Assembly: GCF_949628215.1 (NCBI RefSeq)
Contig: NW_027441285.1
Span: 171,001 to 235,000, forward strand
Direction of reading: 5' to 3'
Source: Phalacrocorax aristotelis
Lineage: Eukaryota; Chordata; Aves; Suliformes; Phalacrocoracidae
DNA length: 64,000 bases
Shown here: one piece after another, positions 1 to 64,000 of the stretch
Layout: every line of letters starts with the position of its first letter
How positions within the stretch are numbered: position 1 is the first letter of the stretch
Program-made: the position numbers and the translations under genes
Notes under the pieces: generated by a model
What the model was told of the DNA's origin: nothing
Database searches by the model: none
Seen by the model: the letters and a program-made list of their open reading frames with translations, nothing else

Positions 1-814
1 ATTTGAGTTAGTATGCAGTTAAACTGCATTTTAAAAACATTACGACACTCACCAGGCATTGTTAATGCCTCTTACTGATTAAATAACAACAACATTAAAC
101 TGATGTGTTACTGAGGTCTGGGCATACCGTCATTGCCGAGACTTCCAAGTACAAAGGAGGAACAGAGCACTCGCTGGGAGCAGTTTACTTGAATGTCTTA
201 TTGCAATGATGGTAATTACAGGCCTCCTGACTGGGTTTCTAATCCCGAATATGAAATCATGACTCGACCTTCCCTTCCGCCACAGGCTCTTTTTGGTGCT
301 CAGTCTCCTTTTCCTTCCTTTTCCCTGCAGCTGCAGACAAACGGGATCCTCCCTGGGTGCTTGCTGTGCTCTGTAATAGCAGTTTAACTGGGCTGCTGAA
401 ATATGGGGCCGGACCAACTGGAGCCGTCAGGGTGGCAGCCAAGGGAGCTGGCAACCTGCGCAGCCCTCAGTGCTGCTGTGGTAAAGCGCTGTCCCCTGCC
501 CCCGGGTCCCATCTCACCATTAGAGCCCCCCTGCCCCCATGCAACCCCCACTGAAAACTGGCCCGACCACGGGCCTGCCGCTGCTCCTGGTACCTGTGGG
601 GGAGGGCCTGGCTGCAGAGAAACACCATGGTGGGGGACAGAGTGCCACCAGGTCTGAAAAACTGACAGCTGCAGGGCCAGCCAGCACTGCCAGGGCTATG
701 CCAAGCTCCCTGCCACTGGAGCGGTTTCTCAGCAATGGCCGCCCTGCCCGGCACTAGGAGCTGCCGTCAGTGCTCAGGCCAGCAGCTCACGATGCTCCAG
801 GGCCACCCGGGAGA
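1..814. other. Unassigned non-repetitive leader
   Basis: No gene is recognised here. All open frames are under 100 codons, overlap on both strands and show no family motif. Composition becomes GC-rich from about 400 onward, approaching the minisatellite. The stretch from about 540 to 760 is CAG/CTG-rich and resembles unique flanking DNA. I see no promoter, RNA gene or transposon end. Confidence 0.4.
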
Positions 815-2136
815 GCCCGTCAGTCCTCCGAAAGTCGCCCATTATGGGCACGCGGTCCTCCAGCTCACCGGACGTGCCCGTCAGTCCTCCGGAAGTCGCC
901 CTCTATGGGCGCGCGGTCCTCCAGCTCGCCGGAAGTGCCCGTCAGTCCTCCGGAAGTCACCCTCTATGGGCGCGCGGTCCTCCAGCTCACCGGAAGTGCC
1001 CGTCAGTCCTCCGGAAGTCACCCTCTATGGGCACGCGGTCCTCCAGCTCGCCGGAAGTGCCCGTCAGTCCTCCGGAAGTCGCCCTCTATGGGCGCGCGGT
1101 CCTCCAGCTCACCGGAAGTGCCCGTCAGTCCTCCGGAAGTCACCCTCTATGGGTCCGCGGTCCTCCAGCTCACCGGAAGTGCCCGTCAGTCCTCCGGAAG
1201 TCGCCCTCTATGGGTCCGCGGTCCTCCAGCTCGCCGGAAGTGCCCGTCAGTCCTCCGGAAGTCACCCTCTATGGGCACGCGGTCCTCCAGCTCACCGGAA
1301 GTGCCCGTCAGTCCTCCGGAAGTCACCCTCTATGGGCACGCGGTCCTCCAGCTCGCCGGAAGTGCCCGTCAGTCCTCCGGAAGTCGCCCTCTATGGGCGC
1401 GCGGTCCTCCAGCTCGCCGGAAGTGCCCGTCAGTCCTCCGGAAGTCACCCTCTATGGGCACGCGGTCCTCCAGCTCGCCGGAAGTGCCCGTCAGTCCTCC
1501 GGAAGTCGCCCTCTATGGGCGCGCGGTCCTCCAGCTCACCGGAAGTGCCCGTCAGTCCTCCGGAAGTCGCCCTCTATGGGTCCGCGGTCCTCCAGCTCGC
1601 CGGAAGTGCCCGTCAGTCCTCCGGAAGTCGCCCTCTATGGGCGCGCGGTCCTCCAGCTCACCGGAAGTGCCCGTCAGTCCTCCGGAAGTCACCCTCTATG
1701 GGTCCGCGGTCCTCCAGCTCACCGGAAGTGCCCGTCAGTCCTCCGGAAGTCGCCCTCTATGGGTCCGCGGTCCTCCAGCTTGCCGGAAGTGCCCGTCAGT
1801 CCTCCGGAAGTCACCCTCTATGGGCACGCGGTCCTCCAGCTCGCCGGAAGTGCCCGTCAGTCCTCCGGAAGTCACCCTCTATGGGTCCGCGGTCCTCCAG
1901 CTCGCCGGAAGTGCCCGTCAGTCCTCCGGAAGTCGCCCTCTATGGGCGCGCGGTCCTCCAGCTCGCCGGAAGTGCCCGTCAGTCCTCCGGAAGTCACCCT
2001 CTATGGGCACGCGGTCCTCCAGCTCACCGGAAGTGCCCGTCAGTCCTCCGGAAGTTGCCCTCTATGGGCGCGCGGTCCTCCAGCTCACCGGAAGTGCCCG
2101 TCAGTCCTCCGGAAGTCGCCCTCTATGGACTGTAAG
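815..2136 (+). repeat. 61-bp GC-rich minisatellite, about 21-22 copies
   Basis: A unit of 61 bp repeats head to tail with very high identity; the pattern shifts by one column on each 60-base line. Variation is confined to a few positions: TCGCC or TCACC before CTCTATGGG; CGCGCG, CACGCG or TCCGCG before GTCCTCC; and CGCC or CACC before GGAAGTG. The first copy (near 815-845) and the last (near 2,120) are degenerate, which marks the ends. Because 61 is 1 modulo 3 and the unit lacks in-frame stops, all three plus frames stay open for 460-489 codons with a cycling peptide. That openness comes from the repeat and is not evidence of a gene. Confidence 0.95.
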
Positions 2137-2149
2137 TCCTTCAGCTTCC

Positions 2150-3680
2150 TAGCGGCAGGCCCTGTGCCCTTACGAGGACCCGAGGAGGGCAGTGCCATGC
2201 CCCACTGTGTCCCTGCCCCTTTAGTGACAGGCTCTGCCCCCTGCAATGGGCTGGGGGGATGGTGCTGGCTCCCGCTGCCCCACCACTTAGTGACAGGCCC
2301 TGCTCTGTGGTGACTGTCTGTAGGGGTTGGGCTGGCTACATCTGACTCCACCCCTCCTTATTGACTGGCCCCACCCCCTGGCTACAACCCAGGGGGGCAG
2401 TGCTGGGCTCACCCTGCCGCCCTCCTTAATGACAGGCCATGCCCCATGCTGATGGCAGTGCTGGGGCCTCATGGCCACACCCCCTTAGCAGCAAGACCCG
2501 CCCCCTGGCAACAGGGCAGGGGGCAGTGCTGAGCTCCCCAGGGCCCCCCCTTAGTGACAGACTCCATCCCTTGCCACAGGCCAGGGGGACATTGCTGGTA
2601 TCCCTCTTGCCTCCCCCCCTTTAGCGACAGGCTCCACCCCTGGCAATCACACAGGGAGAGCAGTGCCTGGTCCCCCTTCTCCCACACTTTGCAACAGGCT
2701 CCGCCCCTTAGCTACATCCTGGGGTAGTGACAGTTCCCACTGGCCCCACTCCCCTTAGGAACAGGCCCCTCCCCTGCCAATGGGCTGGGTTGGTGGGGCC
2801 TAGCCCCACTACCCCCCCCCTTTAGCGACAGGCCCTGCCCCCTAGCAATGGCCTGGCTGGCCATTGCCTTCTCCGCTTGGCCCACCACCTTAGTGGTAGG
2901 CCCCACCCCTTGGCAATGACCCAGGTGAGCAGTGCTGGTCCCACCCCTCTTTAGTAACAGGCCCCACCCACTGGTGACAGCACCAGGTGGACCGTGCCGG
3001 GCCCACTGCCCCCCCTTTAGCAGCATGCCCTGCACCCTGGCGATGACCTAACCTAACTCTAACCCTAACACTACCCCAGCAGTGCTGGAGTCCCATGCCC
3101 ACAACCTCTTAGCAACAGGCCCCGCCCCCTGGTGATGGCCCCGGAGAGTGGTGCCGTGCCACACTGGCCTTAGGGACAGATGCTGCCTTCTAGTGGTATC
3201 CTAGGGGGGGTCAGTGCCAGGCCCCCATGACCATGCTCCTCTTAGAGACAGGCCCCACCTCCTGGCAACAGCCCTGGGTGGGCAATGCTGGTTCCCCCCA
3301 CATTAGTGACAGGCTCCACCCTCTGGCAACATGCCAGGGGGGCAATGCTGGCTCCATCTGACCTCACCCCCCTTAGTGACAGGTACTGCTGCCAGTGACA
3401 ACCATGGAGGGCAGTGCCATGCCAGACTGGCCCCCTCCTTAGCAACAAGTTCCACCCCATGGCAACAATCCTGGTGGCCAGTGCCAGCGCTCCCCCCCCC
3501 CGCCAGCAACAGGCCCCACACCCAGAAATGGCTGGCTGACACTGCACCCTCCCCCCTCCCTTAGCAATAAGCCCTGCCCCCTGGCAACAGTCCTGCAGGG
3601 TGGTGCTGGGCTCCCCTCACTGCCCCCCACAGCCCCTTAGTGACAGAACCCACCCCTTGGTGACGATCCAAGCATTTTTA
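2150..3680 (+). repeat. Degenerate ~67-bp minisatellite, about 22 copies
   Basis: A motif of the form CCCCTTAGTGACAGGC-CCGCCCCCTGGCAA, then a G-rich half with GGGGGGCAGTGCTGG, recurs roughly every 58-75 bases. The ACAGGC anchor is seen near 2231, 2292, 2431, 2624, 2759, 2825, 2955, 3114, 3247, 3306, 3378, 3509 and 3641. The copies differ a lot from each other, unlike the adjoining 61-bp array, so this array is older. A single isolated copy of the motif lies at about 7,505-7,570, in front of the second promoter module, showing that the two loci were duplicated together. Confidence 0.85.
3047..3071. repeat. Short telomere-like stretch
   Basis: Four imperfect CCTAA/CCCTAA units in a row (CCTAA, CCTAA, CTCTAA, CCCTAA) lie inside the degenerate minisatellite. 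They could be a tiny interstitial telomeric sequence or chance within a C-rich repeat; no other telomeric units are seen nearby. Confidence 0.3.
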
Positions 3681-3810
3681 TGGCTTTATTTTTTTCTCCT
3701 TCCCCCACCCCTCCCTTTCTTCCACACTGTGAACTTCAAACAGGTGATAAAACTCCCTGCTGCTATTCCAGCTGCCCTTTTCCTCTCTGAGGGTTCACCC
3801 CACCCTTTTC

Positions 3811-3969
3811 CCAGGTGATTGTGGGAAGGGCAGTGGGCGGGGTGAGGGTATATGAGCCACAGCCTCTATTCAAGGAGCTTAATTTGCTCTAGGGTTTCTC
3901 TGGTGTTGGTGCTCTTGGGTTCCTTCAGGTGATCAGCTCTTTGGTTAGATGTGTGGGTTTGAGGTAAGG
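3811..3969 (+). promoter_or_regulatory. Promoter and first-exon module P1
   Basis: A G-rich stretch (GGGAAGGGCAGTGGGCGGGG) leads into GGTATATGAGCCACAGCC, with a TATA-like box at 3849-3854. The expected start would be about 25-30 bases downstream, near 3,880. A splice donor GAG|GTAAGG follows at 3964, so a first exon of roughly 85 bp is implied. The same arrangement occurs at 7.7, 25.1 and 43.6 kb, and the 20-nt core at the TATA box is identical in all four. Inference: an RNA polymerase II core promoter of a repeated transcription unit. No transcript data were available. Confidence 0.55.
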
Positions 3970-5590
3970 ATTTCAGAGCTTGGTAATGTTTTGCAGCATT
4001 TATACTGGAAACTTCACTTGTGTCCTAATTTTTTTTTCCTCATATGATGTTGTTTTGGGTGTTTAGGAGTGGTAAGATAGTTTAATAGCAATGTACTTTG
4101 GTTTATGGTGTGGTTTTTTTCCCCCCCCATTGGAAGTGTGTTTTATTTTGCTGGAATTCCTGACTTTACTGAAGAAAGACTCTTAGTTTTTTTTATTAGT
4201 TTTGCTGTTTACTGTTTAACTTGATATTATCTCTTAGTAGGCCTGCTAGTGAGATGCTATAATAAGGGTTGGGGTGAGTATGTTGTATGCATCTAGATAT
4301 GGAGTTTTAGCATTTCTCAGGAAAGCAGCAGGGACATATGGCATAGTGTCCTTCATGATATGGAGCAGTTTATTAATTTTCTTTATTACCCAGAGTATGT
4401 TGTTGTCCCTAGAATCTTTGCAGCTGTGGCAGGCTCCTCTTTTGCATTAATAGTAGGAGTCTGAGGAGTGGCTAGGGGAAGATCCTACCATTGAGTCATG
4501 AGGTTCAGACAGGACTCCCTTGCTTTCTAAACTCCTTCTCTGAGAGGAGTCTAGGTGTGGCTAAGTTCAGTCTCAGACCTGATCAATGGTTTATTTTCTA
4601 AGGGTTGTAAAAGTAACCACTGATCAGAGTATTTGTTGTTAGTAACTAATTTGGCAGATGCCCAATTTAACATTATAAGGCAGGTTGTGTTCAATGAGGA
4701 CTATCGTTGCTAGATTAACAAATAGCACAATTTATTAAAGCAACAGATACACAGGTTCTTTGGATTACTGGTGATAAATTTGCTGGGTACAAGGCACACA
4801 AATACCAAAGATATGAGTAACACTGCTAGGTTACAAGTATGAAGTGACTCTATGCGTTGGAGATTTACAGGGTGACTCCAATGCCCTAGAGATTTATGCA
4901 AAACAAATATGAAGTGACTCTAATGCATTAGAGATTTAAAGTGAATCTATACAGAGGTTTCTAATCTTAACCAAAGGTGCCCCGGTGTGGGGGGAGGGAG
5001 GCTCAGCCTGTTGACTGGCCCCGGAAGTCAGAGTGACACCCTCTTTCTCTTCATACATTTTATACTGTTTTTTATCTTTCAGGTGGAGCTTGAGTGACTC
5101 TAGTCATACCTACCTTTATTATGATTGGTGTAGAATTTCCTTGCTTTACTTCTAAAAATGTAGACTAGAAGAAGTTCAAAATGCTTACCCAGTGAGGGGT
5201 GGTTGCACCTTAGAGGTGGGCAACTTTTGGGATGGAGGTGTGTTTTGTTATCATAATGAAATTATAATGAGCAAAGGTCACCAAAACGGCAGCATTTTGT
5301 CAAAAGTATGATGGACTGTTGGCCCAGGGTGGCAAACATGCAGCGTACCAGCTCTATGGTACCTTGAGTTCCCATTTATCACAGAGCCTAGCTGTGATGC
5401 CTCCACACCGCTCCACCCTCCAGACAACTCCTCTTAGAGTCAGTATGCCAAGTTCTCCTGGCATTGCTGACATCTATGGTTACTAGGGAACTTCCATGGA
5501 ATGGATTCCTCACATAGCTGCACTTCACCTTGAAAGCTGCTTCAATGCTATACCTTTTACAAAAACATAAGTTTAATTTCTAAGTCACCT
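3970..5590. other. Non-coding spacer; ancestral-type copy of the ERV insertion site
   Basis: No gene is seen. The part from about 4,020 to 4,480 is paralogous to the sequence flanking the endogenous retrovirus (12,180-12,392 plus 18,127-18,286) and to 18,850-18,930. At 4,201-4,250 it carries the uninterrupted version of the site into which the retrovirus inserted, and near 4,380 the uninterrupted version of the site of the 18.29-18.85 kb insertion. From 4,480 to 5,590 it is moderately AT-rich with a short imperfect duplication near 4,840-4,940 (GAAGTGACTCTA...GAGATTTA). I assign nothing else. Confidence 0.5.
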
Positions 5591-6649
5591 CCAGCAATTA
5601 TTCCACAGAGCATAGGAAGAAAATGGAAAAACTAAGGGATACCCAACAGACAAGAAAGATTTAAAAAATAGGGGTTGGAACTGGATAACAGCAGATGTAG
5701 AAAAAATTTTAAATCACCAAGATTAAGGAAATAAAGGAAAAAATTAAAAAGCAGGAACAGCCAACTAAAAGACATAGAAACAAATTTTAAGAAGTAACAG
5801 GGTATGCACAGACTAGAATGAAATAAAAAATAAAAACAATGAACTGGATAAAAGTAGATATAGGAAAAAATGTAAAAGCAACCTGATAGGACAGACAAGT
5901 AATAAGAAAAAATAGGGTTAGACACCTTGATAATAGTAGACATCGAGAGAAAATTTTTAAAGCGAATGGGTACAGGACAGACTAGACTGAATTAAAACAT
6001 AGAGGCGGCAAACTGGATAAAAGTTGACTAGGAAAGAAAATTTAAAAGCTACAGGATACAGGACAGACAGGAAACAACTAGAAAATAGGGAAATTAAAAC
6101 AGAAATAGAAACATCTCTAAAAGTAGATATAGAACAAAAATTTTGAAAATAGCATGACACAGGAAAACATTGAAAAACAGACAGAAAATGAGGTAAAAGT
6201 ACTCATAGGAAAAAAAACCAGCATAAAAATGAAAAGAATTGAGAGTAAAAAATTGAAAAATAGCGACTGTTACCTATAAAAGATACAAAAAGAACTTAAA
6301 AAGCAATGCAGTTCATGACAGGCAGGAAAGAATTAACAAAGAGAAACAGGAACTGGGTAAAAGTAGACAGAGCATTATAAAAGAGACAGGATTAAGGAAA
6401 TCAATGGGAAGAAAATAGGGACACTGAATTAAAATGGAGACATGCTAACGAAATTTAAAAACCAACAGGGTGCATGACAGACAAGAAAGAATTAAAAGTA
6501 GGGATGGAGGCTTGATAAAAGTAGATGTAGAAAACTTAAAAAGCCCTGGCACTAAGGCAAGAGAAGAAAACAATGGAAACTGAGAGTGAAGGGGAAAAAA
6601 GTGGGCATAGGAGAGAACCATTTAAAAAGTGAGGGGGATGGTGGAAATA

Positions 6650-6899
6650 TGTTGCTGTACGCTTCTATGGGAGAACTTATCTTGGGCCGCATATCTCCGG
6701 GACACAGGGCTCTACCCACCCTGGGGACAGTGATGCACAGACATCAATATGATGGATACAAAATGTCCATTTATTTAGCTGCATCACACGCTTACATAGC
6801 TCTTGCGCTTCCTGTTCCTGCCGCTCCTATGGGGAGGAGTCTATCTTTCCGTCACATCCCATGATCTTCCGGTCGCCGATCCCTGTCTATTCCCCTACA
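6650..6899 (-). mobile_element. Solo LTR of an avian ERVK/alpharetrovirus-like element
   Basis: A 250-bp block with TGT...ACA ends is flanked by a perfect 6-bp direct repeat GAAATA (6644-6649 and 6900-6905), as left by retroviral integration. It sits inside A-rich satellite and differs sharply in composition. Read on the minus strand it starts TGTAGGGGAATAG and contains AAATAAATGGACATTTTGTATCC, a polyadenylation-signal region laid out like the R region of avian alpharetroviral LTRs. A 6-bp target duplication fits ERVK/alpharetroviruses. No internal retroviral sequence adjoins it, so it is a solo LTR formed by LTR-LTR recombination. Confidence 0.7.
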
Positions 6900-7249
6900 G
6901 AAATAAAGAGGAAAAATCAAAAATAGGGAAGGCAAACCAGAAGAGGTGGAGAAAGAAAATGTAAAAAGTGATGATGCTAAAGGGAAGACAAATACTTCAT
7001 CTGCAAGTAGAAAGCTTTAAAAGCCGAGAGCTTAAGAGAGTAAAGAACCAAGAAATAGTAACAGTGATTTAAAACAGAGACGTAGGCAGGAGATTTAACA
7101 AGTGATGGCACTAAAGGAAAGAGAGGATATAATTAAAAATAAAGACAGTGAATGGGGAAAAAGGTACGCAGAAAGAAGATTTAAAAAGCAACAGGGATTA
7201 GGGGAATAAAGGAAAACTATTAAAAGATAGGGACCATGAATTAAAATGG

Positions 7250-7410
7250 TGATTTTTATAAAATATGTAATTATATATTAACATTTATATATTAAAAGCA
7301 ATCAATATAATAATAAAATAATATATATAATATATTTTATATAAATTAAAATATAATAAGCACAATAATAAATAAAACCTTAGTAAATATATAAAAATAT
7401 AGAAATTTAT
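7250..7410. repeat. AT-rich low-complexity tract
   Basis: About 160 bases made almost only of A and T with ATATAT and TAATAA runs. A related tract lies at about 11,150-11,300 in the second A-rich array. Confidence 0.7.
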
Positions 7411-7504
7411 TAAATTACACTTTAAAAAGTGCTAGCACTAAGGGAAGACCTGGAAAATAATAAATAAATGCAGTGAAGGGGATACAAGTAGACAGAGCTT
7501 TTTA

Positions 7505-7876
7505 AAAAGCAATGCTGGGCCCTCTGGACCCCTCTTACTGACAGGCCTGGCCCCTAGCAATGACATTCTTTCCCCCTACTTTCTTCTATGCTGTGAACTT
7601 AAGGCAGGTGATAAAATATCCTGTTGCTCTTCCAGCTGACTTTATACTTTCTAATGGTCATCTCTCCTCTTTCCCAGGTGACTGTGGGAAGGGTGGTGGG
7701 TGGGTCTGGGGTATATGAGCCACAGCCTCTAATCAGGGAGCTTTTTTGTTCCTGGGTTTCTCTGGTGTTGGTACTTTCTTGTTCCTTTCAGTGGTTGTGG
7801 CTTTTGAGCTGTCTCAGCTCTTTGGGTAGGTGTGTTTTAATATTTAGGGAAGTGAAGGTGTGTGTTTGTGGTAAGG
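7505..7876 (+). promoter_or_regulatory. Promoter and first-exon module P2
   Basis: The block starts with one leftover copy of the ~67-bp minisatellite motif. It continues with the same sequence that precedes P1 (TTCTATGCTGTGAACTTAAGGCAGGTGATAAAA appears in both, with differences). The TATA-like box is at 7712-7717 inside the 20-nt core shared by all four modules, preceded by a G-rich stretch. The first-exon donor is GTG|GTAAGG at 7871. Sequence similar to the P1 first intron continues to about 8,060. Confidence 0.55.
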
Positions 7877-8139
7877 ATTTTAGAGCTTGGTAATGTTTGG
7901 CAGTATCTATGCTAGAAAGTTCCCTTGTGTCCTACTTGTTTTTTTCTTGTACGATTTTGTATTGGTTGGTAAGAAGGTTTAATAGTATGGTGTTCGGTTT
8001 GTTTTTTCTTTGTAAGTGCATCTTATTTTGCTGGAATTTCAGACTTCACAGAACACAGGGAAGACCTTGGAAGAGTAACAGCAGACACAGGGGCTTCAGG
8101 ACTGCAAGTACAGGGCAGGAGCTATGAGGAAGGGGTGGG

Positions 8140-9360
8140 ATTTCTGCCGTGATAGGTCAGGAGAAGAGTAAGGGGGTTCTAAAGTTTTAGGACTGGGGGA
8201 TGGTTGCAAAAGGGAGGCGGATTAATTGGCCCTTCTTAGATGGGTGTTGCCATTGGATTTGGGTGTTGATGAGGTCTGTTCTGTTTTGGTGTCTCAGCAG
8301 CCGATGTGAGGTCATGACAAAGTCACGAGAGACATAACATAAACTGTTTGGGCCTCCTCATAGCAACCCATGGGGCTGAATGTCAGACAAGTCTCATCTC
8401 AGGATGCATGAAGTACATTAAGGTACACTGAAAAGTATGCTCTGGAGCTCTGAGGTCTCTGCTCCTTCTGCGCCTTCTGTGTACTTCAGTCCCTGACTTA
8501 ATTTTTGCATCTGTCCTTTCACAGTCCATCTGTATGCCACAGCCATGATTACTCAGGGGCACTGACTAGTCACTGGTTTCTAGCGCAGGCTGGTGTTGCT
8601 GTCTTCCCTGGAACTTCTTGGAGAAAAGGATGTGTGTTCTTTGTGATCATAACAATCTCTAGCTGGGGATCTGTCTTTCCTTGCAGTCCCAGGCATGGAA
8701 GCTTTTTCTGTGATTACCTTTTTGCCTTTTTCCTTAAGTCGCCAATGAGGTTTGCTCCAGTAGCAGTGATAGCGGTGATGTTCTCTTGTTCTCGTTTATG
8801 TATCGTGTGCTTAGCACCAGTTTCTGCAGCCATAAAGTGTCCATTTTATCTGTGAGTCACTGTGACATGATGCTTTGGTTTTTCATGGGCTAATTGCTGC
8901 TGCTGTAATTCCCTAAGGGGCTTTGTAGGGAATTGGGATCAAGGGTCTGGAGCTTCTTTTGTGCTAGAACTCTTGTTCTCGTGGCTTCATCTGTCAGCAG
9001 TCTCCATTGTGCCACACGGCAATTTCCTGTCTCTGAGCTTTCTACCTTCTGATACTTTCTGGGTTTTGGTTAGAATTTTTTTGGCAGGATTTCTTTTGTT
9101 TATTCCTGCAGGTAAAGTCAGGTCGTCTTTTGACATACAGGTCCCTATGGCTCTGATATTTCCCCCCACTCCCACCCCCCAATATCTCTACCAGCGTTCT
9201 CCATGACAGGAGGGGCAGAGAGGGGAGCAGAGTGCTAGGGCATCAGACTTCCTCCTGCCTTTGCAGGGTTGACCCCAAGGCAGTGTGGTACGTGGGTCGA
9301 TGGCGTGAGTATATATTTCATGGGTGAACTAATCCCTTTCAGAGGGTAAGGATTTTATTC
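8140..9360. repeat. 1.1-1.2 kb block duplicated at 18,975-20,100
   Basis: From GGTCAGGAGAAGAGTAAG near 8,156 to about 9,360 the sequence matches 18,990-20,100 in the same orientation, with many substitutions and small indels. Shared landmarks include TTCTAAAGTTTTAGGAC, CTCAGATGGGTGTTGCCAT (second copy), GAGGTCATGACAAAGTCA and GGCAGGATTTC. Both copies hold only short, non-matching open frames, so neither looks like a gene. Confidence 0.75.
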
Positions 9361-9746
9361 TGTTTAGTGTAAATGTTGTTTTGTTTGGTGTATTTGCTAA
9401 AGACTTGAGTTTTGTGTGGGAGGAAACCAGCTATCTGAATGGTTTTGGGATAAGGTGTTGTATGTGTGTATGTATGTCCTAACTTACCAGATGTTGAGAA
9501 CTAGTTGTATCTGATTTTCCTAGTGACTCACAAAGTGTTTTGGGGCACCCTGATGGTAGGTGCTGTAGCTAAATGGCAAATCAGGGTCATAGCAGAATTG
9601 TCTGTTTATGGGGATGGGCTTGGCCTTCCCCTGCACAAACTTCATTATGTAGCAATTGGGATGACAGCTTTCTTTTGACCTCTTAACAAATGAGAGGATA
9701 ATGGAGCGTGTTATAAGAGTATAATGATTTCCTCTTCCTTTTGCAG
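9361..9746. other. Unassigned spacer upstream of an exon-like segment
   Basis: Single-copy within the window. No open frame longer than 85 codons and no known element. It ends in the polypyrimidine tract CCTCTTCCTTTTGCAG that introduces the next segment. Confidence 0.4.
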
Positions 9747-9836
9747 TATGGGCACCCAAGGGGGAGCCTGCATTCAAGGAACAGTGAGAGGATATCTGTG
9801 TTAACTGTCAACAGAGGAAGGAAGCTTCTTTTCAAG
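9747..9836 (+). other. Exon-like segment with strong splice signals
   Basis: Ninety bases bounded on the left by a pyrimidine-rich acceptor (CCTCTTCCTTTTGCAG ending at 9746) and on the right by the donor AAG|GTAAGG at 9837. Both fit vertebrate consensus well. Open frames cross it, but no protein family is recognisable. It lies downstream of P2 on the same strand and could be a second exon of that unit. This is inference from splice signals only. Confidence 0.35.
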
Positions 9837-9949
9837 GTAAGGACATAAAGTAGAGTTGTCATTTCTTGTGTTTTCTTTTAATCACAGGGGCATGGAGGGG
9901 CTGGGACATGGATAAATTGGAGATTTCATGGAATTTCCTACAGGGATAG

Positions 9950-12060
9950 GACTTAATAAAAACAAATCTTTCCATAATCTGAAAGAAAAGAGAGCAGAAT
10001 AAAGGCATGGGCAGGATAAAAAAAGAAATTTAAGAAGTGAGAGGTATTAGGGAAATCAAGAGAAGCAATTAAGAAACCTGGGCTAGCCAAATAAAATTGA
10101 AAAAGCAAAGGGACTACTAGAGGCAAGAAAGATCTAACACATGAAGAGAGGCAATGGTCTCAAAGTAGGAAGAGAAATTTGGCGGCTGTTACGTTGAAGG
10201 AAATAAGGAAATATTAAGGAAATAGCAAGGGTGAACTAATGCAGAGATGTAGAAAGAAAAATTTAAAAGGAAGGTAACTAAGGAAAGAAATAATAATTTA
10301 AAGAATGAACAAAAGGGCTAAAAGTAAGCTCAGAAAAAACGTTTAGGAATAAAATGTCTGAGGGACAGAAAGAGAAAGCTTAAGACATAGGAAGAGAAAA
10401 CTGAATGAGGTAGACAGCAAAATGCAGACGCAAGGGCACTAAAGAAAGAGAAGTATATTTAAAAGACAGCAAACAAAATTAAAATAGCCCAGGAAAGAAT
10501 GTTAAAGACAATATGAGGGTTAGGGTAATGAAAAAACCCAGTATGAAATCACAATGGCGAAATAATCAGAAGAATTGCAAGAAAAAGTAAAATGTGAAGG
10601 GACTATGGAAAAATGAGGAAAAAAAAGAGATGTAGAAAACCTTAAAAGAAAAGCGGTTAGAAGAGAAAAGAAATGAAAAAGAAAATGGTGATTTGAAAGG
10701 CAGATATATCGTCCCTTATTTGCAAGAAAAAAGGGTGGAATAAAGGCACGACCAGGAAAAAACAAGCTTTTAAGAAGTGAGAGGGCTCAGGGAAATCAAG
10801 AGAAACTCTTAAAGCGGGGCCAGCCATATAAAAATGAAAAAGCAAAGGGACTACTAGAGGCAAGGCAGTTATAAAACATGAAGAGAGGCAATGGTCTCCA
10901 AGTAGCAGGAGAATTTTGGCAGCCAATAGGGTGAAGGAAATAAGGAAATATTAGAGATGAGCAAGGTTGAAGTAATGCGGAAAGGCAGGAAGAAAACTTT
11001 AAAAGCAAGGGCACGAAGGCAAGGGAAGGTATAATCAAAATATAAGACCGTGACCGGGGAAAAATATACACAGGCAGAAGCTTGAAATAGTGATGGGGAT
11101 TAGGGAATGGAAGGAAAAATATGAAAAACTAGGGGCGGAGAATTAAAACGCTGATTTGATTAAATATTTGGTTATATCTATTTTTATAAATGTAACCGTA
11201 ATAAATATACTAATGGAAACTATAATTCTCTCTATATATTTTGATTACATATAAATAGAGATATAAGGACATTCATAATGAATAAAACCTTAGTGACAAT
11301 GTAAAAACATACTAGACATCTTTATGAAAGGATAACTGGAAAAGGAAAGACATTTTGGAAAGCGCTGGCACTAAGGGAAGACCTGCAAATGAAGAAAAGC
11401 CCAGAGTGAATGGGACAGAAATATAGCGACGGGAATGAGAGTGGGCACAGGAAATAACCGAATTCAAAACTGAGGGGGATTATGGCAACGAAGAGGAAAA
11501 TTGAAAAATAGGGCCAGCAACCCAGAGGAGGTGGAGAAAGACAGTGTGTTAAAGCGATGGCGCTTAACAAAGACAAATCCAGCTTTAATGTGAAAGAAAG
11601 AGTGGCACAAACTCGCGGCAGGGTAAAAGAAGAAACTGAAGAAGTGAGAGGGCTTAGGGAAATCAAGAGAAACAGTTAAGAAAGTTGGGCCAGCCAAATA
11701 AAAAGTAAAAAGCAAAGGCACTACTAGAGGCAAGACAGTTGTAAAACATGAAGAGAGGCAATGGTCTCCAAGTAGAAGGAGAATTTTGGCAGCCAATTGG
11801 GTGAAGGAAATAAGGCAAAAAATAAAGATTTGCAAGGGTGAAGTAATGCCGAAAGGCAGGAAGGAACGTTTAAAAGCAAGGGCACGAAGGCAAGGGAAGG
11901 TGTAATGAAAAATTGAAGACTGTGACCGGGGAAAAAAGATACACAGACAGAAGCTTGAAATAGCAATGGGGATTTAGGGAAATGAAGGAAAAATATGAAA
12001 AATCTACATATGGAGAATTAAAACGCTGACTTGTTTTAACATTTGGTTATATATTTTTAT
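9950..12060 (-). repeat. A-rich satellite with a 0.74-0.87 kb higher-order repeat (minus orientation)
   Basis: The same A-rich unit as at 5.6-7.5 kb. In addition a longer segment (GCAAAGGGACTACTAGAGGCAAG, then ACATGAAGAGAGGCAATGGTCTC and TAAGGAAATA) occurs three times, starting near 10,095, 10,836 and 11,708, so spacings are about 741 and 872 bases. The second and third copies are the most alike. An AT-rich tract sits at 11,150-11,300. The minus-strand frames of 80-120 codons rich in Leu, Phe and Ser are composition artefacts. Confidence 0.7.
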
Positions 12061-12089
12061 ATATGTGACTGTAATAAGTAAACTACTGT

Positions 12090-12181
12090 AAACTATAGTT
12101 TCATCTAGATATGGAGTCTCAGCTCTTTGGGTTGGTGTGTTTTTACATTTAGAGAAACTGAGGTGTTCGTTTGAGGTAAGG
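12090..12181 (+). promoter_or_regulatory. Truncated first-exon module P3
   Basis: From CTCAGCTCTTTGGGTTGGTGTG to the donor TTTGAG|GTAAGG at 12176 this matches the downstream half of modules P1 and P2. The G-rich stretch and TATA core are missing, so the module is truncated at its 5' side and should not initiate transcription. The matching first-intron sequence continues to 12,392, is interrupted by the retrovirus and resumes at 18,127. Confidence 0.45.
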
Positions 12182-12387
12182 ACTTAGGAGCCTGGTAACA
12201 CTTGTCAGCATCTATTCTAGAAAGATCACTCATGTCCTACTTTTCTTTTTGGCTCATATTTTTTAATGAATGTTTGGGGTAGTTTGGTTTTTTTTTTCAT
12301 TGTAAATTCATTTTATTTTGCTGGAGTTCCTGTCCTTACTGAAGAAGGAACCTTGGGTTTTTTCTCTAGTTTTGCTGTTTACTGTTG

Positions 12388-12392
12388 TTGAC
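12388..12392. repeat. Target-site duplication, left copy (TTGAC)
   Basis: TTGAC directly abuts the retroviral end at 12393 and is repeated at 18127-18131. A 5-bp duplication is usual for ERV-L class elements. Confidence 0.85.
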
Positions 12393-12404
12393 TGTCGTGG
12401 TTTA
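12393..12404 (-). repeat. 12-bp remnant of the 3' LTR
   Basis: TGTCGTGGTTTA matches the first 12 plus-strand bases of the 5' LTR end (17628-17639); similarity stops abruptly after that. It abuts the target duplication, so it is the true 3' end of the provirus, with roughly 487 bp of LTR missing between it and the pol-proximal sequence. Confidence 0.75.
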
Positions 12405-12507
12405 TAGTTGATCTTCCATGGGTTGGGAGGCTCGTACTCTGATATCATTGATACAACACAGAGGTGACACACAGTATTATATAGCAGTTCACATTGTGCC
12501 ATTCAGT
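12405..12507 (-). other. Sequence between pol and the 3' LTR remnant
   Basis: About 100 bases with no open frame of note and no similarity to the 5' LTR that I can see. In an intact element the polypurine tract and 3' LTR start would lie here; I cannot identify a convincing polypurine tract next to the remnant, which agrees with a deletion reaching across the LTR start. Confidence 0.4.
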
Positions 12508-15500
12508 TCATTGACTGTTTTCACCCACAATCAAATCCCCTTGAGGCACACATCGGATTTCTCCATCCTCCCGCATCACCCACCAAGTGCACCCAGGTCC
12601 TCGAGCAAAAACAATCCCACGAATGGGTTTGCCTTTGCCAGAGGCAGGAAGAACCCAGACTGTTTTGCCCAGCATACTTTTTCTGTGCACTACAGGGACT
12701 CTATCCCCTTCCACAGTATGTAGGATTTCTGACTGGGCAGGGCCAGCTCGGTTGGCAGATCCCCTCGTGTTGACTAACCACGTGGCTTTTGCTAAATGTG
12801 TATCCCAGTGCTTGAATGTCCCACCCCCCATTGCTCTCAGTGTGGTTTTTAACAGTCCATTGTACCTTTCAATTTTCCCAGAGGCTGGTGCGTGATAGGG
12901 GATGTGATACACCCACTCAATGCCGTGCTCTTTGGCCCAGGTGTCTATGAGGCTATTTCGGAAATGAGTCCCATTGTCTGACTCAATCCTCTCTGGGGTG
13001 CCATGTCGCCACAGTACTTGTTTCTCAAGACCCAGGATAGTGTTCCGGGCAGTGGCGTGGGGGACAGGATATGTTTCCAGCCAGCCAGTCGTTGTTTCTA
13101 CCATTGTAAGCACATGGCGCTTGCCTTGGCGGGTCTGTGGGAGTGTGATATAGTCAATTTGCCAGGCCTCCCCATATTTATATTTCAGCCATCGTCCCCC
13201 ATACCACAGAGGCTTTACCCGCTTCGCTTGCTTGATTGCAGCGCATGTGTCACATTCGTGGATAACCTGTGCAATAATATCCATGGTCAAGTCCACCCCT
13301 CGATCACGAGCCCACCTGTATGTTGCATCTCTCCCTTGATGGCCTGAGGTGTCATGGGCCCACCGAGCTAGAAATAGTTCACCCTTATGCTGCCAGTCCA
13401 GATCCACCTCAGCCACTTCAATCTTGGCAGCCCGATCTACCTGCTGGTTGTTTCGATGTTCTTCAGTGGCCCGACTCTTGGGGACGTGAGCATCCACATG
13501 CCGTACCTTTACAACCAGTTTCTCTACCCGGGCAGCAATATCTTGCCACAATGTGGCAGCCCAGATGGGTTTGCCTCTGCGCTGCCAGTTGCTTTGCTTC
13601 CATTGCTGCAGCCAGCCCCACAGGGCATTTGCCACCATCCAGGAGTCAGTATAGAGATAGAGCACTGGCCACTTTTCCCGTTCAGCGATGTCTAAGGCCA
13701 GCTGGATGGCCTTTACCTCTGCAAACTGGCTCGATTCACCTTCTCCTTCAGCAGTTTCTGCTACTTGTCGTGTAGGACTCCATACAGCAGCCTTCCATCT
13801 CCGGTGCTTTCCCACAAGGCGACAGAACCCATCAGTGAACAAGGCATATTGCTTCTCATCTTCTGGCAGTTTGTTATACAGTGGGGCTTCTTCAGCACGT
13901 GTCACCTCCTCCTCTGGTGATAATCCAAAATCTTTGCCTTCTGGCCAGTCCATAATCACTTCCAAGATTCCTGGGCGACTGGGGTTTCCTACTCGAGCCC
14001 GCTGGGTGATCAGTGCAACCCATTTACTCCATGTAGCATCAGTTGCGTGGTGTGTAGAGGGGATGTTTCCTTTGAACATCCAGCCCAGCACTGGCAGTCG
14101 GGGTGCCAGGAGCAACTGTGCTTCAGTACCAACCACTTCTGAAGCAGCTCGAACCCCTTCATATGCTGCCAATATCTCTTTTTCAGTTGGAGTATAGCGG
14201 GCTTCAGACCCTCTGTATCCCCGACTCCAAAACCCTAGGGGTCGACCCCGGGTCTCCCCAGGTGCTTTCTGCCAGAGGCTCCACGTAGGGCCATTCTCCC
14301 CGGCTGCAGTGTAGAGCACATTTTTTACATCTTGTCCTGCCCGGACTGGCCCAAGAGCTACTGCATGGACTATTTCTCGTTTAATCTGTTCAAAGGCTTG
14401 TCGTTGCTCAGGGCCCCATTTGAAATCATTCTTTTTCCGGGTCACTTGATAGAGAGGGCTCACGATCAGACTGTAATTTGGAATATGCATTCTCCAAAAA
14501 CCCACAACGCCCAAGAAAGCTTGTGTTTCCTTTTTGCTAGTTGGTGGAGACATGGCTGCTATTTTGTTGATCACATCCATTGGAATCTGACGACGACCGT
14601 CTTGCCATTTAATTCCTAAGAACTGGATTTCTCGTGCAGGTCCCTTCACCTTACTTTGTTTTATGGCAAAACCAGCTTTCAGAAGGATTTGGACTATTTT
14701 CTCACCTGTCTCAAAAACTTCTTCTGCTGTGCTGCCCCACACAATGATGTCATCAATGTATTGAAGGTGTTCTGGAGCTTCTCCCTGTTCCAGTACAGTC
14801 TGAATCAGTCCATGGCAAATGGTAGGACTGTGTTTCCACCCCTGGGGCAGTCGATTCCAGGTGTACTGGACGCCCCTCCATGTGAAAGCAAACTGTGGCC
14901 TGCACTCTGCTGCCAGAGGGATTGAGAAGAATGCATTAGCAATATCAGTTGTGGCATACCACTTGGCCGCCTTTGACTCCAGTTCGTATTGAAGTTCTAG
15001 CATGTCTGGCACAGCAGCACTCAACGGTGGAGTGACTTCATTCAGGCCACGATAGTCTACTGTTAGTCTCCACTCTCCATTAGACTTCCGGACTGGCCAT
15101 ATGGGACTGTTAAAGGGTGAGTGGGTCTTACTGATGACTCCTTGGCTCCTCAGTTGGTGAATGAGTTTATGGATGGGGATCAGAGAGTCTCTGTTGGTGC
15201 GATATTGCCGCCGGTGCACTGTTGTGGTGGCGATTGGCACCTGTTGTTCTTTGACCTTCAGCAACCCCACCACAGAAGGGTCCTTTGAGAGACCGGGCAA
15301 GGTAGACAGCTGTTCAGTTTCCTCCGTCTCCAAGGCAGCTACACCAAAAGCCCACTTGTAACCTTTTGGGTCCTTGAAATACCCTCTCCTGAGGTAGTCT
15401 ATACCAAGGATGCACGGAGCCTCTGGGCCAGTCACAATGGGGTGCTTCTGCCACTCATTGCCAGTTAGGCTCACTTCGGCCTCCAATACAGTTAGCTCTT

Positions 15501-15693
15501 GAGATCCCCCTGTCACTCCAGCAATGCTGATGGGTTCTGCCCCTATATAGCTTGATGGCATTAAGGTGCACTGTGCGCCGGTGTCCACTAAAGCTTTATA
15601 TTCCTGTGGGTCGGACGTGCCAGGCCATCGGATCCACACAGTCCAGTAAGCCCGGTTATCCCTTTCCTCCACCCGGCTGGAGGCAGGGCCCCT
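12508..15693 (-). CDS. pol: Pol polyprotein (protease, RT, RNase H, integrase)
   Basis: Makes the retroviral enzymes. The frame has no ATG near its start: it continues directly from gag after a single UAG at 15696-15694, so it should be made by stop-codon readthrough as a Gag-Pol fusion. Numbering from the GTG at 15672: protease motif LVDTGA at 28-33; reverse transcriptase with catalytic Asp 243 and YIDD at 305-308 (LPQG at 275-278); RNase H with Asp 614, Glu 652, Asp 676 and Asp 746; integrase zinc site His 773, His 778, Cys 807, Cys 810; catalytic core Asp 840, Asp 899, Glu 935, with 35 residues between the last two. All expected catalytic residues are present. The frame ends in TGA at 12508 after 1,054 residues, with no dUTPase domain. 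It is an old viral gene copy in a host genome; expression is unknown. Confidence 0.93.
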   Translation of the reverse strand, partial: RGPASSRVEERDNRAYWTVWIRWPGTSDPQEYKALVDTGAQCTLMPSSYIGAEPISIAGVTGGSQELTVLEAEVSLTGNEWQKHPIVTGPEAPCILGIDYLRRGYFKDPKGYKWAFGVAALETEETEQLSTLPGLSKDPSVVGLLKVKEQQVPIATTTVHRRQYRTNRDSLIPIHKLIHQLRSQGVISKTHSPFNSPIWPVRKSNGEWRLTVDYRGLNEVTPPLSAAVPDMLELQYELESKAAKWYATTDIANAFFSIPLAAECRPQFAFTWRGVQYTWNRLPQGWKHSPTICHGLIQTVLEQGEAPEHLQYIDDIIVWGSTAEEVFETGEKIVQILLKAGFAIKQSKVKGPAREIQFLGIKWQDGRRQIPMDVINKIAAMSPPTSKKETQAFLGVVGFWRMHIPNYSLIVSPLYQVTRKKNDFKWGPEQRQAFEQIKREIVHAVALGPVRAGQDVKNVLYTAAGENGPTWSLWQKAPGETRGRPLGFWSRGYRGSEARYTPTEKEILAAYEGVRAASEVVGTEAQLLLAPRLPVLGWMFKGNIPSTHHATDATWSKWVALITQRARVGNPSRPGILEVIMDWPEGKDFGLSPEEEVTRAEEAPLYNKLPEDEKQYALFTDGFCRLVGKHRRWKAAVWSPTRQVAETAEGEGESSQFAEVKAIQLALDIAEREKWPVLYLYTDSWMVANALWGWLQQWKQSNWQRRGKPIWAATLWQDIAARVEKLVVKVRHVDAHVPKSRATEEHRNNQQVDRAAKIEVAEVDLDWQHKGELFLARWAHDTSGHQGRDATYRWARDRGVDLTMDIIAQVIHECDTCAAIKQAKRVKPLWYGGRWLKYKYGEAWQIDYITLPQTRQGKRHVLTMVETTTGWLETYPVPHATARNTILGLEKQVLWRHGTPERIESDNGTHFRNSLIDTWAKEHGIEWVYHIPYHAPASGKIERYNGLLKTTLRAMGGGTFKHWDTHLAKATWLVNTRGSANRAGPAQSEILHTVEGDRVPVVHRKSMLGKTVWVLPASGKGKPIRGIVFARGPGCTWWVMREDGEIRCVPQGDLIVGENSQ

Positions 15694-15696
15694 CTA
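15694..15696 (-). other. Gag/Pol readthrough stop (UAG)
   Basis: Gag ends in TAG. The next codons (AGG GGC CCT GCC TCC AGC CGG) run without a further stop into pol in the same frame. A lone UAG between in-frame gag and pol is the arrangement used by gammaretroviruses for suppression-based Gag-Pol synthesis. A G/C-rich stretch follows the stop; I did not establish a pseudoknot. Confidence 0.7.
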
Positions 15697-17562
15697 GTCC
15701 TGATCATGGCAGTCACAACTCACTTCCTGTAAATGTGAGTCAGGAGTCCCTCTATTACACTTAGAAATAAAATCTGCGCTTCTACTCCTCTGTCTGGGGA
15801 CTTGCTTGCTGGAAACTGGAGCAGCAGCTTTCCTGGAAGAGCCTCCCTGAGTGACTGTTCTTCCTTGCAGTTCATGTACTCGTGCCTGTAGGGTCGAAGT
15901 AGGCTTGCCATCCCACCTTGTCATGTCCTCTCCGTGGTCACGCAGGTAGAACCATAGGGTGGCCCGTGGTGTGTATCCCCTTCTTTGAGCCAAAGGACGC
16001 TTATTCCTAACAGCTGAGACACTGCTCTGTCGAGGTGGGGAGTAGGACAGATCTTCTTTGAGTTGCTGGACCTCTTGGGATAGTTTCTCCACAGCAGAGA
16101 CAAGCCAGGAAGAGATACTTGTGTCATAATCCCGGAGTCTATCTATCACCTCTGCCACCGTTGGTGTCTCGTCATCTTTCCAGGACATCACTGCCAATGA
16201 GTTTGCATGCGAAGATGGTGCGCTCCGTACAAACTTCCGCCACATGGGTCGTGTGCACTCGGCTTCATCTGGATCTTTGGATGACCGTTGATCATCCAGG
16301 TCACCATAAATCACCTCAAACACAGCTAATTCCCTTAGATACTGGATGCCTTTCTCCATAGTTGTCCATTTTCCTGGGCGATATGTAACATCTTCTTTAA
16401 AGGGATACCTTTCCTTCACTCCAGACAGGAGTCGCCTCCAGAGGCTGAGGGCTTGTGGTTTTTTTCCAATTGCTTTGTCAACGCCCCCTTCCCCAGAAAG
16501 GGATCCCAATTGTTTGGCTTCTTTTCCCTCTAGTTCCAGGCTACTGGCCCCATTATCCCAGCATCGGAGCAGCCAGGTGACAATGTGCTCACCTGAACGA
16601 CGGCTATAATCTTTTCGCATATCTCGCAACTCGCTTAAGGACAGGGATCGGGTGGTCTCTATTTCATTTATTACTTCTCCCTCCTCTCCCCGCGATGGCC
16701 CTGGTTCTTCATCATCCCGTTCTAAACGAGTTGATGTCCGCTTCCAATATTTCGTCTTGTGTATGGGGGCAACTGATACTGGTACGGGTTTATTTTCTGA
16801 GCTAGCTCCGGTACTTGTTGTGGGGGTTTGAGTGGCTGCAGTGCCTGTTGTCAGGGCTGGATTGTCTACAGTGCCAGTCACTTTGCATTTCAATCCAGAG
16901 ACATTCTCTTCCCCCTGGGGGCACTGAATACTGTTGAGCAGGGCTCGGTATGCATGGGCCAGACCCCAGCACGTTGCAGTTATCTGTGTCTCTCTGGAGT
17001 TCCCAGCGTAACAACATACTTTCTCCAAATATTCTACTAGTTTTTTAGGATTCTGCACTTGCTCGGGGGTGAAACTCCAAAACACTGGGGGTGCCCACTG
17101 CCCTAGGTATTTGCCCATGCTATCCCACATGCCCTGCCACTCGTAACTATCAAGCCTCGGGGCAGATTTCTGGGTGATATTCTTAAGTTGCTTAGTCAAA
17201 ACCAAAACAACATGCCCAAAAACTAACAATAAGTGCACCTTAACCACCCAAGGATGTTCAAGATACAAAAACGTTGTTGTAACAAAGGCACAGACATCAT
17301 AGAACAAAGTTGCAAAGGTATTATTCTGTATTTCCTCCATATAAAATCTCTCAGAGGAGGAGGTATAATTGCTAATTGCCTCAACAAGGTGGTATCTGAA
17401 GTACAGTAACGGTTTCAGCAAAAACCCCAAATACCAGATAAAGCTGAAAACGAGTGTTTGTATAACAAATCTTGTAGGCAAAACATTACTAATCACAGCA
17501 GAACACAGCAGACTCAAACAACCAACACTGATTTTTAACACCAACTGCAAAAAGGACAACAT
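15694..17562 (-). CDS. gag: Gag polyprotein with hydrophobic N-terminus
   Basis: Structural polyprotein, 622 residues from the first ATG at 17562. The frame is open further upstream through a GTG in the LTR, but that part covers the primer site and LTR end and is unlikely to be translated. Residues about 1-29, 31-54, 82-101 and 104-123 are strongly hydrophobic, membrane-helix-like segments, unusual for Gag. A middle region (about 230-310) is acidic, Ser/Thr-rich and probably disordered. The part around 310-540 is well structured, with a Trp/Leu-rich capsid-like stretch (LSLWRRLLSGVKERYPF) and a coiled-coil-prone segment (VEKLSQEVQQLKEDL). The C-terminus is basic but lacks a CCHC zinc knuckle, as in ERV-L and foamy-virus-like Gags. 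Assignment as Gag rests mainly on position before the protease and on this layout. Confidence 0.85.
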   Translation of the reverse strand: MLSFLQLVLKISVGCLSLLCSAVISNVLPTRFVIQTLVFSFIWYLGFLLKPLLYFRYHLVEAISNYTSSSERFYMEEIQNNTFATLFYDVCAFVTTTFLYLEHPWVVKVHLLLVFGHVVLVLTKQLKNITQKSAPRLDSYEWQGMWDSMGKYLGQWAPPVFWSFTPEQVQNPKKLVEYLEKVCCYAGNSRETQITATCWGLAHAYRALLNSIQCPQGEENVSGLKCKVTGTVDNPALTTGTAATQTPTTSTGASSENKPVPVSVAPIHKTKYWKRTSTRLERDDEEPGPSRGEEGEVINEIETTRSLSLSELRDMRKDYSRRSGEHIVTWLLRCWDNGASSLELEGKEAKQLGSLSGEGGVDKAIGKKPQALSLWRRLLSGVKERYPFKEDVTYRPGKWTTMEKGIQYLRELAVFEVIYGDLDDQRSSKDPDEAECTRPMWRKFVRSAPSSHANSLAVMSWKDDETPTVAEVIDRLRDYDTSISSWLVSAVEKLSQEVQQLKEDLSYSPPRQSSVSAVRNKRPLAQRRGYTPRATLWFYLRDHGEDMTRWDGKPTSTLQARVHELQGRTVTQGGSSRKAAAPVSSKQVPRQRSRSADFISKCNRGTPDSHLQEVSCDCHDQD

Positions 17563-17602
17563 GGTGCTGGGACCAGCAGCTGTTGTTATCTCCAACCCTT
17601 GA

Positions 17603-17620
17603 GCCCCACGTTGGGCGCCA
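17603..17620 (-). other. Primer binding site for tRNA-Lys1,2
   Basis: On the minus strand the 18 bases TGGCGCCCAACGTGGGGC follow the 5' LTR after a 7-nt spacer. They are complementary to the 3' end of tRNA-Lys1,2, the primer site also used by foamy viruses and several betaretroviruses. Confidence 0.88.
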
Positions 17621-17627
17621 AAAAGAC

Positions 17628-18126
17628 TGTCGTGGTTTAGCGGCAGCTCAGCCCCACACAGTCGCTCGCTCACTCCCCCACCGGTAGATGGGGGAGAGAA
17701 TCAGAAGGGTAACGCTCGTGGGTTGGGATAAGAACAGTTTAATAATGAAAATTAAAAGAAACAACAGTAGAAATGCAATGTAAAGGAGAACAACGAGAGG
17801 CGCAAAGCCCCGGGGGAGGGGGGAAGGGAGGGGAGAGGGGGAACGAACCGCCGGAACAAACCGCACGCGCTGCAGCCGCTCGCCGCCCGCCGACCCGACG
17901 CCGCGCCGCCTCCGCCCTGCCACTGCCCCCCCTCAATATACTGGTCATGGTGTCACATGGTATGGAATGAACCTGCCATTGGCCAGTCGGGGTCAGCCGC
18001 CCCCACCATGGCCCTGCCCCTCCCAGCCCCCCCCTGCCACGCCACGTGGCAGAGCGCGGGAAGCTGGAAAGGTAGCTGACCCCCACAGTGAGGAGAATTA
18101 ACCCCTTCTCAGCCAAAACCAGCACA
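17628..18126 (-). repeat. 5' LTR of the ERV-L-like provirus (499 bp)
   Basis: Bounded by TGTGCTGG at 18126 and ACCACGACA ending at 17628 on the minus strand. A TATA-like box TATATTG lies at 17940-17934 and an ATTAAA polyadenylation signal at 17743-17738. The part between them is extremely CpG- and GC-rich (about 17,800-17,930) and probably holds the start of R. Next to it lies the TTGAC duplication (18127-18131). No second LTR is present to compare for dating. Confidence 0.88.
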
Positions 18127-18131
18127 TTGAC
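18127..18131. repeat. Target-site duplication, right copy (TTGAC)
   Basis: Matches 12388-12392 exactly, next to the 5' LTR end. Confidence 0.85.
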
Positions 18132-18286
18132 TTGCTCTCTTAATAGGCTTGCTAGTGAGATGCTGTGGTAGGGGTTAGGGTGAATGTGTTGTATGCATTT
18201 GTATATGGAGTTTTAGCATTTCTCAAGAAAGTAGCAGGGATAGTACTTTCAGGGTATAGTACTTTCAGGGTATGGAGAAGTTCATT

Positions 18287-18850
18287 AATACCATGGGTCG
18301 GCAAATATAAGAACCCTGTAAAACTCAATTTGTAGGTTTAGAAAGCAGGCATTCTTTATTACGGCGCAGGGGATTGTTCCACCTAGTGTGTGTGTGCCAA
18401 GTTGTTTTACTACAGGAGTTACATGCAATCAAAATATACATTTGCATTAAATTTCTAGGAAAATTACTGTATTTGTAATCTTCTGGGAATGCATTAACAT
18501 ATGCAAATGTCCTTAACGGATGCGCATTCACGTTTATTGGTGGTCTTCCAGGGTCCCCGATACTCTTCCTCACCATGTCTGCTGGTTGAACTCGGTCTCT
18601 GGGCATGCTCAGTTCATTTTTGGCCTCGTTACAGAATTCTTCCTGCTACTGAGCTAGCTTATTCTAGTACATTTCCCTTGTTTATTCTATTCAAGGATAC
18701 AGCTCCTCCAGCCTCCCTTCCATCTGTGCACATATAGCAAGTTCTAAGACTATTTGTGAAGTATTTTAAGTATTTCAAAACTTAACTCTGTTGCTCCACT
18801 TAGAGGAGCCTGTATGTTCTTCTGAAGCTGGTATCAGGTATCATCACTGC
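18287..18850 (-). mobile_element. Insertion of about 565 bp, possibly a second LTR
   Basis: Compared with the paralog at 4,366-4,440, the sequence from about 18,287 to 18,850 is extra; the flanks (GAGAAGTTCATTAAT on the left, CACAGAGTATGTTG on the right) match on both sides. On the minus strand it carries CCGTAATAAAGAATGCCTGC, then TTTACAGGGTTC. That resembles the polyadenylation and U5 region of avian ERV LTRs. I could not fix the exact ends or find a clean target duplication, so LTR identity is tentative. Confidence 0.4.
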
Positions 18851-18974
18851 TCTTCTGTATTGCCCACAGAGTATGTTGTCCCTAGAACCTTTGCAGCTGC
18901 AGCGGGCCCCTCGCAGGTAGTAAGTGTTAGTACTTCACTTAATTTGTGGGCCAGTAGCAGGAGTTGTCGGGAAG

Positions 18975-20100
18975 GTGTGGGGTTCTTCCCCTGACAGTTC
19001 AGGAGAAGAGTAAGTGAGTTCTAAAGTTTTAGGACAGGAAGAGGGCTGGGAGAGGGAGGTGGGTTCATCAGCCCTTCTCAGATGGGTGTTGCCATCAGAT
19101 TTGAGTGTCAACAAGGTCTGTTCAGTTTTGGTCTCAACCGCTGACATGAGGTCACAACAAAGTCATGAGAGATGTGGTGTAAATTGTCCAGGGCTCCTCA
19201 TTGCAACACGCAGGGCTGAGTGTCAAACAAGTCTCACCTCAGGTTGCATGAGGTACATCAAAACATACACTGCAGTACTCTGAGGTCTCCACTCCTCTGT
19301 GGTTTTTGCACTCTGCATTCCCTGACTTAATTTTTTCCTTCCCTGGAGTTTTTTAGAAAAAAGGATGTGCGTTCTTTGCGCTTATAAGGATCTTCAGCCG
19401 GGGGTCTGTATATTATTGCAGTGCCAGGCATGCAAACTTTTTCTGTGATTCCCTTTTTGCTTTTTTCCTTAAGTGTCCAATGAGGCTTGCTCCAGTATTG
19501 GCAATGGCAGTTATGATCTCTTTTTAATCTATTGTGGTTTTAGCAGCAGTTTCTGTAGTCATAAGGTGTCCATTTTAGATCTGCGTCACCGTGACATGCC
19601 ATCATGGTTTTTCCATCAGCCAACTGCCGCTGTAATTCCCTATGGGGCTTTGTAGGGAATCAGGGTCAAGGATCTGGAGCCACTTTTGTGGCAGATCTCT
19701 CATCCTCGTGGCTCCATCTGTCAGACAGTCTCCATTGCTGCATGGAACAATATTCTGTCTTTCTGAGCTTTCTACCTTTTGATATTTTCTGGGCCTTGGT
19801 TAGAGTTCTTGTGGCAGGATTTCATTTGTTTATTCCTGCAGCTGAAGTCAGGTCTTCTTTTGACATCCAGGTCCCTGGGTCTTTCTTTTTTTCCCATATA
19901 TCCCCACCAGTGTTCTCCCATGACAGGAGGGAAAGAGAGGGGAGCAGAGCGCTAGGCCATCTGGGGTGGTAGCATCAGGCTTCCTCCTGTCTTTGCAGGG
20001 CTGACTCTAAGGAAGTGTGGTACATGGGTCGATAGCGTGAGTATATATTTTGTGGGTGCACTAATACCTTTCACAGTATTTCAGAGGGTAAAAATTGTTC
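18975..20100. repeat. Second copy of the 8.14-9.36 kb block
   Basis: Same orientation and same landmarks as the copy at 8,140-9,360. It ends just before the T-rich satellite. No gene is recognised in it. Confidence 0.75.
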
Positions 20101-20109
20101 TGTATGGTA

Positions 20110-21300
20110 TAGTGTTGTTTACTTTTTAGTAATTTCTATGCCTCCTTTTATCTAGTTCACTGTCTCTATTATATTTTTTCTTGCAGAACTTTACACCTTT
20201 GCTTTCTATGCCTGCATCTTAGTTCATTGTCCTTATATTTCCATTTTTAAATTTTTTTAAAGTGCCCTTTCTTTGTCTACTTCTATCACGTTCACTGTCT
20301 TAATGTTTTAATTTTCTTGCCTTTCCTTAGCACTGTTGCTTTTTAAATTTCCGATGCCTCCTGTTGTCTAGCTCCCAACCCTCTATTTTAGTTCGTTCTT
20401 GTCTGTCATGTACCCTCTTTGTTTTTAAGTTTACTTTATATGTTTCCATCTTAGTTCGCTGTCCCTATTTTTCCCTTTATTTCCTTCATCCTGTCGCTTT
20501 CAAATTGTTCTTTCCATGTCTACTTTTATCTATTCCTCTTTCTATTTGTTAATTCTTTCCTGTCACAAAACGCATTGCTTCCTAAGTTTTCGTTCTGTCT
20601 TCTTTTATCAAGGTAACTGTCCCTACCTTTCAATTTTTTACTGTCATTCTTTTCATATTGAAATTTTATTTCTAGGAGGGCTTCTACCTCATCCTCTTTC
20701 TGTTTTTCAATTTTTTCCCATTTCTTATATCCTGTCACTTTTAAAATTTTCATTTAATGTCTCATTTTATTGAGGTGTCTCCCTGTTTTCTAGTGGTTTT
20801 GTGTCTGTCCTGTACCCTGTTGCTTTTAAAATTCTTTCCTCATCTCTTCTTATCCAATTTGCAGTCTTTATTTTTTAATTTATTCTAGCCTGTTCTGTAA
20901 CCGATTGCTTTTAAAATTTTCTTTCTAGGTCTACCTTTATCAAGATGTCTATCCCTATTTTTTTCTTATTTCTTGTATGTCCTCAGGTTGATTTTATGTT
21001 TTCTTCTTTATCTACTTTTACAGTTCATGGTCTTTATTTCATTCTAGTCTGTGCCATACTCTGTTCCTTCTTAAATTTTGTTTCTATGGCTTTTAGTTGG
21101 CTGTTCCTGTTTTTTAATTTGTTGCCTTTTCAAATTCTTTTTCTGTGTCTGCTGTTATTTAGTTCCCATCCCTATTTTTAAATTTTTTCTTGTCTGTTGC
21201 GTATTCCCTCAAGTTTCCAGTTTTCTTTTCATGCCTCCATTTACTTAGTTTACTGTCTCTATGATTTAATTTTTTTCCTCCTTCAATGTGTGTGTTTTTC
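20110..21300 (+). repeat. T-rich ~90-bp degenerate satellite (plus orientation)
   Basis: Repeats of GTTGCTTTTAAAATT, TTTCTATGTCTACTTTTATC, GTCCCTATTTTT and TTCTTGTCTGTC at roughly 80-105 base spacing. This is the reverse complement of the A-rich satellites at 5.6-7.5 and 9.95-12.06 kb, so the family appears in both orientations, left and right of the ERV-bearing region. Units are strongly diverged. Leu/Phe/Ser-rich frames here are composition artefacts. Confidence 0.75.
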
Positions 21301-21329
21301 AGGTGTGTTTTGTTCTGTGTCTCAACCCG

Positions 21330-24300
21330 AGGCTTTAGAGAGTCTTCTCAGCATGCTTTTATCTCTAGAGCATAATTGGTCCCCCTCTCGGTTAGTCAGA
21401 AAATCTCCTTGGGTCATCCCTCTTCCTCAGGGCCGTGTTTTTGCCTGCTCCTCCACCTGACTTGCCTCCAATGGGTCAGCATCTGTGGTCTGTTCAGATC
21501 CCCTTGAGTACCTTTGTACCCACGAGCCTTCTTCCATCTCTCCAGCCACCTCAGCACCCCTCTGTTTTTGTCACAATGCTTCCCACAATCATCCTTGCCT
21601 TCCATGGCCATCTGTTAGTTCTGCAGCAGGCTTTGTATGTTTCTTGTTCAGAGACAACTCTTCCTCAGGCTTTCATTTTGCCCCGGAGCACTCTTACCTT
21701 CCCTCCGCCATGTCAGATGCCTTCATTCAGCCCCTGGTCCCCTGTGGAGATCTGTCCTCTGTTCAGATCCCTTCGTGAGCACCTCATTCTGTCAGCAATC
21801 CTTTGCTTGTCTCTATGTCCCTTTCCCTGTGTTCCTATCACAATGCCTGCTGAGACCATCCTTGTGCCCCATGGCACCCTTTGAGCTCCACAGCCCTCTT
21901 TGTGTCTCTCTTATTCAGACAGAACCCTTCCTCAGGCTTTTTCTGTGCCCCAGAGCACTCTTACCTTATTTGCTGCCATCAAGGATGTCTCTATTCAGTC
22001 GCTCATCCCCTGAGGACATCTGTACATTGTTGGGACAGCTTCTTGACTTTTGCATCACATCCCAGAGCCGCCTTCTGTCTCTCTTTCACGCCTCACTTCT
22101 ACCATCATCCTGCCTCCTGACTCTGTCCTTGTGCCATAGCACCCTCTTTTGACACTCTAGCCCACTTTGCATACTTCTTGCTCCCTGATAATGTTACCTG
22201 ATGCCATCTTTCATCTCCAGAATGCTCCCGGTGTCCTCTGTACTAGCTAGGGTACCTCTGTTCAGTCCTCATTCCCCTGAGGAAATCTGTAGTCTGTTCA
22301 AATCCTCTCTGGACTTCTGCATTGTGTCCTCAAGCATTCTTTTGTCTGTTCATCTCGGAACCCCTGTGCTACTGTCTCAATGCCTCCTGAGGTCATGGGT
22401 GTTCCCATGGCACACTTTTAGTTCCTTAACCACCCTTTGGACTCATTTTATTGCGAAAGCACCTCTCCTGAGATTTGTTCCCAAAAAATAGCATTGTTTT
22501 TCTTCTCTATGCCATCTAGGATGCCTCCTGAGACCTTCCGTGTGCTCCACAGCGTTTTGGTAGCACTTGACCTCCCTTTCAAGCTCTCTTATGTTTCCGA
22601 GCTTTTTGTGACCCCTCTGGTCCCAGTCGCCATGCCTCCTGACACCTCCTTTGTGTCCCACAGCCCTGTTTTACCTCAGTAGTGGACTTGGATCCTCTCA
22701 TTACCTCCGAACTCCACCCTCAGGCTCTCCTGTGCCTCAGAGTTCTTTTATTCTGTCTGCCATTGATGGTGATTCCATTTGGTTCCCAGCCTCCTGAGGA
22801 CATCTGTACTCTGTTCAAATCCCCTCCAGACTTCATGTCCCTGAGCATTCTTTAGTCTCTGTGGCTTATTAAGGACCCCTCTAATGATGCCACAATGCCT
22901 AATGGTGCCTTCGATGTTGCCCTTACACACTTCTAGCTTTGTAGCAGAACTCGCACCCCTCTTATCATCTGAAGACTTCCTGAGTCCATATATGCTGCAC
23001 ACAGTAGCCGTTCTGTCCTTTCTCCCTTCTATTTGTGCCTCTGTCAGTTCCCTGGCTCTCTGGTGACACGTTTACTGAGCTCATATCCCCTCTGGATTTA
23101 GTTGTCATGTTCCCAAATATTTTTCGGTGTCTCTGCCTTCCTCAGGACATTTTATCTCAGTCACAATGCCTTCCGAGACTTTCCTCGAGCTCCACAACCA
23201 CCTTATAGCAGTTTGAGCCACAGAGCAGTCATCTGTTCCTCTACTCTCTCTGGGATTCCTCTGTTCAGTCATTGGCCACCTGAGACTATCTGTACTCTGC
23301 TCAGATGATCTCTTGAGTTCCTCCTTGTTGTCCCAAGCGGTCTTTTGTCCACTGCACCCCTTACCCCTGTCCTCACAGTCACAATGTCACTCAGGAGCCC
23401 AGCTGCAACCAGACTTCAAGCACAGGGAGACTGATGATTAAACAATACCAGCAACTGATTTTTGCAGCATTTTATCTCCCTCACCTTCTTTATTGTTCTG
23501 TCAGAGCCTCCCATCTCTTTTTGCTATGCAGTGCTCCTTTCTCTTCCTCTCTGCAATTAAGGGTATCTGCGTTCAGTACCTCTGTCAGTCATCTGTAGTT
23601 TGCCTAGATGCCCTCCTGAGACTTGAAGGCCCTTGACGTGTGTCTGAGTCTTCTTTTCTTAGCCTGCCCAATCTTAATTCATCTGCTCTCTATAACAATG
23701 TCATCTGAGCCCTTTCTTGTATGCCACAGCACTTTTATAAGCACTATAGCTCCCTTTGTACGGATTTGTTTTAGTGCATTTCACAGCACTCTTATCTTCC
23801 TCTGTGCTGCCTAGGATGCCTTCATTCAGCCTCCAGCACCCTGACAGCATCTGTGCTTTGCTGAAATCCCCTTTGGAGTTCCTCATTTTTATCTCTGAGG
23901 CTTCTTTGGTGTCCTGGGCTCCCTCAGGACTCCTCTGTTCCTTTTGCCAAGTTGTCATGGACATCCCCTATGGCCCAGGACTCTGTTCTAGCTCAGAAGG
24001 GCACTTTCCACCTCTTTTTAGCCTTTGGCTCTCTTCCTGAGTCGGTATCTGTTATCCCAATCAAGTCTTTTGTTTTCTCAATTCTTTGCTGCCCTGGCCC
24101 AGTTCCCACTCCCCTAAGGATATCTGTTAGTTTGTTCAATTCCCTTTTGAGCTTCTTGCATTTTCTCCACTGCTTTAGTTTCTCTGGTCCCTTGGAAACC
24201 ATTTCTATCCCTGTGACAATACCTCTTGGTCTGTCAGAACCTTTCTTAAAGCCATCTTTATACTTTGCAGTAATTTTTTTTTTTTTTTTTGGTCTTATTG

Positions 24301-24330
24301 TATGTTTCTACTTAGGATCTGGTACCCAAA
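21330..24330 (+). repeat. Degenerate ~260-bp tandem repeat, about 11 copies
   Basis: An anchor of the form ATCTGT-CTCTGTTCAGATCCCC followed by TTTTGTCTCT, CACAATGCCTCCTGAGACCAT and CCACAGC recurs near 21,490, 21,757, 22,017, 22,285, 22,800, 23,293, 23,594, 23,845 and 24,118, giving steps near 250-300 or twice that. Copies differ greatly. Several plus frames of 80-170 codons cross unit borders without a consistent product. The array is repeated in shorter form at 41.6-42.8 kb. Confidence 0.7.
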
Positions 24331-24339
24331 ACCTATAGT

Positions 24340-25040
24340 TGGCTCAGATCTTCTCCTGAGGTGCTTCAAAAATTGTTAGCCTCAATGTATATTTATCAAC
24401 TTATGTCTCAATGAGTTCGTTAAACTTTCCAATTTATTCTTTCTTTAATTAATATGCTTCACAGAACTTTCCTTACAATTCCTGTATTTTTTATTGCTTA
24501 TTTTCTGTCCTTTGAGACTGATATCAGTCACTTAAGGAAGTCAGGTGGAGAGTGTCAAGGTTAATTTGACCTCTCATGAATTTATAAGTAAGTAAGTTCC
24601 TTTAAACCAGACATATTTTTGAGAAGGCAATCTTATGGGGCCTAAATCTGTTCTGTCACTCAGTCATATCTAGAATAGAGATAGCATGTATGGTTTTGCT
24701 GAAAATGAAATATAGCTCTACAGTATTTTTTCTTTTTACAGGAAAGTAACACTCAACTATTGGTCATAATAACATTATTGTATTCAAGAAGTTGCTCTTC
24801 TATATAAATTAATACGGCATGGCTTTTTCATATATACATCCCAGCAACATGAAGTTTACTTTCTTACCTGGTCACATTGCTGATGCAGCATATGTAGTTG
24901 TAGAAAAAAAAAAAATGGCAGTGCAATTGCAGTAACAACCATTATCTCTATATTCCTCCATACTACAAACGTAAAGCACTTGAAAAGACTCCCTACTCTT
25001 TCTTCTTCAGCTGCCTTTATACTCTGTGGTGGCTCACCCC
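24340..25040. repeat. AT-rich spacer duplicated at 42,800-43,500
   Basis: Matches 42,800-43,500 throughout with moderate divergence: the ATGTCTCAATGAGTT and TCCTTTGAGACTG stretches and the ATTGCAGTAA...ACCA block before the promoter correspond. No gene. It links the ~260-bp repeats to the promoter module in both places. Confidence 0.7.
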
Positions 25041-25049
25041 TCCCCTTTC

Positions 25050-25255
25050 CTAGGTGATTGTGGGTAGGGTGGTGGGTGGGGCCTGGGGTATATGAGCCAC
25101 AGCCTCTGGTTAGGGAGCTCATTTTCTTCCTGGGTTTCTCTGGTGTGGGTGCTCTGGTATTCCTTTACTTACTTGTAATTTTAGAGTGGTTAAAGGTTTT
25201 TTTGATAGGTGTGTTTTGATAATTAAAGCAATACTGATATTTGTTTAGAGTAAGG
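25050..25255 (+). promoter_or_regulatory. Promoter and first-exon module P4 (unit A)
   Basis: TATA-like box at 25089-25094 within the invariant 20-nt core, preceded by GGTGATTGTGGGTAGGGTGGTGGGTGGGGCC. The first-exon donor GTAAGG is at 25250. It lies about 0.8 kb upstream of the first diverged 2.1-kb unit on the same strand, so it is the likely promoter of the 25.1-32.6 kb transcription unit. Confidence 0.55.
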
Positions 25256-25877
25256 ATTTTATAACTTAGCAAGGTTTGGTGGTGTTTAAATTTGAAGTAT
25301 CATTTGTATCCAAGCTTCCTTTTATCTCATCTAATATTGTTTGGGGGGTCCAGGTGTGGTAGGATGGTTTAATAATATGCTTTCTTTTTTTTTTTTTGCT
25401 TGGATTTTTTCTTATTGTAAGAGCATTTCTTTTAGTATTGCAGTTTGTAACCTTATTGATGAATAAACTTTAAAATTATTTTAATAAGCTTTCTTGTATA
25501 ATCTGTAAAGTGTTGACATTAACCCTTAATAGAATTCCTAGTGAGATCAAGTGGTAGGGATTAGGGTAAGCATTCTGTACGTGTTCATATATGGGAATAT
25601 ATATATTTGGTTTGTTTTGAAAAAAAAAACCAAACAACCCTATACAAGTATATGGATAATATGCATAGACTGTTTTGCAAAACCTTGTGTAGTCCTTTGC
25701 CGAGCCAATAACACTGGGAAGTGACAGTAACTTCTGTAGCATTTTGTGGATGTCAGGTGGATGGCTGTAGCCATCTGGACTGAAGCTGGCAGCTAAAGTG
25801 CTGGCTGAGAAGACTATATCTTAAAGGCCTTCAGACTTATACATGTGTATGATTTAATGTATTCTCTTTAATGGCAG
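25256..25877 (+). other. Intron-like spacer of unit A
   Basis: AT-rich, no open frame. It matches 43,728-44,318 (TGTTGACATTAA and GTGGTAGGGATTAGGGTAAG are shared with small changes). It ends in TTTAATGGCAG, the acceptor of the first segment of the 2.1-kb unit. Confidence 0.5.
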
Positions 25878-28040
25878 GCTGTGCTTGGGCTCTACATGGT
25901 ATTCCTACCAGGGACAAAGACCTGTGGATTGGTTAAGCTGCTGCTGTGCATCCAGGTGACTTAAACCATGTTCTTTGTTCTACTTGCAGAGGAAGAGTTG
26001 TGCAGGGTGATAGAGGAAAGTTGGGGAAACACTGTAAGAAGGTAAGCCAGTGTGTAGTATGTAGGAGGAAGATGTAATTGATAACTAAATGACACTGTAG
26101 TGGCTTTTTTTTGGGGTGGGGGTCTGGGAGGAATGTTTGAAGGCAGTAAGGAATGAGCCAAGTGTGATCTGGACAGAGGAGATGAGTCAGGCAAGGTGAG
26201 AGGTAAATAGTGGGCTGAAATAGTGGTTCCTTTTGATGTGTTCTATTGATGGTGAAGCTAAACCTGACTTGTGTTGCTTGCATGTTACCAGGGTTGTGGG
26301 CGAGCCTTAATGTGGCACCTAAAACTCATGGAGGCTGGGCAGGCAGGATGTCAAGGAAAAGGAGCGTGAGAATGGCATTCAGTATGGGTAGGTTGCTATT
26401 CTAATCAATATCTTAGCATGTACTTCCTTGTTTAGGACTTAAAACATACTTCATGCAGGTTTCATGGGGGAGACACTGCATGCTGATCAGACCTCTGTGA
26501 AGGTGAGGTGGTTGTGGTCCAGGCTGTTGTTCGAGACCAAGGTGTTATGCGGCAAGTCAGTCGAAGTGTTTGTCTTTGGTTTTGCAGGTTGCGTGCGGGC
26601 TGCCTCTGGGATTGGATGTGCATTTGAGGTGAGCTGGGTTGCAGAGAGGAGGAGTGTGGAGCTGGTGACTCTTTTGGAAGTGCAACAGTAACTTTGTGTG
26701 CCCCTTGGTGTATCTAGGGGCCGCAAGGGATGGTGAGCATCCAAGTTCAGAACGGGCATGGAGCGGGTGAGTGGAGCAGCTGGGTGTGTCTGAGGTGGGG
26801 GATGCTGCAGGATAGGTCCATGTTGAGTGATGTGATGCTGACTGACGGCACTGTTGGGTGTGGCTTGTGGTTTTTTCAGATGATGACGGGGCACCTGGTT
26901 ACTGGAGGATGAATGCAGTGGGCTGACTGTGTGCTTGTGCTTTGGAAGGATGGATGGACTGAGACTCTTGGCCCCTTGAAAGCTAAGTTGAGGCAACGGT
27001 GCTGGGGGTAGGGGTTGGGGGAGGGAGGGGTGCAGGGGTAGCCATGGCAGGAAGGGGCTTTAAAGATGGCGTAGGGGAGAGGGCTGTCCAGGCATCAGTC
27101 ACCTCTGAGCAGGTAAAGGGAGTGGGTTCCTCTTCAATGGGACAGGAGCGTGTGTTGGGCAGGGCAGTTCCAGGCTGCATGCGTAATGTGCAGTGTGTGT
27201 GTTCTGTGTTGGGTGTTGTCGACCTTCCTTGGGTCTCGATTGTTCTCTTTGCTCCTTAGGAGCAAGGCAGGCACCTTGGCAGCATTCCTAGGGCCTGGCG
27301 AGGCCCTAATTGTGGGCAGAGTGCCCATCGGGCTGCTTCTCTTCTGGCTTTGCAAGCTTCAAGCATGGATCGGTCTGGTGTCTCGGACCGTTTTGGACGG
27401 TGGTCTTGTGCGTCGTCGATCCAGGCTGCGTGAGTGGCTCTGCTCTGTTGCTGTCAGCTTTCAGGGAGTGGCATTTCTTCCTTGCACCCTTAAGTGCTTA
27501 GGTCTTGAAACTGGGCTGCTTGTGCATCCGCCTCCTCGGTTTTGAGAGGAAGTGCTTGTCACAGCCCACGAAGCTCTTGTTTTCTGGTATTGCCTGCGGG
27601 CATCCTCACGTCACTGTTGGGGTCCCCTGGTCTACTTGCTGGCTGGGGCTTTTCCATCCAGTTGATGTTCTTGCCAAGAGTTTTCTTTCACCCTTGCAGT
27701 CCGTTGTGTGTAGTGTTCTGTGTAGCGTTGGTGTGTGCTTGGCTTGGAGCTGCCCTGCTGGGGGTGTAGACTCAGGGGTAGGGGCCCTGGAGAAGAGAGT
27801 TTACAGTTCATCTGTTAATCTGATGAGGGTCCTGGGGCAAAGGTTGTACCATCACTTTGGCTTGAGTAGCCATCAGCAGTGGGTGAAGACAGTGATTTCT
27901 GTTCTGTTTTGTGGGTGCCCAGGGGATGACAGTAGCTCTCTGGGAAAGGCAGCTAGAGTGCAGGGTAGATTGCATCTCAATGGTGTCCAAGCTTGTATGT
28001 ATGTAGGGCTTCTTGTTTCATTGTAATGTAGTTGTATTAA
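25878..28040 (+). repeat. Diverged 2.1-kb unit A1 with exon-like segments a-g
   Basis: First copy of the ~2.1-kb family. Segments and signals: a 25878-25955; b 25990-26041 (acceptor TACTTGCAG, donor GTAAGC); c from 26292 (acceptor TGTTACCAG, GC where the donor GT is expected); d 26459-26502 (GCAG / GTGAGG); e 26588-26628 (TTTTGCAG / GTGAGC); f 26718-26766 (CTAG / GTGAGT); g from 26880 (TTTTTTCAG). A second half (27.0-28.0 kb) corresponds to the CpG-rich half of the 2,151-bp array unit but has TG or CA at many CG sites. Frames in the exons do not agree between copies. Confidence 0.7.
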
Positions 28041-30183
28041 CGGGAGGCTGCAGTCAGGCTCTCGATGGTGTTCCTACATGGGCACAAGACCTGTGTCATG
28101 GTGAAGCTATTGCTGTGCTTCCAGGTCACTTGTTGGGTATTTTGCAGATGCTGAGGGACGAGGCATGCAGGGTGATGGAGGAGAGCTGAGGGGAGTGTTG
28201 TGAGGTGAGTCAGTGCGTGGTATATAGACGGAAGGTGTGACTGATGGCTATGGGACTCCTTTGCTGTATTTCTAGGTTTTTTGGATTTGAAGGCAGACAG
28301 CAATGAGCAAAGCAGGATCTGGGTGCTGGAGGTGAGTCGGGTAAGGTGAGCAGTGATTGGTTGTCTGAAGTAGTGGTTCTTTTTGAGGTGTTGTGTTGCT
28401 GATGAAGCTATAAGCAACCCGTGTTGTTTGGGTGTTACAGGTGGTGGGCGACCATCCACGCGGCAAGTGAACTGACGGAGGCCGGGTGGGCGAGCTGTTG
28501 AGGTAAAGCAGTGCGAGACAAGGTCGGGGAAGGTGGCAGTTTTGGGCAGTGTCTCAGGAGGTGCCTTTTTGCTTGGGTTTTTGCGGGTGTTCCACAGAAG
28601 CTTCAGAGGGGAGATGCCACATGCCGATGAGAGGTGTGAGAAGGTGAGCGGGTCGAAGGCCAGGTTGTTGTTCAAGAGCAAGGCGTTGTGTGGCAACTGA
28701 GTTAAAGTGGTTCTCTTTAGTTTTGCAGGTTCTGTGCTGGCTGCTTTGGAATTAGATGCACCTTTGAGGTGAGCTGGGCTGCAGAGAGGAGGTGTGGAGC
28801 TGGTGATTTTTTTGGAAGTACAATGGTAACTTTGTGTGCCTTTATGGTATCTGTAGGGCCCGCAAGGGATGTGTTGTCCATGTCCAGAATGGGCACAGAG
28901 CAGGTGAGTGGAGCAGCTGGGTGCCTGTGAGGTGGGGGATGCTGTGGGATAGGTCCTTTGTGAGTGATGGGATGCTGACAGCACTGCTGTGTGTGGATTG
29001 TGGCCTTTTATTTTCCAGATGATGAAAAGGCACCTGGAGGACCGATGCAGTGGTGTGACTGTGCTAGTTGTTCTGAAGGATGGAAGGACTGAGACTGTCA
29101 TCCCCCTGAAAGCTAAGTTGAGGCAGTGGTGCTGGGGCCGGGGTTGTGGGAGGGAGGTATGCAAAGGTAGCCATGGCAGGAAGGGGTTTTATAGATAGCG
29201 TAGAGGAGAGGGCCAGGAAGCAGTCCCCTTTGAGCAGGGAAATGCAGTGGGTTCCTCTTCAATGTGACAGGAACTTGTGCCGGGCAGGGCAGTTCCAGGC
29301 TGCGTGTGGTGTTGTGTTGTTTGTGTGTTCTGTGTCTTCAACCTTCCTCAGGTCTTCATTGTTGTTCTTGCTCTTAAGGAGCAAGGCATGTGCCTCGGGC
29401 ACTGTTGTGCGGGCCTGGGAAGGCCCTACTTGTGGGCACAGTGCCAGTCAGGTGGTGTTTTTTATATTTTTGCATCACAAGCTTCAGGCGTAGATTGCTG
29501 TGGCATCTTTGATGGTTTTGGATGGTAGTCTTGTGCGTCATTGTTCCTGGCTGCGTGAGCAGCTCTGTTCTGTAGCTGTCAGTTTTTAGGGACTGGAATT
29601 TTTTGCTTGCATCCTTATCTGCTTAGGTCATGAAGCCGGGCTGCTTGCACATCCATCCTGTCCTTTTGAGAGTAACTTCTTCTCATGGGCCATGAAGCTC
29701 TTGTCATTTTCTGGAGGTGCCCTGGAGCCTCCTGAGGTCACCATCAGGGTCCTACAGGTGGTCTTGCCAGACAAGCTCTTCCATCCGGGTGTCTTTATTC
29801 TTGCCAAGAGTTCTCCCTCGTTTTTGATGTGCGTTGTGTGTAGTATTCTGTGTAGCGTTGGTCTGTGCCTGTGTGTTCTTGTCTTGAAGCTGCCCTGCCT
29901 GGGGGTGTAGAGTCAGGGTGAGGTGGTGCAACGATGAGAGCCTATGGTTCATCTGTCGATGTGTCTGGGCTCTTGGGGGAAAGGTTGTACCATTGTCTCT
30001 GATTGGGTGGCTGTCATCAGCAGGCAAGGACCGTAATTCCCATGGTGTTTTGTGGGCTCCCAGAGGGTGACCATAGCTGTCTGGGAGAGGCAGCTAGAGT
30101 TTTAGCTGAGCAGAGTGCATCTCAAGGGTGTTCAAGTTTGGATGTGCATTGGGCTTCTTGTTTCATTTAATGTATTTCTCTTA
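28041..30183 (+). repeat. Diverged 2.1-kb unit A2
   Basis: Segments: a from about 28,042; b 28148-28204 (TTTTGCAG / GTGAGT); c 28441-28485 (GTTACAG / GTGGGC); d 28598-28643 (CCACAG / GTGAGC); e 28729-28768 (TTTTGCAG / GTGAGC); f 28857-28903 (TGTAG / GTGAGT); g from 29019 (TTTTCCAG). Five donors and six acceptors are intact. Segment b contains a stop codon in all three frames, which speaks against a coding role. 28,353-28,637 is nearly identical to 30,526-30,810 in the next unit. Confidence 0.7.
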
Positions 30184-32046
30184 TGGCAGCCCCAGTTGGG
30201 CTCTCGATGGTGTTCCTACATGGGCACAAGACCTGTGTCATGGTGAAGCTATTGCTGTGCTTCCAGGTGACTTGTTGGGTATTGTTTTTGCAGATGCCGA
30301 GGGACGAGTCATGCAGAGGTATGGAGGAGATCGGTAGGAGCGCTGCAAGCAGGTGAGTTGGCACGTGGTATATATAGAGGGAAGATGTGACTGATGGCTC
30401 AATGACACTGTTGCTTGCTTGTTTTGTGGGGTGTGGTTTTTTTATGTTTAGTTGGTTTTGGCTTTGAAGTTGCATGGTGATGAGCGTGATCTTGGCACTG
30501 GAGGTGAGCTGGGCAAGGTTGAGAAGTGATTGGTTGTCTGAAGTAGCGGTTCTTTTTGAGGTGTTGTGTTGCTGATGAAGCTATAAGCAACCTGTGTTGT
30601 TTGGGTGTTACAGGTGGTGGGCGACCATCCACGCGGCGAGTGAACTGACGGAGGCCGGGTGGGCGAGCTGTTGAGGTAAAGCAGTGCGAGACAAGGTCGG
30701 GGAAGGTGGCAGTTTTGGGCAGTGTCTCAGGAGGTGCCTTTTTGCTTGGGTTTTTGCGGGTGTTCCACAGAAGCTTCAGAGGGGAGATGCCACATGCCGA
30801 TGAGAGGTGTCCTTGTTGAGTGATGTGATGCTGACTGACAGGACTGTTGTGTGTGGCTTGTGGGGGTTTTGTTTTTGTTTTTTTAGGTGATGAAGAGGCA
30901 CCTGGCAACTGCAGGTCTGATCCAGTGGGCTGACCGTGCTTTTCTTTTCGAGGATAGGTTGAGACTCCCAGCCCTCTGAAAGCTAAGTTGAGGTAGCGGT
31001 TCTGGAGGAGGGATAGGAGCAGGGAAGGGAGAAGTTTGGCCATGGCAAGAGAGGGCTTTAAAGGTAGCATAGAGGAGAGGGCTGTCCAGAAACCAGTCCC
31101 CTTTGGGCAGGTAAGGGAAGCGGGTTCCTCTTCACCATTATGCTAGTTTGTGCTGTGCAGGGTAGTTCCAGGCCCTGTGTGTTGCTGTGTAGTTTGTGTG
31201 GTGTGTGTCCAGTGTCTTAGACTTCCTTCAGGTCTTGATGTTCTCCTTGCTCTCTAAGAGCAAGGCACCTGCCTCAGGTACCATCCCAAGGGCCTGGCAA
31301 GTCTCTAATCATGGGCACAGCACCCATTGGTCACTTCTCTTTTTGCCCTACAAGTTTAAAGTGTTGATTGCTTTGACGTTGCAGAGGTTTCCGGACAGTC
31401 GTCTTGTTTGTCGTCGTTCCTGGTTGCGTGAGCTGGTCTGCTCTGTAGCTGTCCATTTTCAGGGAGTGGGATTTCTTCCCTGCATCCTTAAGCGCTTAGG
31501 TCCTGAAGCTGGGCTTCTTGCACATCCATCGTCTTGGTTTTTAGAGGAACTGTTTGTCATGGACTATGACGCTGTGCTGTTTTTCTGGGGCTGCCTTGGG
31601 GCCTCCTCATATCACTGTCAGGGTCCTGTACATCTTGTTGCCTGACGAGCTCTTCTGTCCAGGTGCTGTTGCTCTTGCCAAGAGCTTTCCCTCATCTTTG
31701 AAGCACGTTATGTGTAGTGTTCTGTGTAATGTTGGCGTGTGCCTCTGTGTGTGGCTTCGTGCCGCCCTGCAGGGGGTGTAGCGTCAGGGCTAGGTGGCCT
31801 GGTGCTAGGAGCCTATGGTTCATCCGTCGATGTGCCTGGGCTCTTGAGGGAAAGGTTTTACCGTCATCTCAGATTGGGTGGTTGTCGTCAGCAGGCGAGG
31901 ACCGTAATTGCCATGGTGTTTTGTGGGCTTGGAGGGGATGTCGGTAGCTGTGTGGGAGAGGGAGCTAGTGTTGTAGCTGAGCAGAGTGCATCTCAAGGGT
32001 GTTCCATCTCGTCCGTGCATCAGGCTTAACGTCTGTCTCTTAATAG
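30184..32046 (+). repeat. Diverged 2.1-kb unit A3, segments e and f deleted
   Basis: Segments a (from about 30,188), b (acceptor TTTTTGCAG, donor GTGAGT), c and the first part of d are present. After GAGAGGTGT at 30,810 the sequence jumps to CCTTGTTGAGTG, which in other units lies between f and g. The deletion explains the shorter spacing (about 1.86 kb) to the next unit. Segment g (acceptor TTTTTTTAG near 30,886) and the second half follow. A 149-codon plus frame at 31,196-31,645 lies in that half, but its match to the unit A1 frame shows no third-position bias. Confidence 0.65.
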
Positions 32047-32650
32047 CAGGCTGTAGTTGGGCTCTCGAGGGTGTTCCTACATGGGAACAAGAGCTGTGTC
32101 ATGGTGAAGGTGTTGCTGTGCATCCAGGTGACTTGTTGGGTATTGTTTTTGCAGATGCCGAGGGATGGAGGAGAGCAGGGGGTGGGGAGCGCTGCAAGCA
32201 GGTGAGTTGGTGTGTGGTGGTTATAGAGGGAAGATGTGACTGGCTCTACGACACTGTGTGTTTGAGTTACGGGTTTTTTTTTGTTTATTTGTTTTTTGGC
32301 TTTGAAGGTGCATAGCAATGAGCCAAGTGGGATCTGGGCACTGGAGGCAAGTTGGGCAATGTATTGTACTGTGATATATTGGGGCCACAAGTGATGACAG
32401 GTGCAGTGTGTGATGCTGGAATCTGTGCAGAGCAGGTAAGCAGGTGGATGTGTTCCTTTTGAGGAGGGGGATGTTCTGCAAGAGTCTGTGTTGGCCCATG
32501 TGATACTGTTGGCACTGTTTTGTGGGTGTGGTGGTTTCTCTGTTTTTGGTGGGTGTTTTGGGTGTTTGGTGTTTTTGTGTTGTTTTTTTTTAGATCATGG
32601 AGAGGCACCTGGCAACTGCTAGAATATGCTGGTTAGCTGATGTGGTTTTT
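32047..32650 (+). repeat. Partial 2.1-kb unit A4, segments c-e deleted
   Basis: Segments a and b are present (b acceptor TTTTTGCAG, donor GTGAGT). An f-like segment follows at about 32,381-32,435 (donor GTAAGC), then g from 32594 (acceptor TTTTTTTAG). Segments c, d and e are absent. Similarity fades after about 32,650, which ends the unit A series. Confidence 0.6.
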
Positions 32651-34098
32651 GTTGAGAAAGGATCCAGAACCTGAGCCATCTGAAATCCTCATAGTCTTTG
32701 GAGATCTTTGGAGATGATGTATTTGGCAGTAGAAGTCATCAGCACAAGACTTATCACTGGGGTATTTTTTGGTGGTGTGGTTTTAGTGTGGGGTGTTTTG
32801 GTTTTTTTTTTTTTTGGTTGGGGGGCAAAAAAAAAATCCACTTCATTCCATACTCTAAATGTTGATGGCAGTGGTAGTGTTTGGGGTCTCAGTTGTAACA
32901 ACTGAGATCATAAAATGGCATTCATTGGCATGCTTCAGTGCAGCCAAATAATTTAGTAAATATGCAAGTCCTTTTTGGTAGCTTTAGGTATTACAGCACT
33001 GTAGATTTGACACCCCCTGCCCTGGACAATGAAACCACATATATGATTTTTTAACTCACGGATATGTCTATCATAAATTAAGCTTTAAAAGAAAAGCTAC
33101 CATAGTATGATTTATAAATTGACTTGCATTGTTTAAACTCTAAGTACCAAATAGCTGTAGTGTAAGATGAATTAGCTGTGTGTGTGTAGCAGTGAGGTAT
33201 TTGTTGGAAATGTTAAACAAGAGAGGCAACTGAATGTTTTGGGTTTTTCCCCTTGATATTTTGAGGGAGTTTTATGAAGTACCTGATCTGTCCCTTGCTT
33301 TCAAGGGCACATTTCAGTTGCAGTTAGGCAGCATCTCTCTAAGGCAGTGCAGCTGGCGAGGTGTCCCTCCTAACTCTATAACACATAAAACCCTCCTGGT
33401 CAAATCATTATTGGGAGTTTTGGAGATGGATTATTGACCACATTACATTTACACGTGTGGAAGATTAACGCAGAAGGAAAATTGAATGCTTTTATAGCAT
33501 AAGTATTTTAACTGGGTCTGTATGAACACACACCTTTTTAACATGCAGTGAATTACTTAGATTTGGTCTTTAATTGTTATTTTACTCTTTAAAGTTTGAC
33601 ACTTTGGGCTTCACTGAGTAAGCACGATGTGCAGCAGCAGCAGTGAAAGAGCTGTAGCTGTGGTGGTGAATCTGTAAGCACAGGTTTTTGTTACGCTATA
33701 GCGTTGCGCTGCAGTCTCATAGGGTTATCTCCCTGCAGCAGCGCCATAAGGAAAGGATAAGACTTGTTTGGACACCAGCAAGAATGTTTAGTTTGATACC
33801 ATTTTGAACAGGTTTTTAATAAAAATAGCTGTTAATAGTGTGTTTAGGTGTTCTAAATACTCAAAATTTTTGTGTTTCAAGCTGATCCATTTACCTAGAA
33901 ACCTCCTTTGACTGAACTGCTATACTATGCCTTAGGCTGATAAGATCATATTTTGATCTGCTCTAATTTTTTTAATATTCTGAAGTTTAGTTAGATTTTT
34001 GTTTTTCCAACATCTTGATGAAAGCATCTCAGTATGCTCAGTAAATACCTTCCCACCCATGCTTGCTTCCTGTCACTTAGGGCACACTAAAGTCACTT
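32651..34098. other. Unassigned AT-rich stretch
   Basis: No gene, element or repeat recognised. A G/T-rich tract with a long T run lies at 32,760-32,830. An AATAAA at 33818-33823 could serve as a polyadenylation signal for unit A, but nothing ties it to the exon-like segments. Confidence 0.35.
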
Positions 34099-34690
34099 TG
34101 TGTGGGGGCAAGGATGCAGCGGGTGAGGGATTTTAGATGGTGGTCGGTGTAGGGCCACTGTGGAAAAATTACAAGCTGAACACAGCTGTGAGAACACAAC
34201 CTCGAAGAAGGGAAGTGGGAGGATTGTTAATGAACAATGTGTCACTGCAATCCCAGAACTGCCGTTAGCTGGCAGAGCACATACCTGGCAGGCCTTGTTG
34301 CGTGCGCCAATGCCTAGGTAATACTTTATCCTTGAATGTGTTGGGGGTATAAAAAGGGGCAGCTCAAAGCAGAGAGAGAGGGGAGACAGAGCCTGCTCTG
34401 TGAACCGCAGGGGTGCCATGCCTACCTCCCCTCTCTGCAATGACCCCGCTCATGGTCACCCTCTCACTTGGCGGTGTCTCGGGTGTAGTGGGGTTGGTAA
34501 GACTCTGATGAGGGGAAAACAATATGATAGTAACAGCTTATGCAAGGCTATAACAGAGCAGTAAATACTGTTGTGCTTTTTAAATATCATATGTTGGGTG
34601 TATTTTGTGCATAGGAATCCTGCTAACCTGTTACAGATGTGGGTGTAATCGGGGGGGGTGTCCCTCCCCAAAGAGTCATAGGGGCATTAT
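34099..34690 (+). mobile_element. Probable LTR-type promoter element
   Basis: A strong TATA box (GGTATAAAAAGGGGC at about 34,347-34,361) is followed by a purine-rich stretch and a GC-rich leader. It sits in an otherwise AT-rich context starting near TGTGGGGGCAAGG (34,099). The layout is that of a retroviral U3-R. I could not find matching ends or a target duplication, so the borders and the LTR call are tentative; a unique Pol II promoter is the alternative. Confidence 0.35.
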
Positions 34691-35009
34691 TAAATATTAT
34701 ACACTATAAGTATGGGTGTGTGGCATTAAATTAGAGGAAAAGTTTTTTTTCTAGTTTTAATTCCTTTCTCTAGAGAGAGTTTAAATTGCAAAAAACTTTT
34801 TTTGCTTTATGTCTATACAAGTTTTTTATATTGTAAGATGCTGTATGTGTTTCTACTTGGAATATACAAAATGTAAAGGTCTTCATGCTATCCAGTAGTA
34901 AAAGGTTTGGTTTAAAGGTGTTTTTATTTATAAGTTAATATTGTTTTTTCAAAATATATAAAAAGTCTGACTCAATCAAGCTATCTGAATTTAGTGTGTG
35001 TTCTGTAGT

Positions 35010-35075
35010 AAGTCTATCACAGGGTCACAGGTTGGACAGTTCTCAGGGATCATCTAGTCCAACCCTTTTGGTAGA
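35010..35075 (-). mobile_element. CR1 3'-end fragment
   Basis: CACAGGGTCACAGGTTGG followed by TCAGGGATCATCTAGTCCAACC is the antisense of the well-known CR1 3' untranslated end (GGTTGGACTAGATGATC...). About 65 bp remain. Confidence 0.75.
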
Positions 35076-35089
35076 TATTCTATGTAATA

Positions 35090-35400
35090 TAAATAAAGAT
35101 AATAAAGTGTAAACGGATATAGATATAAGTAGATGTCTAAATAGGGAAGTGTAAAAAGATTAGTGTCAAAATATGTAAGTTTAAACTGATAGCTAATCTA
35201 AATAGAAGTTCTGATAAAAGTGTTAATGGGTACGTCTAAATAGATGTGTAAATACTCTATATAGTCACGATAGAGAGTGTAAATAGATATCAAGTTATGA
35301 AACATCAATGTATTCCCTAAATATACATATATGCAAGTAGATACATAAGTGTAAATATCTCTGCTATATAGGGTTTTCATAACTGTAAGAAAAACACTAT
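35090..35400. repeat. AT-rich degenerate repeat
   Basis: Loose repeats of GTAAA-AGATAT and CTAAATAG over about 300 bases; low complexity, no coding potential. Confidence 0.5.
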
Positions 35401-36575
35401 CTATAGAAAGGTTTCAGAAGCTCAACCCCCCCCCCCCTTCATATCTACTGAAGTTATAAAAGCACTTTCTAAAGCTGCCCCTTATCCCTTTTCCTTTTCC
35501 TCTCTCAAGCCAGGGCCCATTCCCCCAGTTGGTGACTTTCCCCTGCAGGGCTGTGCTCGCAGAGCGGGAGCTACTGCCACAGCACTAATATACCCCCAAA
35601 CCCCTGATTCTGGTGCCCCAAAAGTTCGTGCTGTTTTGCCAATTCTGGCCTGCACACTTCACCTCTTCCTCTTTTGTTCCCGTGTCCCTTTTTCTGGCTA
35701 TTTCCTCTGTCCTTCCTCCCTATTTATTCTTTTTCCTCTGTCATACTGCCTTTGGGCACTGAGCCTGGTAGCCAGCTCACTGCCACAATTTCTGATGTGC
35801 ATGAAGGAATGAGGCTTCGCTGCCTCCTGTGCATTCCCAGATGCGTTTGCAGCCCCTGGGCTTCGGGGTGAGTGGCTGCAGTTCGGTCCAAGGGAGATGA
35901 TGATGTGCTGTTGGATGCAGCCGGTGAGTCCGAGGACAGGGCTGGCCCTGCTGTGCCAAGGGGCTCTAGCTGGGGAGAGGGCTGCCCGGACACTCCTGCC
36001 TGCAGGAGCTGGCCGAGGAGTGAAAGGAAGGGGGTTCCACAGGCAGCTGCATCCAGCAAGGAACAGCGTGTCATTGAGCAAGGAAGGATCCATCCCAGAC
36101 AGAGCGCACCACCAGCACAAGTTGTCAGGATATCAGCATCTCTGTTGGCTGTATGCGTCGGCCCCCGTGCGCCCAGGAAACATGGTGGGAGAGGAGTGTC
36201 AAGGCACCAGCTGCCGGCTCCTGGGCAGGGCGTGTGGTTTGGGCAGCCAGCACTGTGGAAGAGGAAGGGGCAGAGGGAGAGAGAGAAACCTCAGGGCTGT
36301 GAAGGTGTCCTGCCAGCAACAGGAGCTGCAGTGAGTTGTACATCTCCTCCCATGCACCTCGGCCCATCCCTGCTATGCTTTTCCTGGTGTCTGCCTGACT
36401 CCTTGTCTGTCCCTGCCTCTGTCTCCTTCTCGGGCTGCCCGGCTCACCAAAGCTTTTTGGTCCTCTGCCAACACTGCCCTGTGCCCCATCGCCTTCTATG
36501 TTTCCTTTCTATACCTCTCCTTTTCTGGCTCCACACCTGCTATTATTTCTTTCTTCCCCATTACTTGTGAAAATT
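35401..36575. other. GC-rich unassigned stretch
   Basis: Single-copy in the window. Overlapping frames of 116-232 codons run on both strands; the longest plus frame (35,872-36,570) starts at GTG and none shows a known family or clear codon structure. A purine-rich middle (36,250-36,300) and CT-rich end (36,350-36,570) grade into the T-rich satellite. A part of a host gene cannot be excluded. Confidence 0.3.
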
Positions 36576-36579
36576 GCAT

Positions 36580-37022
36580 TTCTAGGTCTGCCTCTATCCA
36601 GTGACCTATCTCCATTTTCAGCGACTCTCAGCTCTGCCCCAGCTCGCTCTTCCTACGGCCTCTCTCTGTGGCCATCTATCTGGCTCCCTCTCTTGATATT
36701 TAAGTTCTTACCTACATGGCCAGAACCCCATTGATTTTTACATTTGCGCTTTCTGTCTACATTCAGTTCTGCATCCATGTTTATTTCTTCCTGCCTGTCC
36801 TAAACTAAATCACTTTTTCAATGTTGTCTCTATGTCTTCATTGATTTAGTTTGTGGACCCTATTTCTTATTTTTTCCTGTCTGTCCCTTACCCCATTGCT
36901 TTTAAAATGCTCTTTCTAGGTCTAGTTTTACAAAGCTGCCAATCCCTAATTTTATGGGTTACTTGAGGGTCGTGCACCCCATTGCTTTTAAAATATTTTG
37001 TCACAGTCACTGTTTGTATTCT
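36580..37022 (+). repeat. T-rich ~90-bp satellite, left part
   Basis: Same unit as at 20.1-21.3 kb (CATTGCTTTTAAAAT at 36,895 and 36,984, TCTTTCTAGGTCTA). It is separated from the larger array at 40.1-41.6 kb by the CR1 insertion. Confidence 0.65.
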
Positions 37023-37433
37023 TTAATATAATTAATAAGGTTGGAAAAGACCTCTGATATCATTGAGTCCAGTCATCAACCCCACACTACCGTGCCTCCT
37101 AAAGTGCCACGTATACACATCTTTTGAACACCTCCAGGGAGGGCAACTGCACCACCTCTCTGGGCAGCCTGTTCCAATGCTTGACTACTCTGCCGGTAAA
37201 GAAACTTTTCCTAATACCCTATCTGATCATTCCCTGGTGCAACTCAACACCATTTCCTCTTGTCCAATTGCTAGCTTATTGGGAAAAGGAACCTACACCC
37301 GGTTCACTACAACGTCCTTTGAGCCGTCTCTTCTCCAGACTAAAACGACCCCAGTTCCCTCAGCCGCTCTTCATAGGACTTTGTCTCCAGACCCTTTCCC
37401 AGGCTTTGTTGCCCTTATCTGGACACACTCCAA

Positions 37434-37754
37434 CTACTCAATGTCCTTTTTGTGCTGAAGGGCCCGAAAGGGAACACGATACTCAAGGTGTGGCCTCACC
37501 TGTGGCAAGTACAGGGGTACGATCACCTCCCTACTCCTGCTGGGCACACTATTCCTGATACAAGGCAGGATGCCATCAGCCTCCTTGGCAACCCAGGCAC
37601 ACCTCCAGGTCACATTCAGCCAGCTGTCAACTGGCCCCCCTGGGTTCTTCTCTGCTGCACAGTTTTTCAGCTGCTCTTCCCCAAGCCTGTAGCATTGCAT
37701 GGGGTCAGTGTGACCTGAGCACAGAACCCAGCACTCAGCCTTGTTAATTCTCAT
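37434..37754 (-). pseudogene. CR1 ORF2 C-terminal fragment
   Basis: A 106-codon minus frame with the typical CR1 post-RT sequence, including INKAECWVL, RLGEEQL, AEKNPGGPVDS and RSREVIVPLY. It is out of frame with the RT fragment upstream, so the gene is broken. Confidence 0.75.
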
Positions 37755-37848
37755 AGAGCTGACCTAGGGCCATGGGTCCAGCCTGTCCGGATCCATCTGC
37801 AGAGCCTTCCTACCCTCAAGAAGATCAACACTCCTACCCAGCTTGGTA

Positions 37849-38253
37849 TCATCTGCAAACTGACTGAAGGCACAGTGTCCCCTCATTCAGATCGTTGATA
37901 AAGATATGGAACAAGACTGGTCCCAAAAGTGACCCCTGGGAAACGTCGCTCATGACCAGCCATGAATTGGATTTAACTTCTTTCACCACAACTCTTTGGG
38001 CTCGGCCATCCAGCCAGTTTTGTACCTGGCAAAGAGTACACCTGTCCAAGCTAGGAACCACCAGCTTCTCTGGCAGAATGCTGTGGCAGACAGTGTCAAA
38101 GACTTTACTGAAGTACAGGTAGATAACATCCACAGGCCTTCCCTCATCCACTAGGCGGGTCACCTGGTCATAGAAGGAGACCACATTGGTCAGGCAGAAC
38201 CTGCCTTTCAAAAACATGCGGTTTCTGGGCCTGATCCCCTGGTCTTCCCACAT
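37849..38253 (-). pseudogene. CR1 reverse transcriptase fragment
   Basis: A 134-codon minus frame with LINE RT landmarks: CLTNVVSFYDQVTRLVDEG, then VDVIYLYFSKVFDTV (the consensus Asp in the LDFSKAFD motif is Tyr here), NWLDGRAQRVV, and DVSQGSLLGPVLFHIFINDL. The catalytic YADD box downstream is not in this frame. Non-functional remnant. Confidence 0.85.
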
Positions 38254-39392
38254 GTGCCTGGTGAGCGCACTGAAGGTGAACCATTACTACCTTGGTAACA
38301 GCCTGACTACTAGAGACCAAGACCAACAAGGCATCCAATACCTCAATCTTTTCCTCAGTGGCAGCATTTCCCTCCCCACCCCCCACATCCAATAGAGGAT
38401 GGAGATTCTTTTTGGCTCTTTCCGTTGTTAGCATATTTGTAAAAGCATGTTTTGTCATCTCTAACAACAGTGGCCAGTTGAGTTCCAGCTGGGCTTTTGC
38501 CTTCCTGGTTTGCTCTCTGATTGGCATAACAAGCTCTGTGTTCTGTTCTTGAGTTGCCTACCCATTCTTAAAAAGCAGTAAACTTTCCTTTTTCCCCCTC
38601 CCCTAAGCCACAGCAAAAGCTCTCTGTTCAGCCAGGCCTGTCATCCTCCCTGCCCGTTTGTCTTACTGCACATGGGGACAACCTGGTCCTGTACCTTCCA
38701 GATTTCCTCCTTGAACGTTCAGCCTTCCAGGACCCCTTAGCCCTTCAGGACTTCCTCCCAAGGAACTCTTTCAGCCAGCATCCTGAAGAGTCCAAAGCCT
38801 GCCCTCCACAAGTCCACGGTAAAGGTTTTGCTGGCCCTCTTCCTTATTTTGCCAAGCCTCAGGAATTCTATCACATTGCAGTCGCTAAGTGCAAGAGGGC
38901 TTCCGACTACCGCATCTCCCACTGGTCCTTCTGTTTGTGAACAACAGGTCAGTCAAGGCACCTCCCTGGTAGGCTCATTTACCAGCTGCATCAGGAAGTT
39001 ACCTCCCAAGCACTCCATGAATCTCTGGGACAGTTTCCTCTGTGCTTTGTTTTCTTCCTAGCAGACATCTCATAAGCGCAAATCCCCCATGGGAATAAGG
39101 GGTAGCAATAGCAAGAGGTCTGCCAGATGCCTGTAGAATTCTTCATCTACCTCTTCATTGCGGTCGGGTGGCCTACAGCAGACCCCCAGCTGGATATCTG
39201 CCTCGTTGGCCTTTCCCCTCCTCCTTACCCATAAGCGGTCAATCTCATCCTCCCAATCATTGAGCTCTCTATAACCAAAACACTACCTAACATACAGAGG
39301 CACCCCACCACATCTCCTTCCTTGCCTAACCCTTCCTAAGAGATTATAGCCATCCATCGCAGCACTCGAATTGTACAAGGCATCTCACCGCA

Positions 39393-39818
39393 TCTGGAGG
39401 GAAACCATACGGTGAGAAAGAGTACTAAACAGTACTGAAGTACTGGGTTCATTCAGCATAGAGAAAGGGAGATGTCATCTCAGTCTACAGCTTCTTCATA
39501 ATGGGTGGACGAGGCACAGGCACCGATCATTTTTCTCTGGTCACTGACAATAGGACCCGAGGGAATGGCAGGAAGATGGGCCAGGGGAGGTTTAGGTTGG
39601 ATATTAGGAAAAGGTGCTTCACCCAGAGAGCAATGGAACACTGGAACAGGCTCCCCAGTGAGGCAGTCACAGCCCCAAGCCTGACAATAATCAAGAAGCA
39701 CTAGGACAATGCCCTCAGAGACATTGTGTGATTTTGGGATTGTCCTGTGCAGAGAAAGGAGTTGGACTCTAAGCCTTGTGGGTCCCTTCTGACCCAGGAC
39801 GTTCTATGATTCCACGAT
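39393..39818 (+). mobile_element. Nested CR1 3' fragment (plus strand)
   Basis: About 425 bp of 5'-truncated CR1 in sense orientation: GGGTTCATTCAGCATAGAG, AGGACCCGAGGGAATGGCA, GGGGAGGTTTAGGTTGGATA, TGGAACAGGCTCCCC, ending in GACGTTCTATGATTCCACGATG. The minus-strand CR1 reads across both sides of it, so this copy inserted into the older one. Confidence 0.85.
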
Positions 39819-40079
39819 GTCGGCGATGGCAACCAAGTCACAGCTATCGTGCTGCACAACAGCCTCTATCTCCTGCCCTATGGCGTCCGTGCCGCATGCA
39901 TTGGCGTAGACACGCTCAAGCTGGGATATCGATTTCACCCGAGCTTGGCACGCCACCCCTAGGCTCCTCTTTAGCGAACCTGGCTATACCCTTTCCCCTT
40001 CAAGCCTCCTTTAAAGCCCCCTCTACGAGCCCTGCAAACTCACAAGGAAGAATGCTTTCCCCTTTTGAGATAGCTGAAC

Positions 40080-41585
40080 TCCTTATGCAATCACTTTTAA
40101 TTTTTTTCCCCTCGTTACCCTAACCACTGCTGCTTTTATCGTGTTCTTTCTGTCGACTGTTATCACCTTTACTGTGATAACAGTAATCCTTAATAGTTTC
40201 CTTAACACCACCACTTTTAAAATTTCATGTCTGTGTGTTAATTCTCCGTTACTACTTTTTAATTATTATTGTCTCTTAATCCCTTGGCTTTTAAAGTTTC
40301 CTACTTTTGTCTCTTTCGCTGGTGCTACTTCTCAATTATTTTTCTTTTTCACAGCGCTCTCGCTTTTTACGTCTTTTTTTGGGTCACTGTCCCTATTTCA
40401 TAAGATTGTCTTTATTTCCTAATACTCACTGCTTGCTAAACGTTCTTTCTACAGCAACTTCCGTTCCCTTTGCTGTATTTGCCAAATCATTTCTCATCTC
40501 TCTTTAGCGCCCTCGCTTTTTCCATTTTCTTTCTACCTCCCTTCTAGGTTACCATCTCTGTTTTAATTTTTTTCTTTTATTTCCCTGTAAGCCCTTCCTT
40601 TTTAAATGTTATTTATAAGTTAACTCTCATTGCTTTGGAAGTTTTTAAAAATTATTTCTTCTATTTCACTCATGACCTTGCTTTTTCCACTTTCTACATT
40701 TCCATTTTACTTGACCTTTGCTATTTTTAAATTTTTTTCCTCATTTCTTGAATCGTATTTGCTTCTAAAATTTTGTACAATTTTATCTGGTGTCTTTATG
40801 TTTGAGAGTTATTTCTTGTCTTTAGTAGCAGTACCTTTGCTTTTATAATATTTTTCTATTTTTCATCCCTATTATTAATAGTTTTCTCTCGGTTTCCCTA
40901 ATCCCTGTCATTTTTTAGATTTCTTCCTCTAGCCAGTTTCCTGTGCTTATTTTGCTCTGTTTTCTTTCAAGTAAATGTCTTCCCTTAACACCATCACTTT
41001 ACCAGTTTTCTTCATCCATCTGTTTGCAGTCCCTATGTGTTAAATTTTATCTTTATTTCCATAATCCCCCTTGCTTTTTAAACCTTTTCTATGCCAATTT
41101 TAACTCCCTTTGCTGTCTTATTTTAAAATTACTTCTTCTCTTCCCTTAGCGTCACAGCTTTTAAAATTTGCTTTCTCTTTTAGATTGCGGTCCCTGTTTA
41201 TTTTTACCCTTCCTTTTCCTAATGTCTTGCTTCCTAAATGTTCTGTCTACTGTTAATCCCTTTGCTGTTTCTCAGAATTATTTCTTGTCTTTCATTAGTA
41301 CCGCTGCATTTTAACTTTCTTTCCGCTTCCGTTTCAGTTTGCTGTCTGTCTTTTCATTTTTCTCTTTGTTTTTCTAACATCCCTCAGTTTTTAATTTTTT
41401 TTCTACATCTCCAATTCAGTTGGCCTTTGGTATTTGTTTTTCCCTATTTCTTTACTATCAGTTTTTAACCTTTCTGCCTAATGTTATCCATTGGCTGCAT
41501 TAGCACTTGAATAATTTCTTGTCTTTTGTTAGTGTCACAGCTTTTTACATTTCTTCTTTTACCTCATCGTCCTTTTACCTCACCG
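40080..41585 (+). repeat. T-rich ~90-bp satellite, right part
   Basis: Same family as 20.1-21.3 kb, plus orientation, with motifs CCTTTGCTGT, TTTCTTGTCTT, TTAGTACCGCTGC and TTTCTACATTTCCATTTTA. It precedes the ~260-bp repeats as in the first block. Confidence 0.7.
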
Positions 41586-41589
41586 TCTT

Positions 41590-42790
41590 AGACGTTCCCC
41601 AGCAGCACAGTTTTGTTGCAATCGCACCTCTCCCGAGACATCTGTTCCCAAAAAAGAGCAATCTTTTTCTTTTCTATGCCATCTAGGATGCCTCCCAAGA
41701 CCTTCCCTGTGCTCCACAGCATTTTGGTAGCATTTACTCTCCTTTTCAATCTCTTATCCCGCGAGCCTTTCGTGACCCCTCCGTTCCCAGTCGCCGTATG
41801 TCCAGAGAGCCCCTTTGCATCCCACAACCCTGTTTTAGCCCAGTAGCGGACTTTGGTCTTCCCTTGTTATCTCTGAACCCAGTCGTTGGGTTTGCTTGTG
41901 CCTCGGAGCACTCTTAGCATACTGTCTGCTGACTACGGTACCTCCAGCCGGTCCCCGGCTCCTGAGGAGATCTGTAATCTGGTCACACCCCTCCAGACTG
42001 TATCCTCGTTTCCCAGAGCATTCTTTTGTCTCTGCGCCTCATCCGGGACCCCTCAGGGTGCCGCAACACCTATTGGTCCCTTTGAGGTCTCATTCTGCGC
42101 GCTTTTAGCTTTGCCGTGGCACTCGCACCCCTCTCGCACCATCTGAAGATTTCCTGAGTCTGTATATGCTGTGCACAGCAGTCATTCTGTCCTTTCTTCC
42201 TTCTGTTTGTGCCTCCATTTGTTCCCTGGCTTTCTCATGTTGTGTTTACTGAGCTCAGATGCCCTCTGGATGTAATTTTTACATCCCCAAATATTTTTCT
42301 GTCTCTCTGCCTTCCTCAGGACATCTTCTATCCTAGTCACAGTCCTTTCCTAGACTTTCCTCAGGCTCCCGCTCCAAGGCTTCTTTGGTGTCTTGGGCTC
42401 CCTCGGGACTCCTCTGCTCTGTTTGCTGAGTTCCCATGAGACATCCCCTATAGCCCAGGACTCTGTTCTAGCTCAGAGGGGCACTTTGCACCCCTCTTTA
42501 CCCTCCAGCTCTATTCCTGAGCCAGTATCTGTTACCCCAATCCTCGTTTTGTTTTCTCAATTCTTTGCCGCCCCCCTGTTCCAGCTCCCCTGAGAATATC
42601 TGTTAGTTTGGTGAATTCCCTTTTGAGCTTCCTGCATTCTCACCGCTGCTTTAGTTTCTCTGGTCCATTAGAAACGATTCCTATCCCTGTGACAACGCCT
42701 CTTGTTCTGCCAGAACCTTTCCTAAAGCCATCTTTGTACTCTGCAGTAATTGATTTGTTTTCTGTCTTATTGTATGTTTCTCTTTGGTAT
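41590..42790 (+). repeat. ~260-bp degenerate repeats, second block
   Basis: Corresponds to parts of 22,440-24,330: CTATGCCATCTAGGATGCCTCC, TTGGGCTCCCTCGGGACTCCT and CCCAGGACTCTGTTCTAGCT occur in both blocks. It is shorter because internal copies are missing. Confidence 0.7.
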
Positions 42791-43500
42791 CTGGTACCCC
42801 AAAAATGTCTACGGGTGGCTCTGATCTTCTCTTGAGATTCTTAGAGAATCAATAGCCTGGATCTATTTTTAGCAACACATGTCTCGATGAGTTTTTATTG
42901 CACTTCCCCATTTATTCTTTATTTAGCTGGTTATATGCTCCTTAGAACACTTCATATAACTTTTTATACCATTCCTGTATTTCCCTTTTGTAATTTTTGT
43001 CCTTTGAGACTGCTATCAGTCTCTTAAGGAAATCAGTCAGAGAGTGTCAAAATTACTCTGAATTATCAGTGATTTATAGAAAATAATTTCATTTGAACCA
43101 GAGATTTAATTCACTTTGCCATTCAGTCATATCTAGACTATAGCTCTGCTAGTATGTAGATAGTTTGTGTGGTTTTGCTAGAAATCAACCATAACTGTAT
43201 AACTCTTCTGTTTTACAGAAAAGTAAAACATACAACTAATCGTCATAATAGTGTTGTTACAATCAAGGAGCTGCTCTTCTATATACATTAGTAAGACATG
43301 TTTTTTCCCTGTATACATCCCAGGAAAATGAAGTTTAATTTCTTACTTGGCCACAGTGCTGATGCAATAAATGTAGGTGAAGAAAACCAAATGGTAGTAC
43401 AATTGCAGTAAGAACCACTCTTTTTGTCTTCTTCCATGCTGTAAGCATAAAGCACTTGTGAAAGCTCCCTGCTGTTCCTTCAGCTGCCTTTATACCCTGT
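42791..43500. repeat. AT-rich spacer, second copy
   Basis: Paralogous to 24,340-25,040 in the same orientation; no gene. Confidence 0.65.
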
Positions 43501-43501
43501 G

Positions 43502-43727
43502 GTGGTTCACCCCTCCCCTTTCCCAGGTGATTGTGGGAAGGGTGGTGGGCAGGGCCCGGGGTATATGAGCCACAGCCTCTAGTCAGAGAGCTCACTTCCC
43601 TCCTGGGTTTCTCCAGTGCGGGTGCTCTGGTGTTCCTGTACTTAATTGTAAGTTTTGAGCTGTTTAAATATTTTGGATAGGTATGTTTTGTTATTTAAAG
43701 AAATGCAGATGTTTGTGGGAGGTAAGG
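43502..43727 (+). promoter_or_regulatory. Promoter and first-exon module P5 (unit B)
   Basis: TATA-like box at 43562-43567 inside the invariant 20-nt core; upstream GGTGATTGTGGGAAGGGTGGTGGGCAGGGCCCGGG. First-exon donor GGAG|GTAAGG at 43722. It lies 18,473 bases after the same point in P4. Likely promoter of the transcription unit that contains the 2,151-bp array. Confidence 0.55.
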
Positions 43728-44318
43728 GTTTTAGAACTCGATAAGGGTTGGTGGTATTTAAATTTGAAAGCTCATTTGTGTCTAAACTTATAACTCTTTC
43801 CTTATCTAATACTGTATTGGAGGTTCAGGTGTGGTAAAAAGGCTTGATAGTATGTTGTTCTGTTATTTTTTTCTTTTTAGTTTTGAGTGTGTTTCTTTTT
43901 ATTATTGGAATTCTCACCTTTATTGAATCTTAAAGTTATTTTCATAAACTCTCTTGTGTAATCTGGAAGGTGTTGACATTAAGTGTTAAGGGTATTGATA
44001 AGATGTGGTAGGGGTTAGGGTGAGTGTTCTGTATGCATTTATGTATGGGAATTTATATATGCTGTTTCTTTAGAAAAAGAGCGATACAAGTGTATAGTTA
44101 ATATCCATAGACTTCTGTAAAACCCTGTGTAGCCTTGTGCAGAGCCAATAGCCAAAAGCAATGGGAGCGGTCAGTAACTTTACTAGTATTTTGTAGATGT
44201 TAAGGGGATGACTGTAGCTGGCAGCTAGAGTGCTAGCTGAGAGTACATCCTAACGGTCGTCAGGTTTGTACGTGTATAGGGTGTAATGCTTGAGTTAACG
44301 TATGTCTTTTAATGGCAG
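43728..44318 (+). other. Intron-like spacer of unit B
   Basis: Matches 25,256-25,877; AT-rich; ends with the acceptor TCTTTTAATGGCAG at 44318. Confidence 0.5.
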
Positions 44319-45600
44319 GTGGTAGTTGGGCTCTACGTGGTATTCCTACATGGGAGCAAGACCTATGGATCCATTAAGCTATTGCTGTGCATCCAGGTGA
44401 CTTCCACCATGTCCTTTTTTCCAGAGGCAGAGGAGGAGTTGTTCAGGGTGACAGAGGAAAGCCGGGGAAATGCTGTAAGAAGGTAGGCCGGTGTGTGGTA
44501 CATAGAAGGAAGATGTGACTGATGGCTGAATGACTCTGCAGTGTGTTTTGGGGGGTTAGAAGGCAGTAAGGAATGAGCCAAGTGTGAGCTGGACACAGGA
44601 GGGAAGTTGAGCAAGGTGAACGGTGATTGGTGTGCTGAAGTAGCAGTTTTTTCTGAGGTGTTGTGTTGATAGTGAAGGTAGAAGTGACCTGTGTTACTTG
44701 TGTGTTACAGGTGAGCCTCAAAGTTGCAGCTGGAACTGACAGAGGCTGGGCAGGCAAGCTGTCAAAGAAAAGATGTATAAGAACGGGGTTCAGCGTGGGT
44801 AGGTTGCTGTTCTGGGTAATATCGTAGCATGTATCTTCTTCCTTAAGTTTTTGCACATGCTCCATGTAGGCTTTGTGGGAGAGACACAGTGTGGTGATGA
44901 GACCTCAGAGAAGGCTATGGTGAGCGTGATTGACTCACTCAATTGTAGCGTTTTTCTTTGTTTTTGTAGGTTGTGTGCCAGCTGCCTTTGGGATTGGATG
45001 CGAGTTTGAGGTGAGCTGGGTTGCAGACGGGAGGGGTGTGGGGCTGGTGTGGTTCGCTCTTCCTTTTTTGGAAGAGCGATGGTCACTTTGTGTATCCTGT
45101 GGTATCTCTAGGGGCCGCAAGGGATGGCATTTGTCCTCGTCCGGAATGGGCACGGAGCAGCCGGGTGCGTGTGAGGTGGGGGACGTTGTGGGGTAGGTCC
45201 TTGTTGAGTGATGGGATGCTGACAGCACTGCTGTGTGTTTTTGTTCTTTTTGTTTAGATGATGAAAAGGCACCTGGCACTTGGAGGACCGATGCAGTGGG
45301 CTGACTGTGTGCTTGTTCTTCAGAAGGATGGGTGGACTGAGACTCTTGGCCCCTTGAAAGCTAAGTTGAGGCAACGGTGCTGGGGAAGGTTTGGGGGAGG
45401 GAGGGGTTTTAAAGATGGTGCAGCGGAGCGGGCTGACCGGGAAGCAGTCCCCTTTGAGAGGAGGGAAAAGGAGCGGGTTCCTCTTCAATGTGACGGGAAC
45501 ATGTGCCGGGCAGGGCGGTTCCAAGCTGTGTGTGTTATTGTGCAGTGTGTGTTTTGTGTTGGGTGTCTCCGACCTTCCTTGGGTCTCGGTTGTTCTCTTT
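44319..45600 (+). repeat. Diverged 2.1-kb unit B0
   Basis: Segments: a 44319-44396 (ends CCAG|GTGAC); b 44431-44482 (donor GTAGGC); c 44711-44749 (TGTTACAG; GC where donor GT is expected); d 44870-44919 (TGTAG; donor GTGAGC displaced six bases compared with other copies); e 44970-45010 (TTTTTGTAG / GTGAGC); f 45112-45160 (CTAG; donor GT replaced by CC); g from 45258 (TGTTTAG). It is closer to unit A1 than to the adjoining array. High identity to the array unit begins only at about 45,576. Confidence 0.7.
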
Positions 45601-45636
45601 GTTGCGTAGGATCGAGGCAGGTGCCTCGGCAGCGTT

Positions 45637-45660
45637 ACTAGGGCCCGGTGAGGCCCTAGT
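45637..45660. other. Perfect hairpin 1 of the array unit
   Basis: ACTAGGGCC, loop CGGTGA, GGCCCTAGT: 9-bp perfect stem. It repeats every 2,151 bp (eight times to 60,694). Unit A1 keeps a 7-bp core of it (TAGGGCC/GGCCCTA near 27,290). Confidence 0.75.
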
Positions 45661-45947
45661 CGCGGGCACGGCACCCATCGGGCGCTTCTCTTTTGGCGTC
45701 GCCAGCTTCCGGCGTGGATCGTTTTGGCGTCTCGGGTGGTCCTGGCCGGTGGTGGCGTGCCGCGCCGTTCCCGGCTGCGTGAGCGGCTCTGCTCGCTAGC
45801 TGTCGCTTTTAGGGATTGGCGCTTCTTCCTTGCATCTTCAGGGGCTGAGGTCTTGAAGGCGGGCTGCTTGCGCATCGGTCTTGTCAGTTTTGAGAGGAAG
45901 CGCTTGTCCCCGCCCGCAAAGGTCTCGTCGTTTTCTGGCGTGGCGCT

Positions 45948-45978
45948 AGGAGCACGCGAGGGTTCTGCGCGTGCTCCT
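45948..45978. other. Perfect hairpin 2 of the array unit
   Basis: AGGAGCACGCG, 9-nt loop, CGCGTGCTCCT: 11-bp perfect stem rich in CpG. It repeats every 2,151 bp (eight times to 61,005). I do not find it in the diverged units. Confidence 0.75.
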
Positions 45979-46414
45979 CTTACCGGATGGAGGTTTTCTG
46001 TACGTGCGTCGTCTCTCTCGCCGAGCGACGTGGCTTGTCTTTTTGAGGCGTGTCGTTGTTGGCGTTCTGTGTAGGGTTTGTCTGTGGTTGTGGCGTCTTG
46101 GCTTGGAGCCGCCCTGCCCGGGGCTGTAGCGTCAGGGCGAGGTGGCACAGGAGCGATGAGAGGCTATGGCTTATGTCTCAAAGTGCCTTGCTTCTGTGGG
46201 GGAAAAGATGTGTGGCCCTCTTAGCTCGAGCGGCCATTGTCAGTGGGTGAGAAAAAGAATTCCCATGGTGTCTTGTGGCCTCCCAGGGGATGACGGTAGC
46301 TGTCTGGGAGAGGGAGCTCCTGCTTCAGCGGAGCAGAGAGCATCTCAAGGGCGTTCTGGCTTGGATGTGGGTCGGGCGTAATGCTTGGTTTACGGTGTTT
46401 AGATGGCAGAGCAG

Positions 46415-46515
46415 GCCTAGCTGGGCTCTCGATGGGCTTGCTACCTGGCAACAAGGCCTGTGGAACGGCTAAGCTGTTGCTGTTCGTTGAGGGGACTTGT
46501 TCGATCTTTTTGCAG
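46415..46515 (+). other. Segment a region in array copy 1
   Basis: Corresponds to segment a of the diverged units after the AGCAG acceptor, but the donor position reads GGGACT instead of GTGACT in every array copy. The gap between a and b is only about 30-35 bases in all units, too short for an intron, so a and b are probably one exon with an internal TTTTTGCAG. Confidence 0.4.
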
Positions 46516-46575
46516 ATGCCGAGGGAGGAGTCGTGCAGGGCGACGGAGGAGGGCCGAGGATAGCGCTGCAAGCAG
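46516..46575 (+). other. Exon-like segment b in array copy 1
   Basis: 60 bp between TCTTTTTGCAG and GTGAGT. Repeats at +2,151 in each full copy. The ATG frame stops after 15 codons. Confidence 0.55.
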
Positions 46576-46795
46576 GTGAGTTGGTGCGTGGTGTATGTAG
46601 AGGGAAGTGGTGACCGATGGCTCTGCGAGTGCAATATGGCATTAATATTTGAGGGTGCATGTGGTGGGCCAAGCGGGATCCGGGCACCGGAGGGGAACTG
46701 CACGGGGTGAGCAATGTTAGGTGAGCTGAAGTAGGGCCGTGTCTCTTTGGGCGTTGCCGTTAGAGTCGTGAACGACCCATCTTTGTGTCTTGCAG

Positions 46796-46841
46796 GTGGT
46801 GGTTGAGCTTGAACGTGGCAGTTGGATCTGAGGGCGTCCAG
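46796..46841 (+). other. Exon-like segment c in array copy 1
   Basis: 46 bp between TTTGTGTCTTGCAG and GTGGGT. In diverged units the same segment is 39-50 bp and its donor varies between GTGGGC and a GC form. Confidence 0.55.
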
Positions 46842-46950
46842 GTGGGTGAGCTGGTGAGGGAAAGGTGCGAGTCTTAGACGGGGATTGGTGTGGGTAGCCT
46901 GCCACTTCTGCAGCCTCTGAGCAGGCGCCTTTCTGCTTGGATTTTTGCAG

Positions 46951-47007
46951 GTGCCGCAATCAGCCTTTAGAGGGGAGACGACGCACGGCGACGAGAGGTC
47001 CGAGAAG
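46951..47007 (+). other. Exon-like segment d in array copy 1
   Basis: 57 bp between GGATTTTTGCAG and GTGAGG. Its 3' part (GGGGAGA...GACGAGAGGTCCGAGAAG) is the most conserved exon-like stretch among all units. Confidence 0.6.
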
Positions 47008-47092
47008 GTGAGGCGATTGCGCTCAAGGCGGTGGTTCCGTACCAAGGTGTTGTGTGGCAAGCGGGTTGGAGCGTTTCTGTTTGGTTTTTCAG

Positions 47093-47132
47093 ATGGTGTG
47101 CAGCTGCCTTTGGGACCGGATGCGCGTTTGAG
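47093..47132 (+). other. Exon-like segment e in array copy 1
   Basis: 40 bp between TTTGGTTTTTCAG and GTGAGC. Array copies are one base shorter than units A1 and B0, which would shift any reading frame. Confidence 0.6.
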
Positions 47133-47221
47133 GTGAGCTGGGTCGCAGACGGGCGGGGTGTGGGGCTGGGGAGATCTTCCTTTGGAAGTGCAGCGGTAAC
47201 ATGGTCTCCTGGTATCCCTAG

Positions 47222-47270
47222 GGGCCACAAGGGAGGACAACAGTGTGAGTTGGGCACGGCCACAGAGCAA
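47222..47270 (+). other. Exon-like segment f in array copy 1
   Basis: 49 bp between TATCCCTAG and GTGAGC. Diverged copies range from 39 to about 55 bp. Confidence 0.55.
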
Positions 47271-47392
47271 GTGAGCAGAGCAGCTGGGCACATCTGAGGT
47301 AGACGGCTGCAGCGGCCCAGGTCTTTGTAGAGTGACGGGATGCTGACTGACAGGGCTGTTGTGCGGGGCTTGTGATTGTTTTTATTTTTCAG

Positions 47393-47490
47393 ATGACGAA
47401 GAGGCAGCTGGTGCCTGGAGGAGTGACGTGTGCTCGTCCATCAGAAGGAAGGGACGCGGGAGGCTCCCGGCCCCTTGAAAGCTAAGTTGA
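47393..47490 (+). other. Exon-like segment g in array copy 1 (3' end unclear)
   Basis: Starts after TTTTTATTTTTCAG. It is well conserved up to CCCCTTGAAAGCTAAG in all units, but no GT donor occupies a constant place, so the 3' end is uncertain. It may be a terminal or alternatively ended exon. Confidence 0.45.
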
Positions 47491-47751
47491 GGCAACGGTG
47501 CTGGGGAAGGGGTTGGGGGAGCGAGGGGGGCACGGTTGGCTGTGGCAGGAAGGGGTTTTAAAGGGAGCGTAGGGGAGAGGGTTGTCTAGGAAGCAGTCCC
47601 CTTTGAGCAGGGGAACGGAGCGGGTTCCTCTGGAATATGACAGTAGTGTGCCCTGGGCAGGGCGGTTCCAGGCTGTGCGTGTCGTTGTGTAGTGCGTCTG
47701 TGTGTTTGGTGTTGGGTGTGTTTGACCGTTCTTGGGTCTCGGTTGTTCTTT

Positions 47752-49902
47752 GTTGCGTAGGATCGAGGCAGGTGCCTCGGCAGCGTTACTAGGGCCCGGT
47801 GAGGCCCTAGTCGCGGGCACGGCGCCCATCGGGCGCTTCTCTTTTGGCGTCGCCAGCTTCCGGCGTGGATCGTTTTGGCGTCTCGGGTGGTCCTGGCCGG
47901 TGGTGGCGTGCCGCGCCGTTCCCGGCCGCGTGAGCGGCTCTGCTCGCTAGCTGTCGCTTTTAGGGATTGGCGCTTCTTCCTTGCATCTTCAGGGGCTGAG
48001 GTCTTGAAGGCGGGCTGCTTGCGCATCGGTCTTGTCAGTTTTGAGAGGAAGCGCTTGTCCCCGCCCGCAAAGGTCTCGTCGTTTTCTGGCGTGGCGCTAG
48101 GAGCACGCGAGGGTTCTGCGCGTGCTCCTCTTACCGGATGGAGGTTTTCTGTACGTGCGTCGTCTCTCTCGCCGAGCGACGTGGCTTGTCTTTTTGAGGC
48201 GTGTCGTTGTTGGCGTTCTGTGTAGGGCTTGTCTGTGGTTGTGGCGTCTTGGCTTGGAGCCGCCCTGCCCGGGGCTGTAGCGTCAGGGCGAGGTGGCACA
48301 GGAGCGATGAGAGGCTATGGCTTATGTCTCAAAGTGCCTTGCTTCTGTGGGGGAAAAGATGTGTGGCCCTCTTAGCTCGAGCGGCCGTTGTCAGTGGGTG
48401 AGAAAAAGAATTCCCATGGTGTCTTGTGGCCTCCCAGGGGATGACGGTAGCTGTCTGGGAGAGGGAGCTCCTGCTTCAGCGGAGCAGAGAGCATCTCAAG
48501 GGCGTTCTGGCTTGGATGTGGGTCGGGCGTAATGCTTGGTTTACGGTGTTTAGATGGCAGAGCAGGCCTAGCTGGGCTCTCGATGGGCTTGCTACCTGGC
48601 AACAAGGCCTGTGGAACGGCTAAGCTGTTGCTGTTCGTTGAGGGGACTTGTTCGATCTTTTTGCAGATGCCGAGGGAGGAGTCGTGCAGGGCGACGGAGG
48701 AGGGCCGAGGATAGCGCTGCAAGCAGGTGAGTTGGTGCGTGGTGTATGTAGAGGGAAGTGGTGACCGATGGCTCTGCGAGTGCAATATGGCATTAATATT
48801 TGAGGGTGCATGTGGTGGGCCAAGCGGGATCCGGGCACCGGAGGGGAACTGCACGGGGTGAGCAATGTTAGGTGAGCTGAAGTAGGGCCGTGTCTCTTTG
48901 GGCGTTGCCGTCAGAGTCGTGAACGACCCATCTTTGTGTCTTGCAGGCGGTGGTCGAGCTTGAACGTGGCAGTTGGATCTGAGGGCGTCCAGGTGGGTGA
49001 GCTGGTGAGGGAAAGGTGCGAGTCTTAGACGGGGATTGGTGTGGGTAGCCTGCCACTTCTGCAGCCTCTGAGCAGGCGCCTTTCTGCTTGGATTTTTGCA
49101 GGTGCCGCAATCAGCCTTTAGAGGGGAGACGACGCACGGCGACGAGAGGTCCGAGAAGGTGAGGCGATTGCGCTCAAGGCGGTGGTTCCGTACCAAGGTG
49201 TTGTGTGGCAAGCGGGTTGGAGCGTTTCTGTTTGGTTTTTCAGATGGTGTGCAGCTGCCTTTGGGACCGGATGCGCGTTTGAGGTGAGCTGGGTCGCAGA
49301 CGGGCGGGGTGTGGGGCTGGGGAGATCTTCCTTTGGAAGTGCAGCGGTAACATGGTCTCCTGGTATCCCTAGGGGCCACAAGGGAGGACAACAGTGTGAG
49401 TTGGGCACGGCCACAGAGCAAGTGAGCAGAGCAGCTGGGCGCATCTGAGGTAGACGGCTGCAGCGGCCCAGGTCTTTGTAGAGTGACGGGATGCTGACTG
49501 ACAGGGCTGTTGTGCGGGGCTTGTGATTGTTTTTATTTTTCAGATGACGAAGAGGCAGCTGGTGCCTGGAGGAGTGACGTGTGCTCGTCCATCAGAAGGA
49601 AGGGACGCGGGAGACTCCCGGCCCCTTGAAAGCTAAGTTGAGGCAACGGTGCTGGGGAAGGGGTTGGGGGAGCGAGGGGGGCACGGTTGGCTGTGGCAGG
49701 AAGGGGTTTTAAAGGGAGCGTAGGGGAGAGGGTTGTCTAGGAAGCAGTCCCCTTTGAGCAGGGGAACGGAGCGGGTTCCTCTGGAATATGACAGTAGCGT
49801 GCCCTGGGCAGGGCGGTTCCAGGCTGTGCGTGTCGTTGTGTAGTGCGTCTGTGTGTTTGGTGTTGGGTGTGTTTGACCGTTCTTGGGTCTCGGTTGTTCT
49901 TT
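47752..49902 (+). repeat. Array copy 2
   Basis: C variant at the GGG(T/C)TTGTCTG site, GTCTC variant, CCGCG variant, GACTCCC near 49,615, and GTCAGAGTCG near 48,910. Confidence 0.9.
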
Positions 49903-52053
49903 GTTGCGTAGGATCGAGGCAGGTGCCTCGGCAGCGTTACTAGGGCCCGGTGAGGCCCTAGTCGCGGGCACGGCGCCCATCGGGCGCTTCTCTTTTGGCG
50001 TCGCCAGCTTCCGGCGTGGATCGTTTTGGCGTCTCGGGTGGTCCTGGCCGGTGGTGGCGTGCCGCGCCGTTCCCGGCCGCGTGAGCGGCTCTGCTCGCTA
50101 GCTGTCGCTTTTAGGGATTGGCGCTTCTTCCTTGCATCTTCAGGGGCTGAGGTCTTGAAGGCGGGCTGCTTGCGCATCGGTCTTGTCAGTTTTGAGAGGA
50201 AGCGCTTGTCCCCGCCCGCAAAGGTCTCGTCGTTTTCTGGCGTGGCGCTAGGAGCACGCGAGGGTTCTGCGCGTGCTCCTCTTACCGGATGGAGGTTTTC
50301 TGTACGTGCGTCGTCTCTCTCGCCGAGCGACGTGGCTTGTCTTTTTGAGGCGTGTCGTTGTTGGCGTTCTGTGTAGGGTTTGTCTGTGGTTGTGGCGTCT
50401 TGGCTTGGAGCCGCCCTGCCCGGGGCTGTAGCGTCAGGGCGAGGTGGCACAGGAGCGATGAGAGGCTATGGCTTATGCCTCAAAGTGCCTTGCTTCTGTG
50501 GGGGAAAAGATGTGTGGCCCTCTTAGCTCGAGCGGCCGTTGTCAGTGGGTGAGAAAAAGAATTCCCATGGTGTCTTGTGGCCTCCCAGGGGATGACGGTA
50601 GCTGTCTGGGAGAGGGAGCTCCTGCTTCAGCGGAGCAGAGAGCATCTCAAGGGCGTTCTGGCTTGGATGTGGGTCGGGCGTAATGCTTGGTTTACGGTGT
50701 TTAGATGGCAGAGCAGGCCTAGCTGGGCTCTCGATGGGCTTGCTACCTGGCAACAAGGCCTGTGGAACGGCTAAGCTGTTGCTGTTCGTTGAGGGGACTT
50801 GTTCGATCTTTTTGCAGATGCCGAGGGAGGAGTCGTGCAGGGCGACGGAGGAGGGCCGAGGATAGCGCTGCAAGCAGGTGAGTTGGTGCGTGGTGTATGT
50901 AGAGGGAAGTGGTGACCGATGGCTCTGCGAGTGCAATATGGCATTAATATTTGAGGGTGCATGTGGTGGGCCAAGCGGGATCCGGGCACCGGAGGGGAAC
51001 TGCACGGGGTGAGCAATGTTAGGTGAGCTGAAGTAGGGCCGTGTCTCTTTGGGCGTTGCCGTTAGAGTCGTGAACGACCCATCTTTGTGTCTTGCAGGCG
51101 GTGGTCGAGCTTGAACGTGGCAGTTGGATCTGAGGGCGTCCAGGTGGGTGAGCTGGTGAGGGAAAGGTGCGAGTCTTAGACGGGGATTGGTGTGGGTAGC
51201 CTGCCACTTCTGCAGCCTCTGAGCAGGCGCCTTTCTGCTTGGATTTTTGCAGGTGCCGCAATCAGCCTTTAGAGGGGAGACGACGCACGGCGACGAGAGG
51301 TCCGAGAAGGTGAGGCGATTGCGCTCAAGGCGGTGGTTCCGTACCAAGGTGTTGTGTGGCAAGCGGGTTGGAGCGTTTCTGTTTGGTTTTTCAGATGGTG
51401 TGCAGCTGCCTTTGGGACCGGATGCGCGTTTGAGGTGAGCTGGGTCGCAGACGGGCGGGGTGTGGGGCTGGGGAGATCTTCCTTTGGAAGTGCAGCGGTA
51501 ACATGGTCTCCTGGTATCCCTAGGGGCCACAAGGGAGGACAACAGTGTGAGTTGGGCACGGCCACAGAGCAAGTGAGCAGAGCAGCTGGGCGCATCTGAG
51601 GTAGACGGCTGCAGCGGCCCAGGTCTTTGTAGAGTGACGGGATGCTGACTGACAGGGCTGTTGTGCGGGGCTTGTGATTGTTTTTATTTTTCAGATGACG
51701 AAGAGGCAGCTGGTGCCTGGAGGAGTGACGTGTGCTCGTCCATCAGAAGGAAGGGACGCGGGAGGCTCCCGGCCCCTTGAAAGCTAAGTTGAGGCAACGG
51801 TGCTGGGGAAGGGGTTGGGGGAGCGAGGGGGGCACGGTTGGCTGTGGCAGGAAGGGGTTTTAAAGGGAGCGTAGGGGAGAGGGTTGTCTAGGAAGCAGTC
51901 CCCTTTGAGCAGGGGAACAGAGCGGGTTCCTCTGGAATATGACAGTAGCGTGCCCTGGGCAGGGCGGTTCCAGGCTGTGCGTGTCGTTGTGTAGTGCGTC
52001 TGTGTGTTTGGTGTTGGGTGTGTTTGACCGTTCTTGGGTCTCGGTTGTTCTTT
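49903..52053 (+). repeat. Array copy 3
   Basis: T variant at the GGG(T/C)TTGTCTG site, GCCTC variant near 50,478, CCGCG, GGCTCCC near 51,767. Confidence 0.9.
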
Positions 52054-54204
52054 GTTGCGTAGGATCGAGGCAGGTGCCTCGGCAGCGTTACTAGGGCCCG
52101 GTGAGGCCCTAGTCGCGGGCACGGCGCCCATCGGGCGCTTCTCTTTTGGCGTCGCCAGCTTCCGGCGTGGATCGTTTTGGCGTCTCGGGTGGTCCTGGCC
52201 GGTGGTGGCGTGCCGCGCCGTTCCCGGCCGCGTGAGCGGCTCTGCTCGCTAGCTGTCGCTTTTAGGGATTGGCGCTTCTTCCTTGCATCTTCAGGGGCTG
52301 AGGTCTTGAAGGCGGGCTGCTTGCGCATCGGTCTTGTCAGTTTTGAGAGGAAGCGCTTGTCCCCGCCCGCAAAGGTCTCGTCGTTTTCTGGCGTGGCGCT
52401 AGGAGCACGCGAGGGTTCTGCGCGTGCTCCTCTTACCGGATGGAGGTTTTCTGTACGTGCGTCGTCTCTCTCGCCGAGCGACGTGGCTTGTCTTTTTGAG
52501 GCGTGTCGTTGTTGGCGTTCTGTGTAGGGCTTGTCTGTGGTTGTGGCGTCTTGGCTTGGAGCCGCCCTGCCCGGGGCTGTAGCGTCAGGGCGAGGTGGCA
52601 CAGGAGCGATGAGAGGCTATGGCTTATGCCTCAAAGTGCCTTGCTTCTGTGGGGGAAAAGATGTGTGGCCCTCTTAGCTCGAGCGGCCGTTGTCAGTGGG
52701 TGAGAAAAAGAATTCCCATGGTGTCTTGTGGCCTCCCAGGGGATGACGGTAGCTGTCTGGGAGAGGGAGCTCCTGCTTCAGCGGAGCAGAGAGCATCTCA
52801 AGGGCGTTCTGGCTTGGATGTGGGTCGGGCGTAATGCTTGGTTTACGGTGTTTAGATGGCAGAGCAGGCCTAGCTGGGCTCTCGATGGGCTTGCTACCTG
52901 GCAACAAGGCCTGTGGAACGGCTAAGCTGTTGCTGTTCGTTGAGGGGACTTGTTCGATCTTTTTGCAGATGCCGAGGGAGGAGTCGTGCAGGGCGACGGA
53001 GGAGGGCCGAGGATAGCGCTGCAAGCAGGTGAGTTGGTGCGTGGTGTATGTAGAGGGAAGTGGTGACCGATGGCTCTGCGAGTGCAGTATGGCATTAATA
53101 TTTGAGGGTGCATGTGGTGGGCCAAGCGGGATCCGGGCACCGGAGGGGAACTGCACGGGGTGAGCAATGTTAGGTGAGCTGAAGTAGGGCCGTGTCTCTT
53201 TGGGCGTTGCCGTTAGAGTCGTGAACGACCCATCTTTGTGTCTTGCAGGCGGTGGTCGAGCTTGAACGTGGCAGTTGGATCTGAGGGCGTCCAGGTGGGT
53301 GAGCTGGTGAGGGAAAGGTGCGAGTCTTAGACGGGGATTGGTGTGGGTAGCCTGCCACGTCTGCAGCCTCTGAGCAGGCGCCTTTCTGCTTGGATTTTTG
53401 CAGGTGCCGCAATCAGCCTTTAGAGGAGAGACGACGCACGGCGACGAGAGGTCCGAGAAGGTGAGGCGATTGCGCTCAAGGCGGTGGTTCCGTACCAAGG
53501 TGTTGTGTGGCAAGCGGGTTGGAGCGTTTCTGTTTGGTTTTTCAGATGGTGTGCAGCTGCCTTTGGGACCGGATGCGCGTTTGAGGTGAGCTGGGTCGCA
53601 GACGGGCGGGGTGTGGGGCTGGGGAGATCTTCCTTTGGAAGTGCAGCGGTAACATGGTCTCCTGGTATCCCTAGGGGCCACAAGGGAGGACAACAGTGTG
53701 AGTTGGGCACGGCCACAGAGCAAGTGAGCAGAGCAGCTGGGCGCATCTGAGGTAGACGGCTGCAGCGGCCCAGGTCTTTGTAGAGTGACGGGATGCTGAC
53801 TGACAGGGCTGTTGTGCGGGGCTTGTGATTGTTTTTATTTGTCAGATGACGAAGAGGCAGCTGGTGCCTGGAGGAGTGACGTGTGCTCGTCCATCAGAAG
53901 GAAGGGACGCGGGAGACTCCCGGCCCCTTGAAAGCTAAGTTGAGGCAACGGTGCTGGGGAAGGGGTTGGGGGAGCGAGGGGGGCACGGTTGGCTGTGGCA
54001 GGAAGGGGTTTTAAAGGGAGCGTAGGGGAGAGGGTTGTCTAGGAAGCAGTCCCCTTTGAGCAGGGGAACGGAGCGGGTTCCTCTGGAATATGACAGTAGC
54101 GTGCCCTGGGCAGGGCGGTTCCAGGCTGTGCGTGTCGTTGTGTAGTGCGTCTGTGTGTTTGGTGTTGGGTGTGTTTGACCGTTCTTGGGTCTCGGTTGTT
54201 CTTT
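52054..54204 (+). repeat. Array copy 4
   Basis: C variant at the GGG(T/C)TTGTCTG site, GCCTC, CCACGTCTGC near 53,356 (others have CCACTTCTGC), GACTCCC near 53,918, and TTTGTCAG instead of TTTTTCAG at the segment g acceptor near 53,838. Confidence 0.9.
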
Positions 54205-56355
54205 GTTGCGTAGGATCGAGGCAGGTGCCTCGGCAGCGTTACTAGGGCCCGGTGAGGCCCTAGTCGCGGGCACGGCGCCCATCGGGCGCTTCTCTTTTGG
54301 CGTCGCCAGCTTCCGGCGTGGATCGTTTTGGCGTCTCGGGTGGTCCTGGCCGGTGGTGGCGTGCCGCGCCGTTCCCGGCCGCGTGAGCGGCTCTGCTCGC
54401 TAGCTGTCGCTTTTAGGGATTGGCGCTTCTTCCTTGCATCTTCAGGGGCTGAGGTCTTGAAGGCGGGCTGCTTGCGCATCCGTCTTGTCAGTTTTGAGAG
54501 GAAGCGCTTGTCCCCGCCCGCAAAGGTCTCGTCGTTTTCTGGCGTGGCGCTAGGAGCACGCGAGGGTTCTGCGCGTGCTCCTCTTACCGGATGGAGGTTT
54601 TCTGTACGTGCGTCGTCTCTCTCGCCGAGCGACGTGGCTTGTCTTTTTGAGGCGTGTCGTTGTTGGCGTTCTGTGTAGGGCTTGTCTGTGGTTGTGGCGT
54701 CTTGGCTTGGAGCCGCCCTGCCCGGGGCTGTAGCGTCAGGGCGAGGTGGCACAGGAGCGATGAGAGGCTATGGCTTATGCCTCAAAGTGCCTTGCTTCTG
54801 TGGGGGAAAAGATGTGTGGCCCTCTTAGCTCGAGCGGCCGTTGTCAGTGGGTGAGAAAAAGAATTCCCATGGTGTCTTGTGGCCTCCCAGGGGATGACGG
54901 TAGCTGTCTGGGAGAGGGAGCTCCTGCTTCAGCGGAGCAGAGAGCATCTCAAGGGCGTTCTGGCTTGGATGTGGGTCGGGCGTAATGCTTGGTTTACGGT
55001 GTTTAGATGGCAGAGCAGGCCTAGCTGGGCTCTCGATGGGCTTGCTACCTGGCAACAAGGCCTGTGGAACGGCTAAGCTGTTGCTGTTCGTTGAGGGGAC
55101 TTGTTCGATCTTTTTGCAGATGCCGAGGGAGGAGTCGTGCAGGGCGACGGAGGAGGGCCGAGGATAGCGCTGCAAGCAGGTGAGTTGGTGCGTGGTGTAT
55201 GTAGAGGGAAGTGGTGACCGATGGCTCTGCGAGTGCAATATGGCATTAATATTTGAGGGTGCATGTGGTGGGCCAAGCGGGATCCGGGCACCGGAGGGGA
55301 ACTGCACGGGGTGAGCAATGTTAGGTGAGCTGAAGTAGGGCCGTGTCTCTTTGGGCGTTGCCGTTAGAGTCGTGAACGACCCATCTTTGTGTCTTGCAGG
55401 CGGTGGTCGAGCTTGAACGTGGCAGTTGGATCTGAGGGCGTCCAGGTGGGTGAGCTGGTGAGGGAAAGGTGCGAGTCTTAGACGGGGATTGGTGTGGGTA
55501 GCCTGCCACGTCTGCAGCCTCTGAGCAGGCGCCTTTCTGCTTGGATTTTTGCAGGTGCCGCAATCAGCCTTTAGAGGGGAGACGACGCACGGCGACGAGA
55601 GGTCCGAGAAGGTGAGGCGATTGCGCTCAAGGCGGTGGTTCCGTACCAAGGTGTTGTGTGGCAAGCGGGTTGGAGCGTTTCTGTTTGGTTTTTCAGATGG
55701 TGTGCAGCTGCCTTTGGGACCGGATGCGCGTTTGAGGTGAGCTGGGTCGCAGACGGGCGGGGTGTGGGGCTGGGGAGATCTTCCTTTGGAAGTGCAGCGG
55801 TAACATGGTCTCCTGGTATCCCTAGGGGCCACAAGGGAGGACAACAGTGTGAGTTGGGCACGGCCACAGAGCAAGTGAGCAGAGCAGCTGGGCGCATCTG
55901 AGGTAGACGGCTGCAGCGGCCCAGGTCTTTGTAGAGTGACGGGATGCTGACTGACAGGGCTGTTGTGCGGGGCTTGTGATTGTTTTTATTTTTCAGATGA
56001 CGAAGAGGCAGCTGGTGCCTGGAGGAGTGACGTGTGCTCGTCCATCAGAAGGAAGGGACGCGGGAGGCTCCCGGCCCCTTGAAAGCTAAGTTGAGGCAAC
56101 GGTGCTGGGGAAGGGGTTGGGGGAGCGAGGGGGGCACGGTTGGCTGTGGCAGGAAGGGGTTTTAAAGGGAGCATAGGGGAGAGGGTTGTCTAGGAAGCAG
56201 TCCCCTTTGAGCAGGGGAACGGAGCGGGTTCCTCTGGAATATGACAGTAGCGTGCCCTGGGCAGGGCGGTTCCAGGCTGTGCGTGTCGTTGTGTAGTGCG
56301 TCTGTGTGTTTGGTGTTGGGTGTGTTTGACCGTTCTTGGGTCTCGGTTGTTCTTT
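54205..56355 (+). repeat. Array copy 5
   Basis: C variant at the GGG(T/C)TTGTCTG site, GCCTC, GCATCCGTC near 54,477, CCACGTCTGC shared with copy 4, GGCTCCC near 56,070, and AGCATAGGGG near 56,170. Confidence 0.9.
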
Positions 56356-58506
56356 GTTGCGTAGGATCGAGGCAGGTGCCTCGGCAGCGTTACTAGGGCC
56401 CGGTGAGGCCCTAGTCGCGGGCACGGCGCCCATCGGGCGCTTCTCTTTTGGCGTCGCCAGCTTCCGGCGTGGATCGTTTTGGCGTCTCGGGTGGTCCTGG
56501 CCGGTGGTGGCGTGCCGCGCCGTTCCCGGCTGCGTGAGCGGCTCTGCTCGCTAGCTGTCGCTTTTAGGGATTGGCGCTTCTTCCTTGCATCTTCAGGGGC
56601 TGAGGTCTTGAAGGCGGGCTGCTTGCGCATCGGTCTTGTCAGTTTTGAGAGGAAGCGCTTGTCCCCGCCCGCAAAGGTCTCGTCGTTTTCTGGCGTGGCG
56701 CTAGGAGCACGCGAGGGTTCTGCGCGTGCTCCTCTTACCGGATGGAGGTTTTCTGTACGTGCGTCGTCTCTCTCGCCGAGCGACGTGGCTTGTCTTTTTG
56801 AGGCGTGTCGTTGTTGGCGTTCTGTGTAGGGTTTGTCTGTGGTTGTGGCGTCTTGGCTTGGAGCCGCCCTGCCCGGGGCTGTAGCGTCAGGGCGAGGTGG
56901 CACAGGAGCGATGAGAGGCTATGGCTTATGCCTCAAAGTGCCTTGCTTCTGTGGGGGAAAAGATGTGTGGCCCTCTTAGCTCGAGCGGCCGTTGTCAGTG
57001 GGTGAGAAAAAGAATTCCCATGGTGTCTTGTGGCCTCCCAGGGGATGACGGTAGCTGTCTGGGAGAGGGAGCTCCTGCTTCAGCGGAGCAGAGAGCATCT
57101 CAAGGGCGTTCTGGCTTGGATGTGGGTCGGGCGTAATGCTTGGTTTACGGTGTTTAGATGGCAGAGCAGGCCTAGCTGGGCTCTCGATGGGCTTGCTACC
57201 TGGCAACAAGGCCTGTGGAACGGCTAAGCTGTTGCTGTTCGTTGAGGGGACTTGTTCGATCTTTTTGCAGATGCCGAGGGAGGAGTCGTGCAGGGCGACG
57301 GAGGAGGGCCGAGGATAGCGCTGCAAGCAGGTGAGTTGGTGCGTGGTGTATGTAGAGGGAAGTGGTGACCGATGGCTCTGCGAGTGCAATATGGCATTAA
57401 TATTTGAGGGTGCATGTGGTGGGCCAAGCGGGATCCGGGCACCGGAGGGGAACTGCACGGGGTGAGCAATGTTAGGTGAGCTGAAGTAGGGCCGTGTCTC
57501 TTTGGGCGTTGCCGTTAGAGTCGTGAACGACCCATCTTTGTGTCTTGCAGGCGGTGGTCGAGCTTGAACGTGGCAGTTGGATCTGAGGGCGTCCAGGTGG
57601 GTGAGCTGGTGAGGGAAAGGTGCGAGTCTTAGACGGGGATTGGTGTGGGTAGCCTGCCACTTCTGCAGCCTCTGAGCAGGCGCCTTTCTGCTTGGATTTT
57701 TGCAGGTGCCGCAATCAGCCTTTAGAGGGGAGACGACGCACGGCGACGAGAGGTCCGAGAAGGTGAGGCGATTGCGCTCAAGGCGGTGGTTCCGTACCAA
57801 GGTGTTGTGTGGCAAGCGGGTTGGAGCGTTTCTGTTTGGTTTTTCAGATGGTGTGCAGCTGCCTTTGGGACCGGATGCGCGTTTGAGGTGAGCTGGGTCG
57901 CAGACGGGCGGGGTGTGGGGCTGGGGAGATCTTCCTTTGGAAGTGCAGCGGTAACATGGTCTCCTGGTATCCCTAGGGGCCACAAGGGAGGACAACAGTG
58001 TGAGTTGGGCACGGCCACAGAGCAAGTGAGCAGAGCAGCTGGGCGCATCTGAGGTAGACGGCTGCAGCGGCCCAGGTCTTTGTAGAGTGACGGGATGCTG
58101 ACTGACAGGGCTGTTGTGCGGGGCTTGTGATTGTTTTTATTTTTCAGATGACGAAGAGGCAGCTGGTGCCTGGAGGAGTGACGTGTGCTCGTCCATCAGA
58201 AGGAAGGGACGCGGGAGACTCCCGGCCCCTTGAAAGCTAAGTTGAGGCAACGGTGCTGGGGAAGGGGTTGGGGGAGCGAGGGGGGCACGGTTGGCTGTGG
58301 CAGGAAGGGGTTTTAAAGGGAGCGTAGGGGAGAGGGTTGTCTAGGAAGCAGTCCCCTTTGAGCAGGGGAACGGAGCGGGTTCCTCTGGAATATGACAGTA
58401 GCGTGCCCTGGGCAGGGCGGTTCCAGGCTGTGCGTGTCGTTGTGTAGTGCGTCTGTGTGTTTGGTGTTGGGTGTGTTTGACCGTTCTTGGGTCTCGGTTG
58501 TTCTTT
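56356..58506 (+). repeat. Array copy 6
   Basis: T variant at the GGG(T/C)TTGTCTG site and the CTGCG variant near 56,530, both shared with copy 1; GCCTC; GACTCCC near 58,220. Confidence 0.9.
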
Positions 58507-60657
58507 GTTGCGTAGGATCGAGGCAGGTGCCTCGGCAGCGTTACTAGGGCCCGGTGAGGCCCTAGTCGCGGGCACGGCGCCCATCGGGCGCTTCTCTTTT
58601 GGCGTCGCCAGCTTCCGGCGTGGATCGTTTTGGCGTCTCGGGTGGTCCTGGCCGGTGGTGGCGTGCCGCGCCGTTCCCGGCCGCGTGAGCGGCTCTGCTC
58701 GCTAGCTGTCGCTTTTAGGGATTGGCGCTTCTTCCTTGCATCTTCAGGGGCTGAGGTCTTGAAGGCGGGCTGCTTGCGCATCCGTCTTGTCAGTTTTGAG
58801 AGGAAGCGCTTGTCCCCGCCCGCAAAGGTCTCGTCGTTTTCTGGCGTGGCGCTAGGAGCACGCGAGGGTTCTGCGCGTGCTCCTCTTACCGGATGGAGGT
58901 TTTCTGTACGTGCGTCGTCTCTCTCGCCGAGCGACGTGGCTTGTCTTTTTGAGGCGTGTCGTTGTTGGCGTTCTGTGTAGGGCTTGTCTGTGGTTGTGGC
59001 GTCTTGGCTTGGAGCCGCCCTGCCCGGGGCTGTAGCGTCAGGGCGAGGTGGCACAGGAGCGATGAGAGGCTATGGCTTATGTCTCAAAGTGCCTTGCTTC
59101 TGTGGGGGAAAAGATGTGTGGCCCTCTTAGCTCGAGCGGCCGTTGTCAGTGGGTGAGAAAAAGAATTCCCATGGTGTCTTGTGGCCTCCCAGGGGATGAC
59201 GGTAGCTGTCTGGGAGAGGGAGCTCCTGCTTCAGCGGAGCAGAGAGCATCTCAAGGGCGTTCTGGCTTGGATGTGGGTCGGGCGTAATGCTTGGTTTACG
59301 GTGTTTAGATGGCAGAGCAGGCCTAGCTGGGCTCTCGATGGGCTTGCTACCTGGCAACAAGGCCTGTGGAACGGCTAAGCTGTTGCTGTTCGTTGAGGGG
59401 ACTTGTTCGATCTTTTTGCAGATGCCGAGGGAGGAGTCGTGCAGGGCGACGGAGGAGGGCCGAGGATAGCGCTGCAAGCAGGTGAGTTGGTGCGTGGTGT
59501 ATGTAGAGGGAAGTGGTGACCGATGGCTCTGCGAGTGCAATATGGCATTAATATTTGAGGGTGCATGTGGTGGGCCAAGCGGGATCCGGGCACCGGAGGG
59601 GAACTGCACGGGGTGAGCAATGTTAGGTGAGCTGAAGTAGGGCCGTGTCTCTTTGGGCGTTGCCGTCAGAGTCGTGAACGACCCATCTTTGTGTCTTGCA
59701 GGCGGTGGTCGAGCTTGAACGTGGCAGTTGGATCTGAGGGCGTCCAGGTGGGTGAGCTGGTGAGGGAAAGGTGCGAGTCTTAGACGGGGATTGGTGTGGG
59801 TAGCCTGCCACTTCTGCAGCCTCTGAGCAGGCGCCTTTCTGCTTGGATTTTTGCAGGTGCCGCAATCAGCCTTTAGAGGGGAGACGACGCACGGCGACGA
59901 GAGGTCCGAGAAGGTGAGGCGATTGCGCTCAAGGCGGTGGTTCCGTACCAAGGTGTTGTGTGGCAAGCGGGTTGGAGCGTTTCTGTTTGGTTTTTCAGAT
60001 GGTGTGCAGCTGCCTTTGGGACCGGATGCGCGTTTGAGGTGAGCTGGGTCGCAGACGGGCGGGGTGTGGGGCTGGGGAGATCTTCCTTTGGAAGTGCAGC
60101 GGTAACATGGTCTCCTGGTATCCCTAGGGGCCACAAGGGAGGACAACAGTGTGAGTTGGGCACGGCCACAGAGCAAGTGAGCAGAGCAGCTGGGCGCATC
60201 TGAGGTAGACGGCTGCAGCGGCCCAGGTCTTTGTAGAGTGACGGGATGCTGACTGACAGGGCTGTTGTGCGGGGCTTGTGATTGTTTTTATTTTTCAGAT
60301 GACGAAGAGGCAGCTGGTGCCTGGAGGAGTGACGTGTGCTCGTCCATCAGAAGGAAGGGACGCGGGAGACTCCCGGCCCCTTGAAAGCTAAGTTGAGGCA
60401 ACGGTGCTGGGGAAGGGGTTGGGGGAGCGAGGGGGGCACGGTTGGCTGTGGCAGGAAGGGGTTTTAAAGGGAGCGTAGGGGAGAGGGTTGTCTAGGAAGC
60501 AGTCCCCTTTGAGCAGGGGAACGGAGCGGGTTCCTCTGGAATATGACAGTAGCGTGCCCTGGGCAGGGCGGTTCCAGGCTGTGCGTGTCGTTGTGTAGTG
60601 CGTCTGTGTGTTTGGTGTTGGGTGTGTTTGACCGTTCTTGGGTCTCGGTTGTTCTTT
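58507..60657 (+). repeat. Array copy 7
   Basis: C variant at the GGG(T/C)TTGTCTG site, GTCTC near 59,081, GCATCCGTC near 58,779, GTCAGAGTCG near 59,665 (shared with copy 2), GACTCCC near 60,370. Confidence 0.9.
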
Positions 60658-61211
60658 GTTGCGTAGGATCGAGGCAGGTGCCTCGGCAGCGTTACTAGGG
60701 CCCGGTGAGGCCCTAGTCGCGGGCACGGCGCCCATCGGGCGCTTCTCTTTTGGCGTCGCCAGCTTCCGGCGTGGATCGTTTTGGCGTCTCGGGTGGTCCT
60801 GGCCGGTGGTGGCGTGCCGCGCCGTTCCCGGCCGCGTGAGCGGCTCTGCTCGCTAGCTGTCGCTTTTAGGGATTGGCGCTTCTTCCTTGCATCTTCAGGG
60901 GCTGAGGTCTTGAAGGCGGGCTGCTTGCGCATCCGTCTTGTCAGTTTTGAGAGGAAGCGCTTGTCCCCGCCCGCAAAGGTCTCGTCGTTTTCTGGCGTGG
61001 CGCTAGGAGCACGCGAGGGTTCTGCGCGTGCTCCTCTTACCGGATGGAGGTTTTCTGTACGTGCGTCGTCTCTCTCGCCGAGCGACGTGGCTTGTCTTTT
61101 TGAGGCGTGTCGTTGTTGGCGTTCTGTGTAGGGCTTGTCTGTGGTTGTGGCGTCTTGGCTTGGAGCCGCCCTGCCCGGGGCTGTAGAGTCAGGGCGAGGT
61201 GGCACAGGAGC
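60658..61211 (+). repeat. Array copy 8, truncated
   Basis: Only the CpG-rich quarter is present. It carries the GCATCCGTC variant like copies 5 and 7, and one private change (TGTAGAGTC for TGTAGCGTC). It joins directly to a diverged segment e end (ATTTGAG|GTGAAC). Confidence 0.9.
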
Positions 61212-61480
61212 ATTTGAGGTGAACTGGGTTGCAGAGAAGAGGGGTGTGGACCTGGTGATTTTTTTAGGAATGGCAATGGCAACTCTATGTGCTTTTATCT
61301 CTAGTGGCCGCAAAGGATGGTGACTGTCGAAGTGCAGCATGGGTAAGGAACAGGTAAGAGGAGAAGCTAGGTGCATGTGAGGTGGGGGATGTTGCGGGGT
61401 AGGTCCTTGTGCAGCGATGTGATGGTGACAATGCTATTGAGTGTGGATTGTTGTGGGGTTTTTTTTAGGTGAAGGAATAT
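61212..61480 (+). repeat. Diverged unit remnant after the array (segments e-g)
   Basis: Begins inside segment e (ATTTGAG|GTGAAC). Segment f follows at 61315-61353 (ATCTCTAG / GTAAGA), then a TTTTTTTTAG acceptor at 61468. It resembles units A1 and A2 more than the array copies, so the array expanded inside an older series of units. Confidence 0.6.
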
Positions 61481-63746
61481 ATGTTCCTCCCTTTGGTAAC
61501 CATCATCTTTGGGTGACTGCACGCTACTAAATTTCCTCTGACACTTGTACGGTTTAATGCACGTACTGTTGTATTAGTGTATGTATATGCCTGCACAGAT
61601 TCCTTCAGCTCTTTTTTTGTTGGAACATATCTATGTAGTTTCTATTGTGCAGTTCTTTATTGTTGTGTATCTGTATAGCTATCCTGTGTGGCTGAGTGTG
61701 TGTACCTAGGCACTTACCTCCGCTGCCTTGTACTGTTGCACATATGTAGTGCTTGTTGTACCCTGTTTGCCTGTTGTAGTTGAGTGAATGTCCATAGTTA
61801 ATCTACCACTGCAGCGTGGCGGAAGTATCTGCCCGTGTACATCATTGCTGCGTGTGATCGATTAGAGCTGGTGTTGTATCGTTGGATGTACATTCACACA
61901 TCCTTGCGTAGTGAGGTTGAGTGAATGCAGAAGTCAGTATTGGCTGCCTGTGTTCTATGGGTGAATGTAGTTTGAAATGAACCAAGGACACGGGTAGTTA
62001 CATATATTTTGTTGAAACTGTCTTTGATAAGGTTGTGCAGTTTGGGGTGTTCATGGTGTTTTGAGGGGTGGGTTTGGTGGTGGTAGCTAACAGCAAACTT
62101 CTTCCACAGGATTAAAACAAAAAATTAGAATAAAAAAACCCCAGCTGGGGGATTCTTTTTTCTCCCCCGGCTGGGTTTTTTTTTTTTCCCTGGTCCTGGC
62201 TGCTCTGTGAGGCGACGTTCATCGCCAATGTTTGGGCAGAGGTCAGGCTCTGGGACGGGGTTTTGGCAGGCAGGGCAATTTTTTGAGGCGCCTGGGAGCG
62301 GAGTTCCCAGGGAGCGCCGGAGGAGCAGGGCGACAGGTGGTGGGACCGGCTTGGTGGAGAGGAAGGAGTGATAGACACGGTGGGCAGATGAGCGGTCTGT
62401 TGGAAACCTTTGTGAGGTTGCCGGGTTGAATGTGTGTGTCAGTAGAGGTCTGATGTTCGGTGGTGTGGGGTGTTGTTGGAGATGTTCCTGTGGGGCTGAG
62501 ATGCAGTCTTTGAAGAGGCATAGAGATGGGGGAATTTCTGAATCTGGGTTTTGTCTTCCATGGCTGGTGCTGGTTTCCTGAAGTGTTTATAGGCATTCTA
62601 CAGCCAGTGTGTCAGGCAATGTGTAATACGCATGTTTGGGTGGCTGTCCCTCTAGGCATAGGGTTTTGTGTGCTGTCTGGGTATATGGCATTGAAGGGTT
62701 GATTTTTGGATGTATGATATGATAGGTCTAGCTCGGTGTTGATGAAATTGCATACAGTGGGTTTTGGGTATGGGGAGTTGGAGTAGGTGGCCATTGTTTA
62801 GGTGGGGCAGCTTGAGAATGATGTGGGTTTACGGTCATTGTGTATGCCTAGGGTGTAGCGAAGTACCTTCGGTGTGGTTAGCGTATGTTATAAGGATGCT
62901 GGTTTGTCTGTCATAGGGGTGTTGAAGTCTAAGGTCTGCAGAGATGAGAGAAGGCATGTTGTCAGCTGATCGGTAGTATGCGTCACAGAGGCAGTGTGGA
63001 TTGGAAGAGGAAAAGGTATATTAGCAAAGCAGTAAGTGGACTACATAAGGAGAGAGAGCTTTGTGCCTAAGGTAACAGGGTCTGAGGCTCAGGTGGTAAG
63101 CGCTTGCTAGGAGCCTAAAGGAGTTACAGTTGTAGTATAATTAGAGGACTAATGAGTAAGAGGTGACCCAATTAGTCGGGATGGGAAGTATTGGACCTAG
63201 GGAGGTAATGTTATCCTTGCAGAAGTGAATTATGGCAATGAGAGGAGACAGGTACTGCTCAGTAGATGAATGAACGGTAGAAATGGATTTATCCAGGGGG
63301 AAAAAGGAGTTTAAGTGTAGGACATGTTGTCTAATACAGTGATTGTATTAGTAACAGCAAATAACTGCATGGGCCTAAGTGCTACCCCTTGGCCTCAGAG
63401 CAAGGACAAGATTGAAGTGTGGATGTAGAGACGTGTACAAGCATGTAGAGGTGTTGCTGTGGAGCTAGGTAAGGAATAAGGGTAATGATGAAGTCGGTAT
63501 TGGAGGGAGAGGAGTGAGGCAGGCTGAGTAAATGTAGTTGTGTGAGGAGGAAAAGAAATGTTGCAGTAGTAGGTATTGTAAGTTGTGGAAACACATATGT
63601 TGTTTACATGCAGCGAGGGCAGTTAGGTGTGGGGAGGCAGGGCACTTTGTTACCATATCGTTAGCATGGGAAAACTTCAATGTGGTGTGGTAACAGAAAT
63701 GAAGGCCGTTAGGAGTTGTGCACATCATGCCTCTGTTACATTGCAG
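61481..63746 (+). other. Intron-like unique stretch
   Basis: No gene or known element. A G-rich part lies at 62,220-62,430 next to a long imperfect hairpin (62,132-62,182). Open frames up to 117 codons are unsupported. It ends in the acceptor CTCTGTTACATTGCAG. Confidence 0.4.
62132..62182. other. Long imperfect inverted repeat
   Basis: AAAAAAACCCCAGCTGGGGGA on the left pairs with TCCCCCGGCTGGGTTTTTTT on the right across a loop of about 10 bases. The paired arms are about 20 bp with one mismatch and one bulge, and a T run follows. It may fold in RNA; function unknown. Confidence 0.6.
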
Positions 63747-63860
63747 GTGGAGAGGTCCCAGAGGAATGCGACAGGTGGAAAAGCACGCTTTATGTCTGGT
63801 GTTTCCCAAAACTGGAGGTATAATAAAGGAGCATAACTAATACAATAAAAAAGTAAATGA
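63747..63860 (+). other. Candidate terminal exon with polyadenylation signals
   Basis: A strong acceptor (CCTCTGTTACATTGCAG ending at 63746) opens a segment with AATAAA at 63822-63827 and again at 63844-63849. A T/GT-rich stretch follows (TGTGTCTCATTGTTTTATT). It is on the same strand as promoter P5 and the array and could be the last exon of unit B. A short frame of 29 codons ends just before the second signal. Confidence 0.45.
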
Positions 63861-64000
63861 AAACATGTGTCTCATTGTTTTATTCAGGCCTCCTGTGTGT
63901 TATTTGTGGGTGGGGTGGAATTTCCAGTGGGTGGCATTCAATCACAGGGCTCGATGTAGCCCTTAAACTCTATGGGAGGTAATTAAAGGAAAAAAAGCGG
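63861..64000. other. Right edge, unassigned
   Basis: About 140 bases with no recognisable feature beyond the possible cleavage region of the candidate terminal exon. Confidence 0.3.

Follow-up and report, generated by a model that had tools for sequence, protein, structure and literature searches.

A homogenised array of a 2,151-bp unit with exon-like segments, member of a telomere-directed sequence family in Phalacrocorax aristotelis

Results

A homogenised tandem array of exon-bearing-like units occupies part of the window, the 64,000-nucleotide stretch of Phalacrocorax aristotelis DNA that was analysed. The unit recurs at a constant period in nearly identical copies, belongs to a wider genomic family and holds an excess of splice-like signals, and no coding capacity was found in it. 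With a probability of roughly 0.63, we interpret it as one module, amplified here, of a spliced non-coding transcription unit that lies in the subtelomere, faces the telomere and has CpG-island promoters.

The array and its surroundings

A 20-base anchor occurs eight times (45610, 47761, 49912, 52063, 54214, 56365, 58516 and 60667), with a spacing of exactly 2,151 bp in seven of seven steps. As assembled, the array (45610..61211, + strand) comprises seven units of 2,151 bp each, U1–U7, and a final copy, U8. The count of seven and a quarter copies in an earlier note is correct, because U8 breaks off at 61211, about unit position 545. Pairwise, U1–U7 are 1–14 bases apart (0.05–0.65%), with 18 variable columns and no indels; this bears out the note's "few substitutions", and its view that the unit is something other than a simple satellite was likewise supported. 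In a tree that included four array units (U1, U2, U5 and U7), these formed one clade. The array is missing from the Tandem Repeats Finder (TRF) output because the longest period there was 500.

Tandem copies this similar are difficult to assemble, and the window's contig, C230, is exactly 235,000 bases long and stops about 1 kb short of the expected telomere, as might be seen if the assembler had created or miscounted the seven copies. Such an artefact is nevertheless highly improbable: the 18 variable columns are distributed differently among the units, some bases being common to non-neighbours, and diverged edge copies lie on both flanks of the array in the expected register. The array itself is confirmed as genuine.

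The feature extends beyond the array as originally delimited. A diverged left-edge copy (44190..45609, +; unit ~676–2151) is contiguous with U1, and on the right a remnant (61212..61468, +; unit ~1515–1790), ending in an acceptor at 61467–61468, leads into a terminal segment that reaches 63865. Farther upstream, at 22.4–32.4 kb (22446..32362, +), lies an older duplicate of the block, made up of diverged units with 68–70% identity to the array and depleted in CpG (observed/expected ratio, o/e, 0.24–0.33 in the three copies measured).

A retroelement is also present in the window; the named relatives of its reverse transcriptase are all birds (115 among the 120 best of 428 matches), and those named at 93–95% identity among the matches listed come from stork, ibis, crane and parrot, with duck at 87%. 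These matches agree with a bird host, probably a neoavian one.

A family directed toward chromosome ends

Six further contigs of the 1.28-Gb genome carry the unit family (at least 28 matches), which thus lies on at least seven contigs including the window's. Telomeric repeats are present on three of the six, C1, C109 and C211, where the sense strand runs toward the telomere, since CCCTAA lies near the contig start and the family is on the - strand. The family adjoins TTAGGG repeats on C109 and C211; C1 has a run of N between the two. Sequence homologous to the last bases of the window gives out before the telomeric repeats, by 1.1 kb at C109 and by 0.8 kb at C211. At C13 the family sits at the contig end in the same telomere-facing orientation. 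The arrangement of a subtelomeric segmental duplication is found at C1, C109, C211 and C13, with two exceptions: at C2 the family lies 1.57 Mb inside the contig, and at C256 it points away from the nearer contig end, no telomeric repeat being found in the 20 kb examined, which reach neither end of that contig. By homology, the window probably adjoins a chromosome tip. The other loci carry one young copy together with older ones, and among the loci seen the young copy is amplified only in the window.

Exon-like segments and splice signals

Segments b–g of the earlier note are present letter for letter, each behind a pyrimidine-AG and, for b–f, followed by GTGAG or GTGGG. On the + strand of U2, predicted exon b (48667..48726, 60 nt) has the acceptor TTTTTGCAG and the donor CAG/GTGAGT; it is followed by predicted exons c (48947..48992, 46 nt), d (49102..49158, 57 nt) and e (49244..49283, 40 nt). 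Predicted exon f (49373..49421) would measure 49 nt with the donor at unit position 1662 and 23 nt (to 49395) with the donor of the earlier note, and predicted segment g (49544..49630) has an undefined 3' border.

In post hoc tests, run on related copies with splice matrices that were not bird-trained, these signals proved non-random and mostly confined to the + strand. Each unit holds eight strong acceptor-like sites versus 1.5 expected, a number that none of 1000 dinucleotide shuffles reached; five acceptors have a donor 20–200 bases downstream (0.6 expected; 3/1000 shuffles), and there are ten donors (4.9 expected; 21/1000 shuffles). Compared with a Markov expectation, sense acceptors were in excess in 18 of the 19 copies (at p<=0.05 in 8 of them) and sense donors in all 19 (at p<=0.05 in 5). 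Antisense donors numbered 0–1 in every one of the 19 copies; antisense acceptors, at 2–5 per copy, were not rare. The exon-like grammar claimed earlier is thus beyond chance in shuffles; RNAs in which such short exons recur by the dozen are a prediction.

Diverged copies keep this grammar in part, namely most acceptors and donors b, d and e. The exon list of the note should be amended in view of these copies at two donors: that of c is mostly GC (9 of 11 copies), and the note's f donor (unit 1636) is GT in young copies only and CC in all ten diverged copies with letters there (11 examined). The unit-1662 donor is GT in 11 of the 15 other copies with letters, and a donor-like site outside b–g, at unit 1098, is retained in 16 of 17. 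In six young copies from other contigs, the acceptor AG of b–g is kept in 36 of 36 cases and the donor GT of b–e in 24 of 24. Against a neutral simulation, acceptors were stronger (p<0.05) in six copies out of 17 and donors in one of 17, gapped sites being dropped. Splice-site AGs were retained no better than the unit's other AGs (permutation p 0.08–0.17), nor splice-site GTs better than its other GTs (p 0.46–0.87 for a–f; 0.09–0.50 for b–e). Across diverged copies, exon conservation was 77% (b), 67% (c), 73% (d), 81% (e, the best-kept exon-like segment at 80.7%), 66% (f) and 73% (g), and intron conservation 65% (b–c), 67% (c–d), 59% (d–e), 74% (e–f) and 76.5% (f–g). Exons are not uniformly better conserved than introns.

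The AG and GT retention tests, none of them significant, would fit a decayed subtelomeric duplication, in which a formerly spliced gene, non-coding or coding, is spread and homogenised by subtelomeric recombination only, the array being a by-product and any transcript unimportant. The same reading would accommodate the diverged copies at C1 and at the older locus in the window, which lack some splice sites and CpGs, the loss of CpGs from the window's terminal segment, and homogenisation at a single end, as in copies C109_m and C109_o, whose 5' halves are identical. We consider it rather unlikely. Five copies at C109, C13 and C211 retain a CpG o/e of 0.90–0.95 at just 73–78% identity, which argues for a long-lasting lack of germline methylation, and the acceptors and the terminal acceptor are retained, as is the border at AATAAA at C109 and C211.

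Composition of the unit and the terminal segment

Each unit has a CpG-rich half (unit 1–560; 47761..48320, +, in U2), as the earlier note had described, which bears a short hairpin; CpG o/e is ~0.8 in the tandem units of the array. Unit 1–480 folds modestly better than its shuffles (z -1.99; 1 of 100 shuffles doing as well). By eye, the hairpin core GGGCC/GGCCC (unit 30–50) is present in 15 of 15 copies with letters, among 19 aligned, and it is weakened in a further old copy, O_D. A function for conserved hairpins was rejected, as the hairpin at 339–367 is not conserved in diverged copies, whose sequence differs there. Conservation within the unit peaks at positions 1851–2000 (49611..49760, + in U2, with TTTTAAAG at 49707–49714); this block shows 87.1% across 11 diverged copies and may, judged by its sequence, be promoter-like.

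Beyond the array, a possible terminal exon (61469..63865, +) has 89.6–91.6% identity on four other contigs; its acceptor (61467–61468) scores 8–9 in all five aligned sequences, from the window and those four contigs. A pair of AATAAA signals (63822..63849, +) is conserved in the three sequences that reach this position (window, C109 and C211), and extra AATAAA occur before and after it, at 62129 inside the window's terminal segment and at several places at C109 and C211. Between C109:22250 and 12250, taken in 500-base steps, CpG o/e is 0.67–1.45 and GC skew +0.10 to +0.40; both drop one step further on, either in the step containing the AATAAA pair or in one within a few dozen bases of it. The 3' border of the CpG and skew domain is the same at C211. 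The terminal segment of the window (61.2–64 kb) is CpG-depleted (o/e 0.22–0.53), unlike those at C109 and C211, so that here the CpG domain stops with the array and not at the AATAAA.

Coding and RNA-family searches

The longest frame is 29 aa in spliced b–g and 58 aa on the + strand of the terminal segment, and a 386-aa antisense frame had no match at E<=0.001 among 2905 candidates. With such short frames and no homologue for the antisense frame, a protein-coding gene or gene cluster was not supported. Rfam gave no match at the gathering score in the whole window; in 45500–50000 (about two units), a search at E<=5 returned just two matches, both to a WT1-AS lncRNA region (E=3.6), far below its cut-off. 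An array hosting small RNAs was rejected, neither a snoRNA nor a miRNA family matching among those known to Rfam, and a plasmid origin was rejected for want of a match in a plasmid collection.

Discussion

We propose that the array is one module, locally amplified, of a segmental duplication common to several chromosome ends, and that this module belongs to a predicted non-coding transcription unit on the + strand, directed toward the telomere. CpG-island promoter-like DNA would lie at the junctions of successive units, from unit 1851 through ~400, with short exons spliced downstream of it within each unit, a shared last exon beyond the array and polyadenylation ~1 kb before the telomeric repeats. 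Promoter activity, transcription, splicing and polyadenylation are here predicted from the DNA. At the end represented by the window, unequal crossing-over or gene conversion may have multiplied and homogenised the telomere-proximal copy; repeated exons could therefore be present in a read-through transcript, or transcription could begin separately in each unit.

SNORD116-type arrays are repeated exon-intron modules of ~2 kb that give long non-coding transcripts; the present units are likewise repeated exon-intron-like modules of ~2 kb, but matched nothing in Rfam at the gathering score. Chicken MHM was considered because of its 2.2-kb unit and single BamHI site: MHM (AB046698) is a BamHI unit of ~2.2 kb, CpG-rich and presumed non-coding, and one GGATCC occurs in each unit here. 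It was rejected as the identity of the array when its published primers were unmatched in the window (best 17/24, 14/19, 16/21 and 15/21; only the four primers were compared); the probably neoavian host also counted against it. The present family lies on several contigs. MHM is Z-linked, hypermethylated in males and transcribed in females; it is said to seem absent outside Galloanserae, one region being suggested in other clades (PMC10575545), and is also described as not universal among birds (PMC10510239).

PO41 of chicken and quail is described as a subtelomeric tandem repeat yielding non-coding RNA (PMC4301066). Like the present, probably subtelomeric array it is a tandem repeat of birds, but its unit measures 41 bp and both strands are transcribed, in contrast to 2,151 bp, one-stranded signals and a splice grammar here. 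Human 61-29-37 TERRA promoters are presented as CpG-rich repeats at many chromosome ends, directed telomere-ward and associated with R-loops (PMC12242772, PMC6600276). Among the open-licence papers listed, PO41 and the human TERRA promoters appeared but no comparable bird family, which may nevertheless have been described.

By comparison with the human promoters, the units could be a TERRA-type promoter array, in which transcription would start, cross the terminal segment and continue into TTAGGG repeats, making the locus a source of telomeric repeat RNA. They are CpG-rich tandem repeats with strong positive GC skew, telomere-directed and a few to 20 kb from the telomere. We rate this as improbable: human promoters consist of 61/29/37-bp units with starts described near the repeats, whereas here a 2,151-bp unit has exon-like segments, AATAAA signals precede the telomere, and the CpG and skew domain ends ~1 kb before it at C109 and C211. 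On exact matching, none of 18 copies had a strict NRF1 or CTCF-core pattern, sites known from the human promoters. A 61-bp repeat at 807–2128, ~62 kb from the contig end, has the same unit length as the 61-bp repeat of human TERRA promoters, an agreement in number that was not taken as homology.

Within our preferred reading of a spliced, telomere-directed non-coding unit, a TERRA-like role is possible. More speculatively, and with rather low confidence, the ends of bird chromosomes might share a spliced gene for non-coding RNA that is conserved, faces the telomere and is assembled from modules of CpG-island promoter and exon. The array would then be a natural copy-number series at one end, with a role in regulating the chromatin next to the telomere or in supplying telomeric repeat RNA. 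Were the family transcribed, birds would have in it a defined promoter system of the subtelomere, and since the number of modules and the CpG state vary between chromosome ends, a dosage effect would then be directly testable.

An exactly periodic array in a mostly subtelomeric family

The earlier note had described 2,151-bp units at exact steps with few substitutions, a description that our measurements bear out. Eight occurrences of a 20-base anchor, from 45610 to 60667, are always spaced by exactly 2,151 bp; the seven full units (U1–U7) differ pairwise by 1–14 bases, 18 columns vary and indels are absent, and the partial last unit (U8) is truncated at 61211, at about unit position 545. Diverged copies extend the register on both flanks (44190–45609 on the left, a 250-base remnant from 61212 on the right), and an older set of units lies at 22.4–32.4 kb of the window, with 67.8–69.7% identity to the young, array-like unit in the three copies measured. 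A homogenised centre with decaying edges is the usual picture for such an array.

Searching the unit against the genome that the window comes from (352 contigs, 1.28 Gb) returned at least 28 unit matches, counts here being lower bounds, on six contigs (C1, C2, C13, C109, C211 and C256) beyond C230, of which the window forms the final 64 kb. CCCTAA repeats lie near the starts of C1, C109 and C211, where the family is on the minus strand, while on C13 it is on the plus strand, about 2.2 kb short of the contig's end; given these repeat positions and strands, the sense strand at all four loci points at the chromosome or contig end. Homology with C109 and C211, at 89–90% identity, reaches the window's last bases, and beyond it the telomeric tract is only ~1.1 kb away on C109 and ~0.8 kb on C211; by homology, a telomere would lie about 1 kb from the window's right end. 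There are two exceptions: on C2 the family sits 1.57 Mb inside a 168-Mb contig, adjoining a run of N, and on C256 the sense strand is directed away from the nearer contig end, with no telomeric repeat found in the 20 kb fetched (reaching neither contig end). Both loci may be rearranged or misplaced.

C1, C109 and C13 each have a single young copy with two older ones on its telomere-distal side; C211, C256 and C2 carry one young and one older copy, plus fragments, within the sequence fetched. A partial copy adjoins the young copy on all six contigs, and the remnant after it is matched on every one except C256. In trees, U1, U2, U5 and U7, the only array units included, form one clade within the young class. 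This layout, together with the tree clade, indicates that the array arose by local amplification of the module nearest the telomere in a mostly subtelomeric segmental duplication. The trees also reveal local homogenisation outside the array, two C109 copies (C109_m and C109_o) being identical across the 5' half. Neighbouring copies at C109:17350-21639 and C13:19046650-19050968 are identical or nearly so in the 5' half and different in the 3' half, a sign of partial gene conversion within one end.

Splice signals and their conservation

Splice sites were scored with generic vertebrate matrices. The plus strand of one unit contains 8 strong acceptors against 1.5 expected (reached in 0 of 1000 dinucleotide shuffles), 10 donors against 4.9 (21 of 1000) and 5 acceptors with a donor downstream at exon distance against 0.6 (3 of 1000 shuffles); the minus-strand counts are 1 donor and 2 acceptors. 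Since an order-2 Markov control on the young unit agreed with this excess, the exon-like segments b–g proposed in the earlier note are a real, non-random feature.

Six young copies on other contigs retain the acceptor AG of b–g in 36/36 cases and the donor GT of b–e in 24/24; acceptor AGs persist in 17/18 cases in three middle copies and 35/45 in eight old ones. Retention was not significantly above that of the unit's other AGs (p 0.08–0.17) or, for donors, its other GTs (a–f, p 0.46–0.87; b–e, 0.09–0.50). A neutral simulation, asking whether site strength drops as neutral change predicts and dropping gapped sites, gave p<0.05 for acceptors in 6 and donors in 1 of 17 copies, which are related to one another. 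Among the proposed donors, diverged (middle and old) copies mostly keep b (10/11), d (9/10) and e (8/10), but c reads GC in 9/11 and f is missing from all ten copies with letters there. Two sites were spotted post hoc: an alternative donor at unit 1662, GT in 11/15 other copies, and, outside all listed exons, a donor-like site at unit 1098 (retained in 16/17).

Conservation is higher in exons b (77%), d (73%) and e (81%) than in introns b–c (65%), c–d (67%) and d–e (59%); exons c (67%) and f (66%) do not exceed those introns, and introns e–f (74%) and f–g (76.5%) are on par with exons. The highest-conservation block, unit 1851–2000 (87.1%), contains TTTTAAAG and has segment g on one side and the CpG-rich half on the other. 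Unit 485–514 (e.g. window 48245–48274) shows 94.5% conservation across diverged copies; in U2 it contains TTGGC-N5-GCC, a nuclear factor 1-type palindrome that is intact in 5 of 18 copies. In place of the young unit's hairpin at unit 339–367 (e.g. window 48099–48127), middle and old copies have a different stretch that by eye also resembles an inverted repeat.

CpG and skew borders near the telomere

On C109, measured in 500-base steps with starts from 22250 down to 12250, the CpG observed/expected ratio (o/e) is 0.67–1.45 and GC skew +0.10 to +0.40; both drop in the step starting at 12000, beside a pair of AATAAA at 12027 and 12002. C211 has the same 3' border, with an AATAAA pair at 5773 and 5748. 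In the window the pair lies at 63822 and 63844; there the CpG-rich domain stops with the array, and the terminal segment (61469–63865) has o/e 0.22–0.53 with GC skew still positive. Because further AATAAA occur upstream (window 62129; C109 13741 and 13730; C211 7481 and 7470) and downstream, the pair is distinguished by the border at two ends rather than by uniqueness. The acceptor at 61468, retained in 5/5 aligned sequences, starts a 2.4-kb stretch reaching the pair, a possible last exon. No coding capacity emerged, the longest reading frame being 29 aa in spliced b–g and 58 aa in the terminal stretch, and Rfam returned zero family matches in the window at gathering score.

Between pair and telomeric tract, L013 (~C109:11250-12000) and L015 (~C211:5000-5750) have mirror-image composition, the sense strand being C- and A-rich, with additional AATAAA signals and a AACCGGAAGTAACC-type element closer to the telomere, as if a short unit ran oppositely, away from the telomere.

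Older copies at 73–78% identity have CpG o/e 0.90–0.95 on C109, C13 and C211; C1 and the four diverged copies in the window have 0.24–0.57. As CpG retention of older copies thus differs between ends, germline methylation has probably been missing for a long time at some ends but not at others; the strong contig differences suggest that this methylation is end-specific. For the same block, o/e is 0.81–0.95 on C109, C13 and C211, 0.67 on C2 and 0.73 on C256.

In telomere direction and CpG richness the units resemble human TERRA promoters, as portrayed in excerpts of two papers (PMC12242772, PMC6600276), but strict matches to the human promoter motifs are absent from the units and the poly(A) signals sit before the telomere; a TERRA role is conceivable but not the favoured reading.

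Neighbouring elements

A CpG-rich 61-bp tandem repeat (807–2128, 21.7 copies) carries CCGGAAGT, an ETS-type motif, 41 times on its plus strand; it shares its unit length with the human TERRA 61-bp repeat. Pyrimidine-rich flanks of negative GC skew precede both array loci (20–24 and 40–43 kb), the skew changing sign at ~25 and ~43 kb, and related purine-rich DNA lies inverted at 5.6–6.6 kb.

A retroelement at 12398–18126 (minus strand) has an open frame that is pol-like, and is ENS-3-like by one match name. Its reverse transcriptase has bird protein matches up to 95% (stork), and among the best 120 of 428 relatives all 115 named are birds, one duck included. A 99.1% identical copy lies inside the C2 unit (L021/L022, C2:1570050-1576556), whose flanks overlap by 6 bp (unit 1212–1217), as expected for a target-site duplication.

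A predicted telomere-directed transcription unit

Chicken MHM, suggested by sequence alone, was rejected; four published MHM primers had no match. MHM is a Z-linked 2.2-kb repeat, close in length to the 2,151-bp unit here. It is said to seem missing outside Galloanserae, with one region suggested in other clades (PMC10575545), and is described as not universal among birds (PMC10510239).

The most economical reading of the features observed directly (the array, the family, its direction and position at ends with visible repeats, the splice-signal excess, the CpG and skew borders of C109 and C211, and the failure to find coding capacity) is a non-coding transcription unit that lies within a subtelomeric duplication, runs toward the telomere and would yield spliced, polyadenylated RNA; for it we infer transcription, splicing, promoter activity and polyadenylation. 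CpG-island promoter-like DNA would lie at every unit junction, and array growth would add promoter and exon modules together. Among the open-licence papers listed, avian PO41 and human TERRA promoters came up and no family like that of the 2,151-bp unit. The family would belong with subtelomeric transcribed repeats, a known kind, its own transcription being predicted.
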